This document shows, piece after piece, positions 1-58,333 of a DNA stretch of 58,333 nucleotides (the first letter of the stretch is position 1; each line of letters begins with the position of its first letter). The translations under genes were made by a program, and so were the position numbers. The DNA comes from Gammaproteobacteria bacterium. GTDB taxonomy: Bacteria; Pseudomonadota; Gammaproteobacteria; Steroidobacterales; Steroidobacteraceae. Where the stretch lies: the NCBI GenBank assembly GCA_028870355.1, contig JAGWPU010000035.1, forward strand, positions 1-58,333, read 5' to 3'. The notes under the pieces were generated by a model. The model was not told where the DNA came from. It saw nothing but the letters and a program-made list of their open reading frames with translations, and searched no databases.

Positions 1-240
1 CGCGGCCGCCGCGGGTTCGATCGACGCGGCACCCGGCGCCGCGTCGGTGCCGGCCACGGTCCCCGCGACTCGCCTCGCCGCCCCGGCGATCAGGGACTCG
101 TCGTAATCCACGGCGGCGATGACCTCGATGCCATCCTCGACCCGTCGGCTCGACAGGATCACTGCCTCGGGACCTTGCTCCTCGCGCACTTGCTGCAGCG
201 CCTGCCGCATGCTCGCGGCCAGGTAGCGTTTGATCTTCAT
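1..240 (-). CDS. flhF: FlhF, SRP-type GTPase for polar flagellar placement (N-terminal fragment)
   Basis: Only the first 80 codons lie in the window; the gene continues beyond position 1. The protein starts MKIKRYLAASMRQALQQVRE and continues with a GPEAVILSSRRVEDGIEVIAAVDYD stretch, typical of the FlhF N-terminus, followed by an Ala/Gly/Thr-rich linker. FlhF directs where the flagellum is built at the pole and works with FleN/FlhG. The ATG at 240 is 29 bases after the flhA stop. The position after flhA is the normal gammaproteobacterial order. The GTPase (NG) domain is outside the window, so its motifs cannot be checked. Confidence 0.9.
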   Translation of the reverse strand, partial: MKIKRYLAASMRQALQQVREEQGPEAVILSSRRVEDGIEVIAAVDYDESLIAGAARRVAGTVAGTDAAPGAASIEPAAAA

Positions 241-268
241 CGGGACCTCACTCGATGCCTGCATGCGA

Positions 269-2344
269 TCAGCGCCCGACCGCGGCGATCACGCGGATCC
301 GGCGGTTCTCGGGAATTTCGTTGTACGCGAGCACCGCCAGATTCGGCGTCGCATAGCGCATCAGCCGCGCGATCCATGGCCGGATCCGCGGCGCGACCAG
401 CACGACGGCGGGCTCGCCGGCGACTTCCTGGCGCCGCGCACTGTCCGCGAGTGACCGCTGCAATCGATCCGCGAGCCCTGGCTCGACGCTCGTGCCGGAT
501 TCGCCGGTGCCGCCGAGCGAATCCTGCAGCGATTGCTCGAGCCCCGGGTCGAGGGTGATCACGGGCAGTTCCTCGCGCAGCCCGCCGACGCTCTGCACGA
601 TGCTGCGGCCGAGCGAGACGCGCGCAGCGGCGACCAGGACGGACGGGTCCTGACTCTTCGGCGCGACGTCCGCGAGCGCTTCGCAGATCGATCGGAGATT
701 GCGGATCGGCACCCGTTCCTGCAGGAGCTGCTGCAGCACCTTGACGAGCACGCTCATCGGCAGGAGCTTCGGCACGAGATCCTCGACGAGCTTCGGCGCG
801 CTCTTCGCGAGCCGGTTGAGGAGTTGCTGGACCTCCTCGTGTCCCAGGAGTTCGTGCGAATGGGTCTGCAGCAGGTGGCTCAGATGGGTCGCGATCACGC
901 TGCCGGCGTCGACGACCGTGAAGCCGAGCGCCTGCGCCTGCTCCCGGCGGGACTTCTCGATCCACACCGCCGGCAGGCCGAACGCCGGATCCTTGGTCGG
1001 CGTCCCGGCGATCGTCGCCGACAGCTGCCCCGGATTGATCGCCAGGTCCTGGTCCGCAAAGATCTCGGCCTCGCCGACCGGCGAGCCGAGGATCATGATC
1101 CGATACGAGTTCGGCGGCAGCTCCAGGTTGTCGCGCAGGTGCACCGGTTGCACCAGGAACCCGAGCTCCTCCGAGAGCTTCTTGCGCACCCCCTTGATGC
1201 GGCTCATCAGCTCGCCGCCTTGATTGCGATCGACCAGCGGAATCAGGCGATAGCCGACCTCGAGTCCGATCAGGTCGATCGGCTCGACGTCGTCCCAGGA
1301 CAGTTCCCGCTGGTCCGCGGACGGCTTCGCGGCCGCCTGCCCGCCCGCGGGGGCGGCGAGCGCGGCCGCCCGGCGCTTCGACAGCCCGTAGGCCCCGGCC
1401 GCACACGCGGCCGCCATCGACAGGAACACGAGGTTCGGCATGCCCGGGATCACCCCGAGCAGCGTGAGGACGCCGGCGGTGACCGCGAGCGCGCGCGGCT
1501 GGCCGAGCACCTGGGACATGATCTGCTGTCCCATGTCGTGCGGCCGTGACACGCGCGTGACCAGGATCGCGACCGCGACCGACAGCAGGAGCGAGGGGAT
1601 CTGCGCGACCAGGCCGTCGCCGATCGTGAGCAGTGCGTAGGTCTTCCCGGCCGCGGCGAGCGACATCCCGTGCTGCGTGGCGCCGATCAAGGTGCCGCCG
1701 AACAGGTTGATGCAGACGATCAGGATTCCGGCGACGGAGTCACCGCGGACGAACTTGCTGGCACCGTCCATCGCACCATAGAAATCCGCTTCCTCCCGCA
1801 CTTCCTGCCGCCGAGCCACCGCCTCGGCCTGCGTGATGATGCCGGCATTGAGGTCGGCGTCGATCGCCATCTGTCGTCCGGGCATCGCGTCGAGGGTGAA
1901 ACGGGCGCTGACCTCGGAGATTCGCCCTGCCCCCTTGGTGATCACGACGAAGTTGATGATCACCAGCACGATGAACACGACCAGGCCCACCGCGTAGTCA
2001 CCGCCGACCACGAACTGCCCGAACGCGGCGATCACGTGGCCGGCGGCGTGCGTCCCGGTGTTGCCTCGCAGGAGCACGACCCGCGTCGAGGCGACGTTGA
2101 GTCCGAGCCGCAGCAGCGTCGCACCGAGCAGCACGGTCGGGAACGCGGCGAATTCGAGCGCGCGGCGAACGTACATCACCGCGAGCAGGATCACGAGCGA
2201 GAGCGAGATGTTGAACGTGAACAGGATGTCGAGCAGGAACGGCGGCAGCGGCAGGACCATCATCGCGAGCACGACCATCACCACGAGCGGCACGCCGAGG
2301 CCGTTGCGCGCGAATTCACCGAGCTTCTGGAGTGCGCCCTGCAT
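269..2344 (-). CDS. flhA: FlhA, flagellar type III export gate protein
   Basis: 691 aa, normal for the family. The first ~320 residues hold about eight hydrophobic segments. The FHIPEP signature region (RISEVSARFTLDAMPGRQMAIDADLNAG, split by key residues R-I-S-E-V-S and D-A-D-L-N-A-G) is intact. A linker then leads to a soluble cytoplasmic domain from about residue 345, which in this family forms a nonameric ring that docks substrate-chaperone complexes. The ATG at 2344 is two bases after the flhB stop, implying translational coupling in the fliL-flhF transcript. Confidence 0.97.
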   Translation of the reverse strand: MQGALQKLGEFARNGLGVPLVVMVVLAMMVLPLPPFLLDILFTFNISLSLVILLAVMYVRRALEFAAFPTVLLGATLLRLGLNVASTRVVLLRGNTGTHAAGHVIAAFGQFVVGGDYAVGLVVFIVLVIINFVVITKGAGRISEVSARFTLDAMPGRQMAIDADLNAGIITQAEAVARRQEVREEADFYGAMDGASKFVRGDSVAGILIVCINLFGGTLIGATQHGMSLAAAGKTYALLTIGDGLVAQIPSLLLSVAVAILVTRVSRPHDMGQQIMSQVLGQPRALAVTAGVLTLLGVIPGMPNLVFLSMAAACAAGAYGLSKRRAAALAAPAGGQAAAKPSADQRELSWDDVEPIDLIGLEVGYRLIPLVDRNQGGELMSRIKGVRKKLSEELGFLVQPVHLRDNLELPPNSYRIMILGSPVGEAEIFADQDLAINPGQLSATIAGTPTKDPAFGLPAVWIEKSRREQAQALGFTVVDAGSVIATHLSHLLQTHSHELLGHEEVQQLLNRLAKSAPKLVEDLVPKLLPMSVLVKVLQQLLQERVPIRNLRSICEALADVAPKSQDPSVLVAAARVSLGRSIVQSVGGLREELPVITLDPGLEQSLQDSLGGTGESGTSVEPGLADRLQRSLADSARRQEVAGEPAVVLVAPRIRPWIARLMRYATPNLAVLAYNEIPENRRIRVIAAVGR

Positions 2345-2346
2345 GC

Positions 2347-3474
2347 TCAGGCGTCCGCGTACTCGTCACTGACCGGCGGGTCGGGCCGCTGCAGGCGCGC
2401 GGCGGCGGTCGGCGGCAGCGTGCGCAGGCGGAAGATGTAGGAGAGCACCTGCGCGACCGCGACGTACAGGCCCGGCGGGATCTCGTGGTCGAGGTCGGTC
2501 GACCGGTGCAGCGCGCGCGCGAGCTTCGGCGCCTCGAACACCGGGACGCGATGTTCCTCGGCGATCCGCCGGATCGCGAGCGCGACGTGATCCACCCCTT
2601 TCGCGACGACCCGGGGGGCGCGCATGCGCTGCGGGTCGTATTTCAGCGCGACCGAGAAGTGAGTCGGATTCACGATCACGACGTCCGCGGTCGGCACCTT
2701 CTGCATCATCCGCCGGCGCGCGACCTGCTGCTGCATCTGCCGGATCCGCTGCCGCGTCTCCGGCCGTCCTTCGGTCTCCTTCGCCTCGTCGCGCAGTTCC
2801 TGCCGGGTCATCCGCAGCGAGCGGCGGAACTGGAAGAGTTGCAGAGGCACGTCGAGGATCGCGACCGGGGCGAGTGCCGCGGAAAGCCACAGCAGCGCCC
2901 AGCCGAGCAGCCGCGCCGCGTGCGTGATCGCCGCGAACGCGGTCGAGTCGCCGAGGTGCATCACGTCGGTGAGCAGGTGGGAGGCGACGCCGACGCAGAC
3001 CGCGCCGACGACGACGCTCTTCAGCAGCGCCTTCGCGGCTTCCGTGAGGCCCTCCAGGCCGAACACGCGCCGCAGCCCCTCCCGGGGACTCAGCCGCGAG
3101 AAGTTCGGGGCGAACGCCTGGGGACTGAAGTTCCATCCACCGAGTGCGACGCCGGCGAGCAGGATGAGTACGGTGAGCGCCGCGAACATCGGCAGGAGCG
3201 CGAGGACCGCGCGATGCGCGGCGGCGCCGAGCGCGGCCTGCATCGAATCGGGGTCGGCGAGCGCGCGAGGGTCGATCGCGAGGCCGGTGCGCAACCCGCC
3301 GGCGAGGCGCGCCGCGAGCGTCGCCCCGCCAGCGACCAGCGCCGCGGCGCCGCCGAAGGTCGCGGCGAAGGTCGCCAGCTCGCGCGAGCGCGGGACCTGG
3401 CCCCGCTCCCGTGCCTCCTGCAGGCGCCGTTGCGAGGGTTCTTCGGTACGCTGGTCGCGATCGGCTTCGGCCAT
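2347..3474 (-). CDS. flhB: FlhB, flagellar export switch protein
   Basis: 375 aa from the ATG at 3474, which overlaps the fliR stop (TGATG). An upstream extension of the open frame is out of register with fliR homology and is not used. The N-terminus (MAEADRDQRTEEPSQRRLQE) is the typical charged FlhB start, followed by four hydrophobic segments. The self-cleaving NPTH motif is present in VIVNPTHFSVALKYDP. In FlhB, cleavage at N/P changes export specificity from rod-hook to filament substrates in concert with FliK. The C-terminal tail after NPTH is complete. Confidence 0.96.
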   Translation of the reverse strand: MAEADRDQRTEEPSQRRLQEARERGQVPRSRELATFAATFGGAAALVAGGATLAARLAGGLRTGLAIDPRALADPDSMQAALGAAAHRAVLALLPMFAALTVLILLAGVALGGWNFSPQAFAPNFSRLSPREGLRRVFGLEGLTEAAKALLKSVVVGAVCVGVASHLLTDVMHLGDSTAFAAITHAARLLGWALLWLSAALAPVAILDVPLQLFQFRRSLRMTRQELRDEAKETEGRPETRQRIRQMQQQVARRRMMQKVPTADVVIVNPTHFSVALKYDPQRMRAPRVVAKGVDHVALAIRRIAEEHRVPVFEAPKLARALHRSTDLDHEIPPGLYVAVAQVLSYIFRLRTLPPTAAARLQRPDPPVSDEYADA

Positions 3475-4274
3475 CACGGCACCCGCGGGACCGCGCCGGC
3501 GGTCATCTCGGCGATCGCGGCGATCGACTGGTGGAGCGTGCGGACGATCGCGAAGCCCAGTCCGCCGACGCCGATCACCAGCACGAGGTAGCCGGCGACG
3601 ATCGTGATCGGAAAGCCGACGCCGAAGAGGTTCATCTGCGGCGCGGCGCGGGTGAGCACACCGAGCGCCAGGTTCACGATGATCAGCGCGACCACGGCGG
3701 GCAGCGCGATCAGGATCCCGCTCTGGAAGATCCGCCCGCCCCAGGTCGCCACCGCGAGCACGTCGCCGCGACCGAACGGGTTCGCGCCGATCGGCAGCGT
3801 GCGAAAGCTCTGCGCGAGTTCGGCGAACAGCACCAGGTGCCCGTCGAGCGCGAGATAGGTGAGCATCGCGAATACGACGAACAGCTGCCCGAGAGCGGGG
3901 GACGTCGCGCCGCGCTCCGGATCGATCAAGGTCGCGAATCCCAGCCCCATCGTCGTCGCGATCGTCTGGCCGGCGAACGAGATCGCTTCGAACGCGATCT
4001 GCGCGACGGTGCCGATCGCCAGGCCGATCACCAGATCCTGTACGGCGACGAGCACGCCGCGCGCGGAGAAGACCGTGAGCGTGGAGGGGACCGCGACGGT
4101 CGGCGCGAGCAGGAAGGCGATCGCGAGCGTCAGCACGATCTTCACGCGCGGGGGCACCGTCATCGCGCTCACGATCGGTGCCGACGCGACGAAGCCGCCG
4201 ATCCGCAGCGCCGGCCACCACAGCTGCGCGAGCAGCATCGGGAGCCGGGTCGCGTCGATCGTGAACGGATGCAC
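3474..4274 (-). CDS. fliR: FliR, flagellar export gate membrane protein
   Basis: 266 aa, highly hydrophobic with about six membrane segments. It matches FliR by composition, order (fliPQR-flhB) and motifs such as LDGHLVLFAELAQSF and the LLLAPTV-like first helices. I place the start at GTG 4274 (MHPFTIDATRLPMLLAQ) because an AAGGGGG ribosome-binding site lies 7 bases upstream. A longer open frame to 4322 would overlap fliQ. The stop overlaps the flhB ATG by one base. FliR forms the export pore with FliP and FliQ. Confidence 0.94.
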   Translation of the reverse strand: MHPFTIDATRLPMLLAQLWWPALRIGGFVASAPIVSAMTVPPRVKIVLTLAIAFLLAPTVAVPSTLTVFSARGVLVAVQDLVIGLAIGTVAQIAFEAISFAGQTIATTMGLGFATLIDPERGATSPALGQLFVVFAMLTYLALDGHLVLFAELAQSFRTLPIGANPFGRGDVLAVATWGGRIFQSGILIALPAVVALIIVNLALGVLTRAAPQMNLFGVGFPITIVAGYLVLVIGVGGLGFAIVRTLHQSIAAIAEMTAGAVPRVP

Positions 4275-4284
4275 CGGGGCCCCC

Positions 4285-4554
4285 TTAGCCGATCGCCGCG
4301 GGGATGCCCGCGTACAGGCCACGCGTGAACGCGATCAGGATCCGCAGCATCCACGGTCCCGCGACGAACAAGGTCACGACGACGCACAGCAGCTTCGGGA
4401 TGAAGCTCAGGGTGGCCTCGTGGATCTGGGTCGCTGCCTGCAGCATCCCGATCACCAGGCCGGCGATCAGCGAGACGAGCAGCAAGGGCGCCGCGATCAG
4501 CGTCGTCACGAACAGCGCCTTGTGTGCGAGGTCCATCACGGCGTCCGGCGTCAT
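4285..4554 (-). CDS. fliQ: FliQ, flagellar export gate small membrane protein
   Basis: 89 aa with two hydrophobic helices separated by a short polar loop (QAATQIHEATLSFIPKL), the FliQ hallmark. It joins FliP and FliR in the pore complex of the basal body. The start ATG at 4554 overlaps the fliP stop (ATGA-type junction). Length and sequence are ordinary. Confidence 0.96.
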   Translation of the reverse strand: MTPDAVMDLAHKALFVTTLIAAPLLLVSLIAGLVIGMLQAATQIHEATLSFIPKLLCVVVTLFVAGPWMLRILIAFTRGLYAGIPAAIG

Positions 4555-5339
4555 CGGTGGAAGCTCGCGGCCAGCGTGCCGAGCAACAGCGTCCAGCCGT
4601 CGACGAGCACGAACAGCATGATCTTGAACGGGAGCGAGACGAGCATCGGCGACAGCATCATCATGCCCATCGACATCAGCACGCTCGCGACGACCAGGTC
4701 GATCACCACGAACGGGATGTAGATCATGAAGCCGATCTGGAACGCGGTCTTGAGCTCGCTGGTCATGAACGTCGGAATGAGCACCGAGAGGGGCACCGCG
4801 TCCGGATTCGCGAAGCCCGGCCGCCCGGACAGCCGCGTGAACAGCCGTAGATCGTCGACGCGGGTCTGCGCGAGCATGAAGCGCTTCAGCGGCGCGATCG
4901 AGCGATCCACCGCGACGGTGCCGGCGATCTGCCCGGCGAGATACGGCTGCACGCCGTTGACATACGCCTGATTGAGCGTCGAACTCATCACGAAGAAGGT
5001 CAGGAACAGCGCGAGGCTGGTCAGCACCTGGTTCGACGGCGTCGTCGTCATCCCGAGCGCCTGCCGCAGGATCGACAGCACGATGATGATTCGCGTGAAC
5101 GCCGTCATCGCGAGCAGGATGGCCGGCAGCAGCGTCAGCACCGTCATCAGGATGAGGATCTGGACCGTCAGCGAGTACGTCTGCGCACCGTTCTTCGCGG
5201 TCTTGATCGCGAGTGCGGGCAACGCCGCCTGCGCGTGCGCCGCCTGCGGCAGCAGGGCGACGACGGTCATCGCGATCAGCGCGAGCGCGATCGCGGCGGT
5301 TCGGCGCCTGCGGCTCGATGCCGGTCTTTCCGGCGTCAT
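4551..5339 (-). CDS. fliP: FliP, flagellar export gate protein
   Basis: 262 aa. FliP is unusual among gate proteins in having a cleavable signal peptide, seen here as an Arg-rich start, a hydrophobic core and an AHA-QAAL cleavage region near residue 35. The conserved core (LTLLPAILLAMTAFTRIIIV, RQALGMTTTPSNQVL, LFLTFFVM) is intact, as is the C-terminal GWTLLLGTL helix. The ATG at 5339 overlaps the fliO stop. It forms the pore with FliQ and FliR. Confidence 0.97.
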   Translation of the reverse strand: MTPERPASSRRRRTAAIALALIAMTVVALLPQAAHAQAALPALAIKTAKNGAQTYSLTVQILILMTVLTLLPAILLAMTAFTRIIIVLSILRQALGMTTTPSNQVLTSLALFLTFFVMSSTLNQAYVNGVQPYLAGQIAGTVAVDRSIAPLKRFMLAQTRVDDLRLFTRLSGRPGFANPDAVPLSVLIPTFMTSELKTAFQIGFMIYIPFVVIDLVVASVLMSMGMMMLSPMLVSLPFKIMLFVLVDGWTLLLGTLAASFHR

Positions 5340-5707
5340 CCGGCGGTTCCCGCGCTTCGACCGAGGAACTCGCGCAGTCGGTCGGCGAACCCGGTCGCGG
5401 TCGCCGCCGGCGGATCGACCGCGACCGGGTTCGCGAGCGGCGCGAGGCCCACGATCCCGCTCGGACCGATGCCGAGCAGCAGCTGGGCGTCGCCGACCCG
5501 CACCAGCACGACGCGCTCGCGCGGGCCGATCGCGAGCTGATCGATCACCCCGATGGTTCCGCGCCCGCCGCGTGGCGCGAGGCGCGCCCGCTTCAATGCC
5601 CAGGCCACGGCGAGGATCGACGCGAGGACCAGCGCGAGACTGAGCGTCGTCTGCACCAGACTGCCGATCGAGAACGGCGAAGCGGCGCTTGCGGCGATCG
5701 AGGTCAT
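5336..5707 (-). CDS. fliO: FliO, flagellar export gate assembly factor
   Basis: 123 aa, a small protein with one N-terminal hydrophobic helix (about residues 18-38, LVQTTLSLALVLASILAVAW) and a short cytoplasmic domain with the family pattern IDQLAIGPRERVVLVRVGDAQLLLGIGPSGIVGL. FliO helps assemble the FliP ring. Order and overlaps with fliN and fliP support the call. Confidence 0.93.
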   Translation of the reverse strand: MTSIAASAASPFSIGSLVQTTLSLALVLASILAVAWALKRARLAPRGGRGTIGVIDQLAIGPRERVVLVRVGDAQLLLGIGPSGIVGLAPLANPVAVDPPAATATGFADRLREFLGRSAGTAG

Positions 5708-6051
5708 CCGGCGCGTTCCATCCGCTCGGCCGCGCTGACCACCTCGGTGAGGCGTATGCCGAATTTGTCGTCGATCACGACGAGCTCGCCGCGAGCCACT
5801 CGCACGCCATTGACCAGCAGGTCGAGCGGCTCGTTCGCCTGCCGGTTGAGCTCGACGATCGCGCCCGGCGTGAGGCGCAGAAGCTCGCGCACCGGCATCC
5901 GGACCCGGCCGACCTCGAGCGCGAGCGTGACCATGACCTCGAGAATCAGATCGAGGTTCACTTCCTGGGGGGCCGCGCTCGGCGTACTCGGTCCGAGCTC
6001 ACCGATCGGCGCACGCGCGGCCGGGCCGCGCTTGGTGTCGTTGTCGTTCAT
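5704..6051 (-). CDS. fliN: FliN, C-ring switch protein
   Basis: 115 aa from ATG 6051. The longer open frame to 6285 adds low-complexity sequence that overlaps fliM and is rejected. After a ~30-residue variable leader comes one SpoA domain (LEVGRVRMPVRELLRLTPGAIVEL, LLVNGVRVARGELVVIDDKFGIRL). FliN forms the bottom of the C ring, binds FliH and helps set rotation direction. The start overlaps the fliM stop by four bases. Confidence 0.96.
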   Translation of the reverse strand: MNDNDTKRGPAARAPIGELGPSTPSAAPQEVNLDLILEVMVTLALEVGRVRMPVRELLRLTPGAIVELNRQANEPLDLLVNGVRVARGELVVIDDKFGIRLTEVVSAAERMERAG

Positions 6052-7025
6052 TCCGGCTCCCGCGACAGGATTTTCAGCGCATTGTGGCCGTTCGACGATC
6101 CGAAGCGGCCGCGATAGAGGGGGACCTCGCCGGCGAGCAGCACGACGTGCTGCGGCGGGTCGATCGGGATCACGTCGCCGGGTGCGAGACGCACGAGCGC
6201 GCCGATGCTGATCTGCGCCTCGCCGAGCACGGCCCGGGCCTCGAGATCGGCAGCCTGCAGCGCCGCGCCGAGCAGCGGCGCCCACGGCGCCTGCGGCCGG
6301 GTGGCCGGCTTGCCGCCGTCGGCTGCGAGCGCCTCACGAATCGGCGTGAACACCGCCTCCGGCAGCAGCCAGCGGACCTCGCCCGAGGCCGTGCCGATCT
6401 CGACGCCGAAGCGCGCGACCAGCACGGGCTCATGCGCATCCGCCGGCCGCAGCGACCGGGCATTCGTCTCCAGACGCACGGTCTCGATTTCGATCGGCGC
6501 CGCTTGCGCGAACGCGGTCGCGAAGCCGGTCCCGAGCGCACCCATCGCGAGCGCGAGGAACCGCTGCGCGGCCGGCCCGACCGCGGCCTGGGGATCGGCG
6601 CTCGGACGCCCGCTGCCGCCGAAGAACGCATCCACCATCGCGAGCAGCAGCGGCGGATCGACCACGACCCAGGCGTCGCCGGCGAGCGGCTTCAGGCGGA
6701 TCACCGCGACGCTCGCGGGCATCGGCAACTCCGCGAGTGCGTCGGCGGCCGACTGGCGGCCGAGTCCGGTGAAGCTCGCCTCGAGGGACCGGTTCAGGAG
6801 TGCGGCGAGTGCGGTCCGCGTCGGCTCGACGCAATCCCGGCAAATGGCCTCGAGCACCGGCAGCGAGGTCCGGCTGATTCGACGGGCGGCGAAGTCGACC
6901 GGACGCGCGGCGTCCGGAAGCGGGTTCTCGAGGAGCGCCGAGACCTCCTCCTCCGAGATCGTCGATCGCTCCCGCGGGGCATTCGGCGCGCCGGCCGCGA
7001 CGTTCCGATCGCCGCTCGCCGCCAT
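6048..7025 (-). CDS. fliM: FliM, C-ring switch protein
   Basis: 325 aa. The N-terminus has the short acidic stretch STISEEEVSALLE, the likely phospho-CheY-binding element in a shifted position. The middle CheC-like domain and the C-terminal SpoA domain (ARAVLGEAQISIGALVRLAPGDVIPI) follow. I prefer ATG 7025, which overlaps the fliL stop as TGATG; GTG 7028 is also possible. The protein is a little divergent from enterobacterial FliM but complete. It links FliG to FliN and receives the chemotaxis signal. Confidence 0.93.
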   Translation of the reverse strand: MAASGDRNVAAGAPNAPRERSTISEEEVSALLENPLPDAARPVDFAARRISRTSLPVLEAICRDCVEPTRTALAALLNRSLEASFTGLGRQSAADALAELPMPASVAVIRLKPLAGDAWVVVDPPLLLAMVDAFFGGSGRPSADPQAAVGPAAQRFLALAMGALGTGFATAFAQAAPIEIETVRLETNARSLRPADAHEPVLVARFGVEIGTASGEVRWLLPEAVFTPIREALAADGGKPATRPQAPWAPLLGAALQAADLEARAVLGEAQISIGALVRLAPGDVIPIDPPQHVVLLAGEVPLYRGRFGSSNGHNALKILSREPE

Positions 7026-7573
7026 CACTGCACCACGAAGCTGGTGAACAGCACGTCGTCGATCAGCGGTCCGCCGTCGTTGCGCTGTACCGCCTGAATC
7101 GCGGCGAGCGCCTGCTTGCGCAGATCTTCCTTGCCCTGCAGGGTCATCAACGTCTTGAAGTCGCGATTGCTCATCAGCATCAGCAGGTTGTTGCGGATCA
7201 AGGGCTCGTTGCGCTTGACGCTGTCGATCGCCTTCTGGTTGCGCGCCATCACCTCGATGCTCACCTGCAGGAAGCGCACGGCTTCGCCGTCCTGGAAATT
7301 GACCACGAGCGGCGGATCGAGCGCGTAATAGATCGCAGGCTTGCCCGCGTCCGCCGCGGCGCCGGGCGCCGCGGCGGGAACGAACGGCGTGATCTTGCCG
7401 TCGGCACCGAGCTTGAAGTCCGGCGGCGGATGCAGGACCGCGTTGAGATAGCCCCCCACGACCACCGCCGCCAGCGTCAACAGGAAGATCCCGAGGGCGT
7501 TCACGATCCGTCCCCCGAGACCGCCCGAACGCTTCGCGGGCTCCGCCGGACTGTTCTCGTCCCCTTCGGCCAT
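7025..7573 (-). CDS. fliL: FliL, basal body-associated stator protein
   Basis: 182 aa from ATG 7573, which has AGGGA 9 bases upstream; an in-frame start at 7624 would lie upstream of the predicted transcription start and is rejected. The architecture is a short cytoplasmic tail, one membrane helix (IFLLTLAAVVVGGYL) and a periplasmic domain with YYALDPPLVVNF and VRFLQVSIEVMAR, the FliL pattern. It is first gene of the fliL-M-N-O-P-Q-R-flhB-flhA-flhF transcript and has its own sigma54 promoter. Confidence 0.94.
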   Translation of the reverse strand: MAEGDENSPAEPAKRSGGLGGRIVNALGIFLLTLAAVVVGGYLNAVLHPPPDFKLGADGKITPFVPAAAPGAAADAGKPAIYYALDPPLVVNFQDGEAVRFLQVSIEVMARNQKAIDSVKRNEPLIRNNLLMLMSNRDFKTLMTLQGKEDLRKQALAAIQAVQRNDGGPLIDDVLFTSFVVQ

Positions 7574-7620
7574 GGATGTCGATCCCTTCGCGCGGCGAAT
7601 AGCCGCCACCGAGCGATCGA

Positions 7621-7635
7621 GCAATTTTTGTGCCA
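7621..7635 (-). promoter_or_regulatory. sigma54 promoter of the fliL operon
   Basis: On the minus strand the sequence reads TGGCAC-AAAAA-TTGC followed by T, a perfect match to the -24/-12 consensus. Counting the C of TTGC as -12 puts the transcription start near 7609, giving a 36-base leader before fliL. Confidence 0.9.
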
Positions 7636-7719
7636 GCGAATCGCGGAGAGAAAATCCCTAGATTTTTCCGGACGTTGCGGCGTCGGGTCCGGCCCGCGGC
7701 ACCGACCGCCGGCCGGACC

Positions 7720-7733
7720 GTCGAATTATTGAC
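7720..7733 (-). promoter_or_regulatory. FleQ-box-like site upstream of fliL
   Basis: The minus strand reads GTCAATAATTCGAC. It matches 12 of 14 positions of the FleQ box as I recall it from Pseudomonas (GTCAATAAATTGAC). It lies about 85-98 bases upstream of the -24 element, a normal enhancer position. FleQ is encoded at 33807-35270. Binding is inferred. Confidence 0.6.
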
Positions 7734-7745
7734 GCCGCGGCGCCG

Positions 7746-9770
7746 TCACCAGATCGACACCCGCCGATCGGGCGGCAGGTACATCTGGTCGCCGGGCTTC
7801 ACGTCGAACGCCTTGTAGAACCCCGCCTGGTTGCGCAGCGGCGCGGTGCCGCGCACGTACGGCGGCGAGTGCGGATCGGTCTTCAGCCACAGGATCTGCT
7901 GCGCGCGGCGCACCTTGCCGCGCCACTCCTGCACGAAGCCGTAATAGAACCGCTGGTCGCCGGTCATTCCGTCGATCACCGGCGCCGGCCGGCCGTGGAG
8001 CGCGAGGTGGTAGGCCTGATACGCGATCGCGAGACCGGAGTTGTCCGCGATGTTCTCGCCGAGCGTGAGCTTGCCGTTCACGTGGAAGCCCGGCACCGGT
8101 TCGTAGCGGGAATACTGGGCGACCAGCGCCCGCGTCTTCGCGGCGAACTTCGCGTGGTCCGCCGGCGTCAACCAGTCGTGCAGATTGCCGTTCGCGTCGA
8201 ACTGGCTCCCCTCGTCGTCGAATCCATGACTGATCTCGTGGCCGATCACCATGCCGATCGCGCCGTAGTTCGTGGCTTCGTCGGCGTTCACGTCGAAGAA
8301 CGGCGGCTGCAGGATCGCGGCCGGGAACACGATCTCGTTCATCGTCGGGTCGTAGTAGGCGTTCACCGTCTGCGGATTCATCTCCCATTCGGTGCGATCG
8401 ATGGGCTTGCCGAGCTTCGCGCGCTCGCGCCGGAACTCGAATTCGGTCGCGCGAACGACGTTGCCGTACAGGTCGTCGCGATGGATCACGAGCGCGCGGT
8501 AGTCGCGCCACTTGTCCGGGTAGCCGATCTTGATCGCGAGCTTGTCGAGCTTCGCGAGCGCGCCCTGACGCGACGGGGGGCTCATCCAGTCGAGCCTCGC
8601 GATGTCCGCCCGGTAGGCCTCGATCAGATGATGCACCAGCGCGAGCATCCGCGCCTTGTTCCGCGGCGGGAAATAGCGTTCGACGTAGAGCTTGCCGAGC
8701 GCCTCGCCCATCGCGACGTCGACGAGCGCGAGCCCCCGCTGCCAGCGCGGCCGGTTCACCTGGGTCCCTTTGAGCACCGTGCCATCGAACGCGAATCGCC
8801 GGTGCACGAAGGCCTGCGACAGGTAGGGCGCGGCGGCCGACAGCACCCGCCACTCGAAGTACGCCTTCCACACCGGGAGCGGCGTGCTCGCGATCAGCCG
8901 GCCGAGCCCGGTGAAGTAGCTCGGCTGGCTCACGATCACGTAGTTCACCTTGCCCTCGAGACCGGTCGCGCGCAGGTACTCGGTCCAGTCGTAGTCGCCC
9001 ATCAGTGCCGGCAGCTGCGCGAGGGTCGTCTTGTTGTAGGTCTTCACCGGATCGCGATTCGCGACCGGCGACCACTGGATCTTCGCGAGCGCGGTCTCCA
9101 GCTGCAGGATCTCGGCGGCGCTGCGCGCCGGATGGGCGAGGCCCGCGAGGCGGAACATCGCGCGCACGTAACGCTGGTAGGCCGCGCGCGTCGCGACCAG
9201 CTTCGGCGCCTGGCTGAGATAGTAGTCGCGGTTCGGCAGGCCGAGCCCGCCCTGCGCGAGGTACACCGCATAGCGAGTGGAATCGCGCGCGTCCTGCGCG
9301 ATCCCGACGTCGAAGGGCGCGTCCGGGACCGATTCGTTGTCGTGCGCGATCAACGCGGCGATGCCGCGCTTGTCGGTGAGCGCGTCGATCCGCTTCAGTT
9401 CGGCCTCGATCGGCGAGACCCCGAGCGCATCGACGCGCGCGACGTCCATGTAGCTCGCATAGAGGTCGGCGACCTTGCGCGCCTGCGGGTCCTCGGCGCC
9501 GCCCGCGAGCAACCCGTCGACGATCGACTTCAACTGCTTCTGGGTCTCGTCGTCCACCTGCGTGAACATCGAATAGGAGGACTTGTCAGCCGGTATCCGG
9601 AACTCCTCGAGCCATTTGCCGTTCAGATGCCGATAGATGTCGTCCTGCGGCCGCACGGCCGGCAGCACATAGCGCAGATCGATGCCGGATGGCGGCGTCG
9701 ATGCCGCGCGCGCGCCGGGCAAGGAGATGAGACACGCGGCACTCGCCGCGAAGATCGTCTTGCGCAACAT
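7746..9770 (-). CDS. Secreted M13-family (neprilysin/PepO-like) zinc metallopeptidase
   Basis: 674 aa. It starts at ATG 9770, which has GGAGG 6 bases upstream. A signal peptide (MLRKTIFAASAACLISLPGA, cleavage near RAA-ST) predicts a periplasmic or secreted enzyme. The N-terminal M13 domain (RPQDDIYRHLNGKWLEEF) and C-terminal catalytic domain are both present, with VNAYYDP, the zinc motif HEISH in GHEISHGFDDEG, and ENIADNSG supplying the third ligand. It follows the histidine kinase directly (12 bases from its stop), so it is the last gene of a regulator-kinase-peptidase operon. These peptidases cleave oligopeptides; the substrate is unknown. Confidence 0.95.
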   Translation of the reverse strand: MLRKTIFAASAACLISLPGARAASTPPSGIDLRYVLPAVRPQDDIYRHLNGKWLEEFRIPADKSSYSMFTQVDDETQKQLKSIVDGLLAGGAEDPQARKVADLYASYMDVARVDALGVSPIEAELKRIDALTDKRGIAALIAHDNESVPDAPFDVGIAQDARDSTRYAVYLAQGGLGLPNRDYYLSQAPKLVATRAAYQRYVRAMFRLAGLAHPARSAAEILQLETALAKIQWSPVANRDPVKTYNKTTLAQLPALMGDYDWTEYLRATGLEGKVNYVIVSQPSYFTGLGRLIASTPLPVWKAYFEWRVLSAAAPYLSQAFVHRRFAFDGTVLKGTQVNRPRWQRGLALVDVAMGEALGKLYVERYFPPRNKARMLALVHHLIEAYRADIARLDWMSPPSRQGALAKLDKLAIKIGYPDKWRDYRALVIHRDDLYGNVVRATEFEFRRERAKLGKPIDRTEWEMNPQTVNAYYDPTMNEIVFPAAILQPPFFDVNADEATNYGAIGMVIGHEISHGFDDEGSQFDANGNLHDWLTPADHAKFAAKTRALVAQYSRYEPVPGFHVNGKLTLGENIADNSGLAIAYQAYHLALHGRPAPVIDGMTGDQRFYYGFVQEWRGKVRRAQQILWLKTDPHSPPYVRGTAPLRNQAGFYKAFDVKPGDQMYLPPDRRVSIW

Positions 9771-9781
9771 GGCAGCCTCCA

Positions 9782-11158
9782 TCAAGCGGCGAATTTCAGC
9801 GAAACCCGCAAACCCGGATCGGCATCCGCGAGCACGAGCCGCGCCCCGTGCAGCTTCGTGACCGCCGCGACCAGCGAGAGCCCGAGCCCGGACCCCGGTA
9901 CCTTCCGCGCTTCGTCGAGCCGCACGCGGCGTCCGAGCACGAGATCGCGCTTGTCGGCCGGTATCCCGGGCCCGTCGTCCTCGACCGTGACCTCCGGTCC
10001 GGTCGCGTCGGCGCGCAACAGGACGCGGATGTGGCCGCCGGCCGGCGTGAACTTGATCGCATTGTCCAGCAGGTTCGCGAGCGCCTGCGCGAGCAGCTGC
10101 CGGCTGCCCTGGATGCGGGCTCCGGCCACCACGTCGCTGTGCAATTCGATCCCGCGCTCCTCGGTCACCGGCGCGTACAGCTCGACGATGCTCGCGACCA
10201 GCGCCGAGAGGTCGACCGCTTCGCGCGCGACCGTTCCGGTCTCCGCGAGCGCGATCCGCAGCAACGCGTCCAGCGTGCTGCGCATCCGATCGACCTCGGC
10301 GGTGACGCGCTCGAGCACCCGCCGCTCGGGGGAATCCTGGCCGAGATCCGTGAGCGCCGCCTCCGCGGTCGACTGCAACCGGTTCAAGGGGGTGCGCAGG
10401 TCGTGCGCGGCGCTGTCGAGGACCGTGCGCATGCCGAGGGTGAGCTGCTCGATCTTGTCGAGCATGCCGTTGATCTCCCGGGCCAGCGTGTTCAGCTCGT
10501 CCTCGGCCTCGCGAACCGGGAGGCGGCGCGACAGATCGCCGCGCATGATCTCGGTCGCGACCGCGGAGATCGCGCCCGCGTGCGCGAGGATCCTGCGTCC
10601 CATCCAGATTCCGCCGCCGATGCCGATCAGCATCGTCGAGACGACCGCGGCGACGAGGCCGCGCATCATCACGTTCTTCACGTCCTGGCGCTCTTGCACG
10701 TCGTGGCCGACCAGCATCCGGTACCCGCCGGGCAGCGGGAACCGCTGCGCGCGGACCTCGTGCACCCGCGTCTGGTCGCCGTAGGGCACGATCGCCTTGA
10801 ACTGGATCCACTTGCCTTCGCCCGGCGGGATCGTCGGCCAGGCCGGCAGGTTCCCGGCGACCGGGCGCAGCCGCGGATCGACCATCAGATAGACCGCGCC
10901 CCGAACGTCCTGCGTGTGCGAGCGCTGTTCGACCAGCTCGATGAAATCGCTGCGCGAGAGCACGAGGTACTGCTCGCGCAGGCCCTGCACCTCCGCCTCG
11001 ATCAGGTTGTCGGCGCTGCCGTCGATCACCCGCGACACCGCGAAATACACGCCGCTGAGCAGCGCGACGGTGCCGAGCGCGAACGCGACCGAATACACGA
11101 TCGCGATCCGGAACGGCGAGCTGGTCAGGACCCCCAGGAATCCTTGTTCCTGGTCCAC
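9782..11158 (-). CDS. OmpR-family partner sensor histidine kinase
   Basis: 458 aa from GTG 11158, which shares its first base with the stop of the response regulator (TAGTG). Transmembrane helix 1 is at about residues 17-40 and a ~125-residue periplasmic sensor follows. Helix 2 (about 168-190) is followed by a HAMP linker. The H box is DSAAHDLRTPLNRL, the N box LANLLDNAIKF, G1 EDDGPGIP and G2 GSGLGLSLV, so all catalytic motifs are intact. It should phosphorylate the adjacent regulator. The operon includes the secreted M13 peptidase, suggesting an envelope or peptide signal; the signal itself cannot be read. Confidence 0.93.
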   Translation of the reverse strand: MDQEQGFLGVLTSSPFRIAIVYSVAFALGTVALLSGVYFAVSRVIDGSADNLIEAEVQGLREQYLVLSRSDFIELVEQRSHTQDVRGAVYLMVDPRLRPVAGNLPAWPTIPPGEGKWIQFKAIVPYGDQTRVHEVRAQRFPLPGGYRMLVGHDVQERQDVKNVMMRGLVAAVVSTMLIGIGGGIWMGRRILAHAGAISAVATEIMRGDLSRRLPVREAEDELNTLAREINGMLDKIEQLTLGMRTVLDSAAHDLRTPLNRLQSTAEAALTDLGQDSPERRVLERVTAEVDRMRSTLDALLRIALAETGTVAREAVDLSALVASIVELYAPVTEERGIELHSDVVAGARIQGSRQLLAQALANLLDNAIKFTPAGGHIRVLLRADATGPEVTVEDDGPGIPADKRDLVLGRRVRLDEARKVPGSGLGLSLVAAVTKLHGARLVLADADPGLRVSLKFAA

Positions 11159-11841
11159 TAGTCTTCTTCGCTGAGGCTGTATCCGGCGCCGCGGACCGTA
11201 TGCAGCAGGGGTTTGTCGAAATCCTTGTCGATCGCCTGCCGCAGGCGGCTGATGTGCACGTCGATCACGTTCGTCTGCGGGTCGAAATGGTAGTCCCAGA
11301 CGCCCTCCAGCAGCATCGTCCGGGTGACCACCTGGCCGCTGTGGCGCATCAGGAATTCGAGCAACTGGAACTCCCGCGCGGTCAGCTCGATCTTCTTGCC
11401 GCCGCGCGTGACCCGCCGCGTCATGCGGTCGAGTTCGAGGTCCGCGAGCTTGAGCTTGGTCGCGACCTCGCCGCTGCCGAGCTCGGCGCGGCGCGCGAGC
11501 GCGTCGATCCGGGCCAGCAGCTCGGACACGTGGTACGGCTTGGTCAGGTAATCGTCGCCGCCGGCGCGCAGACCCGTGATGCGATCGTCGACGTCGCCGA
11601 GCGCGCTCAGGATCAGTACCGGGACCTTGCGCCCCGTCGCCCGCAGGGACTGCACCAGCGCGAGTCCATCGAGCTTCGGCAGCATCCGGTCGACGATCGC
11701 GAGATCCAGCGCGATCGACGAGGCGAGGTGCAATCCCTCGAGGCCGTCCGCCGCGACGTCGACCGTATGGCCCACCTCGCGCAACGCCCTCGCGAGATGG
11801 TCCCTCGCGACCTGGTCATCCTCGACGATCAATAGGTGCAT
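11158..11841 (-). CDS. OmpR/PhoB-family response regulator
   Basis: 227 aa from ATG 11841 (MHLLIVEDDQVARDHLARAL). The receiver domain has the acidic pair ED-D, the phosphoacceptor in DLAIVDRMLPKLDG and Lys in LTKPYH. The C-terminal winged helix carries LTAREFQLLEFLMRHSGQV and NVIDVHISRLRQAI, typical of OmpR/PhoB. It is first gene of the operon with the kinase and M13 peptidase. A longer open frame upstream is antisense to the pigment genes and is rejected. Confidence 0.95.
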   Translation of the reverse strand: MHLLIVEDDQVARDHLARALREVGHTVDVAADGLEGLHLASSIALDLAIVDRMLPKLDGLALVQSLRATGRKVPVLILSALGDVDDRITGLRAGGDDYLTKPYHVSELLARIDALARRAELGSGEVATKLKLADLELDRMTRRVTRGGKKIELTAREFQLLEFLMRHSGQVVTRTMLLEGVWDYHFDPQTNVIDVHISRLRQAIDKDFDKPLLHTVRGAGYSLSEED

Positions 11842-12069
11842 GCTTGAACCGGCTTCGGGAATCGCGGCGACCGCGGCCGCCGCCGCGCGACGCCTGGAGC
11901 CATCCGACGGTCCCATATAAAATCGGAAATCTATGACGTCGGAGAGGATGCCGCAAGCCGGATACGCCGCGAGTGAGGCCAGGAGGCCGCACGGCGGGAA
12001 CAACGGGCCGCCGGGCGGCGGCCGGGTCCCGGCGCCGCGCGGCTGACCGTTCGGCCCCGCGGGCACCCC
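11842..12069. promoter_or_regulatory. Divergent intergenic region between the response regulator and the aryl polyene cluster
   Basis: 228 bases without a gene. The only AT-rich stretch is at 11914-11935 and includes TATAAA at 11916-11921, a plausible plus-strand -10 element. No good -35 sits at 17 bases; TGGAGC at 11895-11900 has a 15-base spacer. The rest is very GC-rich. It probably holds both divergent promoters, but I cannot place them firmly. Confidence 0.4.
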
Positions 12070-12834
12070 ATGTCGAATCCGCTGCGGGCCGCATACGAGG
12101 CGCTGATCTATGCCGCAACGCTCGCGATCCTCGCGGTCCTGTCGCTCGCCTGGTCGACCTGCGCGTGGGTGCTGCGGCCCCTGCTCCCCGAGCGGATCGG
12201 AACCGCGATCGGCCGGCGCGCGATCATGACCGGCTTTCGGTTCTACGCGTGGCTGCTGTCGATCGCCGGGGCCTACCGCTTCGACCTCGGCGATCTCGGC
12301 GCATTGCGCGACGCGCCGCCGATGATCCTCGCGCCGAATCACCCGACGCTGCTCGACGCACCGATGATCCTCGGCCATCTCCCGAACCTCGCGTGCGTGA
12401 TGAAGGCGAGCGTCGGGCGCAATCCGTTGTTCGGCGGGGGCGCCCGTCTCGCACGCTACGTGAGCAACGACTCGCCGCGGCAGATGATCCGGGAATCGGT
12501 CGAAACCTTGCGTCGCGGCGGCCATTTGCTGCTGTTCCCCGAAGGCACCCGCACCGCGCGGGAGCCGATCAACGCGCTCGGCGGCGGGATCGGCGCGATC
12601 GCGAAGCGCGCCGGCGTCCCGGTCCAGACCCTGCTGATCGAGACCGACTCCCCGTTCCTCGGCAAGCGCTGGCGGCTGTCGCGGCCGCCGCGCCTGCCGA
12701 TCCATTACCGGGCCCGACTCGGTCGGCGGTTCGCACCGCCCACCGATGCCGGCCGGCTGGTCGCCGACCTCGAGGCCTATTTTCACGGCGCGCTCGGCGA
12801 TGCGACCGCGCCGCCACCGACGGAACGGCCCTGA
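12070..12834 (+). CDS. PlsC-type acyltransferase of the aryl polyene cluster
   Basis: 254 aa. An N-terminal hydrophobic helix (residues 11-37) is followed by the 1-acylglycerol-3-phosphate acyltransferase fold: the catalytic HX4D motif in NHPTLLD, and FPEGTRT for phosphate binding. Acyltransferases of this type are regular members of aryl polyene clusters, where they are thought to attach the polyene acyl chain to a lipid or glycolipid carrier. First gene of the cluster, with the next gene four bases after its stop. Confidence 0.88.
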   Translation: MSNPLRAAYEALIYAATLAILAVLSLAWSTCAWVLRPLLPERIGTAIGRRAIMTGFRFYAWLLSIAGAYRFDLGDLGALRDAPPMILAPNHPTLLDAPMILGHLPNLACVMKASVGRNPLFGGGARLARYVSNDSPRQMIRESVETLRRGGHLLLFPEGTRTAREPINALGGGIGAIAKRAGVPVQTLLIETDSPFLGKRWRLSRPPRLPIHYRARLGRRFAPPTDAGRLVADLEAYFHGALGDATAPPPTERP

Positions 12835-12837
12835 ACG

Positions 12838-13611
12838 ATGCCGCCGCGGTCGACGACCCATCTGGTGCTGATCCCGAGCTACGACCCCGGCCGCCGGGTC
12901 CATGACACCGTCCGGGCGGCGCGCGCGGTCTGGAACCCGGTGTGGATCGTCGTCGACGGCAGCACCGACGGGAGCGCCGAACGACTCGCGGCGCTCGCGG
13001 CCGAGGACCCCGGACTGCGGGTCTTCGTGCTGCCGCGAAACGCCGGCAAGGGCGCGGCGATCCTGCATGGGCTGCGCGCGGCGCACGCCGAGGGCTTCAC
13101 GCACGCGCTCACGATGGACTCCGACGGCCAGCATCCGGCGGATCGCATCGCGGCGTTCATGGCCGCCTCCGCGGCGCACCCCGCCGCGATGATCCTCGGG
13201 CGGCCGGTGTTCGATGCGAGCGCACCGGCGCTGCGGGTGCGCGGACGGCGGATCAGCAACGCGATCACGAACCTCGAGACCTTGTGGAGCGGCATCGACG
13301 ACTCGCTGTTCGGGTTCCGCGTGTACCCGATCGCACCGCTCCTCGAGATCATGCGCACGCACCGTTCGATGCGCCGGTTCGACTTCGACGTCGAGGCGGC
13401 GGTCCGCCTGCGCTGGCGCGGCGTCGAGGCGATCGGCCTGGACGCCGCGGTGCGCTACTTCTCCGCGGCCGACGGCGGTGTGTCCCACTTTCGCTACTGG
13501 CGCGACAATGCGCGCCTGACCGCGATGCACCTGCGCCTGCTCGGCGGCTTCCTGCTGCGCCTGCCATGGCTCGCCGCACGGCGGGTGCGACGGCCTCGCG
13601 AACCATTATAA
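12838..13611 (+). CDS. Family 2 glycosyltransferase of the aryl polyene cluster
   Basis: 257 aa. A GT-A fold is indicated by the start HLVLIPSYDPG, the VVDGSTDGS nucleotide-sugar region and the metal-binding DxD in LTMDSDGQHP. There is no transmembrane anchor apart from a hydrophobic C-terminal stretch (LLGGFLLRLPWLAARR). Such enzymes occur in aryl polyene clusters and may glycosylate the polyene anchor; donor and acceptor are not deducible. It follows the PlsC-like gene immediately. Confidence 0.88.
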   Translation: MPPRSTTHLVLIPSYDPGRRVHDTVRAARAVWNPVWIVVDGSTDGSAERLAALAAEDPGLRVFVLPRNAGKGAAILHGLRAAHAEGFTHALTMDSDGQHPADRIAAFMAASAAHPAAMILGRPVFDASAPALRVRGRRISNAITNLETLWSGIDDSLFGFRVYPIAPLLEIMRTHRSMRRFDFDVEAAVRLRWRGVEAIGLDAAVRYFSAADGGVSHFRYWRDNARLTAMHLRLLGGFLLRLPWLAARRVRRPREPL

Positions 13612-13651
13612 TGACCGCCATCTGCGTCATCCCGAGGCAATCGAACCGTCC

Positions 13652-13954
13652 ATGGCCGACCATGCGCCGCAGCTGCGCGAATCGACACCGTGCGCCGACA
13701 CCGCCCTGCAACGCGAAATCGCCGCGCTGTTCGTCGAATCGCTGAACCTGGACGTGACGGCCGACCAGATCGACCCGGACGCGCCGCTGTACGGCGAAGG
13801 TCTCGGCCTCGACTCGATCGACGTGCTGGAAGTCGCCCTGGTGTTGTCGAAGAGATACGGCGTCCAGTTGCGCGCGAACGACGCCGAGAATCAGCGCATC
13901 TTCGGCTCGCTGCGCAGCCTCGCGGACTTCGTCGCGTCCCGGAGGACGAAATGA
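13652..13954 (+). CDS. Acyl carrier protein of the aryl polyene cluster
   Basis: 100 aa. The phosphopantetheine attachment motif is GLGLDSIDVLEVAL with the modifiable Ser in DSI. It has a ~25-residue variable N-terminal extension ahead of the carrier fold. Aryl polyene clusters usually encode two carriers (ApeE and ApeF); this is the only one seen here, so it may carry both starter and growing chain. Its stop overlaps the start of the 25-codon frame (ATGA at 13951-13954). Confidence 0.93.
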   Translation: MADHAPQLRESTPCADTALQREIAALFVESLNLDVTADQIDPDAPLYGEGLGLDSIDVLEVALVLSKRYGVQLRANDAENQRIFGSLRSLADFVASRRTK

Positions 13955-14028
13955 GCGTCGTCCGGGGCGGCCGCGGGGCCGTGCGCGCCCGCTCGGGCTC
14001 CTCGAAGGTCGATCGCCCGCGCGAGTGA
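13951..14028 (+). CDS. 25-residue frame coupled at both ends; possible microprotein or remnant
   Basis: The ATG at 13951 overlaps the carrier-protein stop (ATGA) and has GGAGG 6 bases upstream, one of the best ribosome-binding sites in the cluster. The frame encodes MSVVRGGRGAVRARSGSSKV followed by five residues and a stop at 14026-14028, which overlaps the GTG start of the ligase (GTGA). The peptide is strongly basic, low in complexity and matches no family I know. In related clusters a polytopic membrane protein gene often sits between carrier and ligase; this may be its deletion scar or simply a coupling device. Confidence 0.45.
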   Translation: MSVVRGGRGAVRARSGSSKVDRPRE

Positions 14029-15371
14029 CGCCCGCGATGGCGACCGTCGCGCTGTTCACGCACCCTTCGCCGACCTCGATCCTCGCATGGCGCGGCGGTC
14101 GTCCGGTGACCGCGCTCGAATTCCTGCAGGACGTCCACGGACTCGCGCGGCGTCTGTCCCGGGCGACGCACTGGTTGAACGCCTGCGAGGATCGCTATCG
14201 CTTCGCCGTCGCGCTCGCGGCGGGCATCGTCGCCGGCAAGACCGCGCTGCTGCCGTCGACACGAACCCCGCAGACGATCCGCGACCTGCTCGAGCTCGCG
14301 CCGGATGCCGCGTGCGTGACCGACGATCCGCGCTGCCCGATCGAACTGCCGAAGGTTCTCCAGCGGGACGAGGACCGCGATCGCTCGACCGAATGGCGCG
14401 TGCCGCAGATCGACGCGGCACGCACCTTCGCGATCGTGTTCACCTCGGGTTCCACCGGAGCGCCGACGCCCCATCCGAAGACCTGGGGACGCGTGACGAA
14501 CTGCGTTCGCGCGGGCGCGGACCTGCTGGGGATCGCGGACGGACGCAGCCATGCGCTCGTCGGCACCGTTCCGCCGCAGCACATGTATGGGTTCGAATCG
14601 ACCGTTCTCGTCGCCCTGCACAGCGGCAACGCGCTCGTTGCCGAGCGCCCGTTCTATCCGGCGGACGTGGTCGCGGCGCTCGAGCGCTGCCCCCGGCCAC
14701 GGGCACTGATCTCGACCCCGGTCCACCTTCGGGCACTGCTCGCGGCCGACGTCGGCGCGCCGGCGCTCGATCGGGTCGTCTGTGCGACGGCACCGCTCGA
14801 TCCCGCGCTCGCGCAGCGGATCGAGGCACGCTTCGGTTGTGCACTGGACGAGATCTACGGGTCGACCGAAACCGGTCAGATCGCGATCCGGCGCACGGCC
14901 ACGACCGAGCGCTTCACGCTGCTGCCCGGCGTGAGCTTGAGCATCGAGGCGGATCGGGCGTTCGCCGACGGCGGCCACCTGGAGCGGCGCACGCCGCTCT
15001 ACGACGTGATCGAGTCGCTGCCGGACGGCGAGTTCCGGCTGCATGGTCGGACGCAGGACCTGGTCGAGATCGCCGGCAAGCGCAGCTCGTTCGCCTACCT
15101 GAACCATCAACTGAACTCGATCCCCGGCGTGATCGATGGGGCTTTCTTCGAACCCGCGCACGGCGCCCACGCCGAGACCGGCATCTCGCGGCTCGCCGCC
15201 GCGGTCGTCGCACCGACGCTCGATCCGACGACCCTGCTCGAACGGCTGCGCGATCGGATCGACCCGGCGTTCCTGCCACGGCCCCTGCTGTTCGTCGATC
15301 GGTTGCCCCGCAACGCGACCGGCAAGCTCCCGCGCGCAGCCCTGACGACGCTCGTGGCGAACGAGCGATGA
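14025..15371 (+). CDS. apeH: AMP-dependent acyl/aryl-ACP ligase (ApeH-like) loading the aryl starter
   Basis: 448 aa from GTG 14025; ATG 14037 is an alternative. Adenylation motifs are visible: the A3 loop FTSGSTGAPTPHPKTW with the two extra residues typical of aryl polyene ligases, YGSTETG (A5), RTQDLVEIAGKRSS (A8) and NATGKLPRAAL carrying the A10 lysine. Enzymes of this family activate an aromatic acid such as 4-hydroxybenzoate or 4-hydroxycinnamate and load it on a carrier protein. No gene for making the aromatic acid is in the window, so it must come from elsewhere. Confidence 0.88.
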   Translation: MTPAMATVALFTHPSPTSILAWRGGRPVTALEFLQDVHGLARRLSRATHWLNACEDRYRFAVALAAGIVAGKTALLPSTRTPQTIRDLLELAPDAACVTDDPRCPIELPKVLQRDEDRDRSTEWRVPQIDAARTFAIVFTSGSTGAPTPHPKTWGRVTNCVRAGADLLGIADGRSHALVGTVPPQHMYGFESTVLVALHSGNALVAERPFYPADVVAALERCPRPRALISTPVHLRALLAADVGAPALDRVVCATAPLDPALAQRIEARFGCALDEIYGSTETGQIAIRRTATTERFTLLPGVSLSIEADRAFADGGHLERRTPLYDVIESLPDGEFRLHGRTQDLVEIAGKRSSFAYLNHQLNSIPGVIDGAFFEPAHGAHAETGISRLAAAVVAPTLDPTTLLERLRDRIDPAFLPRPLLFVDRLPRNATGKLPRAALTTLVANER

Positions 15372-15709
15372 GCGGCGTCGCCGCCGGGCCACCGCGTTCG
15401 CCACCGGTCGATCTCGAGATCGACGCGGATCACCCCGCCTACGCCGGCCACTTTCCGGGCGATCCCGTGCTGCCGGGCGTCGTGCTGCTGGACGCGGCGC
15501 TGCGCCGACTCGCCGACGACGGCCGGATCGATGCCGGGGACTGCGAGATCCTCTGGTTCAAATTCTCCGCGCCGGTTCGTCCGCACGACCGGGTCGTCCT
15601 GGAGACCGACGAAGACGCGTCGGGCACACTGCGCGTTCGCATCGTCTGCGGTCCGCGGACCGTCGCGACCGGCGCGCTGCGCTCGCGTCCGCGCCGGGGC
15701 GCACCGTGA
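15368..15709 (+). CDS. apeI: Hot-dog dehydratase subunit (ApeI-like)
   Basis: 113 aa. The HFPGDPVLPGVVLLDAA segment is the FabZ-type hot-dog helix region. The catalytic Glu usual after PGV is replaced by Asp (LLDAA). In the Xenorhabdus aryl polyene system ApeI pairs with ApeP as a heteromeric dehydratase, and a partner is present at 23089. Start overlaps the ligase stop (ATGA) and stop overlaps the next GTG. Confidence 0.82.
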   Translation: MSGVAAGPPRSPPVDLEIDADHPAYAGHFPGDPVLPGVVLLDAALRRLADDGRIDAGDCEILWFKFSAPVRPHDRVVLETDEDASGTLRVRIVCGPRTVATGALRSRPRRGAP

Positions 15710-16653
15710 GCCTGCCGGTACGCGCGCCGGCTCCGGTACGCGCACCGCGCGCGCAGTGGCTCGGCGTCCGCGAGCGCGGCAGTCTCGCGCTGCTGCGACT
15801 GATGGCCGCGCTGAGCCTCGGTCTGGGGCGGCGGACGAGCCGCGCGATCCTGCACGCGGTCACCGCCTATTATTTCGCGTTCACGCCACGCGCGCGGCGC
15901 GCCTCTCGCGGGTACTTGCGCCGGGCGCTCGGCCGCGAGCCGCGGCTCGGCGAGCGGTATCGGCACTTCCACCACTTCGCCACGACGATCCACGACCGCG
16001 TGTTCCTCGCGGGCGACCGCGCAGCGACGCTGGCGCTGTCGATCGAAGGCGAGGCGTTGATGCGCGCCCAGCAGGCGAGCGGTCGCGGCGCGATCCTCCT
16101 CGGCGCGCACTTCGGCAGTTTCGCGATCGTCGGGGCGGTCGGCCGACGGATCGAGGGCGTGCGCATCGCGATGGCGATGTACGAGGACAACGCGGGCAAG
16201 CTGCGCCGCCTGTTCGAGGCGATCGGCGCGGGCGCGGCGCCGCCGATCGTTCCGCTCGGCCACGTCGACTCGATGCTACGGATCGCCGAGCGGCTCGACC
16301 GCGGTGAATTCGTCGGGATCCTCGGCGACCGCAGCCTCGGCGGCGACGCCCACCATCCGGTGCGATTGCTCGGCGAGCGGACGCTGCTGCCGACCGGACC
16401 GATGCGGATCGCCGCGATCCTCGGCTGCCCGGTGATCTTCATGGCGGGACTGTATCGCGGCACGAATCGCTATCACGTCGTGTTCGAGCCCGTCGCCGAT
16501 TTCACGGGACTGCGCGCCGCGGTCCGCCGGGCCGCGGTCGATGCGGCGATCGAGCGCTACGCGGCGCTGCTCGACGGGCATTGCCGTCGCGATCCGTACA
16601 ACTGGTTCAACTTCTACGAGTTCTGGAACCCCGCCGACTCGGAGGCGTCGTGA
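15706..16653 (+). CDS. LpxL/HtrB-type acyltransferase with an altered HX4E motif
   Basis: 315 aa from GTG 15706 overlapping the dehydratase stop. The fold matches lipid A late acyltransferase-like enzymes of aryl polyene clusters: a hydrophobic N-terminal helix, GAILLGAHFGSF, ILGDRSLGG, and the C-terminal DPYNWFNFYEFW. The catalytic dyad HX4E/D should place an acid five residues after His, but the sequence is HFGSFA, with Ala. Either activity uses another residue or the enzyme is impaired. Likely role: anchoring the polyene in a membrane lipid. Confidence 0.83.
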   Translation: MSLPVRAPAPVRAPRAQWLGVRERGSLALLRLMAALSLGLGRRTSRAILHAVTAYYFAFTPRARRASRGYLRRALGREPRLGERYRHFHHFATTIHDRVFLAGDRAATLALSIEGEALMRAQQASGRGAILLGAHFGSFAIVGAVGRRIEGVRIAMAMYEDNAGKLRRLFEAIGAGAAPPIVPLGHVDSMLRIAERLDRGEFVGILGDRSLGGDAHHPVRLLGERTLLPTGPMRIAAILGCPVIFMAGLYRGTNRYHVVFEPVADFTGLRAAVRRAAVDAAIERYAALLDGHCRRDPYNWFNFYEFWNPADSEAS

Positions 16654-17306
16654 GCCGGCTCCGGGCGCCCACCGTCGCCGCGATCGCACTGATCGCGGCG
16701 GCCGCCGCGTCGCTCGGCACCGCACCGACCCGCGCCGCACCGCCTCCCGCGACACCGCTCCCCGCGACACCGACCCTCGCGCCGGCCGCCGGGCCCCCGA
16801 CCGACGATCTCGCCGACGTGATGCGGTTGCTCGGCGCACGGACGCACCGCCGGGCGAGGTTTCGCGAACGGCAGGATCTCGCCGTCCTCGACCGACCGCT
16901 GGTCTCGACCGGCGAGTTGATCTACGACGCACCGGGACGGCTCGAGGAGCGCGTGCTCACGCCCCGCAGGGAAACCCTGATCGCGCAAGGCGATCGGCTC
17001 TCGGTCGAGCGCGACGGCCGGCGGCGGGTGTTCGAGTTGTCGCGCGCGACGGGATTCGCCGCGCTGATCGGCAGTCTGCGAGCGACCCTCGCCGGCGACG
17101 ACGCGGCGCTGCGACGCGACTTCGCGGTCGAATTCCACGGTGACCTCGCCCGATGGACGCTGCGCCTGACGCCGCGATCCGCGGCACTCGCGCGGCAGAT
17201 CGCCCGGATCCGGATCGACGGCACCCGCGGCGAACTGCGTCGCGTCGTGATCCGCTCGGCGAACGGCGACGCCTCGGTGATGCGGCTCACGGAGCCGGCG
17301 CGATGA
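16650..17306 (+). CDS. LolA-like outer-membrane lipoprotein carrier protein of the cluster
   Basis: 218 aa from GTG 16650 with GGAGG 4 bases upstream. A signal peptide (residues 1-28, ending TRAAP) leads to a Pro/Ala-rich spacer (about 30-50). A LolA-type half-barrel follows: RFRERQDLAVLDRPLVSTGELIYDAPGRLEE, then LTPRSAALARQIARIRIDGT and LRRVVIRSANGD. Such proteins in aryl polyene clusters are thought to carry the lipid-linked pigment through the periplasm, acting with the MMPL exporter encoded next. Confidence 0.85.
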   Translation: MSRLRAPTVAAIALIAAAAASLGTAPTRAAPPPATPLPATPTLAPAAGPPTDDLADVMRLLGARTHRRARFRERQDLAVLDRPLVSTGELIYDAPGRLEERVLTPRRETLIAQGDRLSVERDGRRRVFELSRATGFAALIGSLRATLAGDDAALRRDFAVEFHGDLARWTLRLTPRSAALARQIARIRIDGTRGELRRVVIRSANGDASVMRLTEPAR

Positions 17307-19645
17307 GCCGGCGCGACCGCGTGGTACTCGCGGTGTGGCTCGCGGTGCTCGTCGCCGCGGCGACGCTCGCGCTGCGCGCACGCTACGTCACGGATCTCTC
17401 GGCGCTGCTGCCGACCCGGCCCGCACCTGGGCAGCGTCTGCTCGGCGACCTGTTGCGCGACGGGCCCGCCGCGAAGACGATTCTCGCCGCAATCGAGGGC
17501 GGCAGCGCCGCGGATCGGGCAGGCGCGGCGCGCACACTGGTCGCACGCTCGCTCGCGTCCCGGGAATTTTCGACCGTCGACGACGGCGACCGGGCCGGAC
17601 TCGCTCGCGCGCAGCGGTTCGTGTTCGAGCATCGGTACGTGCTCGACGCCGCGGCCGCGGCGCACCTGTCCACGGCGCAGGCCCTGCATCGGGCGATCCG
17701 GCGCACGATCGAGGATCTCGCGACACCCGCGGGCCCCTGGCTCGTCCGGCTGCTGCCGCACGACCCGACCGGCGAAACCGCCCGCCTCGCCGAGCGCTGG
17801 ACCCCGGACGGCGGCCCGCCGCGGTGTGACGGCGTGTGGTGCTCGCGCTCGGGTGAGCGCGCGCTCCTGGTGCTGCGCACCCGGGCGGCCGGCTCCGACA
17901 CCGACGGGCAGGCGAACGCGATCGCGACGATTCGTGGGGCGTTCCGCACGATCGCCGGCCCGAACGGCCGCCTGCGGCTGCGGCTGAGCGGACCCCCGGT
18001 GTTCGCGGTGCAGGCGCGCGCGCGGATCGAGCGCAGCGCCGAACGGCTGTCGGTCATCGCCGGTGCCTGCGTCGTCGCACTGCTGCTCCTGGTGTACCGT
18101 TCGCCCGCCGCCGTGCTGCTCGGGCTGCTGCCGGTCGCGACCGCAGCGACGGTCGGCGTGGCCGCGGTCGCCGGGGTGTTCGGCGCGGTCCAGGGCATGA
18201 CGCTCGGCTTCGGTGTCACGCTGATCGGCGAGGCCGTCGACTACGCGATCTACTTCTTCCTGCAATCGGCCCATGCGGCCGATGCCTGGCGGCAGCGATA
18301 CTGGCCGACGATCCGGCTCGGTGCGTTGACCTCGATCTGCGGATTCGCCGCGTTGCTGCCGTCCGGGTTCCCCGGTCTCGAACAACTCGGCGTGTACTGC
18401 CTGTGCGGCCTCGCGGCCGCGGCGGCGACCACGCGCTACGTGCTGCCGCGTCTCGCAACCGGGTCGCTCGACGCACGCTCGGTCGCATCGCTCGGCGCGG
18501 CGCTGCGCCGCGCGCTGCCGGCGCCGCGGATCGGCGCCGCGCTCCTCGGCGGCCTCGCGGTCGCGTCGCTCGCGGTACTGCTGTTCGCACGCGGCGGCGC
18601 GTGGAGTCACGATCTGGCCGCGCTGAGCCCGGTACCGGCCGCCGAGCGCCGGTTCGACGGCGCGCTGCGCGCCGATCTCGGCGCGGCCGACGTGCGCGAC
18701 CTGGTGGTTGCGCAGGGTGCGGATCGCGAACGGGCGCTGCAGGCAGCCGAACGGGCCGCGCGATCGCTCCGGCGACTCGAGGCCGATCGCGTGATCGGCG
18801 GCTTCGACGACCCGGCGACGATCCTGCCGAGCCTCTCGGCGCAGCGCGCGCGGCAGCGTGCGCTGCCCGACGCACGCACCCTCGCCGCGCGCCTGCATCG
18901 CGCGCTCGTCGGCCTGCCGGTGCACGAGACGACGCTCGCGCCGTTCCTTGCCGACGTCGCGGCCGCCCGCGCGGCGCCACCGTTGACTCGCCGCGACCTC
19001 GACGGCACGCCGCTCGCGGCCGCGTTCGACGCGCTGCTGCTCCGTCGACGCGGTCGCTGGATCGCGTTGCTGCCGCTGCGCGCACCGCTCGTCGACGGCC
19101 GGCCGGGATCGATCGACCTCCCGCGGGTCCGGGAGGCCGTGTCCGGCCGCGCCGAGGCGATCGACCTCGAGGCCGATGCGAATGGCTTGTACGCGGTCTA
19201 CCTGCGAAATGCGCTGCGTGCGTCGGCGGTCGGCGTGTTCGCGATCACGGTCCTGCTCGCCGCCACGCTGCGCTCGGTCCGGCGGACGCTGCGCGTGCTC
19301 GCACCGCTCGCCGTCGCGGTCGGCGCCGTCGCCGCGGCACTCGCGCTCGCCGGGATCCGGCTGACGATCCTGCACCTGGTCGGGATGCTGCTGATCGTCG
19401 CGATCGGATCGAACTACGCATTGTTCTTCGTGCGGCACGGGGCGGACGATGACGGCGCGATCACGGGTTCGCTCGCGATCGCGAACGCGGCGACCGTGAT
19501 CGGCTTCGGACTGCTCGCGACGGCGCCGGTACCCGTGCTGCGCGATCTCGGCCTCACGGTCGCCCCGGGCGCACTGCTCGCGTTCCTGTGCTCGGCGCTG
19601 CTGGCGCCGACCGCGCCGGGCGCATCGGCACGGATCGGTCGATGA
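17303..19645 (+). CDS. MMPL/RND-type exporter of the aryl polyene cluster
   Basis: 780 aa from ATG 17303. It has the duplicated MMPL architecture: one helix, a large periplasmic domain and five helices, repeated. The first half keeps the helix motif GEAVDYAIYFF with the proton-relay Asp-Tyr; the second half has GSNYALFFVRHG without Asp. The first periplasmic loop begins TDLSALLPTRPAPGQ, typical of pigment exporters of this group. It probably flips or exports the polyene lipid toward the outer membrane with the LolA-like protein. Overlaps both neighbours by four bases. Confidence 0.92.
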   Translation: MSRRDRVVLAVWLAVLVAAATLALRARYVTDLSALLPTRPAPGQRLLGDLLRDGPAAKTILAAIEGGSAADRAGAARTLVARSLASREFSTVDDGDRAGLARAQRFVFEHRYVLDAAAAAHLSTAQALHRAIRRTIEDLATPAGPWLVRLLPHDPTGETARLAERWTPDGGPPRCDGVWCSRSGERALLVLRTRAAGSDTDGQANAIATIRGAFRTIAGPNGRLRLRLSGPPVFAVQARARIERSAERLSVIAGACVVALLLLVYRSPAAVLLGLLPVATAATVGVAAVAGVFGAVQGMTLGFGVTLIGEAVDYAIYFFLQSAHAADAWRQRYWPTIRLGALTSICGFAALLPSGFPGLEQLGVYCLCGLAAAAATTRYVLPRLATGSLDARSVASLGAALRRALPAPRIGAALLGGLAVASLAVLLFARGGAWSHDLAALSPVPAAERRFDGALRADLGAADVRDLVVAQGADRERALQAAERAARSLRRLEADRVIGGFDDPATILPSLSAQRARQRALPDARTLAARLHRALVGLPVHETTLAPFLADVAAARAAPPLTRRDLDGTPLAAAFDALLLRRRGRWIALLPLRAPLVDGRPGSIDLPRVREAVSGRAEAIDLEADANGLYAVYLRNALRASAVGVFAITVLLAATLRSVRRTLRVLAPLAVAVGAVAAALALAGIRLTILHLVGMLLIVAIGSNYALFFVRHGADDDGAITGSLAIANAATVIGFGLLATAPVPVLRDLGLTVAPGALLAFLCSALLAPTAPGASARIGR

Positions 19646-20238
19646 GACCCGTGCGGCTCCTGCCCGGGGTCAACGATCCGCCCGAGCGATTCCTCGAGGC
19701 GGGCTTCGAAGCCGCCGCGCGCGATCGAGGCGTGCCGTTTCGCTTCGAACTCCTGCGCTACGAGTTCGAGGACCTCGCCGACCCGCAGGCGATCGCGCGG
19801 CTCGAGGAGCGCGCGGTCGCAGGCAACGACGGCGACGCACCCGCGTGGCTCGTCGGTGTCTCGCTCGGCGGCTATCTCGCGCTGCAGTGCGCACGCCGCC
19901 GGCCCGACGCGATCGCCGGGGTGTGTCTGATCGCCCCCTACCTCGGTGGACGGGCACTGATCGACGAGATCGCGCGCGCGCCCGGGCTCGCGGCGTGGCA
20001 CCCCGGTGTCGCGGAATCGGAGGACGAGGACCGACGGCTCTGGCGATTCCTGAAGGAGCGGGCGGACGAGCTGTCGCTGTACCTCGGCGCCGGCGCCGCC
20101 GACCGCTTCGCGCGAGCCCACGCGTTGCTCGCACCGCGTCTGCCGCGCGGGCGGGTGCAGGTCGTCGATGGCGGCCACGACTGGACGACCTGGCGACGCA
20201 TCTGGGACGCGTTCCTCGACAGTGGACTGTGGCGATGA
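19642..20238 (+). CDS. Alpha/beta hydrolase, possible thioesterase role
   Basis: 198 aa from ATG 19642 overlapping the exporter stop. The nucleophile elbow is GVSLGGYLALQ, a candidate Asp lies in the middle segment and the catalytic His is in VVDGGHDW; YEFEDLADP near residue 40 also recurs in this group. Small hydrolases like this may serve as the thioesterase releasing the chain, since no hot-dog thioesterase is present in the cluster. Function is inferred from fold and place. Confidence 0.72.
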   Translation: MRPVRLLPGVNDPPERFLEAGFEAAARDRGVPFRFELLRYEFEDLADPQAIARLEERAVAGNDGDAPAWLVGVSLGGYLALQCARRRPDAIAGVCLIAPYLGGRALIDEIARAPGLAAWHPGVAESEDEDRRLWRFLKERADELSLYLGAGAADRFARAHALLAPRLPRGRVQVVDGGHDWTTWRRIWDAFLDSGLWR

Positions 20239-21086
20239 GCGAAGAGCGCCCGACCCGACGCCGCTGGATCCCGTCGCCGGCGATCCGCGCGTCGATGGGA
20301 CTGCACCTCGCCGCCGCCGCGGGGCTGATCGCGCGGCCGGCCGCGTGGCCGCTGGCGCTCGGCGCGATCGCCGCCGATCACGCGGTGCTCGCCGGGGCCG
20401 GCCTCTGGCCGCGGAGCCGCCTGCTCGGACCGAACTGGACCCGCCTGCCGGCCACCGCCGCCGCGCGCGGCGAGGTCGCGATCACGATCGACGACGGACC
20501 CGACCCCGACGCGACCCCCCCGATGCTCGATGCGCTCGCGCGCTTCGGCGTCGTCGCGACGTTCTTCTGCATCGGCGAGCGCGTCGCACGTCATCCGGAC
20601 CTCGTCCGGCGGATCGTGCGCGCCGGCCATGCGATCGAAAACCACAGCGACACCCACCGGCACACGTTTTCGCTGCTCGGACCGGCCGCGTTGCGCCGTG
20701 ACGTGGCGCAGGCGCAGACGCGGATCGCCGCGGTCGGCGGCACCGCGCCGGCGTTCTTCCGGGCGCCGGCCGGCTTGCGCAATCCACTGCTCGAGCCCGT
20801 GCTCGCGCGGCACGATCTGCGACTCGCGAGCTGGTCGCGCCGCGGCTTCGACACCGTGAGCCGGGATCCCGATCGCGTGCTCGAACGTCTGACGCGCGGC
20901 CTGCGCGGTGGCGAGATCCTGTTGCTGCACGACGGACACGCGGCGCGCGCGGCGAACGGTGCACCGATCGGTGCGCTCGTGCTGCCCCGCCTGCTCGAGG
21001 CCTTGCGCCGACGCGCGCTGATCCCGGTCACGCTGCGCGCGGCGCTCGAGCAGGAGCGCGGTCGAGTGCTCAGCGATCCGGGATAG
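20235..21086 (+). CDS. NodB-type polysaccharide deacetylase
   Basis: 283 aa. Two hydrophobic N-terminal helices (about 20-60) precede a NodB domain: catalytic Asp and first motif in ITIDDGPDPDATPP, metal-binding HSDTH, FFRAPAG, and the C-terminal LLLHDGH. All metal ligands are present. Located between the exporter/hydrolase and the ketosynthase genes, it may deacetylate an N-acetylated sugar that anchors the polyene, which would fit with the glycosyltransferase in the same cluster. Membrane-anchored, active site probably periplasmic. Confidence 0.85.
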   Translation: MSEERPTRRRWIPSPAIRASMGLHLAAAAGLIARPAAWPLALGAIAADHAVLAGAGLWPRSRLLGPNWTRLPATAAARGEVAITIDDGPDPDATPPMLDALARFGVVATFFCIGERVARHPDLVRRIVRAGHAIENHSDTHRHTFSLLGPAALRRDVAQAQTRIAAVGGTAPAFFRAPAGLRNPLLEPVLARHDLRLASWSRRGFDTVSRDPDRVLERLTRGLRGGEILLLHDGHAARAANGAPIGALVLPRLLEALRRRALIPVTLRAALEQERGRVLSDPG

Positions 21087-21095
21087 AATCGAGCG

Positions 21096-22304
21096 ATGGA
21101 TCCGACCCCCTGCGCCCCGCTCGTGCTCGCGGCGTTCACCGCGACCAGCGGCATCGGCGTCGGCAATGCGGCGACGCTCGCGTCGTTGCGGACGCAGCGC
21201 GGCGGCCTGCGGCCCTGCGACTTCGACGGCGCCGACGTGCCGACGTGGGTCGGCGCGGTCGACGCCGCCGGGGCACAGCCGTTGCCGCCCGAATGGCACC
21301 GCTACGATTGCCGCAACAATCGACTCGCGGAGCTCGCGCTGGGTCAGGACGGACTCCTCGAGCGGGTGCGCGCAGCCGCCGGACGGCATGGCCGGCAGCG
21401 CATCGGCGTATTCCTCGGAACGAGCACTTCCGGGATCCTCGAGACGGAACGGGCCTATCGCCGCCGCGAGCCGGCCGATGGGGCGCTGCCGCCGGACTTC
21501 GACTATCGCGGCACGCACAACGCATTCTCGACCGTCGATTACCTGCGCGGCCGCTGCGGCCTCGCGGGACCCGCGGCGACCGTCTGCGCGGCCTGCGCGT
21601 CGAGCGCGAAGGTGTTCGCGGTCGCGCGGCGCATGATTGCCGCGGACGTGATCGACGCGGCCCTCGTTGGCGGCGTGGATTCGCTGTGCCTGACGACCCT
21701 GTACGGCTTTCACTCGCTGCAGTTGCTCGCACCCGGCCCCTGCCGCCCGTTCGATGCCGCGCGGGACGGCTTGTCGATCGGCGAAGCCGCCGCGTTCGCA
21801 TTGCTCGAACGGGCGCCGTCGAGCCTGGATCCGGATGCGGTGCTGCTGCTCGGCACCGGCGAGTCGAGCGATGCCCACCACATGTCGACACCGCACCCGG
21901 AGGGGCTCGGGGCACGGATCGCGATCGAACGGGCGCTCGGCGACGCCCGGCTCGACGCCCAGGCGATCGACTACCTGAACCTCCACGGAACCGGCACCCC
22001 GAGCAATGACCGGGCGGAGAGCCGCGCGGTGCTCGCGACCTGCGGCGCCTCGGTCCCGTGCAGTTCGACCAAGGGCGCGACCGGGCACACGCTCGGCGCG
22101 GCCGGCGCGCTGGAAGCGGTGCTGAGCTCGCTGTGTCTGGGCGCGGGACTGCTGCCCGCGGGCCTCGGCACCGCGCAGGTCGACGCCGCGCTCGGCGTGA
22201 ATTACCTCACCGGCAACCGACCGGCACCGCTGCGTCGAGTCCTCAGCAACTCGTTCGGATTCGGCGGCGCGAACTGCTGTCTCGTGCTCGGGACGGCCGG
22301 ATGA
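21096..22304 (+). CDS. apeO: Beta-ketoacyl-ACP synthase (ApeO-like) of the aryl polyene pathway
   Basis: 402 aa, a full thiolase-fold condensing enzyme. Catalytic residues are intact: Cys in TVCAACASSAK, His in NLHGTGTPSND and His in TKGATGHTLGAAG. The C-terminal SFGFGGANCCLVL glycine motif is present. It should elongate the aryl starter with malonyl units as the active partner of the chain-length-factor-like protein encoded next. It is the only complete condensing enzyme in the cluster; most related clusters have a second one (ApeR). Confidence 0.92.
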   Translation: MDPTPCAPLVLAAFTATSGIGVGNAATLASLRTQRGGLRPCDFDGADVPTWVGAVDAAGAQPLPPEWHRYDCRNNRLAELALGQDGLLERVRAAAGRHGRQRIGVFLGTSTSGILETERAYRRREPADGALPPDFDYRGTHNAFSTVDYLRGRCGLAGPAATVCAACASSAKVFAVARRMIAADVIDAALVGGVDSLCLTTLYGFHSLQLLAPGPCRPFDAARDGLSIGEAAAFALLERAPSSLDPDAVLLLGTGESSDAHHMSTPHPEGLGARIAIERALGDARLDAQAIDYLNLHGTGTPSNDRAESRAVLATCGASVPCSSTKGATGHTLGAAGALEAVLSSLCLGAGLLPAGLGTAQVDAALGVNYLTGNRPAPLRRVLSNSFGFGGANCCLVLGTAG

Positions 22305-23098
22305 GTCTCGGCGCGTACGTCGAGGGCGTCGGGGTGCTCGGACCCGGCTTGCCCGACTGGCGGGAAGCCGCGCGGATCTTCCGCGACCCCGGCGCGTATC
22401 GGCCGACCGCGAGCGAGGTGCCGGCGCCGTCGATCCTCCCGGTCGCGGAGCGGCGACGCACCGGCCGCGTCGTTCGGCTCGCGCTCGCGGTCGCGCTCGA
22501 CGCGATTCGCGGCGCCGGGATCGACCCGGCACAGCTGCCGAGCGTGTTTGCGAGTTCCGGCGGCGACGGCGCGAACTGCCACGAGATCTGCACGGCGCTC
22601 GCCGAGCCGCCGCGCGAGCTGTCGCCGACCCGATTCACGAATTCCGTGCACAATCTCGTCGCCGGCTACTGGAGCATCGCCGTCGGGGCGATGCGGCCGT
22701 CGCAGACACTGTGCGCGTACGATGCGAGTTTCGCCGCCGGCCTGCTCGAGGCGCTCGTCGGCGTCGCGATCGAGCGCGAACCGGTGCTGCTCGTCGGGTA
22801 CGACGCGCCATACCCGCAGCCGCTGCACGCGACGCGACCGATCGCGGCCGAATTCGGCGTCGCGCTGGTGCTCGCGCCGCGCCCGACCGCCCGGAGCATC
22901 GCGCGGATCGACGCGAGCATCGCGGCGGGGGAGGCCCAGATCCTCGACGATGCGCCGCTGGAAGCGCTGCGGCGGGGCGCGCCGGCCGCGCGCAGCCTCC
23001 CGCTGCTCGCGGCACTCGCCCTCGGGATGCCGCGGGTGACGACGGTCGAATACCTGGATTCGGACGGTTTGCGCGTGCAGGTGAGTCCGTGCGACTAG
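22301..23098 (+). CDS. apeC: Chain-length-factor-like ketosynthase homologue (ApeC-like)
   Basis: 265 aa from ATG 22301, overlapping the ketosynthase stop. It is a half-length member of the ketosynthase superfamily with the segments FASSGGDGANCHEICTAL and FTNSVHNLVAGYWSIA. At the place of the active-site Cys the sequence is LCAYDASFAAG, with Asp instead of Cys, so it cannot condense. In the aryl polyene literature such a protein pairs with the active ketosynthase. Its position right after apeO fits a heterodimer. Confidence 0.85.
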   Translation: MSLGAYVEGVGVLGPGLPDWREAARIFRDPGAYRPTASEVPAPSILPVAERRRTGRVVRLALAVALDAIRGAGIDPAQLPSVFASSGGDGANCHEICTALAEPPRELSPTRFTNSVHNLVAGYWSIAVGAMRPSQTLCAYDASFAAGLLEALVGVAIEREPVLLVGYDAPYPQPLHATRPIAAEFGVALVLAPRPTARSIARIDASIAAGEAQILDDAPLEALRRGAPAARSLPLLAALALGMPRVTTVEYLDSDGLRVQVSPCD

Positions 23099-23553
23099 GT
23101 CGCGACGCCATCGCCCGCCGCGTGCCCCACACGGGCGCGATGTGCCTGCTCGATGAAGTCCTCGACTGGGACGCGCAGCGCCTCCGGTGCCGCAGCCACA
23201 GCCATCGGCACGGCGAGAACCCGCTGCGGGCCGGCGAGCGGCTCGGTGCCGCGTGCGCGGTCGAATACGCGGCGCAAGCGGCGGCCCTGCACGGTGCGCT
23301 GCTGCGCGAGGCGAACGACGGTGCGCCGTCGCGAGTCCCACCGGGACGGCTCGCGAGCGTCCGCGGTCTGCGCCTGCGGATCGCGCGGCTCGACGACGCG
23401 CCGCACGGCTTGCTCTGCGCCGTGAGGTTGCTCGCGAGCGACGCGAACGTCCGCCAATACGCGTTCGAGGTCGGCGGTGATCGCGCATCGCTGGCCTGGG
23501 TCGAGGGTCGGCTGGCGATCGTGACGGCACCCACGGGGGAAGCAAGCGGATGA
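23089..23553 (+). CDS. apeP: Hot-dog dehydratase subunit (ApeP-like)
   Basis: 154 aa from GTG 23089, with AGGTGA just upstream and a 10-base overlap with the previous gene. The FabZ-like N-terminal active-site segment is RVPHTGAMCLLDEV with the catalytic His, and the central helix ACAVEYAAQAAALHG carries Glu and Gln in the positions expected of hot-dog dehydratases. It probably pairs with the ApeI-like protein at 15368, which has Asp instead of Glu, so this subunit likely supplies the active site. Confidence 0.85.
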   Translation: MRLGRDAIARRVPHTGAMCLLDEVLDWDAQRLRCRSHSHRHGENPLRAGERLGAACAVEYAAQAAALHGALLREANDGAPSRVPPGRLASVRGLRLRIARLDDAPHGLLCAVRLLASDANVRQYAFEVGGDRASLAWVEGRLAIVTAPTGEASG

Positions 23554-24281
23554 ACGACATCGCACGGCGCGCGCTCGTCACCGGCGGGAGCGGCGCGATC
23601 GGCGCGGCGATCTGCCGGCGCCTCGCGGCTGCCGGCCGGGAGGTGTGGGTACACGCCCACCGCCATCTTGCCGCCGCGGAGTCGGTGGTCGCCGCGATCC
23701 GGGCCGATGGCGGCCAGGCTCACGCGATCGCGTTCGACGTGACCGACGCGGCCGCGAGCCGCGCAGCGCTCGAGCCGCTCGTCGAGGAGCATCCCGTGCA
23801 GATCCTGGTCAACAACGCCGGGGTCCACGACGACGCGCCGTTCGCCGGAATGAGCGCCGAGCAGTGGCACCGGGTGATCGACGTATCCCTGAACGGCTTC
23901 CATCACGTGACCCAGCCGGTGCTGTTGCCGATGATCCGCAGCCGCTGGGGGCGCATCGTGAACGTGACCTCGATTGCGGGGCTCCTCGGCAATCGAGGCC
24001 AGGTGAACTACGCGGCCGCGAAGGGCGCGTTGCACGCGGCGACCAAGGCGCTCTGCCTCGAGGTCGCGAGCCGCGGGATCACGGTGAACGCGGTCGCGCC
24101 GGGCGTGATCGCGACGCCGATGAGCGCCACGGCGTTCGACGAGGGCCGTATCGCGGCGCTGGTACCGATGAAGCGTGCGGGACGCGCGGACGAGGTCGCA
24201 AGCCTGGTCGGCTACCTGGCGTCCGACGAAGCCGCCTACGTGACGGGCCAGGTGATCGCGGTCGGCGGCGGGCTCGGCTGA
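23550..24281 (+). CDS. apeQ: 3-oxoacyl-ACP reductase (FabG/ApeQ-like)
   Basis: 243 aa, a classical short-chain dehydrogenase. The nucleotide-binding motif is TGGSGAIGAAI, with NNAG at about residue 90. Catalytic Ser lies in VTSIAGLLG, and Tyr and Lys in VNYAAAKGA. It ends QVIAVGGGLG like FabG. It reduces the keto group of the growing polyene. Last gene of the cluster; its stop is one base from the convergent fliK stop, with no terminator between them. Confidence 0.92.
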   Translation: MNDIARRALVTGGSGAIGAAICRRLAAAGREVWVHAHRHLAAAESVVAAIRADGGQAHAIAFDVTDAAASRAALEPLVEEHPVQILVNNAGVHDDAPFAGMSAEQWHRVIDVSLNGFHHVTQPVLLPMIRSRWGRIVNVTSIAGLLGNRGQVNYAAAKGALHAATKALCLEVASRGITVNAVAPGVIATPMSATAFDEGRIAALVPMKRAGRADEVASLVGYLASDEAAYVTGQVIAVGGGLG

Positions 24282-24282
24282 T

Positions 24283-25722
24283 TCACGCGTAGGCGTCGAG
24301 CATGCCCTGGGCCGCGCGAAGCGGTGCGGAGGAGACCGCAACCGCGGTCGTCGCCGTCGCGCGCTCGACCGCCGGGGGCACGAACGGCTGTCGCGCGGCG
24401 CCCGGGTCGCCGTACGACTGCCGTGACACGTCGACGCTCACCTGCGTGAACCCGTGGGCGCCGAGCAGCTCGCGCAGCCGTGGCGCACCCGACTGCAAGG
24501 CATCGAACGCGACCGCGTTGTGCGCACCGAGCCACACCGCGGCGTGCCCGCGCTCGACCGAGATCCGCAGTTCGACGGGACCCAGATGGGGCGGATTGAC
24601 CTGCAGACTCGCCCCGTTCAGGCTCTGGTCCGCGAGCCAGGTGACCCGACCGGCGAGCGCCGCCGGCAATTCGTGCGACCCGAGATCGATCGGCCCGTGC
24701 GCCGGAAGGGCCGCGTGATCGGTCAGGCCGGTCGCCGGTGGCGGCGCCGGCGCGAGCGCCGACGCGGCGAGCTGCGAGGGATCCGCGATCGCCGCGGACG
24801 GATCCGCGGTCGGCGTCTTCCCGTCCGCATGCGCGGCCGCCGCCACGGACGTCGCGTGCGGCGCAGCGGCGATCTTCGCGAGCGCGCCGTTCGGCGCGGG
24901 ACCGCCGGCGGTCGCCGCGGTCGTCGCGCCGACGAGGGCGCTCGACCCGGCAGTCGCGCCACTGCCCGTTCCCGATGCCCGTGCGGCCGCGGCAACCCGG
25001 CCGGTCGTGGGCAACCGGTCCGCCTCGCCGCCGGGGCTGGCCGCGACGTCACTCGCGCGCAGCGCGGCAGCGATCTCGGATCGCGCAGCGATCTGCGCAG
25101 CGCCGGCGGCCGCCGCCGACGGTGGCGCGAGCGCGGCGCGAGCGTCCACGGCCGGCGCAGATGCCGTCGTGGCGGACGCGACGTCGTGCATCGCCTGGGG
25201 TCCCGGCACGAGGGATTGTCCGGTCGGCACCGCAGGCGCGGTGTGCTCGGTCCGCGCCGCCGGCGGCGGCTCGATCGGTCCGGCGGAGGCAATCCCGAGC
25301 GTGGGGAATGACCGCTCGACCGCGGCTCCTCCGGGGTTGCCGATGCCGTCGATCGCCGCGATCCGCGGATCACCGACGCGTGCGCTCGATCGGCCCGTCG
25401 GCGCGGCGGACGGGGGCAGCGGCGACCCGAGCACGGCCCACGGCGGCAACCCTGGCAAGGGGTTGCCGGCCGGCGGCAACGCGATGCCGGCGGTGGCATC
25501 CGCGCGGGTGCTCGATGAATGGGTCCCCGCCACCTTGTCGTGGTGCGCGGCCTGCAGCGCCTTGGAGAAACTCGGCCGGCCGTCGCCCGATGCCGCAGAG
25601 CCGCCGGAACCGGTGGGACTCGCGTTCGACCCACCGACCGGCCGCCCGCCCGACGCCGGCGTCGACACGGTCGCCGGAGCGACGGGGGTTGGGATCGAGA
25701 TTGCGGGCAGGCTCGCGGGCAT
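24283..25722 (-). CDS. fliK: FliK, hook-length control protein
   Basis: 479 aa. The first ~330 residues are low-complexity Ala/Pro/Gly/Thr sequence, as expected for the molecular-ruler part. The C-terminal Flg_hook domain (about 355-440) has NGASLQVNPPHLGPVELRISVERG and LRELLGAHGFTQVSVDVS, which in FliK contacts FlhB to switch export. Last gene of the fleS-fleR-fliE-fliK series, ending head-to-head with the pigment cluster rather than leading into fliL as usual. Confidence 0.92.
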   Translation of the reverse strand: MPASLPAISIPTPVAPATVSTPASGGRPVGGSNASPTGSGGSAASGDGRPSFSKALQAAHHDKVAGTHSSSTRADATAGIALPPAGNPLPGLPPWAVLGSPLPPSAAPTGRSSARVGDPRIAAIDGIGNPGGAAVERSFPTLGIASAGPIEPPPAARTEHTAPAVPTGQSLVPGPQAMHDVASATTASAPAVDARAALAPPSAAAAGAAQIAARSEIAAALRASDVAASPGGEADRLPTTGRVAAAARASGTGSGATAGSSALVGATTAATAGGPAPNGALAKIAAAPHATSVAAAAHADGKTPTADPSAAIADPSQLAASALAPAPPPATGLTDHAALPAHGPIDLGSHELPAALAGRVTWLADQSLNGASLQVNPPHLGPVELRISVERGHAAVWLGAHNAVAFDALQSGAPRLRELLGAHGFTQVSVDVSRQSYGDPGAARQPFVPPAVERATATTAVAVSSAPLRAAQGMLDAYA

Positions 25723-25801
25723 GCCCGAGACGAAGCAAGTCTCGTGCCAGGCCGCACCGATCGCGAGTCGGAATCGACCGAGTGGTCGGCGCGCCGGTCC
25801 T

Positions 25802-26242
25802 TCAACCCTCCGGACGGGACAGGGCGATGCGCAAGGCGCTCTCGTCGCCGTCGCGCTGCTCGATCCGATCGGCGATCCGCCGTTCCTCGTGGCGGTAGCG
25901 CTCGACCGCGCGATTCAGGGACTCCGCCTCGACACGCTTCGCGCTCCACTGCGTTCGCCGCGCCTCGCAGTCGGCGCGCGCGACGCCGAGATTCTGCGCG
26001 TGCAACCGCAGCGCCTCGCTCAGCCGGTCCAGGAAGTGGTGATAGTTTCTCAGGCTCACCACGTCCATCGCCCCACCCGGCTGGGCGGCTTTGCGCACGT
26101 ACTCGTCGCGATAGGCGCGCAGTTGCGCCATCTGCCGTTCGAGTTCCGCGACGCGGTGTTCGGCGTCGAGCAACGAGCGGCGTGCGGTGGTCGCGGCGTC
26201 CATCGCCAGGTCCCGCAGGGGCTCGAATCGCTTGGATTTCAT
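25802..26242 (-). CDS. fliJ: FliJ, flagellar export ATPase stalk/chaperone-escort protein
   Basis: 146 aa, almost wholly alpha-helical and charged, predicted as a two-stranded coiled coil (RSLLDAEHRVAELERQMAQL; ESLNRAVERYRHEERRIADR). FliJ resembles the gamma subunit of F-ATPase and sits in the FliI ring. Position after fliI is canonical. Sequence similarity is modest, as always in this family. Confidence 0.88.
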   Translation of the reverse strand: MKSKRFEPLRDLAMDAATTARRSLLDAEHRVAELERQMAQLRAYRDEYVRKAAQPGGAMDVVSLRNYHHFLDRLSEALRLHAQNLGVARADCEARRTQWSAKRVEAESLNRAVERYRHEERRIADRIEQRDGDESALRIALSRPEG

Positions 26243-26258
26243 CGCGAAGGCTCCGTGA

Positions 26259-27644
26259 CTATCGCGCCGGTGCGGGCGCAGCGGCCGCGAACTGGCTCAC
26301 GAGGGTTAGTAAATCGGCCTGGCTGCGTTCGAAGCCGACCGGCTCGTACATGTCCTGGCGCAGGAACTCGACGATCTTCGGCCAGCTATCGACCGCCAGA
26401 TCGACCCGTGGGTCGGCACCGCGGCGGTACGCGCCGACCGCGATCAGATCGCGATTCTGCTGATACGTCGCATAGACCTGGCGGAACTTCATCGCGAGCT
26501 CGAGGCGTTCGCGCGGCGCGATCTGGTGCATCGCGCGGCTGATCGAGGACTCGACGTCGATCGCCGGGTACAGGCCACCCTCGGCGAGCCGCCGCGACAG
26601 CACGACGTGACCGTCGAGGATCGCGCGCGCCGCGTCGGCGATCGGGTCGTTGTGATCGTCGCCCTCGACGAGCACCGTGTAGAAAGCGGTGATCGATCCG
26701 TCCCCGCGATCGCTGGTGCCGGCCCGCTCGACCAGCTCGGGCAGGCGCGCGAACACCGACGGGGGATAGCCCTTGGTCGCCGGGGGCTCGCCGATCGCGA
26801 GCGCGATCTCGCGCTGCGCTTGCGCGAAGCGCGTGAGCGAGTCGATCAACAGCAGCACCTTGAGCCCGCGATCGCGGAAGTACTCGGCGATCGCGGTCGC
26901 GAGCCAGGCCCCGTGCAGGCGCATCAACGGCGGATTGTCGGCCGGCGTCGCGACCACGACCGCACGGCGCAAGCCCTCCGGCCCGAGTGTCGTTCCGACG
27001 AAATCCTGCACCTCTCGACCCCGCTCGCCGATCAATCCGACGACGGTGACGTCCGCCTGCGTATAGCGGGTCATCATCCCGAGCAGCACCGACTTGCCGA
27101 CGCCGGACCCGGCGAACAGGCCGATCCGCTGGCCGCCACCGACCGTGAGCAACGCGTTGATCGAACGAATGCCGACGTCGAGCGGATCGCGGATCGCACG
27201 GCGCTTCAAGGGATTCAACGGCTCGCGTCCGAGCGGTATCCGCTCCGAGCAGCGCAATTCGCCGAGATCGTCGAGCGGTCGGCCGGAGCCGTCGAGGACG
27301 CGCCCGAGCAAGCCGTCGCCGACCGGCACCGACGCGGCATCGCGCTTCGGAACGACCCGCGCACCCGGCTTGAGTCCGCGCATCTCGCCGGTCGGCATCA
27401 AGTAGAGCTTGTCGCCGGAGAACCCGACGACCTCGGCCTCGATCTGTCGCCCGCCGCCGGTATCGACGAGGCACCGGCCGCCGACCGCGGCCTCGCAACC
27501 GACCGCCTCGAGCGTCATGCCGACCACGCGATTCAGCGTCCCCTCGACGACCATCTCGCCGAGCCCCTCGAGCTGCTCGCGCGCGCTCGCGAGGCGTGAC
27601 GCCCAGCGATCGGCACGCTGCGCGCCGGGCGCCGGCGCGCTCAT
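26259..27644 (-). CDS. fliI: FliI, flagellar export ATPase
   Basis: 461 aa from ATG 27644, which overlaps the fliH stop. The Walker A is LFAGSGVGKSVLLG, Walker B LLLIDSLTRFAQAQREI, and GERGREVQDF, GYPPSVFARLPELVERAG and EGGLYPAIDVESSISR are typical of the type III ATPases. It forms a hexamer energising export with FliH and FliJ. An upstream open-frame extension inside fliH is rejected. Confidence 0.97.
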   Translation of the reverse strand: MSAPAPGAQRADRWASRLASAREQLEGLGEMVVEGTLNRVVGMTLEAVGCEAAVGGRCLVDTGGGRQIEAEVVGFSGDKLYLMPTGEMRGLKPGARVVPKRDAASVPVGDGLLGRVLDGSGRPLDDLGELRCSERIPLGREPLNPLKRRAIRDPLDVGIRSINALLTVGGGQRIGLFAGSGVGKSVLLGMMTRYTQADVTVVGLIGERGREVQDFVGTTLGPEGLRRAVVVATPADNPPLMRLHGAWLATAIAEYFRDRGLKVLLLIDSLTRFAQAQREIALAIGEPPATKGYPPSVFARLPELVERAGTSDRGDGSITAFYTVLVEGDDHNDPIADAARAILDGHVVLSRRLAEGGLYPAIDVESSISRAMHQIAPRERLELAMKFRQVYATYQQNRDLIAVGAYRRGADPRVDLAVDSWPKIVEFLRQDMYEPVGFERSQADLLTLVSQFAAAAPAPAR

Positions 27645-28267
27645 CCGGCCGCCTCCCGCCCGGTCACCGGTTGCCGGTCCGTCCCGAGCAGCTCGCTCAG
27701 GATCGCGCCGATCCTCGATTCGAGGCGCGCGTCGATCCTCGAGGTGGACGTGACCACCTCGCAGCCGCCGCGGGTCATCACCGGATCCTCGACGATCGTC
27801 CACGCACGCTCCCGTTCGGTCGGCGCGAGGTTCGCCCGGACCACGGCCGCGTCCTCGGGATGCAACTTGACGCGGACCTCGCGGGACGCGACCGGGAGCG
27901 CCGCGATCGCATCGCGGATGATGCCGATGATCTGGGTCGGATCGGTCTTCAGCTCGCGCCTCACGATCTGACGCGCGAGCGCGAGGGCGAGCGCGAGCAG
28001 CTCGCGTTCGACCGCTTCGTCGAGGGTCGAGAACGGCCGCGCGAGACCCTGCAGCAGGCCGTCGAGACGCTCGACCTCGACGCGCGCCGCGGCGCGGCCC
28101 GCCTCCCGCCCCTCGGCGAGGCCTTGATCGAAGGCCTCGCGATAGGCTTCGGCCTGCAGGTCCGCGAGGCCGCCGACGGTCACGACCGCGCGCGGCGGCG
28201 CGTCGATCGAGGGCGGCGACCAGGGTCGTGCCTCACCCGCGGCACGGGCGGCGCCCGCCTCAGACAT
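27641..28267 (-). CDS. fliH: FliH, flagellar export ATPase regulator
   Basis: 208 aa from ATG 28267 (MSEAGAARAAGEARPWSPPS); ATG 28279 is possible and would add four residues. The glycine-spaced helix YREAFDQGLAEGREAGRAAARVEV shows the GxxxG pattern typical of FliH. The C-terminal half resembles the E/delta subunits of rotary ATPases (ALALARQIVRRELKTDP; VKLHPEDAAVV). It binds FliI and docks it on FliN. Overlaps fliG by eight bases. Confidence 0.92.
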   Translation of the reverse strand: MSEAGAARAAGEARPWSPPSIDAPPRAVVTVGGLADLQAEAYREAFDQGLAEGREAGRAAARVEVERLDGLLQGLARPFSTLDEAVERELLALALALARQIVRRELKTDPTQIIGIIRDAIAALPVASREVRVKLHPEDAAVVRANLAPTERERAWTIVEDPVMTRGGCEVVTSTSRIDARLESRIGAILSELLGTDRQPVTGREAAG

Positions 28268-29270
28268 ACTCGCCCGCATCCCGGCCGCCGATGCTGATCG
28301 TGCCTTCCTCCGCGAGCCGCTGCGCGATCGCGACGATCTCCTTCTGTGCGGCCTCGACTTCGATCAGCTTCACCGGCCCTTGCGCTTCCATGTCGTCTCG
28401 CAGGATCTCGCCGGCGCGCTTCGACATGTTGCGCAGGATCTTCTCGAAGACCTCGGGCTCCGCGCCGCGCAGCGCGATCGCGAGCTTGTCGGACGCCACC
28501 TCGCGCAGCACGGACTGGATGCCGCGATCATCGACACCGACCAGGTCGTCGAACACGAACAGCAGGTCGCGGATCTGCTGATGCATCTCGCCGTCCGCCT
28601 GCTCGATGCGACCGAGCTCCTCGCTGCTGCCCTCCCGGGGCATCGCGTTCAGGATGTCCGCGACCTTGCGCGCACCGCCGATCCGCCGCATCACCGGCGG
28701 TTGCTCGGCACCCGCGCGCTTCTCGACGATCTGGTCGAGTTCGGTCAGCGCCGATTGCGCGACCTCCCCGAGGGTCGCGATCCGCATCAGGATCTCGGTC
28801 CGCGGCTGCTCGCCGAGCAGCGGCAGGATCGCCGCCGCCTGCTCCGGCTCGAGATGCGCGAGCACGATCGCGCCGATCTGCGGATGCTCGGCGCCGATGA
28901 TCCGCGCGACGGCCTTCGCCTCCATCCACTTCAGCGCTTCGATCCCCTGGCCGGGGCGACCGCTCGACACCCGGTCGATCAGCAGATCCGCCCTCTGCTT
29001 GCCGACCGCCTGGGTGAGCACGCGCCGAACGTACTCGGTCGAGCCGGCCGCGACGTTCGCCTGGCCGTCGACGACGCCGATGAAGCGATCGAGTACCGTG
29101 GTCATCTGCTCGCGCGTGACCTCCTTGAGCTCGGCCATCGCGACGCCGAGCTTCTGCACCTCGCTCGCGTCGAGCTGCTTCAGCAAATTCGCCGCGTCCT
29201 GCTCGCCGAGACTCATCAACAGGATCGCCGCCCGCTGCGTGCCCTGCAGGCCTTCGCCGCCGTTAGCCAT
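28260..29270 (-). CDS. fliG: FliG, rotor/switch protein
   Basis: 336 aa with all three FliG domains. The N-domain starts GTQRAAILLMSLGEQDAANLLK and binds FliF. The middle domain has the EHPQ motif in IGAEHPQIGAIVLAHLEPEQAA, which contacts FliM. The C-domain carries the charged torque helix (DDRGIQSVLREVASDKLAIALRG) that interacts with the stator. Starts eight bases before the fliF stop. Confidence 0.97.
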   Translation of the reverse strand: MANGGEGLQGTQRAAILLMSLGEQDAANLLKQLDASEVQKLGVAMAELKEVTREQMTTVLDRFIGVVDGQANVAAGSTEYVRRVLTQAVGKQRADLLIDRVSSGRPGQGIEALKWMEAKAVARIIGAEHPQIGAIVLAHLEPEQAAAILPLLGEQPRTEILMRIATLGEVAQSALTELDQIVEKRAGAEQPPVMRRIGGARKVADILNAMPREGSSEELGRIEQADGEMHQQIRDLLFVFDDLVGVDDRGIQSVLREVASDKLAIALRGAEPEVFEKILRNMSKRAGEILRDDMEAQGPVKLIEVEAAQKEIVAIAQRLAEEGTISIGGRDAGEYV

Positions 29271-30945
29271 CGGCGACCCACTCCTTCACGATCTGCGCGG
29301 CCTTCTTCGGATCCTGGATCACGAGCGACCGGGCGGCGGCGACCTGCTGCTCGAAGCTCGGGGTGAGCTTGATCGGCGGGCTGGTCGCGCCGGCGGACAA
29401 GGTCAGCTTGTCGCCACCGAGATCGCGATCGAGGGCGGCCCGCGCCGGCGCCTTGGTCAGCGACCTCATCAGCGGCCGCAACACCAGGAAGGCGACCAGC
29501 AGCACGAGCGCCGCGCCGACGATCTGCTTCGCGAGCTGCTGCACCCAGGGTCGTTCCCAGAGCGGCGCGGCCGGGATCGGCGGCAGCGGCCGATCGGTGC
29601 GGAAGCTCTGGTTGATCACGCTGATCCGGTCGCCGCGGCTCGGCTGCAGGCCGATCGCATCGCTCACGAGCTTGGTGAAGCGCTGGAGGTCCTGCGCCGA
29701 CATCGGCCGCGTGGCCACCTTGCCGTCGGGCCCGGTCTTCTGCCAGTTGTCGAGCAGGACGCCGACGCTCAGTCGCTTGACCACGCCGAGCGGATGCTTC
29801 GTGTACGAGAGCGTACGGTCGATCTCGTAATTGCGGATGCTGCTCGAGGAGCTCGTGATCGGCTGCGCGGTCGCCGACGCGGCGCTGGCCGCGGTCGCCG
29901 CGGCGCCGTTCGGGCCGGCGGCCGGGTTCGCCGCCGGCGGCGTCGCGGCGGTCGCCTGTCCCGGCCCCGATGCGCCCGGTATCGCGGGCGCACCGGTCGT
30001 CCCCGGCGGCTGGTTGCTGAGGGCGCCGGGGATGCCCATCGGTCCGCCGCCGTCGCGGCTCACGTCCTGGCTTTCCTGCTCGCTGCGCACCGCGGTCTTG
30101 TTCGGGTTGTAGTCTTCCTGCGTCTGCTCGGCGACGGTGAAGTCGACGTCGGCCGTCACCGTCGCGTGCACGCGGCCGGGTCCGACGATCGGCTCGAGCA
30201 GCGCGACGATCCGTCGCTCGTAGCTGTGGTCGATCTTGCGGGTGTAGGCGAACTGCCGGTTCTCCTCGGCAGCGGCCGGATTCTGCTGCGAGGAGTTCAG
30301 CAGCGTCCCCGACTGGTCGACCAGGGTCACGTCGTTCGGCGTCAGGTTCGGCACGCTCGACGCCACCAGGTGCACGATCGCGGCGACCTGGTCCGGATCG
30401 AGTCGCCGGCCCGGATACAGTTGCAGCAGCACCGAAGCGGTCGTTCGCTGCGGATCGTCGAGGAACACGGACGGCTTCGGCAGCGCGAGGTGCACCCGCG
30501 CGCTCTCGACGCCATCGACCTTCGCGATCGTGCGCGACAGCTCCGTTTCGAGCATCGCCTGATAACGCAGTCGATCCATCATCGAGCTGGTGCCGAACGA
30601 CGAGTCCTTCTGCAGCATCGACAGGCCGATCGCGTCGGTCTGGGGCAGGCCCTGGCTCGCGAGCTTGATCCGCGCGGCCTGCAGCTGCGCCTCCGACACG
30701 AGGATCGCACCGGCCGGGTTGAGCTTGAACGGGATCCCGTCGGAGGTCAGCGCATCCATGACCTGGCCCGACTCGCGATCGGACAGCTGTCCGTAGAGCA
30801 CGGTGTAATTCGGACCCTGCGACCACAGCACCAGCCAGATCGCTGCCGCGACCGCCGCCGCGACGCCGACGAGCAATCCCACCGGCTTCAGCGCCGGCAG
30901 CACGTCGACGAGCCCGCGCGGCCCGGGCGCCGTCTTCTCAGCCAT
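29263..30945 (-). CDS. fliF: FliF, MS-ring protein
   Basis: 560 aa. A first membrane helix lies near residues 22-42 and a second near 455-475 (QIVGAALVLLVAFLVLRPLM). The ring-building motifs between them include NYTVLYGQLSDRESGQVMDAL, SSFGTSSMMDRLRYQAMLETELSRTI and VHLALPKPSVFLDD. A Gly/Ala/Pro-rich loop at about 300-350 is usual. The C-terminal tail binds FliG. Starts 22 bases after the fliE stop. Confidence 0.96.
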   Translation of the reverse strand: MAEKTAPGPRGLVDVLPALKPVGLLVGVAAAVAAAIWLVLWSQGPNYTVLYGQLSDRESGQVMDALTSDGIPFKLNPAGAILVSEAQLQAARIKLASQGLPQTDAIGLSMLQKDSSFGTSSMMDRLRYQAMLETELSRTIAKVDGVESARVHLALPKPSVFLDDPQRTTASVLLQLYPGRRLDPDQVAAIVHLVASSVPNLTPNDVTLVDQSGTLLNSSQQNPAAAEENRQFAYTRKIDHSYERRIVALLEPIVGPGRVHATVTADVDFTVAEQTQEDYNPNKTAVRSEQESQDVSRDGGGPMGIPGALSNQPPGTTGAPAIPGASGPGQATAATPPAANPAAGPNGAAATAASAASATAQPITSSSSSIRNYEIDRTLSYTKHPLGVVKRLSVGVLLDNWQKTGPDGKVATRPMSAQDLQRFTKLVSDAIGLQPSRGDRISVINQSFRTDRPLPPIPAAPLWERPWVQQLAKQIVGAALVLLVAFLVLRPLMRSLTKAPARAALDRDLGGDKLTLSAGATSPPIKLTPSFEQQVAAARSLVIQDPKKAAQIVKEWVADG

Positions 30946-30966
30946 GCGTCATCCCCCGCGATCCCG

Positions 30967-31308
30967 TCATACCGGCATGTTCATCACTTGGTTGTAGGCA
31001 TCGACCAGCTTGTTCCGGATCTCGGTCATCGCGCGGAACGCGAGGCCCGCCTTCTGGACCTCGATCATCACCTTCGTCAGGTCGACGCCCTTCACGCCTG
31101 CCTCGTACGCGTCGGCCAGCCGGTCGGCGTGGTGTTCCATCTGGGCGACGCCGTCGATCGAACGCTGCAGGATCTGCCCGAAGTCGACGTTCGCGGACGG
31201 TGGCGCACCGATCGACAGCGGGCGCGGCTGATCGAGCTGCACGGCACCGATTCGCGATTGCAGCGCGCGCATCTCGGCCAGCACCTGCGAGATCTGGGCG
31301 CTGCTCAC
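30967..31308 (-). CDS. fliE: FliE, MS-ring/rod junction protein
   Basis: 113 aa with the FliE C-terminal pattern GVDLTKVMIEVQKAGLAFRAMTEIRNKLVDAYNQVMNMPV (motifs: MIEVQKA, RAMTEIRNK, AYNQVM). It joins the MS ring to the rod. The ATG at 31308 overlaps the fleR stop by four bases, so in this genome fliE-fliF is read through from fleSR. Confidence 0.95.
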   Translation of the reverse strand: MSSAQISQVLAEMRALQSRIGAVQLDQPRPLSIGAPPSANVDFGQILQRSIDGVAQMEHHADRLADAYEAGVKGVDLTKVMIEVQKAGLAFRAMTEIRNKLVDAYNQVMNMPV

Positions 31309-32675
31309 GGCGTCGCTCCCGCGAGGACCGCCGAGTGCGCACCCGGCACCGCGACGCCGGCGGCGCGCAGGCGCTGCAGCTTGTGCCGCAGGGTCCGCTC
31401 GCTGATCCCGAGCTTCTCGGCGGCGAGCTTGCGGCTCCCCGCGGTGCTCGCGAGGGTCGCGAGGATCAACGCCTGCTCCCGGTCCCGCAGGTCCCGGTCG
31501 AGCGGGGCGCCGTCGGCGACGTCCGCGCGAACGACCGCGGGAGCCGGACCGATCCGCGGAATCTCGAGCGCCTCCGCGGTGACCCGTCCGTCGATCGCGA
31601 GCAGTGCGGCACGCTGCACGACGTTCGCGAGCTCGCGGACGTTCCCCGGCCAGTCGTAGGAGAGCAGGCAGCGCTCGGCGTCGGCGGTGAGCTCCGGGAC
31701 GCGGTGATCGGCGCGCGCACAGCCTTGCATCGCGCGCCGCGCGAGCGGCAGCACGTCCGCGCGCCGGACACGCAGCGGCGGCAGGCGCAGCGGCATCACG
31801 TTCAGGCGATAGTACAGGTCCGCGCGGAATCGGCCGGCGCGCGCCTCGTCCTCGAGCTGACGGTTCGAGGTGGCGATCACGCGCACGTCGAGCGCGATCG
31901 CACGCGTGCCGCCGAGTCGCTCGACCTCCCGCTCCTGGAGCACGCGCAGGATCTTCGCCTGCAGGCCGAGGCTCATCTCGGAGATCTCGTCGAGCAGCAG
32001 CGTACCCTTCTGGGCCTGTTCGAATTTCCCCGGATGCGCGCCGAGCGCACCGGTGAACGCGCCCTTTTCGTGTCCGAACAGCGTCGCTTCGAGCATGTTC
32101 TCGGGGATCGCGGCGCAGTTGATCGCGACGAACGGCGCGTCGCGGCGCGCCGATTGGTCGCGGATGTACCGCGCGTAGACCTCCTTGCCCGTGCCGCTCT
32201 CCCCCGTGATCAGCACCGTCGCGTCGGTCTGCGCGATCTGCGTCGCGAGCGCGACCAGACGGCGCGATTCGGGGTCGACGGCCACGAGATCCGGCGGAAC
32301 CGCGCGGCGCGCGAGCTGCCGGCGCGCGAGTTCGATCAACGCCCGGGCGTCGAAGGGCTTCACGAGATAATCGGTGGCACCGTCGCGCATCGCGGCGACC
32401 GCTTTTTCGATCGTGCCATACGCGGTCATCAGCACCACCGCGACGTCCGGCCGCAGCCGCCGGCAGGTCGCGAGCAGCTGGTAGCCGTCGGCACCGGGCA
32501 TCTGCACGTCGGTGATCACGAGACCGACGTCCTCGCGCTTCAGCAGCGCGATCGCCGCCGCGGCGTCCGGTGCGCCGAGTACCGCGATTCCCGCGGCTTG
32601 CAGCGTATCGAGCAGCGCGTCGCGCAGGGCGTCGTCGTCCTCGACGACGAGGACCGTGTCTTCGGGTTGACTCAT
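31305..32675 (-). CDS. fleR: FleR/FlrC, sigma54-dependent flagellar response regulator
   Basis: 456 aa from ATG 32675. The receiver domain has phosphoacceptor Asp in LVITDVQMPG and Lys in YLVKPFD. The AAA+ domain has Walker [10 protein letters not shown], the sigma54-contact loop GAFTGA in [11 protein letters not shown], and RADLYYRLNV. A Fis-type helix-turn-helix ends the protein (SRKLAAEKLGISERTLRHKL). Together with FleS it activates hook, rod and filament-cap genes. The CGGCAAG-N2-CTTGCCG repeats upstream of flgA/flgB and fliD are candidate binding sites. Confidence 0.95.
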   Translation of the reverse strand: MSQPEDTVLVVEDDDALRDALLDTLQAAGIAVLGAPDAAAAIALLKREDVGLVITDVQMPGADGYQLLATCRRLRPDVAVVLMTAYGTIEKAVAAMRDGATDYLVKPFDARALIELARRQLARRAVPPDLVAVDPESRRLVALATQIAQTDATVLITGESGTGKEVYARYIRDQSARRDAPFVAINCAAIPENMLEATLFGHEKGAFTGALGAHPGKFEQAQKGTLLLDEISEMSLGLQAKILRVLQEREVERLGGTRAIALDVRVIATSNRQLEDEARAGRFRADLYYRLNVMPLRLPPLRVRRADVLPLARRAMQGCARADHRVPELTADAERCLLSYDWPGNVRELANVVQRAALLAIDGRVTAEALEIPRIGPAPAVVRADVADGAPLDRDLRDREQALILATLASTAGSRKLAAEKLGISERTLRHKLQRLRAAGVAVPGAHSAVLAGATP

Positions 32676-33703
32676 GCAGGGGTCTCCGCCGGCAGGTCGA
32701 TCACGAACGTCGCGCCGATCGGCGTGTCGAGGAGCTCGACGCTGCCCTGGTGCGCATCGACGACGGACTTGACGATCGACAAGCCGAGGCCGTTGCCGCC
32801 GGCACGGGTCGTGAAGAAAGGGTCGAACAAGCGGCCCCGCAGGGCCGACGGGATGCCGGGCCCGTCGTCGCGCACGACGATCTGCGCGCGTCCCGGCGCG
32901 CCCTCCCGGGCGAGCAGCTCGATCGCGATCGGGCCGTCCGCGGCCTGCAGTGCGTTGATCGCGAGGTTCATCACCGCCGAGGATAGGGCCGACGCGTTCG
33001 CGCGCACGCTGAGCTTCGGCGCCTCGGTGCGGATCGTGAGCGTGACGCCGTCGCGCATCACCGGGCGCACCCATTGCGCGACCTGCTCGAGCAGCGCGCT
33101 CACGCTCACCGGCTCGCGCTCGGCGCCACCGTGCGCGAATGCGAGCATCTCGGTGACCAGCCGGTCGAGTTGCCGCAGGCTCGCCGCGGTCTTCTGCGCG
33201 CACCGGGCGAGGCTCTCGGCCGATCGGTCCGGCAAGGTCATCTGCGACGCGTACAGCAGCGCCGCGGCGAGCGGCGTGCGGATCTGGTGCGCGAGACCGG
33301 CCGCGAGCTCGCCGAGCGTGAGCAATCGCTGTTGCCGGGCGATCAGCCGCTGCATCCGCACCAGCGGGGTGACGTCGGCGATCAGGACGAGTTCGCCACC
33401 GTCGGCGAGGGGCCGGCGCGTCACACTCGCGAAGCGCCCGCCGGTGAGCTCGACGAGTTCGCCGGTCGTCGGCGCCAGGATCCGGGAGGACGGCAGCAGC
33501 GCGTCGAGGCGAGCGCCCGGTGCCGCGCCGGCGAGGAGCTCCGTCGCCGCCGCATTGAGGTCGCGAATCGCACCGCCGGAATCGAGCACGAGCACGCCGC
33601 CGGGCAACGCCCCGAGCAGGGCCGCGACCCGCGCGGATCGGTGCGGTGAGCGGCGGCGCTCCGAACGCGGCTCGTGACGGGACTCGGCGATCGTCGACAA
33701 CAT
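32672..33703 (-). CDS. fleS: FleS/FlrB, cytoplasmic flagellar sensor kinase
   Basis: 343 aa, no membrane helix. A PAS domain (about 30-115; GGVLVLDSGGAIRDLNAAATELL) is followed by the H box GELAAGLAHQIRTPLAAAL, N box AVMNLAINALQAA, G1 VRDDGPGIP, F box DPFFTTRAGGNGLGLSIV. Stop overlaps the fleR start. The ATG at 33703 is only two bases downstream of the start predicted from the sigma54 promoter at 33717-33731, so the message may be nearly leaderless. Confidence 0.94.
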   Translation of the reverse strand: MLSTIAESRHEPRSERRRSPHRSARVAALLGALPGGVLVLDSGGAIRDLNAAATELLAGAAPGARLDALLPSSRILAPTTGELVELTGGRFASVTRRPLADGGELVLIADVTPLVRMQRLIARQQRLLTLGELAAGLAHQIRTPLAAALLYASQMTLPDRSAESLARCAQKTAASLRQLDRLVTEMLAFAHGGAEREPVSVSALLEQVAQWVRPVMRDGVTLTIRTEAPKLSVRANASALSSAVMNLAINALQAADGPIAIELLAREGAPGRAQIVVRDDGPGIPSALRGRLFDPFFTTRAGGNGLGLSIVKSVVDAHQGSVELLDTPIGATFVIDLPAETPA

Positions 33704-33716
33704 ACCGAAGCCGGAA

Positions 33717-33731
33717 GCAACTTTCGTGCCT
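33717..33731 (-). promoter_or_regulatory. sigma54 promoter of fleS
   Basis: The minus strand reads AGGCAC-GAAAG-TTGC followed by TT; only the first base differs from TGGCAC-N5-TTGC, and the essential GG and GC are correctly spaced. With C of TTGC as -12, transcription should start near 33705, two bases before the fleS ATG. Confidence 0.82.
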
Positions 33732-33785
33732 CCGAAGATTTCGGTTTTTAAATCATGAGGTTACTGGAGACCGGGACGGCCGACT

Positions 33786-33806
33786 CGGGAAAGCGTCAAT
33801 TTCCCG

Positions 33807-33808
<2 letters not shown>
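33786..33808 (-). promoter_or_regulatory. Inverted repeat and FleQ-box-like site between fleQ and fleS
   Basis: A perfect 7-base inverted repeat, CGGGAAA-N7-TTTCCCG (33786-33806), starts right after the fleQ stop. Overlapping it, the minus strand of 33795-33808 reads GACGGGAAATTGAC, which matches 10 of 14 positions of the recalled FleQ box including a whole half-site. It is 64-77 bases upstream of the fleS -24 element. It could be an operator, an RNA hairpin ending fleQ (no T tract), or both. Confidence 0.45.
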
Positions 33809-35270
<1,462 letters not shown>

Positions 35271-35281
35271 TCGTAGTCAGC

Positions 35282-35449
35282 CTACGCGAGCGCCGCAGGT
35301 CCGGCGGTGACGGACCTCACGAACGATCCAGCCCGCGCAGCGATCGATCCGAGTATGCGGCGCAGCATGCGGCTGCGCGTCGCGCACGCAGCGCAGGGCT
35401 CGGACACCAGAATTTCGGGTTCGGCCACGGCCTCAGGCTCCATCCCCAT
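35282..35449 (-). pseudogene. Partial duplication of the fleQ 5' end (55-codon frame)
   Basis: The minus strand from ATG 35449 reads MGMEPEAVAEPEILVSEP and continues to a TAG at 35282-35284, 12 bases before the fleQ ATG. FleQ begins [18 protein letters not shown]: 10 of the first 18 residues agree, in register, and the first 50 bases agree at about 35 positions. Similarity fades after residue 18. It looks like a duplicated and drifted fleQ start, perhaps an abandoned or alternative beginning of the gene. Whether it is translated is unknown; GGGG lies close upstream of the ATG. Confidence 0.55.
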
Positions 35450-35632
35450 CCCCAGTCACCCCACCGACGAGCCGCTAAGCTTTAGTTACGGCTTTTTGTT
35501 AGGGTTTTTCTGTAACCTATTGACATTGCTCAATCAATGTCTAGATGGAACCTTATAACATCGCGATGGGAACGTCAAAGGGGGAGGACGCCGGACGCGC
35601 CGCAGCACAGCGGAGCGGTCAAGAACCGAGCG
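35450..35632. promoter_or_regulatory. AT-rich fleQ promoter region
   Basis: No gene. 35474-35560 is strikingly AT-rich for this DNA. It holds a perfect inverted repeat ATTGA-N6-TCAAT at 35519-35534 and, on the minus strand, GTCAATAGGTTACA (35511-35524), a partial match (about 9 of 14) to the FleQ box. A hairpin AGCCG-N14-CGGCT followed by TTTTT on the plus strand is at about 35470-35498; no plus-strand gene ends there. TTGATT and TTACAG on the minus strand, 16 bases apart, could be a weak sigma70 promoter of fleQ. Confidence 0.45.
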
Positions 35633-36193
35633 TCACTCGGGCGCGTGTCGCGCGCCGGCGACCAATCGGCGATGGTGCCGGAAGATCAGTCGGTCGAGCC
35701 CCTCGACGACGCCGTCGCTCAAGCCGACGAAGCGCAGGCGCACGGTCCGCTGCTCGCCGACGCGGCGCTCGTCGATGACGCGGCACGGCAAGCGCAGCGG
35801 CTGTGGCAACGCCCGATTCACGTAGACGCTCGCGATCCCGGTCGCGCCGACACGCGGCCCGTCGGCGCCGATCCATTCGAGGCCCTGCGAGGACAGCCGC
35901 ACGGTCCGGGGCGACGGCAGCGGACTGTGGTGAATCGCGAGTTCCGCGGTCAGACGCAGCAGGATGTCCAGCTTGAACTCGAGCCGCTGCAGCTCGTGCG
36001 CGAGCGCCGGCGACTCTTCCTTGAGCGCCTCGTGACTGCGCGCCTCCTCGAGCGAGGCCTCGGCGCCGAGCAGCTGCGCCCCGTCCGCGTTCCAGCGCGC
36101 GAGCTCGGCGTTGTCGGGGAGCGGCGCCTCCTGCCACTCGAGCGACAGCGAACCCTCGAATACCAGGCCCTCGCCGAGCACGGGATCGGTCAT
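35633..36193 (-). CDS. PilZ-like protein of the flagellar cluster
   Basis: 186 aa from ATG 36193 (MTDPVLGEGLVFEGSLSLEW). A helical middle part (about 35-85: LLGAEASLEEARSHEAL, LAHELQRLEFKLDILLRL) leads to a C-terminal beta domain with VRLSSQGLEWIGADGPRVG, LPCRVIDERRVGEQRTVRLRFVGLSDGVVEGLDRLIF. It looks like a divergent PilZ domain; canonical RxxxR and D/NxSxxG motifs are not clear, so cyclic di-GMP binding is doubtful. Genes like this occur after fliS/fliT in xanthomonads. Confidence 0.7.
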   Translation of the reverse strand: MTDPVLGEGLVFEGSLSLEWQEAPLPDNAELARWNADGAQLLGAEASLEEARSHEALKEESPALAHELQRLEFKLDILLRLTAELAIHHSPLPSPRTVRLSSQGLEWIGADGPRVGATGIASVYVNRALPQPLRLPCRVIDERRVGEQRTVRLRFVGLSDGVVEGLDRLIFRHHRRLVAGARHAPE

Positions 36194-36212
36194 CGCGGTG
36201 CCCGCCGTTGCT

Positions 36213-36542
36213 TCACCGCGCGGTGCCGGCGTTCGCCGCATACGCTCGCAGCGCCCGCGCGCCGGCGACCGCGACGTCCACGTCGCGCTCGAGCGCGCGC
36301 CGGCGGTGTTCCAGCACCCCGAGCGCCCGATCGTTGAACACCGCGATCTCCCGCCACAACCGTGCTCCCTCGTCGTCGAGCGGCACCCGCGCGACGCGCA
36401 GCGACTCTAGCAGCGCGCGTCGCTCGGCGTCGAGCGCCGGGATCCGCTCCACCTCGCCATGATCGGCGATCTGCGCAAGATCACGCGACAGCCGCCAGGC
36501 GAGGCGCAGCGTCGCCTTCGGATCGGCCGGCGTTCCGCTCAT
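36213..36542 (-). CDS. fliT: FliT-like small helical export chaperone
   Basis: 109 aa from ATG 36542, overlapping the fliS stop. The protein is helical and charged (LAWRLSRDLAQIADHGEVERIPALDAERRALLESL) with a C-terminal HRRRALERDVDVAVAGARALRAY. Sequence similarity to FliT is weak; the call rests on length, helical pattern and position after fliS. If correct it chaperones FliD. Confidence 0.65.
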   Translation of the reverse strand: MSGTPADPKATLRLAWRLSRDLAQIADHGEVERIPALDAERRALLESLRVARVPLDDEGARLWREIAVFNDRALGVLEHRRRALERDVDVAVAGARALRAYAANAGTAR

Positions 36543-36952
36543 CGACCCTCCGCGACGAGTCGGTCCCAGCCGCTCTTGATCTCGCGCACGAGCCCGGCGA
36601 TTTCGACGACCAGATCCGCGTCGTTGCTCGCATTCGCGGCCGTGAGCCGCTCGAGCATGTACGAGTACAGCAGCCGCAGGTTCGCGGCGACCTCGCCGCC
36701 GCGCTCCAGGTCGAGTCGCTCGTTCAGGTGCCCGATCAGCAACACCGCCTTGCTGATCGCATGGCCCTTCGCGATCACGTCGGCGAGCGGCAGGTTGTTC
36801 TCGATCCGCCGCATGCACCCCTGCGCGACCGCCAGATGCGCGAGCACGTTGTCGAACGCGATCTGCACGAGCTTCGCCGGGCTCGCCTCGGCGACCAAAC
36901 CCTCCGCGTTCAGCGTTCGATATCGCGCCGCCCCGTTCTGTGAATAGCTCAT
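36539..36952 (-). CDS. fliS: FliS, flagellin export chaperone
   Basis: 137 aa with family motifs: YRTLNAEGLVAEASPAKLVQIAFDNVLAHL, KGHAISKAVLLIGHLNERLDLERGGEVAANLRLLYSYMLERL, and AGLVREIKSGW near the end. FliS binds the flagellin C-terminus and keeps it from polymerising before export. It starts 14 bases after the fliD stop and overlaps fliT, so fliD-fliS-fliT form an operon. Confidence 0.95.
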   Translation of the reverse strand: MSYSQNGAARYRTLNAEGLVAEASPAKLVQIAFDNVLAHLAVAQGCMRRIENNLPLADVIAKGHAISKAVLLIGHLNERLDLERGGEVAANLRLLYSYMLERLTAANASNDADLVVEIAGLVREIKSGWDRLVAEGR

Positions 36953-36965
36953 CGACCGCGCTCCG

Positions 36966-38486
36966 CTAGCCGCCGAACGTCGTGTTGGTCGTGCCGCTGC
37001 TCAGCGAGCTGCTGCTCTGCTGCGACCCCTGGGTGCTGCCCTGATTGAACTCGGCGGTCAGGTAGGTCTGCGTCTGCTTGAGCGCCGCGACCGCCGCGTC
37101 CATCGCGTTGTACTGCGCGGTCAGGGTCGCCGAGTAGGTCGCGAGCTGCGCGTTCAACGCCGCCTGCTGCTTCGCGACGTTGCTCAGGCCGGTCTGCAAG
37201 CCCTGCGTGATCGTGTCGAGCAACCCGCCGGTCTGCGTGAAGCCGCTCACGAGACTGTTGATCCGACTCGCGAGGCCGCTGCTGCCCGACAGGAGCCCTT
37301 CGACGCCGGCGAGATTGCCGCTCAACGCGTTGCCGAGCGTGCTCGCGTTCGAGTCGTAGGTTCCCTGCGCGTTCGCGGTGATCCCGAGATTCGCGAGCGA
37401 CTGGATCGCGCCGCTCCCCGCACCGGTCTGGACCTGGCCGAGGATGTTCTGCAGCTGGTTCTGGAACGACTGCAGGGTCGCGTTGCCGTTCAGCGGCCCC
37501 GCGGTCTGCGTCGTCGGATCGTAGCCCGTCAGGCTCTGGATGCTGGTCAGCACGCCGTTGAGCGCGGTCACGAACGTGCCGATCGAGGTCTGCGCGCCGC
37601 TGGTATCCGGCGCGACCGAGAGCGTCGTCGACGCGCCGGTCGCGGTCTGTGCGAGCAGCGTGAGGCTCACGCCGCTGATCGCACCGCTGACCACGTTGCT
37701 CGAGCTGGTCGCCGGGTAGCCGTTCAGCGTGAAGTTCGCGTCCTGCGCCGCCTGGGTCTGGGTGAGGCTGGTCGTCCCGGCCGCGGGATCGTAGGCCAGC
37801 GCCGCGAGCCCGCCGTCGCCGCCCGACTGCGTGACCGTGATCGCGTTCGCGGCGCCGGTCGCGGTGCCCGTGAGCACCAGCCGAGCGCCGGCGGTGGTCG
37901 TCAGCACGCTCGCGCTGATGCCCGGATTGTTGGACGCGGCGTTGATCGCCGCGGCGATGCCGGCGAGGGTGTCGTTGGTCGAGCCGACGCTGATCGACGT
38001 GGACGCCGAGCCGACCCCGATCGTGAGCGTCCCGGTCCCGACCACCGTATTCGCGCTCGTGAACGGTGACGAGGTCAGGATCGCCGGGGTCGCGAGATTC
38101 TGCACCTGCAGCGTGTACTGACCGGCGGCGGCACCGGCCGACGTCGTCGCGCTCGCGATCGTCTTGTCGGCGACCGTCGCCGTGTAGCCTGCGAGCGCGC
38201 CCGCGGATTGCAGCGGCGTCAACGCCGCCTGCAAGGTCTCGAGCGCGCTCTTGAACGTGCCGTAGGCCGACATCTCCGTGTTGAGCCCGGTCTGCTGGGC
38301 GTTCAGCTGGTTGGTCTGGGCCGCGCCGTACGAGCTGGTCAGCGCGGAGACGATCGCCGGGATGTTGAGCCCGGAGCCGATCCCCTGCGAGGTCACGAGG
38401 GCGGCGGCGCTCGCCGGCGAATTGCTCGACGCCGTGGACGACGGCGTTGCACTCGGAGCGGTCGTGGATGATATCGCGGAGCTCAT
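36966..38486 (-). CDS. fliD: FliD, filament cap protein
   Basis: 506 aa from ATG 38486 with GAGGAT upstream. The N-terminus has a Ser/Ala-rich leader then GIGSGLNIPAIVSALTSSYGAAQTNQL, the FliD D0 motif. The Ser/Thr/Ala-rich central domains are typical of the exported cap. The C-terminal coiled segment is TQGLQTGLSNVAKQQAALNAQLATYSATLTAQYNAMDAAVAALK. A sigma54 promoter precedes it, so it is transcribed apart from fliC. Confidence 0.94.
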   Translation of the reverse strand: MSSAISSTTAPSATPSSTASSNSPASAAALVTSQGIGSGLNIPAIVSALTSSYGAAQTNQLNAQQTGLNTEMSAYGTFKSALETLQAALTPLQSAGALAGYTATVADKTIASATTSAGAAAGQYTLQVQNLATPAILTSSPFTSANTVVGTGTLTIGVGSASTSISVGSTNDTLAGIAAAINAASNNPGISASVLTTTAGARLVLTGTATGAANAITVTQSGGDGGLAALAYDPAAGTTSLTQTQAAQDANFTLNGYPATSSSNVVSGAISGVSLTLLAQTATGASTTLSVAPDTSGAQTSIGTFVTALNGVLTSIQSLTGYDPTTQTAGPLNGNATLQSFQNQLQNILGQVQTGAGSGAIQSLANLGITANAQGTYDSNASTLGNALSGNLAGVEGLLSGSSGLASRINSLVSGFTQTGGLLDTITQGLQTGLSNVAKQQAALNAQLATYSATLTAQYNAMDAAVAALKQTQTYLTAEFNQGSTQGSQQSSSSLSSGTTNTTFGG

Positions 38487-38554
38487 CGGATCCTCGGGTG
38501 CGGCGGTTCATCGCTCGCCGATCCAGGGTATCGGCGCGGTCTGCGCAGACTTAA

Positions 38555-38569
38555 GCAAGCCCCGTACCA
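38555..38569 (-). promoter_or_regulatory. sigma54 promoter of fliD-fliS-fliT
   Basis: The minus strand reads TGGTAC-GGGGC-TTGC followed by T, a good -24/-12 match with one change (T for C) allowed by the consensus. Transcription would start near 38543, giving a 57-base leader. Two CGGCAAG-type sites lie 52-88 bases upstream. Confidence 0.85.
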
Positions 38570-38613
38570 GGTCCGACCGCGGCCCTGGCCGGCGCGGCGG
38601 CCGGCGCGGACGC

Positions 38614-38660
38614 AAAAAGCCGGCAAGACCCTGCCGTCCGGTGGCAAGGACTTGCCGGCT
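38614..38660 (-). terminator. Intrinsic terminator of fliC
   Basis: On the minus strand GCCGGCAAG (38659-38651) pairs perfectly with CTTGCCGGC (38627-38619) and is followed at once by TTTTTGC. The 9-base stem with T tract lies 37 bases after the fliC stop. Confidence 0.88.
38621..38656. promoter_or_regulatory. Two putative FleR operators upstream of fliD
   Basis: Site 1 (38621-38636) is CGGCAAG-AC-CCTGCCG, one mismatch from a perfect inverted repeat. Site 2 (38643-38656) is GGCAAG-GA-CTTGCC. Their centres are about 60 and 81 bases upstream of the fliD -24. The same motif occurs between flgA and flgB. One arm of each site also builds the fliC terminator stem. Confidence 0.6.
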
Positions 38661-38696
38661 GTCGAGGAGCGACCGGGGACCGGTCGCGCCCCGCGC

Positions 38697-40142
38697 TTAC
38701 GGCAGCAGCTTCAGGATCAGCTGCGGCTCGGCGTTCGCCTGGGCGAGCACCGAGATGCCGGCCTGTTCGAGCACCTGCGCCTTCGTCAGGTTCGCGGTCT
38801 CCTGCGCGAAGTTCGCGTTCATGATCGTGCTGTTCGACTGCGTGAGGTTCTGCGCCGTCGTGGTCAGGTTCTGCACCGCCGACGCGAACCGGTTCTGGAT
38901 CGCGCCGAGCTGGCTCTGGAACTGGCTCACGGTCGCGAGCGCCGAGTCGACCGACGCGATCGTGTTGTTCGCGCCCGCGACGGTCGCGACGCTCTGCGCG
39001 CCGAGGCTGCTCGAAGTCGCCGAGATCGTGCCACTGACGAGACCGGTGCTCACCGTGCTCGGCGCGCTGCCGCCGACGTTGATGCTCTGCGCCGCCGTCA
39101 GCGAGACGGTGCCGTAGAACGTGCCGGTGCCCGCCGTCGCGATGCCGGTATTGGTACCGCCGTTGGTCACGGTCTGCGCAACCGCGATGTTGCTGCCGTC
39201 CGACGCGGTCAGCAGGAGATTGCCGTTGGTGTCGGTCGACGCGGTCACGCCGGTCTGCGAGGACACCGCGTTGACCGCGGCCGTGACCTGCGATTGGGTC
39301 AACGTCGAACCCGACGCGAGCGACAGGCCGCTCGCGCCGAACACGTCGACGCCGTTGATCGACAAGGCGTAGTTGCCGCCGCCGGTGCCACCGGTCACCG
39401 TCGCGAACGCGGCCGAACTGGACGTGGTCGCGGTCGCCGCGAGGCCGGTCACGCCGGCCGCGTTGATCGCCTGCGCGACCGCGTAGGCCGAACCCGCCGT
39501 CTGGCCCGCGTTCTGCGTGCCGGCGACGCTCGCATTGATCGCAGTGACCGAGCCGCTGCCGACCTGCAGGGTCAGGTCGCCGTTCGCGAGTGCGGTGCCG
39601 TTCACGGTGAAACTGCTCGCGGCGTACTGGCCGATCTGACTGGCGCTCACGCCCTGGGTCAGGTTGATCGAGATCGTGTCGCCGATGTTCGCGCCGACCT
39701 GGTAGGTCTGCGTGCCGCTCGATCCGTTCAGCACGGACAAGCCGTTGAACTGGGTCTGCTGCGCGATGCGGGTGATTTCCGAGATCTGCTGCTGGACCTG
39801 CTGGTCGAGCGCGGCGCGGTCCGCGGCGCTGTTCGAGCCGTTCGCGGCCTCGACCGCGAGCGTGCGGATGCTCTGCAGGTTGTTCACGATCGTCGACAGC
39901 GCGCCGCCGGTCGTCTGGGTCTCCGAGATCGCGTTGTTCGCGTTGTTGATCGCCTGGTTCGTGCCGTTGATCTGGGTCGTGAACCGCTGGCTGATTGCGA
40001 GCCCCGCGGCATCGACCGCGGCGCTGGTGATCCGCAGGCCCGAGGACAGCCGGTTCAGCGACTGCGTGAGCAGCCCCTGCGCGCCGTCCATGTTGTTCTG
40101 GGCGATCAGCGAGTCGATGTTCGTGTTGAGCGTCAGTGCCAT
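38697..40142 (-). CDS. fliC: FliC, flagellin
   Basis: 481 aa from ATG 40142 (MALTLNTNIDSLIAQNNMDG) with AGGAG 9 bases upstream. The conserved N-terminal D0/D1 (LNRLSSGLRITSAAVDAAGLAISQRFTTQI) and C-terminal D0 (RFASAVQNLTTTAQNLTQSNSTIMNANFAQETANLTKAQVLEQAGISVLAQAN) are intact; the middle is Thr/Ser/Ala-rich with no Cys. A sigma28 promoter precedes and an intrinsic terminator follows, so it is monocistronic. Only one flagellin gene is in the window. Confidence 0.97.
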   Translation of the reverse strand: MALTLNTNIDSLIAQNNMDGAQGLLTQSLNRLSSGLRITSAAVDAAGLAISQRFTTQINGTNQAINNANNAISETQTTGGALSTIVNNLQSIRTLAVEAANGSNSAADRAALDQQVQQQISEITRIAQQTQFNGLSVLNGSSGTQTYQVGANIGDTISINLTQGVSASQIGQYAASSFTVNGTALANGDLTLQVGSGSVTAINASVAGTQNAGQTAGSAYAVAQAINAAGVTGLAATATTSSSAAFATVTGGTGGGNYALSINGVDVFGASGLSLASGSTLTQSQVTAAVNAVSSQTGVTASTDTNGNLLLTASDGSNIAVAQTVTNGGTNTGIATAGTGTFYGTVSLTAAQSINVGGSAPSTVSTGLVSGTISATSSSLGAQSVATVAGANNTIASVDSALATVSQFQSQLGAIQNRFASAVQNLTTTAQNLTQSNSTIMNANFAQETANLTKAQVLEQAGISVLAQANAEPQLILKLLP

Positions 40143-40248
40143 GTGCGAAGACTCCTGGAAGTTGATACACCGGCCATCGAGGCCTTCGGTTGCCGTTGTG
40201 TTCACTTCACCCGCCGAGCGGGCGGACCGGTGACCACATTCAAAGGGG

Positions 40249-40275
40249 GTATCGGACGTTTCGCGCGGTTCTTTA
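40249..40275 (-). promoter_or_regulatory. sigma28 (FliA) promoter of fliC
   Basis: The minus strand reads TAAAGAAC, 11 bases, then TCCGATAC, close to the FliA consensus TAAAGTTT-N11-GCCGATAA. Start of transcription near 40242 gives a leader of about 100 bases. Confidence 0.88.
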
Positions 40276-40440
40276 GGGGAATCCGCGTAAATCGCCGTCC
40301 GGAGGAGCGACGGGGGTCACGGTTTTCACGTCGGACGCCGCTGCAGGCAGCCTCGCACGGCCGTCCGGCGCGGCGGCGCGCGCCACCGACCGGCGTCGGC
40401 CGGCTGGACCCGGGGTGTCGGCGCCGCGGGCGTTATGCAT

Positions 40441-40446
40441 TACAAT
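40441..40446 (+). promoter_or_regulatory. Candidate -10 element of rimO
   Basis: TACAAT in an AT-rich spot (GTTATGCATTACAATGC) is a good sigma70 -10; the -35 at the usual distance is poor. It argues that translation starts downstream at GTG 40486, not at the ATG at 40435. The rest of 40143-40485 (about 340 bases) holds the fliC promoter and leader and GC-rich sequence in which I see nothing else. Confidence 0.5.
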
Positions 40447-40485
40447 GCGCTCCCCGTTCGACCATCGCCTGCACTGCCCGCCCCC

Positions 40486-41850
40486 GTGAAACCCTCGCCC
40501 CGCAAGACCCCGAAGGTCGGGTTCGTGAGCCTCGGCTGCCCGAAGGCGCTGGTCGACTCGGAGCGGATCCTGACCCGGCTGCGCGCGGAGGGCTACGAGG
40601 TCGCGCCGACCTACCGCGCCGCCGACCTCGTGGTCGTGAACACCTGCGGCTTCATCGACGCCGCCGTGGAGGAATCCCTCGACGCGATCGGCGAAGCGCT
40701 CGCCGAGAACGGCAAGGTGGTGGTGACCGGCTGCCTCGGCGCGCGCCCCGAGCGCATCCTCGAGCGCCATCCGGGGGTGCTCAAGGTCACCGGGCCGCAG
40801 CGCTACGAAGAGGTCGTCGCGACCGTGCACGAGCACCTGCCGCCACGGCACGAGCCGTTCCTCGACCTGATCCCCGCGCAGGGCGTGCGCCTGACGCCGC
40901 GCCACTACGCGTACCTGAAGGTCTCGGAAGGCTGCAACAACCGCTGCAGCTTCTGCATCATCCCGGCGATGCGCGGGCGGCTCGCGAGCCGTCCGCTCGG
41001 CGAGGTGCTGCGCGAGGCCGAGGCGCTCGCGCGCGCCGGCGTGAAGGAGATCCTGGTGATCTCCCAGGACACGAGCGCGTACGGATCGGACTTGAAGTAC
41101 CCGTCGGCGACCTGGCGCGGACAGGAGTGGCGCACGCGTTTTCGCGACCTCGCTGCGGCGCTCGGCGAACTCGGCGTGTGGATCCGGCTGCACTACGTGT
41201 ACCCGTATCCACACGTCGACGGGGTGATCGAACTGATGGCCGAGGGCCGCGTGTTGCCCTATCTCGATATCCCGTTCCAGCACGCGAGTGCGCGAATCCT
41301 GAAGCGCATGCGCCGACCCGCCGCGGCCGAGAACACCCTCGAGCGCATCGCCGCGTGGCGTGCCGCGGTGCCTGACCTCGCGATCCGCAGCACCTTCATC
41401 GTCGGCTTCCCCGGCGAGACCGAGCGCGATTTCGAGGCATTGCTCGATTGGGCGCGGGCCGCGCAACTCGACCGGGTCGGCTGCTTCGAGTATTCCGCGG
41501 TCGAGGGCGCCGCGGCGAACGACCTCGGCGAGCCAGTGGTACCCGCCGAGGTCAAGGCCGAACGCCGTCGCCGCTTCATGGAGGCGAGCGCCGCGATCAG
41601 CGCCGCGCGGCTCGCGCGCCGGCGCGGCCGGCGGCTGCAGGTGCTGATCGATCGGATCGAGGGCGACGTCGCGATCGCCCGCTCGAGCGCGGATGCGCCG
41701 GAGATCGACGGCGTCGTGCGGATCGCGGGCGGCGGCCGACTCGCGACGGGTACCTTCGTGGACGTCGAGGTCACCGGCAGCGACGCCTACGATCTCGACG
41801 CGAGAATAGCCACCCCGCCGGACCGGGTCCGGCCTACGTCCGGAGAGTAA
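40486..41850 (+). CDS. rimO: RimO, ribosomal protein S12 methylthiotransferase
   Basis: 454 aa from GTG 40486. The N-terminal UPF0004 domain carries [28 protein letters not shown] and VTGCLGAR, supplying three Cys of one cluster. The radical-SAM motif is CNNRCSFC in [21 protein letters not shown] domain ends the protein ([12 protein letters not shown] ... [16 protein letters not shown]). RimO adds a methylthio group to an Asp of S12. It is not a flagellar gene; it lies between fliC and flgL on the opposite strand and shares a transcript with the FKBP gene five bases downstream. Confidence 0.96.
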
Positions 41851-41855
41851 ACCTC

Positions 41856-42338
41856 ATGGAAATCACCGCCGATCGTGTCGTCACGATCCACTACACGCTG
41901 CGCAACGATGCGAGCGAGATCCTCGACAGCTCCTCGGGCAGCGAGCCACTCGCGTACGTCCAGGGCCACGGCAACATCGTCACGGGACTCGAAAAGGCGC
42001 TCGAGGGTCGGCGCAGCGGCGACCGGTTCTCGGTGACCGTGCCGCCGACGGAAGGCTATGGCGAGCGCGACCCGGCGCTCGTGCAGCGCCTGCCGCGTCG
42101 GGCGCTGCAGGGAGCCGGCGAGATCCAGCGGGGGATGCGCTTCCAGGCGCGCGACCAGAACGGGGTCCGCGTGTTCACCGTGACCGCGATTGCGGGCGAC
42201 ATGGTCACCCTCGACGGCAACCACCCGCTCGCCGACCAGAACCTGCATTTCGAGATCGAGGTCGTCGACGTGCGCGACGCGACCGCCGAGGAGCTCGAGC
42301 ACGGCCACGTGCACGGCCCCGGCGGCCATCATCACTAG
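41856..42338 (+). CDS. SlyD-like FKBP-type peptidyl-prolyl isomerase
   Basis: 160 aa from ATG 41856 with GGAGAG upstream. FKBP features: VTIHYTLRNDASEILDSS, GHGNIVTGLEKALEGRRSGD, VPPTEGYGERDPALVQRLPR; an IF-like insert follows, then DGNHPLADQNLHFEIEVVDVRDAT, and a His-rich tail HGHVHGPGGHHH that probably binds nickel or zinc. Cytoplasmic. It follows rimO closely. Its TAG stop shares CTAG with the convergent flgL stop. Confidence 0.94.
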   Translation: MEITADRVVTIHYTLRNDASEILDSSSGSEPLAYVQGHGNIVTGLEKALEGRRSGDRFSVTVPPTEGYGERDPALVQRLPRRALQGAGEIQRGMRFQARDQNGVRVFTVTAIAGDMVTLDGNHPLADQNLHFEIEVVDVRDATAEELEHGHVHGPGGHHH

Positions 42339-43528
42339 ATGTATTTGAACAGCGACAGCCCCGCGGTCAGCGTGTACGCCTGCATCGAGGCGCTCAGCGT
42401 CGTCTGCTGGTTGGTGAGCGACGTGATCGCGCTCGGATAGTCGAGGCTCTGCAGGGTCGAGATCGACTGTTGCAGCTGCGTCTGCTGGCTCGAATCGATC
42501 GACAGCTGCGTGGTGATCTGGTTCAGGCGTCCCCCGACACCGGCCTGCACCGTCGAGACGTGGCTCGAGGCCTGGTCGAGTGCGCCGAGCGTCGTCGCGA
42601 TCGCGTTCGACAGCTGCGTCGAGTTCATCCCGCCGGACGCCGCCGAGTTCAGCGTCCCGATGAAGTTCTGCACCGTCGTGAACAGGCTCTGGTTCGCGCT
42701 CGGGGCGATCGCGAACGAATCCCCGGTCGCCGGCTGGCCGCTCAGACTCACCTGCACGCCGGCGAACGCGATCGCCTGACCCGAGGTGTAGGTGCCGGAG
42801 GCGACGACCGTGTTGGCCGCATCGAGCACCTGGTAGCTCGTCGGGGACGTGAACGCGATCGTGTAGCGGCCGGCGGCATACGCGGCGGGGTCCGTGACGG
42901 TGCTCGCGCCCACGAGCCCCGTGCCGGTGTTCGCCGGATTCGCCGTGACGGTGAAGCTGCCGTTGCCGTTCGGGATCTGGTTGAAGACGGCGTTGCCGTT
43001 GTCGCCGATCGCGATCGTCTGTCCGGCGCCGATCTGCACGGAGCGCTGGCCCTGGTCGCCCGCGTAGCTCGCGCCGCTCGCGGTCTGCGCGAACGGTTGG
43101 CTCTGCGCCGCATAGCCCGCGAACACGTACTCGCCGTTGCCGTTCTGGGTATTCGCGAGCCCGACCAGCGTCTGCTGGATCTGCGACGCCTGGGACGCGA
43201 GCGCCGAGAAGTCCTGCGAAGACAGCGTGCCCGAGTTCGCCTCCAGCGCGAGGCTGCGCAGCGTCTGCAGCTGGTTCTGCACCTGGGTCAGCGCGTTGTC
43301 CTCGACGTTCAGGTTCGACTGCGCCGAAGTCGCGTTGGTCGTGTACTGCTGGCTCTGCGACAGCACCTGGGTGTAGGTATTGACCGTGCCGGCCGCGGCC
43401 GGGTTCTGCGCCGGCGTCGTGAACGCGAGCCCCGTGGAGATCTGGTTCTGGGTCGTCGCGAGGTTCGATTCCAGGGTGTTCAGCGACGCGAGGAACTGCG
43501 TCTGCAGCAAGCTTTGGGTGATGCGCAT
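42335..43528 (-). CDS. flgL: FlgL, hook-filament junction protein 3
   Basis: 397 aa from ATG 43528 (MRITQSLLQTQFLASLNTLE). The flagellin-like N-terminus (NQISTGLAFTTPAQNPAAAGTVN) and C-terminus (YPSAITSLTNQQTTLSASMQAYTLTAGLSLFKYI) are present, with GEYVFAGYAAQSQPF in the middle, a FlgL hallmark. The start overlaps the flgK stop. Last gene of the flgB-flgL series. Confidence 0.95.
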   Translation of the reverse strand: MRITQSLLQTQFLASLNTLESNLATTQNQISTGLAFTTPAQNPAAAGTVNTYTQVLSQSQQYTTNATSAQSNLNVEDNALTQVQNQLQTLRSLALEANSGTLSSQDFSALASQASQIQQTLVGLANTQNGNGEYVFAGYAAQSQPFAQTASGASYAGDQGQRSVQIGAGQTIAIGDNGNAVFNQIPNGNGSFTVTANPANTGTGLVGASTVTDPAAYAAGRYTIAFTSPTSYQVLDAANTVVASGTYTSGQAIAFAGVQVSLSGQPATGDSFAIAPSANQSLFTTVQNFIGTLNSAASGGMNSTQLSNAIATTLGALDQASSHVSTVQAGVGGRLNQITTQLSIDSSQQTQLQQSISTLQSLDYPSAITSLTNQQTTLSASMQAYTLTAGLSLFKYI

Positions 43529-45426
43529 CAGAGGATCCCGTTCGAGAGGGCCGACATCAGGCTCGCGAACATGTTGTTGCCGATCGTGAGGGCCTGCGCC
43601 GAGGCCTGGAATGCCTGCTGCCACTGCAGCAGGTTCGCCGCTTCCTGGTTCAGGTCCACCCCGGAAATCGACTGCACCGACTGCTGCGCCTGGGAGGTGA
43701 CCGCCGTTTGCGCGGTCTGTGCGTTGCCGATCTGCTGCGCCTGGCTGCCGATGCCGGTGATCAGCGCGCTGACCGCGCCGTTCACGCTGATCGTGCCGCC
43801 GGCGAGGACGCCTTGGTTCTGCGACGCCGCGCTCGCGAGCGCGTTGCGGTTGTCGCCGCTGCCGCTCGCGTTGCCCTGCACCGTGAACTGATCACCGGCC
43901 TGCGGGGTTCCGGTGATCTGCACCTGCCAGCCGTTCTGCGCGATGTTGCCGCCGGACGTGTACGCATAGCTGCCGGCGCCATTGACCGAATAGGTCGTCG
44001 GGCTCGTGAACTGGATCGTCGTCGGCGCGAGCAGGCTCGGGTTCGACGCGTCGAGCACGGTGCCCGCGCTGATCGTGGCGCTTCCCTGATTCGCGTTCGA
44101 CGCCGCGGTCTGGATCGCGCCGGCCGCGGCGATCTGCGCCGGATTGGTGAGTGCGACCGCGAACGACGACGCGGCCGGCGCGGTCGGCTGGACCAGGAAC
44201 TGGTCGCCATTCGCGGGTGTCCCGGCGAGCACGATCGACACGCCGTCGGCGACGATCGGACTCGCCGCGGTGCCGCTGCCGGTGAACGCGACCGCGGCGC
44301 CGGTGCTCGCGTTCGTCACTCGGTACGCGCCCCCCGCGTAGGACAGCACGTAGTCGTTGGTCGTGAGCTGTCCGACGCTCGTGACCGTCGCGGCGGCCGT
44401 CGCCGAGCCGGTATTCGTGCTCGCCGGCGTGACCGTCGGCGCGGCGATCGTGAACAGGCTGCCGCCGAGCTGGCCGTTGAGATCGAGACCGGCGGTCTGC
44501 TGCGAATTCGCCGACTGCGCGAACGCGGTCGCGAGCTGGCCGAGTTGGTTCAGCGCCGGCTGGATGACCTGGGTCCGAGCGGCCAGCAGGCCGCCGAGGT
44601 CGCCGGCGGTGATCGACCCGCTGATGACCTGGTTGCCGGAGATCGCCGTCGAGATCTCGAGCTGCGAGGCGTTGTACGGGTTCTGCACCGTCGTCAGATT
44701 GGTGACGTTGCCCTGCAACACGAGCGGCTGGCCATTGCCGACGAACACGTTCAGCGCGCCGTTGGTGTCGGTGCTGGTCGTGAAATTGATCAGTTTGGAG
44801 AGGTTCGACAGCTGCTGGTCGCGCTGATCGATCAGGTCGTTCGGCGGCTGGCCACCGTCCTGCGCGGTGCCGACGACGACCTGCTGATTCAGCTTCGCGA
44901 TCGAAGCCGCGATCGAGTTGATCTGCTGGACGTCCGCGGTCACGCTCGCGTTGATCGTCGTGTTCAGGCTCAGGAGCTGCGCGCTCGTGCCCTGGAAGCT
45001 CGAGGCCACGCCCTGCGCGGCACCGAGCAGCGCCTGGCGCGCGGCGATCGAGGTCGGCGCATTCGCGACGTTCGACCACGCGCCGTAATAGCTCTGCAAC
45101 GCGCTCGACAGGCCTCCGGCGGTGGTGCCGATGATGTTGTCGACCTGGTTCGCGTACGTCTGCAGCGCGGTCAGCTGGCCGAGACTGCCCTGCGCGACGT
45201 TCAGCTGGTTCGTCGCGATCTGGCTGAACGCGCGAACGACCCCGCTCACCTGCACACCGGCACCGACGGTCGCGACACCGTTCGTCTGCGGGGTCGCGGT
45301 CGTGAGGTTCACGCTCTCGCGCGCATACCCCGGCGTGTTGGCGTTCGCGATGTTGTTGCTGGTCGTCGAAATCGCGGTCTGCAGCGCGCGCAGCGAGCTG
45401 AGGCTGATCCCGAACAGATCCGACAC
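43528..45426 (-). CDS. flgK: FlgK, hook-filament junction protein 1
   Basis: 632 aa from GTG 45426 (MSDLFGISLSSLRALQTAIS). Motifs: TTSNNIANANTPGYARESVNL at the N-terminus, DQRDQQLSNLSKLINF in the middle, and SGVDLNQEAANLLQWQQAFQASAQALT at the C-terminus. The central region has repeated beta segments also seen in FlgL (TSPTTYSVNGAG compared with TSPTSYQVLDAA). It sits between hook and filament. Confidence 0.96.
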   Translation of the reverse strand: MSDLFGISLSSLRALQTAISTTSNNIANANTPGYARESVNLTTATPQTNGVATVGAGVQVSGVVRAFSQIATNQLNVAQGSLGQLTALQTYANQVDNIIGTTAGGLSSALQSYYGAWSNVANAPTSIAARQALLGAAQGVASSFQGTSAQLLSLNTTINASVTADVQQINSIAASIAKLNQQVVVGTAQDGGQPPNDLIDQRDQQLSNLSKLINFTTSTDTNGALNVFVGNGQPLVLQGNVTNLTTVQNPYNASQLEISTAISGNQVISGSITAGDLGGLLAARTQVIQPALNQLGQLATAFAQSANSQQTAGLDLNGQLGGSLFTIAAPTVTPASTNTGSATAAATVTSVGQLTTNDYVLSYAGGAYRVTNASTGAAVAFTGSGTAASPIVADGVSIVLAGTPANGDQFLVQPTAPAASSFAVALTNPAQIAAAGAIQTAASNANQGSATISAGTVLDASNPSLLAPTTIQFTSPTTYSVNGAGSYAYTSGGNIAQNGWQVQITGTPQAGDQFTVQGNASGSGDNRNALASAASQNQGVLAGGTISVNGAVSALITGIGSQAQQIGNAQTAQTAVTSQAQQSVQSISGVDLNQEAANLLQWQQAFQASAQALTIGNNMFASLMSALSNGIL

Positions 45427-45498
45427 GGCTCAATCCCCCTGACGATGCCGGGCGGCGGAGTGCGCCCTGTCCGCGATATCGGCCGCCATCGAAATTCC

Positions 45499-46467
45499 TT
45501 AAAGGCCGGCCGACGCGGCGCGCAGCGCGTCGCGGAACGCGCCGCTGCGCACCACCCCGGCGAGCTTGCTCGCGTAGGCCGGGTCGGTCGCGTAGCCGGC
45601 GGCGGCGATCCCCTCGATGTACGCCCCGACGTCCTCGCCGGCGCCGAGCGCCGTGCGATATCGCGGCGACTCGCGCAGCAGGTTCGCGAAGTCGGCGACG
45701 CTGTCGGCGACCGAACGGTACGCGCGGAACGCCGCGGTGCGCGCGGTCGCGACGCCATCGCGAAACTCGATCGTCGGCGAGACCGTCCGCGCACCCCTCC
45801 AGCGGTCGCCCGCCTTGATCCCGAACAGGTTGAAGCTCGGCGCGCCGTCGGCGGTGCGGGCCATCCGCCGCCCCCAGCCGGTCTCGAGCACCGCCTGCGC
45901 GAGCAGACCGATCGGGTTCACCCCGAGCGAGCGCGCCGCGACGCGGATCGCGGGCAGCACCGCGCCCACGAACTGCGCAGCCGCTTGCGGCGTCGGCGGA
46001 CCCGCGGCCGCGGTCGGCGGTGCCGTCACGGTCGTCCCGGTCGCCGTGGGCGGCTCGACGGTACCGGTCACCGGAGCCGCCGGCGCGCCGGCGGCGACCG
46101 GCGGCGCGTTCGGACCATCCGCGCCGCTCGGGTCGGCCGTTCCCTGCTGCGCCGCGAGTTGCCGGGCGACCAGTTCGCCGAGCCCGAGTCCACCGCGCGC
46201 GCTGATCGCGAGCGCGACCTGGTCGTCGAACATGCCCTGGTACATGCCGAGCTGATCGCTCTCGTGGTCGCCGACGTCGCGCCCCGCGTCGCGCATGCTC
46301 TTCAGCATCATCTGCAGGAACAGCGCGTCCACCTGCTCGGCGACCGCGTGGATCGCCTGCGGCGATCTCGGCGCGCTCTTCAGCGACTGCAGCGCGCCGA
46401 GATCGCCATAGTGGTTCGCGTTCAGGAGCGCGAGGGCGCTCGGCGAGCTGGGGTCGACGCGCGCCAT
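45499..46467 (-). CDS. flgJ: FlgJ, rod-cap and peptidoglycan hydrolase
   Basis: 322 aa. The N-terminal rod-binding domain (about 20-100; AEQVDALFLQMMLKSMRDAG, GMYQGMFDDQVALAIS) is followed by a Pro/Ala/Thr linker (105-160). A C-terminal GH73 glucosaminidase domain (165-310) has the catalytic Glu in AQAVLETGWGRRM and SFNLFGIKAGDRWRG. It opens peptidoglycan for the growing rod. Starts two bases after the flgI stop. Confidence 0.95.
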   Translation of the reverse strand: MARVDPSSPSALALLNANHYGDLGALQSLKSAPRSPQAIHAVAEQVDALFLQMMLKSMRDAGRDVGDHESDQLGMYQGMFDDQVALAISARGGLGLGELVARQLAAQQGTADPSGADGPNAPPVAAGAPAAPVTGTVEPPTATGTTVTAPPTAAAGPPTPQAAAQFVGAVLPAIRVAARSLGVNPIGLLAQAVLETGWGRRMARTADGAPSFNLFGIKAGDRWRGARTVSPTIEFRDGVATARTAAFRAYRSVADSVADFANLLRESPRYRTALGAGEDVGAYIEGIAAAGYATDPAYASKLAGVVRSGAFRDALRAASAGL

Positions 46468-46469
46468 CG

Positions 46470-47594
46470 TCAGATCACGATCAGCTGGGCGTGCAACGCA
46501 CCGGCTTCCTTCATCGCCTCGAGGATCGCGACCAGGTCGCTCGGCGCCGCGCCGACCTCGTTCACCGCCCGCACGAGCTGATCGAGCTTCGCACCCGGGT
46601 CGAACAGGAACATGTGATGGCCTCCCTCGTTCACCTGGATCGTCGAATTATTCACGACCGTCGTCTGCCCGCTCGGCGCGAACGGCTCCGGCTGGCTCAC
46701 GGACTGCTGCTCCTTGACGCTGACCGAGAGCGAGCCGTGCGACACCGCGACCGGGCTCACGCGGACGTCGCGGCTGATCACGACCGTACCGGTCCGCGAG
46801 TTGATGATCACCCGCGCCGGCGCGCTGCCCGGATCCACCTTCAGACCGTCGATCATCGACAGGAACGCGACCCGCTGGGTCGGATCGGTCGGCGCGCGCA
46901 CCCGGATCGACCCGCCGTCGACCACCGTCGCATCGCCGGTCCCGAACTCCTTGTTGATGGTCGCGACCATCCGCGTCGCGGTCGTGAAGTCCGGGTCGTT
47001 GAGATTCAGCACGACGAAGTTGCCCTGGTCGAACTGGGTCGGGACGGACTGCTCGACCGTCGCGCCGTTCGGGATCCGTCCGGTGCTCGGGATGTTCACG
47101 GTGAGCTTGGAGCCGTCGCGGCCACGCACGCCGAAGCCGCTGACGAGCAGGTTCCCCTGCGCGATCGCGTAGATCTTGCCATCGATGCCGCGCAGCGGCG
47201 TCATCAGCAGGGTGCCGCCGCGCAGGCTCTGCGCATTCGCGATCGAGCTCACCGTGACGTCGATCGTCTGCCCGGGCTTCACGAACGCCGGCAGTTCCGC
47301 GCTCACCGACACCGCAGCGATGTTCTTCAGCTGCGGATTCACGTTCGGCGGTATCGTGACCCCGAGCTGCGCGAGCATGTTCTTCAAGGATTGCACCGTG
47401 AACGGCGCCTGACTCGTCTGGTCGCCGGTGCCATCGAGCCCGACGACCAGGCCGTACCCGATCAACTGGTTCGTGCGTACGCCCTGAACCTGAGCCAGGT
47501 CCCTGATCCGGTCGGCGCGCGCGGCCGGGCCGACACCGACCATCGCCCCGAGGAGGATCGCGAGGACGCCGGCACTGCAGTATCGACCGAGCAT
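46470..47594 (-). CDS. flgI: FlgI, P-ring protein
   Basis: 374 aa with a signal peptide (about 1-27, ending [11 protein letters not shown]). Family motifs: [84 protein letters not shown] and [20 protein letters not shown]. Exported by Sec and assembled around the rod in the periplasm with help of FlgA. Confidence 0.96.
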
Positions 47595-47604
47595 TCGTGC
47601 GCCC

Positions 47605-48339
47605 TCAGAACGGCATGAGCGGAGAGTTGAAGAACCGCGCGAGCCAGCCCATCCGGTTCGAGCTCGCGACCGCGCCGCGACCCGAGTAGCTGATCCGCGC
47701 GTCGGCGACCTTGTCGGACGTCACCGTGTTGTTCGCCGCGATGTCGGCCGGCCGCACGACACCGGCGAGGTGGATGTACTCGTCGCCCTGGTTCAACCGC
47801 AGGGCCTTCTCGCCCTGGACGATCAGGTCGCCGTTCGCCTCGACCCCGGTCACGGTCACCGTGATCGCGCCGATCAGGGTGTTGCTCTGGGTGCTCGAGC
47901 CCTCCCCATCGAACGAGTTCGCGCCGTTCAGCGACGCCGTGAGGATCGGGACGCCGCCGGTCGTGATCGTCCGCCCGAACAGCGTCGCCCCCGAGTTGGC
48001 CAGCGTCGTCGTCTTCGTCGTCTTCGTGACCGCGCTCTTGCTCGCGTCGATCGCCTCGTTCAGCTCGATCGTCAGGATGTCGCCGACGTGCCGGGCCTTG
48101 AGGTCCGCGAACAGCTCCATCGGTTGCCCGCTGCGATAGATCGCGCCGGCGGTCGGTGGTGGCGGCGGCGGCAGGGTCTGCGCCGCGGGCAGTTCGGGGC
48201 CGGCCGGTCGCGTCGGCAGCATCCCGCAGGCCGACAGCATCGCAGCGCCGGCGAGCGCAGCCGCCACGAGGGCGCCGGCGCGGATCGCGCGCGTCGCGCG
48301 TCGCACGCCGGCGGGCGATCGAGTGGCGCGACGGTTCAT
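47605..48339 (-). CDS. flgH: FlgH, L-ring lipoprotein
   Basis: 244 aa. The lipobox LSAC gives the lipidated Cys38. Then comes a Pro-rich stretch, [91 protein letters not shown] and the ending [15 protein letters not shown], all typical. It forms the L ring in the outer membrane. Start overlaps the flgG stop. Confidence 0.96.
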
Positions 48340-49124
48340 GAGAGGTTCGTCGTCAGGAACTGCAGCATCTGGTCGACCGTGTTGATCGCCTTCGAGTTCA
48401 TCTCATAGGCCCGCTGGGTCTCGATCATGTCGACGAGTTCGGTGACCGAATTGACGTTCGAGGTCTCGAGCGCCCCCTGCTGCAGGGTGCCGATCCCGCT
48501 CGTGCCCGGCGTGCCCACCTGGGGCGCGCCGCTCGCGGCCGACTCGACCAGCAGGTTGTTGCCGGTCGGCTGCAGACCTTCGTCGTTCACGAAGGTCGCG
48601 AGCTGGACCTGCCCGACGCTGGTCGGCTTCGCGGAGCCCGGCAGGGTGACCGAGACCGTGCCGTCGGCGCCGATCGAGATCGACTGCGCGCCCGCCGGGA
48701 TCGTGATCGCCGGCGACAGCGGATAGCCGCTCGCGTTCACGACGTTGCCCTGCGAATCCAGGGCGAACGAGCCGTCGCGCGTGTACGCGAGCGTCCCGTC
48801 GGGCATCGTGATCTGGAAGAAGCCGAGCCCGTTGATCGCCATGTCGAGGCTGCCGTTGGTCTGCAGCACGCTGCCTTGCGCGTAGTCCTTCTCGGTCGCC
48901 GCGAGACGCACGCCGGTGCCGAGCGACAGGCCGGTCGGATACTGGGTGTTCTGCGTGCTCTGCGCGCCGACCTGCTGGACGTCCTGATACATCAGGTCCT
49001 GGAACGAGACGCGGCCTGCCTTGAACCCCGTCGTGCTGACGTTCGCGAGATTGTTCGCGATCACCGCCATGCGCGTGTTCTGCGCGTCGAGTCCGGTCTT
49101 CGCGGCCCACAGTGCCAGATTCAT
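48336..49124 (-). CDS. flgG: FlgG, distal rod protein
   Basis: 262 aa. Begins [38 protein letters not shown] with the rod/hook motif [34 protein letters not shown] is the FlgG-specific middle, and the C-terminal helix is [39 protein letters not shown]. Normal length; builds the distal rod under the L and P rings. Confidence 0.96.
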
Positions 49125-49142
49125 GTGCGTCGTCTCCCGCGG

Positions 49143-49883
49143 TTAGCCGACCGAGAGCAGACGCTCGGCGCTCTGCTCGTTCTGGTCGGTCGAATTCATG
49201 CTCTTGATCTGCAGTTCGTAGAGCCGCTGCAACTCGATCATGTTGACGAGCGATTGCGCGGCGTTCACGTTGCTCGACTCCAGCACCCCGGAGGTCACGG
49301 TGACGTTCGGATCGAGCTTCGCCTTGCCGCCGCCGACGAGGTGCAGCAACCCGTCGGGACCCTTGACGAGGTCCTGCGGCGGCGGATTCACGAGCTTGAT
49401 GCGATCCACCTGCGACTGCGCCGACGGGCCGAGGCCGAGCGGAACGACCGACACGGTGCCGTCGGCGCCGATCGTGACCTGCGTCGACGGCGGCACCGAG
49501 ACCGGCCCCGAGTTCGACAGCACCGGCAGGCCGCTCATCGTGGTGACCATCCCGTTCGCATTGACCCGCAGGTCGCCGGCGCGCGTGTAGGCCTCGGAGC
49601 CGTCCGGTGCCTGCACCGCGATGTAGCCGGAGCCGTTGACCGCGATGTCGAGGTTGCGACCGGTCTCGCGCATGACCCCCGCGCGAAAGTCGATCCCCGT
49701 GCCGTCGGCGACCGCGTTCACACGGGACGGATAGCCGGGCCCGTAGACCGGCGCGCTCGCGAAGCCGACGAAGTCGGCCATGAAGCCCACCGTGTCCGCG
49801 TTCGCGATGTTCTCGTCGTTGACCGCCTGTGCGTACATGATCTGCTTCGCACCGGTCATCGCAACGTAGAGTCCTCGATCCAC
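49143..49883 (-). CDS. flgF: FlgF, proximal rod protein
   Basis: 246 aa from GTG 49883 (MDRGLYVAMTGAKQIMYAQA). The GTG directly follows AAGG, an unusually short spacing. NDENIANADTVGFMADF replaces the usual NNLANANTTGFK pattern, a known FlgF feature. The C-terminal LESSNVNAAQSLVNMIELQRLYELQIKSMNSTDQNEQ helix is intact. Confidence 0.94.
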   Translation of the reverse strand: MDRGLYVAMTGAKQIMYAQAVNDENIANADTVGFMADFVGFASAPVYGPGYPSRVNAVADGTGIDFRAGVMRETGRNLDIAVNGSGYIAVQAPDGSEAYTRAGDLRVNANGMVTTMSGLPVLSNSGPVSVPPSTQVTIGADGTVSVVPLGLGPSAQSQVDRIKLVNPPPQDLVKGPDGLLHLVGGGKAKLDPNVTVTSGVLESSNVNAAQSLVNMIELQRLYELQIKSMNSTDQNEQSAERLLSVG

Positions 49884-49908
49884 CCTTCAGCCTCCCGCGC
49901 GACGGCGC

Positions 49909-51132
49909 TCAGTGCGCCATGTTGATCACCGTCTGCGACAGCTGGTTCGCGGTCGTGATGACCTCGGCGTTCGCCTGGAACGCTCGCTGCGCGGTGATCA
50001 TGTTCACGAGCTCGTTGGTGAGATCCACGTTCGAGCTCTCGAGCGCGCCGGCCTGGATGCTGCCGAACCCGGCCGAGCCCGCCGCCCCCTGGACGACGTT
50101 GCCGGACGCGTAGGTCTCCGACCAGTTGGTGTTGCCGAGCTGCTTCAAGCCCTGCGGATTCGGGAAGTTCGCGAGCGCGACCTGGCCGAGCTGCGTCGAT
50201 CGGCCGTTCGTGTACACCGCGGAGACGATGCCGCTCGGATCGATCGAGACCGTGCTCAGCTGCCCGGTTGCGTAGCCGTTCTGGGTCAGCGAGTTCACGC
50301 CGAATTGCGAGCCGTATTGCGTCGTGGTGCCGAAGTTGAACGTCATGTTCATCGGATTCGCGCCGCCCGGCGGCGTGAAACCGTTGAAGCCGAGCGTGCC
50401 GCCGGCCGGCGCGCTGACCGCGCCCGTGCTCGAGAAGCTCAAGGACTGGGCGCCGCCGACCTGGGTCCCGTTAGCGGTCATGTAGACGTTCCACTGGTTC
50501 GGAGTCGCCGACTGCACGAAGTAGAAGGTCGCCGGATAGGCGTTGCCGAGCGAGTCGTAGACCGTCGTCGACGTCGACTGATTGTAGGTCTGCGGATTGG
50601 TCGGATCGAACGGCGTGACCGTCGGCGCCGTGGCGTTCGCCGGCAGGTTGAGCGCGACCGTCCCGCTGGTCGTCGCGGACGGCGCGCTCAGCGAGGTCTG
50701 CAAGTTGAGATCCTGCAGGGTCCCGGTATTGAACCCGCCGGAAGCGAGCGGCGGGTACACCTGCAGCGCCTGCCCGGTCGCGCTGACGACGTTGCCGCCC
50801 GAATCCTCCTGGAACTGGCCGTTGCGCGAGTAGACGTAGCCGTTCGCATCCTTCAGCGTGAAGAAGCCGTTGCCGCTGATCGCGAGATCCAGGTTCGACG
50901 AGGTCGTCGTGATGTTCCCCTGGGTGAACTGCTGGGCGGTGCTCGCAACGCGGACGCCCTCGCCCGTGACCGTCGTGTTGAGGTTGGTCGCACCCGCCGC
51001 GTAGACGTCCGCGAACTGCGTGACGGAGCTCTTGAAGCCGACGGTGTTCGCATTGGCGACGTTGTTCGCGGTGACGTCGAGATCCGCGTTCGCCGCGGTC
51101 AGCCCCGACAACGCGATGCTGAAAGATGCCAT
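49909..51132 (-). CDS. flgE: FlgE, hook protein
   Basis: 407 aa. The N-terminus MASFSIALSGLTAANADLDVTANNVANANTVGFKSS and the C-terminal ALESSNVDLTNELVNMITAQRAFQANAEVITTANQLSQTVI form the D0 helices. YNQSTSTTVYDSLGNAYPATFYF in the middle is characteristic of FlgE. Length is near the enterobacterial norm. Confidence 0.96.
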   Translation of the reverse strand: MASFSIALSGLTAANADLDVTANNVANANTVGFKSSVTQFADVYAAGATNLNTTVTGEGVRVASTAQQFTQGNITTTSSNLDLAISGNGFFTLKDANGYVYSRNGQFQEDSGGNVVSATGQALQVYPPLASGGFNTGTLQDLNLQTSLSAPSATTSGTVALNLPANATAPTVTPFDPTNPQTYNQSTSTTVYDSLGNAYPATFYFVQSATPNQWNVYMTANGTQVGGAQSLSFSSTGAVSAPAGGTLGFNGFTPPGGANPMNMTFNFGTTTQYGSQFGVNSLTQNGYATGQLSTVSIDPSGIVSAVYTNGRSTQLGQVALANFPNPQGLKQLGNTNWSETYASGNVVQGAAGSAGFGSIQAGALESSNVDLTNELVNMITAQRAFQANAEVITTANQLSQTVINMAH

Positions 51133-51150
51133 GAGTCGTCTCCCCGGATG

Positions 51151-51855
51151 TCAATTCGAGATTTGCTGCACGTTCGCGAACGGCACGCTGCCGAGACCCG
51201 CGACGTCGAGGGTGAGTCCGGTCGCGCCGGCCCCCATCGTCACGCTCTGCACGGTGCCGTTCACATAGGTCGGGACGGCGGTGCCGGAGGCGACGCCGGC
51301 GACCTGCGCGGACAGGCTGTACTGCCCGGCGGGCGCCTGCGAGCCATCGGCCAGCTTGCCGTCCCAGGTGAAGTTCGAGAGTCCTGCCGGCTGGGCGCCG
51401 AGGTCGATCTGGCGCACCAGCACGCCGTTCGGACTGGACACGTTCACGACCACGTCCGCGGTCGTCTGCGGCACCTGCACCGCGCCGGTCAGCGTTGCGC
51501 CCGTGGTCGCGAGCGTCGCCTGCGAGCTCGGGACCAGCGCCTGGTGTCCGAGCAGCGACGAGGCCTGCAGCGCCTGGCTCGAGACCAGCGAGTTCGACAG
51601 GGACGAGAACGAGCTGTTCAGCTGCGTGATTCCCTGGACCTCGCTGAGCGCCGCGAGCTGACTGAGGAACTGGTTGCTGTTCACCGGCTGGGTCGGATCC
51701 TGGTTCTTCAGCTGCGCCAGCATCAGCGTCAGAAAATTGGCGCCGGAGAGCTGCGTCGCACTGGAGGTCGCCGCCTGGATCCCGGCGGCGGACGCGCTCG
51801 ACGCGGGCGGTGTCGTGGCCAGCGGGTTCGTCAGCGGATTGGTGATCGTGGTCAT
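51151..51855 (-). CDS. flgD: FlgD, hook cap/scaffold protein
   Basis: 234 aa. The N-terminal segment LSGANFLTLMLAQLKNQDPTQPVNSNQFLSQLAALSEVQGI is the FlgD signature. A Tudor/Fn3-like beta domain follows (LVRQIDLGAQPAGLSNFTWDGKLADGSQAPAGQYSL). It caps the hook while it grows and is then discarded. Located between flgC and flgE as usual. Confidence 0.96.
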   Translation of the reverse strand: MTTITNPLTNPLATTPPASSASAAGIQAATSSATQLSGANFLTLMLAQLKNQDPTQPVNSNQFLSQLAALSEVQGITQLNSSFSSLSNSLVSSQALQASSLLGHQALVPSSQATLATTGATLTGAVQVPQTTADVVVNVSSPNGVLVRQIDLGAQPAGLSNFTWDGKLADGSQAPAGQYSLSAQVAGVASGTAVPTYVNGTVQSVTMGAGATGLTLDVAGLGSVPFANVQQISN

Positions 51856-51884
51856 GGTGAGTCGATTCCCCTTGCGCCGCGGCC

Positions 51885-52310
51885 TCAGCCGCCCATCGCG
51901 ATGGTCTTGAGCAATAGATTCTTGGTCGTGTTGATCACGTCGACGTCCGTCGCGAACGAGCGGTTCGCCGAGATCATGTTCGCGAGTTCCTCGACGGGAT
52001 TCACGTTCGACACGTACACGTAGCCCCGCTTGTTCGCGAGCGGCGAGTCCGGCTGGTAGCGCATCGACGGCGGCGTCTGGCTCTGCACGATCCCGAGCAC
52101 GCGCACCCCGGCGATCGCGCCGGCGGTGTTCGGGTCGGCGCCCGCCGAGCGCAGGATCGTCTGGAACACCGGCTCTCGCGCTCGATAGACCTGCGCCGGA
52201 TCGCCGCTCTCGCTCTCGGCGTTCGCGAGGTTGCTCGCGGTCGTGTTGAGCCGGACCGTCTCGGCGTTGAGCGCCGAGCCCGCGATGCCGAAGACACTGA
52301 ACAAGGACAT
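51885..52310 (-). CDS. flgC: FlgC, proximal rod protein
   Basis: 141 aa from ATG 52310; a long upstream open-frame extension through flgB is rejected. Motifs: MSLFSVFGIAGSALNAETVRLNTTASNLANAES, then VYVSNVNPVEELANMISANRSFATDVDVINTTKNLLLKTIAMG. Typical size and order for a rod subunit. Confidence 0.96.
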   Translation of the reverse strand: MSLFSVFGIAGSALNAETVRLNTTASNLANAESESGDPAQVYRAREPVFQTILRSAGADPNTAGAIAGVRVLGIVQSQTPPSMRYQPDSPLANKRGYVYVSNVNPVEELANMISANRSFATDVDVINTTKNLLLKTIAMGG

Positions 52311-52330
52311 CGTCGTTTCCCCCTCGGTCG

Positions 52331-52756
52331 CTACTGCCCGGTGATCGCGAGCCGCAGGTCCGAGATCTCGTCGTTGATGAAGCCGAGGCTCGCCTGGTAG
52401 CGGACGTTGTTCTCGGCGAACGCGGCCTGCTCGACCGGCATCTCGACCGTGTTGCCGTCGAGCGAGGCCTGGTACGGAATTCGATACTTCAGCGCGACCG
52501 GCGAGGAGCCGCCGGCCGACGGCGAGATCTGGCCCGGATCCGGGGAGGCGAGTACGACCGGGCGGGGCCCGGCGATCGCGAGCGAACGACCGCTCGCGTC
52601 GTCGCCCGCGGACTGCGCGAGGATCTGCCGGAAGTCGATGTCGCGCGCCTTGTAACCCGGGGTGTCCGCGTTCGCGAGGTTCGCGGCGAGCACGCCCATC
52701 CGCTCGCCGTAGAGCAGCAAGGCCTTCTCGTGGATACCGAACAGGTGTTGGAACAT
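52331..52756 (-). CDS. flgB: FlgB, proximal rod protein
   Basis: 141 aa. Motifs: FGIHEKALLLYGERMGVLAANLANADTPGYKARDIDF at the N-terminus, EQAAFAENNVRYQASLGFINDEISDLRLAI at the C-terminus. First gene of flgBCDEFGHIJKL. A GAGGAGGG ribosome-binding site and a sigma54 promoter precede it. Confidence 0.96.
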   Translation of the reverse strand: MFQHLFGIHEKALLLYGERMGVLAANLANADTPGYKARDIDFRQILAQSAGDDASGRSLAIAGPRPVVLASPDPGQISPSAGGSSPVALKYRIPYQASLDGNTVEMPVEQAAFAENNVRYQASLGFINDEISDLRLAITGQ

Positions 52757-52786
52757 CGACAGACGCCCTCCTCGCCCAGAGCTTCA

Positions 52787-52801
52787 GCAAGACCCGTGCC
52801 A
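52787..52801 (-). promoter_or_regulatory. sigma54 promoter of the flgB operon
   Basis: The minus strand reads TGGCAC-GGGTC-TTGC followed by T, a perfect consensus. Start near 52775 leaves a 19-base leader that still contains the flgB ribosome-binding site. Confidence 0.92.
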
Positions 52802-52863
52802 CCGCCCGAAATTCGCGCGCGGACCGCCGAATCGCCGAATCCCGCCGGGCACGGCGCCGGGCA

Positions 52864-52916
52864 GCGGCAAGACCTTGCCGCTCCGGGCCCCCGGGACGCC
52901 GGCCGATCCTTGCCGG
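52864..52916. promoter_or_regulatory. Two putative FleR operators between flgB and flgA
   Basis: Site 1 (52864-52881) is GCGGCAAG-AC-CTTGCCGC, a perfect 8-base inverted repeat. Site 2 (52899-52916) is CCGGCCGA-TC-CTTGCCGG, with one perfect and one decayed arm. Their centres are about 72 and 107 bases upstream of the flgB -24, and about 113 and 78 bases upstream of the flgA -24, so both can serve both divergent promoters. The remaining bases of 52757-53014 are GC-rich with no gene. Confidence 0.65.
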
Positions 52917-52984
52917 CCGGCCGGCCCTCGCCAGCGCACCCGGGGACGCCGGGCGCACATCGACCCCGCCAGCACCGCACGCAT

Positions 52985-52999
52985 TGGCACGCGGCTTGC
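52985..52999 (+). promoter_or_regulatory. sigma54 promoter of flgA
   Basis: TGGCAC-GCGGC-TTGC followed by T, a perfect consensus. Counting C of TTGC as -12 places the start at 53011, four bases before the flgA ATG at 53015; the AAGG at 53007-53010 would lie just outside the transcript. Confidence 0.9.
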
Positions 53000-53014
53000 T
53001 TGTCCTAAGGATCG

Positions 53015-53761
53015 ATGCGCCACGCTCCGTCAAAATCTCGTCATCGCCCGCTCGCCGCCCTCGCCGCGCTTGCCGGACTGTGGCTCGCGACGCCGTCGCC
53101 AGGGGCTCGCGCCGCCACCGGCGTGGCGTTCGAGACCTCGGCAGCGCTTGCAACGGCGGCGCGCACGGCGGCGGTCCATGCGTTCGGGGCACTCGCGGCG
53201 GGACAGCGACTCCAGGTCGGTGTGATCGCCCCGGGGATGCAGTTGCGGCATTGCGCCCGACCGGTCGACGCGACCCCGGCCCCGGGCGTCCGGTTACCGA
53301 ACCGGATCGTGTTCGTGCTGCAATGCACCTCGCCGGAGACCTGGCGCCTCTATGTGCCGGTGACCGTGGTCGGCGTGACGCCGGTGGTCGTCGCCGCACA
53401 CGCGATCGTCGCCGGCACGGTACTCACCGCCCGCGACCTCACGCTCGCGTCGCGCAACCTCACGGGCTTGCCGCCCGGCTACCTCGATTCGCCGACGATC
53501 GCGATCGGCTTGACCGCGGCCCGGCCGGTCGCGCAGGGTGAGATCCTGACCAATCAGATGTTGCTCGGAAACGAAGCGGTCACGCGAGGCGAGCGGGTGA
53601 CTCTGGTCGCGAAGTCCGGCGGCATCAGCGTGCGGATGGCCGGCCGAGCCCTCGCCGACGGCTTCGTGAACCAGCGCGTCCGGGTCGAGAACCTCTCCTC
53701 CGGCAAGGTCGTCGAGGGAATCGCCCGTGCGAACCACACCGTGCGAATATTCGTGCCGTGA
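53015..53761 (+). CDS. flgA: FlgA, P-ring assembly chaperone
   Basis: 248 aa. A signal peptide (about 1-33, ending GARA-ATG) directs it to the periplasm. The SAF-type domain is visible as VVVAAHAIVAGTVLTARDLTLASRNLTGLPPGYLD, and the C-terminal RGERVTLVAKSGGISVRMAGRALADGFVNQRVRVENLSSGKVVEGIARANHTVRI is typical of FlgA. Transcribed divergently from flgB. Confidence 0.95.
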   Translation: MRHAPSKSRHRPLAALAALAGLWLATPSPGARAATGVAFETSAALATAARTAAVHAFGALAAGQRLQVGVIAPGMQLRHCARPVDATPAPGVRLPNRIVFVLQCTSPETWRLYVPVTVVGVTPVVVAAHAIVAGTVLTARDLTLASRNLTGLPPGYLDSPTIAIGLTAARPVAQGEILTNQMLLGNEAVTRGERVTLVAKSGGISVRMAGRALADGFVNQRVRVENLSSGKVVEGIARANHTVRIFVP

Positions 53762-53764
53762 CCC

Positions 53765-53791
53765 TTCAGTGATCGCCGTCACAGCCGATAA
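53765..53791 (+). promoter_or_regulatory. sigma28 promoter of flgM
   Basis: The -10 is GCCGATAA (53784-53791), exactly the FliA consensus. Eleven bases upstream is TTCAGTGA (53765-53772), a partial match to TAAAGTTT. Start near 53799. It begins three bases after the flgA stop. Confidence 0.75.
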
Positions 53792-53848
53792 CCCGGAACG
53801 CAGGACGGACGGGCAGCCGGACCGTTCGGGTTCGAAGCCCTAGGAGAG

Positions 53849-54169
53849 ATGTCGGTGCCGAACAAGATTTCAGGATACCCCAGCACCCAGCCGCCGCTGC
53901 CCGTGAACGGGTCCGGCGGGAGCGCGGCCCCGACGAAGGGCGGCGCATCCGGTGCCGGCGGCGGCGTCGCCGGCGCCGCCGCGGACCAGGTGACGATCAC
54001 GGGTTCCGCCCGGGCGTTGCAGAACGTCGCGAACGCGATCGCGGCCGCACCGGTCGTCGATGCCGCGAAGGTGGCCTCGATCAAGCAGGCGCTCCAGAGC
54101 GGCAGCTATCAGGTCGATGCCCGACGGGTCGCGACCCAGATGCTGCGCTTCGAGCGCGGAATGAAATAG
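53849..54169 (+). CDS. flgM: FlgM, anti-sigma28 factor
   Basis: 106 aa. The N-terminal ~45 residues are Gly/Ser/Ala-rich and disordered, as in FlgM. The sigma28-binding C-terminal half has ADQVTITGSARALQNVANAIAAAPVVDAAKVASIKQALQSGSYQVDARRVATQMLRFE. FlgM holds FliA inactive until it is exported through the finished hook. AGGAGAG lies just upstream of the ATG. Confidence 0.94.
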   Translation: MSVPNKISGYPSTQPPLPVNGSGGSAAPTKGGASGAGGGVAGAAADQVTITGSARALQNVANAIAAAPVVDAAKVASIKQALQSGSYQVDARRVATQMLRFERGMK

Positions 54170-54173
54170 CGCC

Positions 54174-54632
54174 GTGAACGCCGAACTGGAGCAGTCCATC
54201 GCCGCAGTCCTCGATCGCCAGATCGCGATCGCCGAGGATCTCGGTGCGCTGCTCGGCGTCGAGCGGGCCGCGATCACCGGCCCCTCGCCGGACGCGCTCG
54301 CGCGGAGCGCCTCGGACAAGATCGCCTTGCTCGGCACGCTGGAACGCACCGATGCCGAGCGGCAGCGCGCATTCGAGGCCGCCGGGATCGACGCCGCGCC
54401 CCCGGGCGACGCGGCGAGCTTGCCGGCCGGCATCGCCCGTCGCTGGCGCGCGTTGCTGCGGCTGGCCGCGGAATGTCGCCGTGCGAACGAACTGAACGGA
54501 TATCTCATCCGCTCTCGCCAGCACCAGGTCGGACAGTTGCTCGACGCGCTGCGGGGCGGCTCCGCGGGCACCTACGGGCGCAATGGCCGCGCGTCCTCGA
54601 CCGCCGCCACCCGCCCGCTCGCGCAGGTTTGA
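54174..54632 (+). CDS. flgN: FlgN, export chaperone for FlgK and FlgL
   Basis: 152 aa from GTG 54174, four bases after the flgM stop. A largely helical protein (MNAELEQSIAAVLDRQIAIAEDLGALLGVERAAI; WRALLRLAAECRRANELNGYLIRSRQHQVGQLLDALRGG) with the family ending YGRNGRASS. It chaperones the hook-filament junction proteins. Confidence 0.92.
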   Translation: MNAELEQSIAAVLDRQIAIAEDLGALLGVERAAITGPSPDALARSASDKIALLGTLERTDAERQRAFEAAGIDAAPPGDAASLPAGIARRWRALLRLAAECRRANELNGYLIRSRQHQVGQLLDALRGGSAGTYGRNGRASSTAATRPLAQV

Positions 54633-54635
54633 GCG

Positions 54636-54833
54636 ATGCTCGTCCTCAGCCGTCGCGCCGACGAGTCGATCGTGATCCAGCCGGGCGAGGACGTCGACGA
54701 CAGCATCACGCTGCGGCAACTGTTCGCGAACGGCCCGATCCAGATCACGCTGCTCGGCAGCACCGGGCGGCGCGTGAAAGTGGGCATCGAAGCGCCGCAG
54801 CAACTGGTGATCCGACGCAAGGACGTCGCCTGA
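54636..54833 (+). CDS. CsrA-family RNA-binding protein, RsmN/RsmF type
   Basis: 65 aa. It starts MLVLSRRADESIVIQ and ends KVGIEAPQQLVIRRKDVA like CsrA/RsmA. Between beta1 and the central strand it has an insert of about 18 residues, GEDVDDSITLRQLFANGP, predicted to be helical. This topology matches Pseudomonas aeruginosa RsmN/RsmF (from memory: LREGGIRILVTDIIGNQARVGIEAP). GIEAP and the Arg near the end (V-IRR), needed for RNA binding in the family, are kept. It follows flgN by three bases, suggesting control of late flagellar mRNAs. Confidence 0.82.
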   Translation: MLVLSRRADESIVIQPGEDVDDSITLRQLFANGPIQITLLGSTGRRVKVGIEAPQQLVIRRKDVA

Positions 54834-54867
54834 ATTCGACATAAGCCGGCATGCGCGCGCAGCGTCT

Positions 54868-54895
54868 TTGCGACCTGCGTTCCGCAGTGCATAAT
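54868..54895 (+). promoter_or_regulatory. sigma70-type promoter of the PilZ gene
   Basis: TTGCGA (54868-54873), 16 bases, CATAAT (54890-54895). Transcription would start near 54902, so the ATG at 54894 inside the -10 cannot be the start and ATG 54930 is used. Confidence 0.65.
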
Positions 54896-54929
54896 GAGGG
54901 CGCTTCCCGAATCTCTCGAGGCGCCACGC

Positions 54930-55191
54930 ATGGAACGTCGCTTGCACACCCGTCACCGCGCGCGTACGACCGTCTATGTCGTGATGCCGGGTCGCAAGGG
55001 TCGAATCTGCAGGGCGCAGAACCTGAGCGCGAACGGCGTGTTCGTCGAGACCCGCAACCTCGGCCTGCGCAAGGGGCAACACGTGGAGCTCGCGTTCGCG
55101 ATCAACCTGGGACTCGTGACCAAGATCCACCGGCGTACCGCGATCGTCGCGCACGTGAGCCGCGGCGGCACCGGCCTGATGATGGAACAGT

Positions 55192-55205
<14 letters not shown>
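54930..55205 (+). CDS. PilZ-domain protein
   Basis: 91 aa, a stand-alone PilZ domain. It has the Arg cluster RRLHTRHRARTTV with an RxxxR, then NLSANGVFVETRNLGLRKGQHVEL, the (D/N)xSxxG motif. Both cyclic di-GMP contact regions are therefore plausible. It follows the CsrA-like gene but has its own promoter, and overlaps the uvrA start by 14 bases. In this setting it could link cyclic di-GMP to motility, but nothing proves a flagellar role. Confidence 0.85.

Positions 55206-58333
<3,128 letters not shown>

Follow-up and report, generated by a model that had tools for sequence, protein, structure and literature searches.

Why should genes for a pigment stand inside a locus that encodes the flagellum? 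In the stretch of DNA analysed here (58,333 nucleotides of an uncultured bacterium, hereafter the window), a preliminary description had placed an aryl polyene (APE) pigment cluster between fliK and fliL, and had left two readings side by side: the cluster could tie membrane pigment to motility, or the flagellar locus could be just a landing site. To decide between these readings, it is necessary to know what the cluster encodes, how old its position is, and whether pigment genes and flagellar genes occur without each other.

The locus and its flagellar flanks

The APE operon lies on the plus strand at 12070-24281 and is flanked on the minus strand by fliL and fliK, with colinear flagellar genes outside. 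Its surroundings are as follows.

7025..7624, minus strand: fliL (Pfam PF03748, E 9.9e-25)
7621..7635, minus strand: sigma-54-type promoter sequence TGGCACAAAAATTGC before fliL (pattern match; recurs in relatives)
7746..9782, minus strand: M13 family metallopeptidase (Pfam PF05649/PF01431)
9782..11158, minus strand: HAMP histidine kinase, HK (Pfam HATPase_c, HisKA, HAMP)
11158..11841, minus strand: response regulator, RR, of OmpR type by eye (from its translation; orthologues in 18 relatives at 81-97% identity)
24283..25722, minus strand: fliK, convergent to the APE operon (Pfam PF02120, E 3.4e-17)
25735..25749, minus strand: sigma-54-type promoter sequence before fliK (pattern match)
25802..30945, minus strand: fliJ, fliI, fliH, fliG and fliF (Pfam)
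40435..41850, plus strand: rimO-like radical SAM/TRAM gene (Pfam; in relatives without flagella, synteny places it downstream of the APE operon)

On one side of the gap, fliM and fliO (Pfam) accompany fliL on the minus strand and flhA is found at 305-2272; fliN, fliP, fliQ, fliR and flhB were identified in the window by eye. The stop of fliK falls 1 bp past the end of the APE operon, in opposite orientation. The gap between fliK and fliL measures 16.7 kb and holds, besides the APE operon, the minus-strand genes RR-HK-M13 (7746-11841). The RR is divergent from the APE operon at a distance of 228 bp; RR-HK-M13 share the orientation of fliL and lie ~120 bp upstream of that gene. Pfam matches and gene order thus confirm an APE cluster within the flagellar locus, while the earlier statement that APE genes replace the fliK-fliL junction had overlooked RR-HK-M13 in the same gap. 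The G+C content of the APE operon (0.729, against 0.682-0.715 in four adjoining blocks) is uninformative.

Like most relatives, the window genome is a draft in several contigs, so that an assembly or binning artefact has to be considered. However, the same order recurs in separate assemblies, and fliK, the APE ketosynthase (KS) and fliL share a single contig in 8 of 23 genus genomes (the window and seven others), the contigs being up to 234 kb long. Because seven other genomes agree in this way, misassembly has a negligible probability, and the arrangement in the window is real.

Content of the pigment operon

The interval 12070-24281 contains tightly tiled plus-strand genes, as had been described, although their number is 14 rather than 15; they run from an acyltransferase ORF to the stop of a ketoreductase.

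12070..12834, plus strand: PlsC-type acyltransferase, ApeD-like, the operon's first gene (Pfam PF01553, E 9.7e-14)
12838..13611, plus strand: GT2 glycosyltransferase (Pfam PF00535, E 8.9e-18)
13652..13954, plus strand: acyl carrier protein, ACP (Pfam PF00550; NCBIfam NF006617, E 1.1e-39, over cut-off)
14025..15371, plus strand: AMP-dependent acyl ligase, ApeH-like (NCBIfam ligase models; best TIGR02372, E 1e-34, under its cut-off)
15371..15709, plus strand: FabA/FabZ-like dehydratase, ApeI-like (PF07977 on the enclosing frame; PDB FabZ chains, E ~1e-5)
15706..16653, plus strand: LpxL-type acyltransferase (Pfam PF03279, E 2e-11)
16650..17306, plus strand: LolA-like periplasmic carrier, ApeL-like (Pfam PF19574 LolA_3, E 4.5e-20)
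17303..19645, plus strand: MMPL/RND exporter, ApeM-like (PF03176, E 6.9e-14 on a longer ORF; start inferred from operon overlap)
19642..20238, plus strand: alpha/beta hydrolase (Pfam PF00756/PF12697 on a longer ORF)
20235..21086, plus strand: polysaccharide deacetylase-like, PDA (Pfam PF01522, E 1.9e-27)
21096..22304, plus strand: ketosynthase, ApeO-like (NF006618, E 5.7e-153, over cut-off; top PDB chains 6qsp_A, 7f28_B)
22301..23098, plus strand: chain-length factor, CLF, ApeC-like (PF13723 on a longer ORF; top PDB chains 7f28_A, 6qsp_B)
23095..23553, plus strand: second hot-dog dehydratase, ApeP-like (AlphaFold model pLDDT 82.8; top fold match 6qsr_B)
23550..24281, plus strand: 3-oxoacyl-ACP reductase, ApeQ-like (Pfam PF00106, E 1.5e-53; PDB FabG chains)

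Family, PDB and fold matches across the operon bear out the gene names given earlier. An ApeO-type KS and an ApeC-type CLF are indicated by NF006618 and by the PDB pairs 6qsp and 7f28, which we take to be ApeO:ApeC complexes (their PDB molecule names are generic), 6qsp presumably being an Ape structure of Xenorhabdus doucetiae. The second dehydratase gave neither a Pfam match nor a PDB sequence match; its fold match, 6qsr_B, belongs to a X. doucetiae structure that is named in the PDB as dehydratase heterocomplex ApeI:P. FabZ-like sequence in one case and predicted fold in the other thus point to two dehydratases of ApeI/ApeP type. An ACP, a predicted aryl-activating ligase and a ketoreductase are present, as are acyltransferases, a LolA-like carrier and an MMPL/RND exporter for putative membrane placement.

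With the known APE systems, the ape cluster of E. coli CFT073 (18 genes; PMC8253772) and the Ape structures of X. doucetiae, the window operon shares the KS and CLF, two dehydratases, reductase, ACP and ligase. Further common features are an acyltransferase of lysophospholipid type, a LolA-like carrier, an RND exporter, and overlapping frames that run in one direction. In contrast to the E. coli cluster, the window operon has one ACP instead of two, divides the ApeJ glycosyltransferase/acyltransferase between two genes, adds a polysaccharide deacetylase and an alpha/beta hydrolase, and sits in a flagellar locus. ApeA, B, G, K, N and R have no separate genes here, since the 14 genes tile the interval and leave no space for others. 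We do not take the full E. coli set as definitional, because pigment was retained after deletion of apeA (fully) or apeF (partially), according to PMC8253772. Type II PKS genes with a KS and partner, two dehydratases, exporters and an outer-membrane carrier are likewise features of the xanthomonadin clusters of Lysobacter and Xanthomonas, but the halogenase, dioxygenase and Rrf2-type regulator of those clusters, as PMC3691225 describes them, are lacking among the 14 window genes.

Among APE clusters of Polaromonas, Ralstonia, Burkholderia, Paraburkholderia and others (loci L013-L091), the commonest order, found in 12 of the 44 loci longer than 20 kb, is ACP-ligase-FabZ-LpxL-LolA-MMPL-PDA-KS-CLF-dehydratase-KR (KR, ketoreductase), which the window shares; those 12 differ from it in having GT2 and the acyltransferase AT1 afterwards, on the opposite strand. 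The PDA is present in all 44, as in the window. In one relative, G157, a halogenase-like gene adjoins that genome's own operon (L140:1272-2627).

We conclude that the window operon is a standard APE cluster, predicted from its genes to make a yellow membrane pigment. An aromatic starter, 4-hydroxybenzoate, which would be available through UbiC (its gene is present in the genome), would be loaded on the ACP and extended by the KS/CLF, the reductase and the two dehydratases. The acyltransferases and the glycosyltransferase may then join the polyene to a lipid, with export to the outer membrane via the MMPL and LolA proteins.

Age of the insertion and nature of the boundary

Adjacency of fliK and fliL had been called the usual state; of 87 family genomes with both genes on one contig, 62 show it. 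Before this tally, 29 weaker FliK places and 4 weaker FliL places were set aside, being regarded as parts of second flagellar or secretion systems. Other genera carry other inserts at this junction. In the genus, 13 genomes combine both flagellar genes with this APE operon; all are consistent with the window's order, 8 of them on one contig. In a 100-sequence tree, all 17 members at this site form one APE clade (support 0.991). A recent insertion is thus rejected, by the very check that the preliminary description had set for it (whether relatives share the arrangement), and the insertion is old in the genus.

That this was an insertion into the flagellar locus is upheld by the colinear flanks and by two genomes of the outgroup g3 (G002 and G027), in which the junction reads fliK-RR-HK-fliL, with neither APE nor MipA genes. 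Since these junctions carry RR-HK alone, the two-component system probably preceded the APE operon at the site, and the idea that the operon brought the two-component system along is unlikely. G124, which lacks an APE KS, was at one point taken as a clean pre-APE state, and we have withdrawn it: a MipA gene (51% to MipA of G116) stands between its fliK and RR, and in nine relatives MipA adjoins the APE operon; it also occurs in a separate APE region of G086. G124 may therefore have lost its APE operon, so that the APE-free ancestral state rests on the two g3 genomes.

Why could such an insert persist? The strict sigma-54 pattern has 4 matches against 1.2 expected, with at least 4 in 4 of 100 shuffles, which alone is weak evidence. 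The pattern is, however, present at fliL in 15 of the 16 genus genomes having FliL and in all nine fetched loci of six other genera, and the two g3 loci carry a version that differs by one change. This sequence overlaps the called start of fliL, and translation probably begins some codons further into the frame. Because a sigma-54-type promoter sequence of its own stands before fliL and recurs across the family, fliK|fliL would be an operon boundary, which likely explains why it tolerates inserts.

Taken together, we think it quite likely that a standard APE operon entered a permissive boundary between flagellar units once, and that pigment and motility genes are neighbours by position and not by function. 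The host at entry would have been an ancestor shared by most members of the genus, or by all of them, and the landing point would have lain between fliK and a two-component system that had probably arrived earlier. If each of the two flagellar transcription units is served by its own sigma-54-type promoter sequence, no flagellar operon would have been cut, and the insert could persist. The KS has diverged down to 64% identity while the operon remained next to flagellar genes, and this lasting adjacency could reflect selection for position.

Pigment genes, flagella and the two-component system

Under a functional coupling, an APE lipid in the outer membrane or around the basal body would help the flagellum, or the position would co-regulate pigment and motility. 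The linkage has been kept for long in the genus, and the two-component system adjoins both APE and flagellar genes. However, all six genus genomes without FliK, FliL, FlhA and FliF have an APE KS; four of them, from at least three lineages, keep this very operon (one seen partly), with rimO now downstream, and the other two have a different APE. Conversely, 4 of 17 genus genomes with a flagellar marker lack an APE KS, the FlhA-positive drafts without it being G045, G124, G130 and G155. Single marker absences can be draft gaps, since G045 (without FliF and FliK) and G107 and G136 (without FlhA) all have FliL. The operon thus does not behave as would a flagellar gene, which should come and go with the flagellum. 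It also runs antiparallel to the flagellar genes, fliL has its own promoter-like site, and 80 named related APE loci (flanks of up to 10 kb; one, L012, is the G075 contig) showed no match to the window's flagellar proteins. We therefore regard coupling as very unlikely, and the proposed tie of pigment to motility gives way to the other reading, an old landing site: the arrangement is common to relatives, its flanks are colinear, and some relatives lost the flagellum but kept the pigment genes.

In G075, a 45-bp match to the fliK tail lies beside the reductase. Similar remnants at the reductase were unconvincing in G006, where the window match ends 7 bp past the stop and one of four tail comparisons (G136) beat all shuffles, and in G150, where all shuffles were beaten only against G153, at a putative fliK sequence; in G154, no tail comparison beat all shuffles. 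Within the fetched stretches, nothing on the flagellar locus's far side matched the left flank of G006; for the PadR gene of G150, a match lies at the far end of the contig of G116.

The two-component system may regulate the APE operon, as RR-HK is kept with it in G006, G075 and G150, which have no flagellar markers. Among 150 family genomes, HK matches of at least 70% identity occur only in g1 and g3, in a search that took in matches with E 1e-90 or better only. Such a system might also govern the downstream fliL operon, as a switch between sessile-pigmented and motile states, and the divergent RR and APE genes and the direction of RR-HK-M13 towards nearby fliL would fit. But genomes devoid of flagellar markers have orthologous RR-HK (these three, G029 and G086), as do flagellated ones that lack either APE at the site or an APE KS (G002, G027, G124 and G045), and fliL has a promoter-like site of its own. 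A common RR-binding site was dropped, as inspection by eye of the RR upstream regions of 19 genomes (the window and 18 others) gave no motif common to all. We consider the switch unlikely. A related possibility, which we also judge improbable, is that RR-HK and APE, often with M13, form an envelope-remodelling cassette for which the flagellar locus serves as switch point, RR-HK driving APE outward and the fliL operon inward; at least three lineages would then have lost the surrounding flagellar genes once dispensable and kept the cassette.

In the open-access literature, which leaves most subscription papers outside, no title among the matches listed concerned an APE cluster within a flagellar locus, and no paper had both aryl polyene and fliK.

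Under the preferred reading of a single entry at a permissive boundary, the window gives a well-resolved example of a biosynthetic cluster that settled in a core locus without disturbing it. Living relatives display other states: in some, the junction has only the two-component system; others have the full arrangement; and others again have lost the flagellum around the insert, one of them with a short deletion scar left behind. Adjacency to flagellar genes is, as a caution, no proof of a role in motility, and fliK|fliL would be a permissive boundary in the Steroidobacteraceae.

An aryl polyene operon at the fliK-fliL junction

The preliminary description had placed a 15-gene pigment cluster between fliK and fliL. 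A tight plus-strand aryl polyene (APE) operon was indeed found there, although with 14 genes instead of 15. The window (70.3% G+C) is one contig of a draft genome of 2.93 Mb in 162 contigs, and its fliK and fliL lie 16.7 kb apart. From the fliK end, the order is APE operon, response regulator (RR), histidine kinase (HK), M13 peptidase and fliL, and the flagellar genes on both flanks are colinear on the minus strand.

Features between fliL and fliK
7746-9782, minus strand: M13 peptidase, between HK and fliL
9782-11158, minus strand: HK
11158-11841, minus strand: RR, divergent from the APE operon
12070-24281, plus strand: APE operon, 14 genes, last stop 1 bp from the fliK stop

Of the flagellar genes, fliF-K, fliL, fliM and fliO were assigned by Pfam, flhA by a separate FlhA search, and fliN, P, Q, R and flhB by eye; a tRNA-Ala (cgc) called by ARAGORN inside this flhB (2519-2613, minus strand) is probably a false positive. 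The remaining window holds a kinase and sigma-54 activator (FleSR-like), a PilZ protein and fliD and, beyond fliD, rimO, an FKBP-like gene, flg genes (identities tested for some of them), flgA, flgM, flgN and the start of a uvrA-like gene. The rimO and FKBP-like genes (40435-42335) sit between two flagellar blocks.

The ketosynthase (KS) matched NF006618 at E 5.7e-153. The two closest solved structures are 6qsp_A and 7f28_B for the KS and, for the chain-length factor (CLF), their partner chains 7f28_A and 6qsp_B. The second dehydratase had neither a Pfam nor a PDB sequence match, and the first fold match of its predicted model (pLDDT 82.8) was the ApeI:P heterocomplex. Also present are a ligase, ACP, reductase, exporter, LolA-like carrier, acyltransferases and a glycosyltransferase. 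Set against the 18-gene E. coli cluster (PMC8253772), the window operon leaves no space for ApeA, B, G, K, N and R as separate genes or for a second ACP. It does include a polysaccharide deacetylase, a gene shared by 44/44 named loci longer than 20 kb (80 loci fetched). According to the same paper, 4-hydroxybenzoate is supplied in E. coli by chorismate lyase (UbiC), and a UbiC gene lies elsewhere in the window genome. In eight relatives a membrane protein of ~211 residues, for which the window operon has no room, lies between ACP and ligase (L126, 11575-12224, minus; L127, 5735-6390, plus), the position of ApeG in E. coli. Judged by gene content, the window operon is a typical APE cluster in an uncommon location, and its product is predicted to be an aryl polyene. 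In the open-access literature, no title among the matches listed concerned an APE cluster inside a flagellar locus, and no paper combining 'aryl polyene' with 'fliK' was found.

Shared arrangement and order of arrival

FliK, FliL, FlhA and the APE KS were located in 23 genus genomes. FliK and FliL share a contig in nine of them, and in eight of the nine (G000, G061, G097, G116, G148, G151, G152, G153) the KS lies in between; the ninth, G124, has no APE KS, and its FliK and FliL matches are 5.5 kb apart. In five contig-split flagellated APE genomes (G107, G136, G142, G156, G157), APE genes adjoin fliK, the FliK match in G136 being a weak fragment. All 13 flagellated APE-positive genus genomes are thus consistent with the window arrangement. 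Its gene order was visible in relatives by local tblastn, with scattered genes not found: the first acyltransferase gene in G152, the alpha/beta hydrolase in G006, G107, G136 and G152, and M13 in G116 and G148. On a KS+CLF tree of 100 sequences, 17/17 site members form one clade (support 0.991), outside which fall the other APE copies of the genus (G029, G086) and the copies of family genomes G009 and G125. The shared order and single clade argue against a recent insertion; the synteny comparison suggested in the preliminary description reveals an order that is not window-specific.

Relatives carry two genes that the window operon lacks. One, next to the first operon gene, encodes a MipA family protein (e.g. 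L126:14187-15215, L127:2930-3760); the other, in G157, encodes a tryptophan-halogenase-like FAD enzyme (L140:1272-2627). In G148 a peroxidase-family gene (PF00141; L128:17512-19758) follows HK, the M13 spot in several relatives.

In two genomes of outgroup genus g3, G002 and G027, the junction is fliK-RR-HK-fliL, with neither APE nor MipA; G002 has an additional PALP-family gene after fliK, and G027 an APE KS elsewhere in its genome. Among 150 family genomes, HK matches of at least 70% identity were confined to genus groups g1 and g3 (next best 47%). On these observations, the two-component system probably preceded the APE operon at the site.

G124, flagellated and lacking APE KS, has the order fliK-MipA-RR-HK-M13-fliL (MipA at L136:3374-4189, minus strand). 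Since nine relatives (G061, G097, G116, G148, G150, G151, G152, G153, G157) have MipA next to their APE genes, the MipA of G124 may be the leftover of a lost APE operon or may have arrived first; the case is ambiguous. An HK+RR tree with 22 tips (HK from all 22, three of them partial, and RR from 19) resolves G124 as the basal member of the genus, weakly supported (63); G045, also without APE KS, lies deep among APE-bearing genomes (100), as expected for APE loss with flagellar genes retained. G086, which has no flagellar markers, carries two close HK copies on separate contigs (L173, L174).

The fliK-fliL boundary across the family

In the 150 family genomes, 92 same-contig FliK/FliL pairs were tallied in 87 genomes; for 67 of them, in 62 genomes, the two genes are neighbours on the same strand (<1.5 kb). 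Non-adjacent pairs occur in genus groups g1, g3, g4, g13, g14, g18 and g24. None of the insert proteins inspected in other genera is related to the APE operon: they are a GH43/ricin-lectin protein in two g4 genomes, and a TonB receptor and FAD enzyme in two g14 genomes. Seven g18 genomes have fliK and fliL on opposite strands, ~9.3 kb apart (e.g. L183, G018), which is what an inversion of the fli operon at this boundary would produce.

The sigma-54 consensus in its strict form, TGGC-N7-TTGC, occurs four times in the window against 1.2 expected (4/100 shuffles reach four).

Putative sigma-54-type sites
before fliL
before fliK
before the minus-strand ORF 52331-52756 (flg block)
before flgA

The fliL site is present in 15/16 genus genomes with FliL, the exception, G156, having FliL near a contig end. 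It is also found, in strict form and within 700 bp of the FliL match, in 9 of 11 loci of other genera, which were those already fetched and mostly have non-adjacent fliK and fliL; G009, with adjacent genes, is among the nine. The other two, both g3 loci, have the site with one change. A promoter of its own for fliL would make the fliK-fliL junction an operon boundary, a likely reason for its tolerance of inserts.

Persistence of the operon without the flagellum

Six genus genomes lack FliK, FliL, FlhA and FliF (G006, G075, G150, G154, G029 and G086; 98, 96, 96, 71, 98 and 99% complete). G006 and G150 keep M13-HK-RR in its window position next to the APE operon, and in G075 a contig break falls between RR and the operon, leaving the module on two contigs. 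Downstream of the operon, all three have rimO, FKBP and uvrA, genes found in the window past the flagellar blocks at 24283-40.4 kb and 42.3-54.6 kb. The rimO gene follows directly in G006 and G075 and after ~5.4 kb of other genes in G150. G154 has a partial operon (reductase to deacetylase) on a 9.9-kb contig, with rimO 5.3 kb away.

Just past the G075 reductase, a 45-bp stretch matches the window fliK tail at 34/45 positions, a score reached by 0/2000 two-base-block shuffles. It directly abuts sequence whose window counterpart lies upstream of rimO, which makes the junction a deletion scar. The match is weaker to the G142 tail (1/2000) and weaker still to those of G107 and G136 (47 and 158 of 2000). 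Similar tail comparisons gave no convincing fliK remnant beside the reductase in G006, G150 or G154.

G006/G075 and G150 fall in separate clades of the HK+RR tree, each containing flagellated genomes, and on the KS+CLF tree G154 nests with flagellated G116 and G148 (0.972). If the draft genomes are trusted, these placements point to at least three flagellum losses; G029 and G086 carry other APE lineages at other places.

An APE KS is present in all six genomes without flagellar markers, and none was found at E 1e-60 in FlhA-positive G045, G124, G130 (86% complete) and G155 (72%). Both results speak against the suggestion that the pigment could be tied to motility, and the operon is unlikely to have a motility role. 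The neighbouring two-component system may regulate the operon. In our reading, the APE operon entered the site a single time, when the boundary had probably taken in the two-component system before it, and outlived the flagellum in several lineages.
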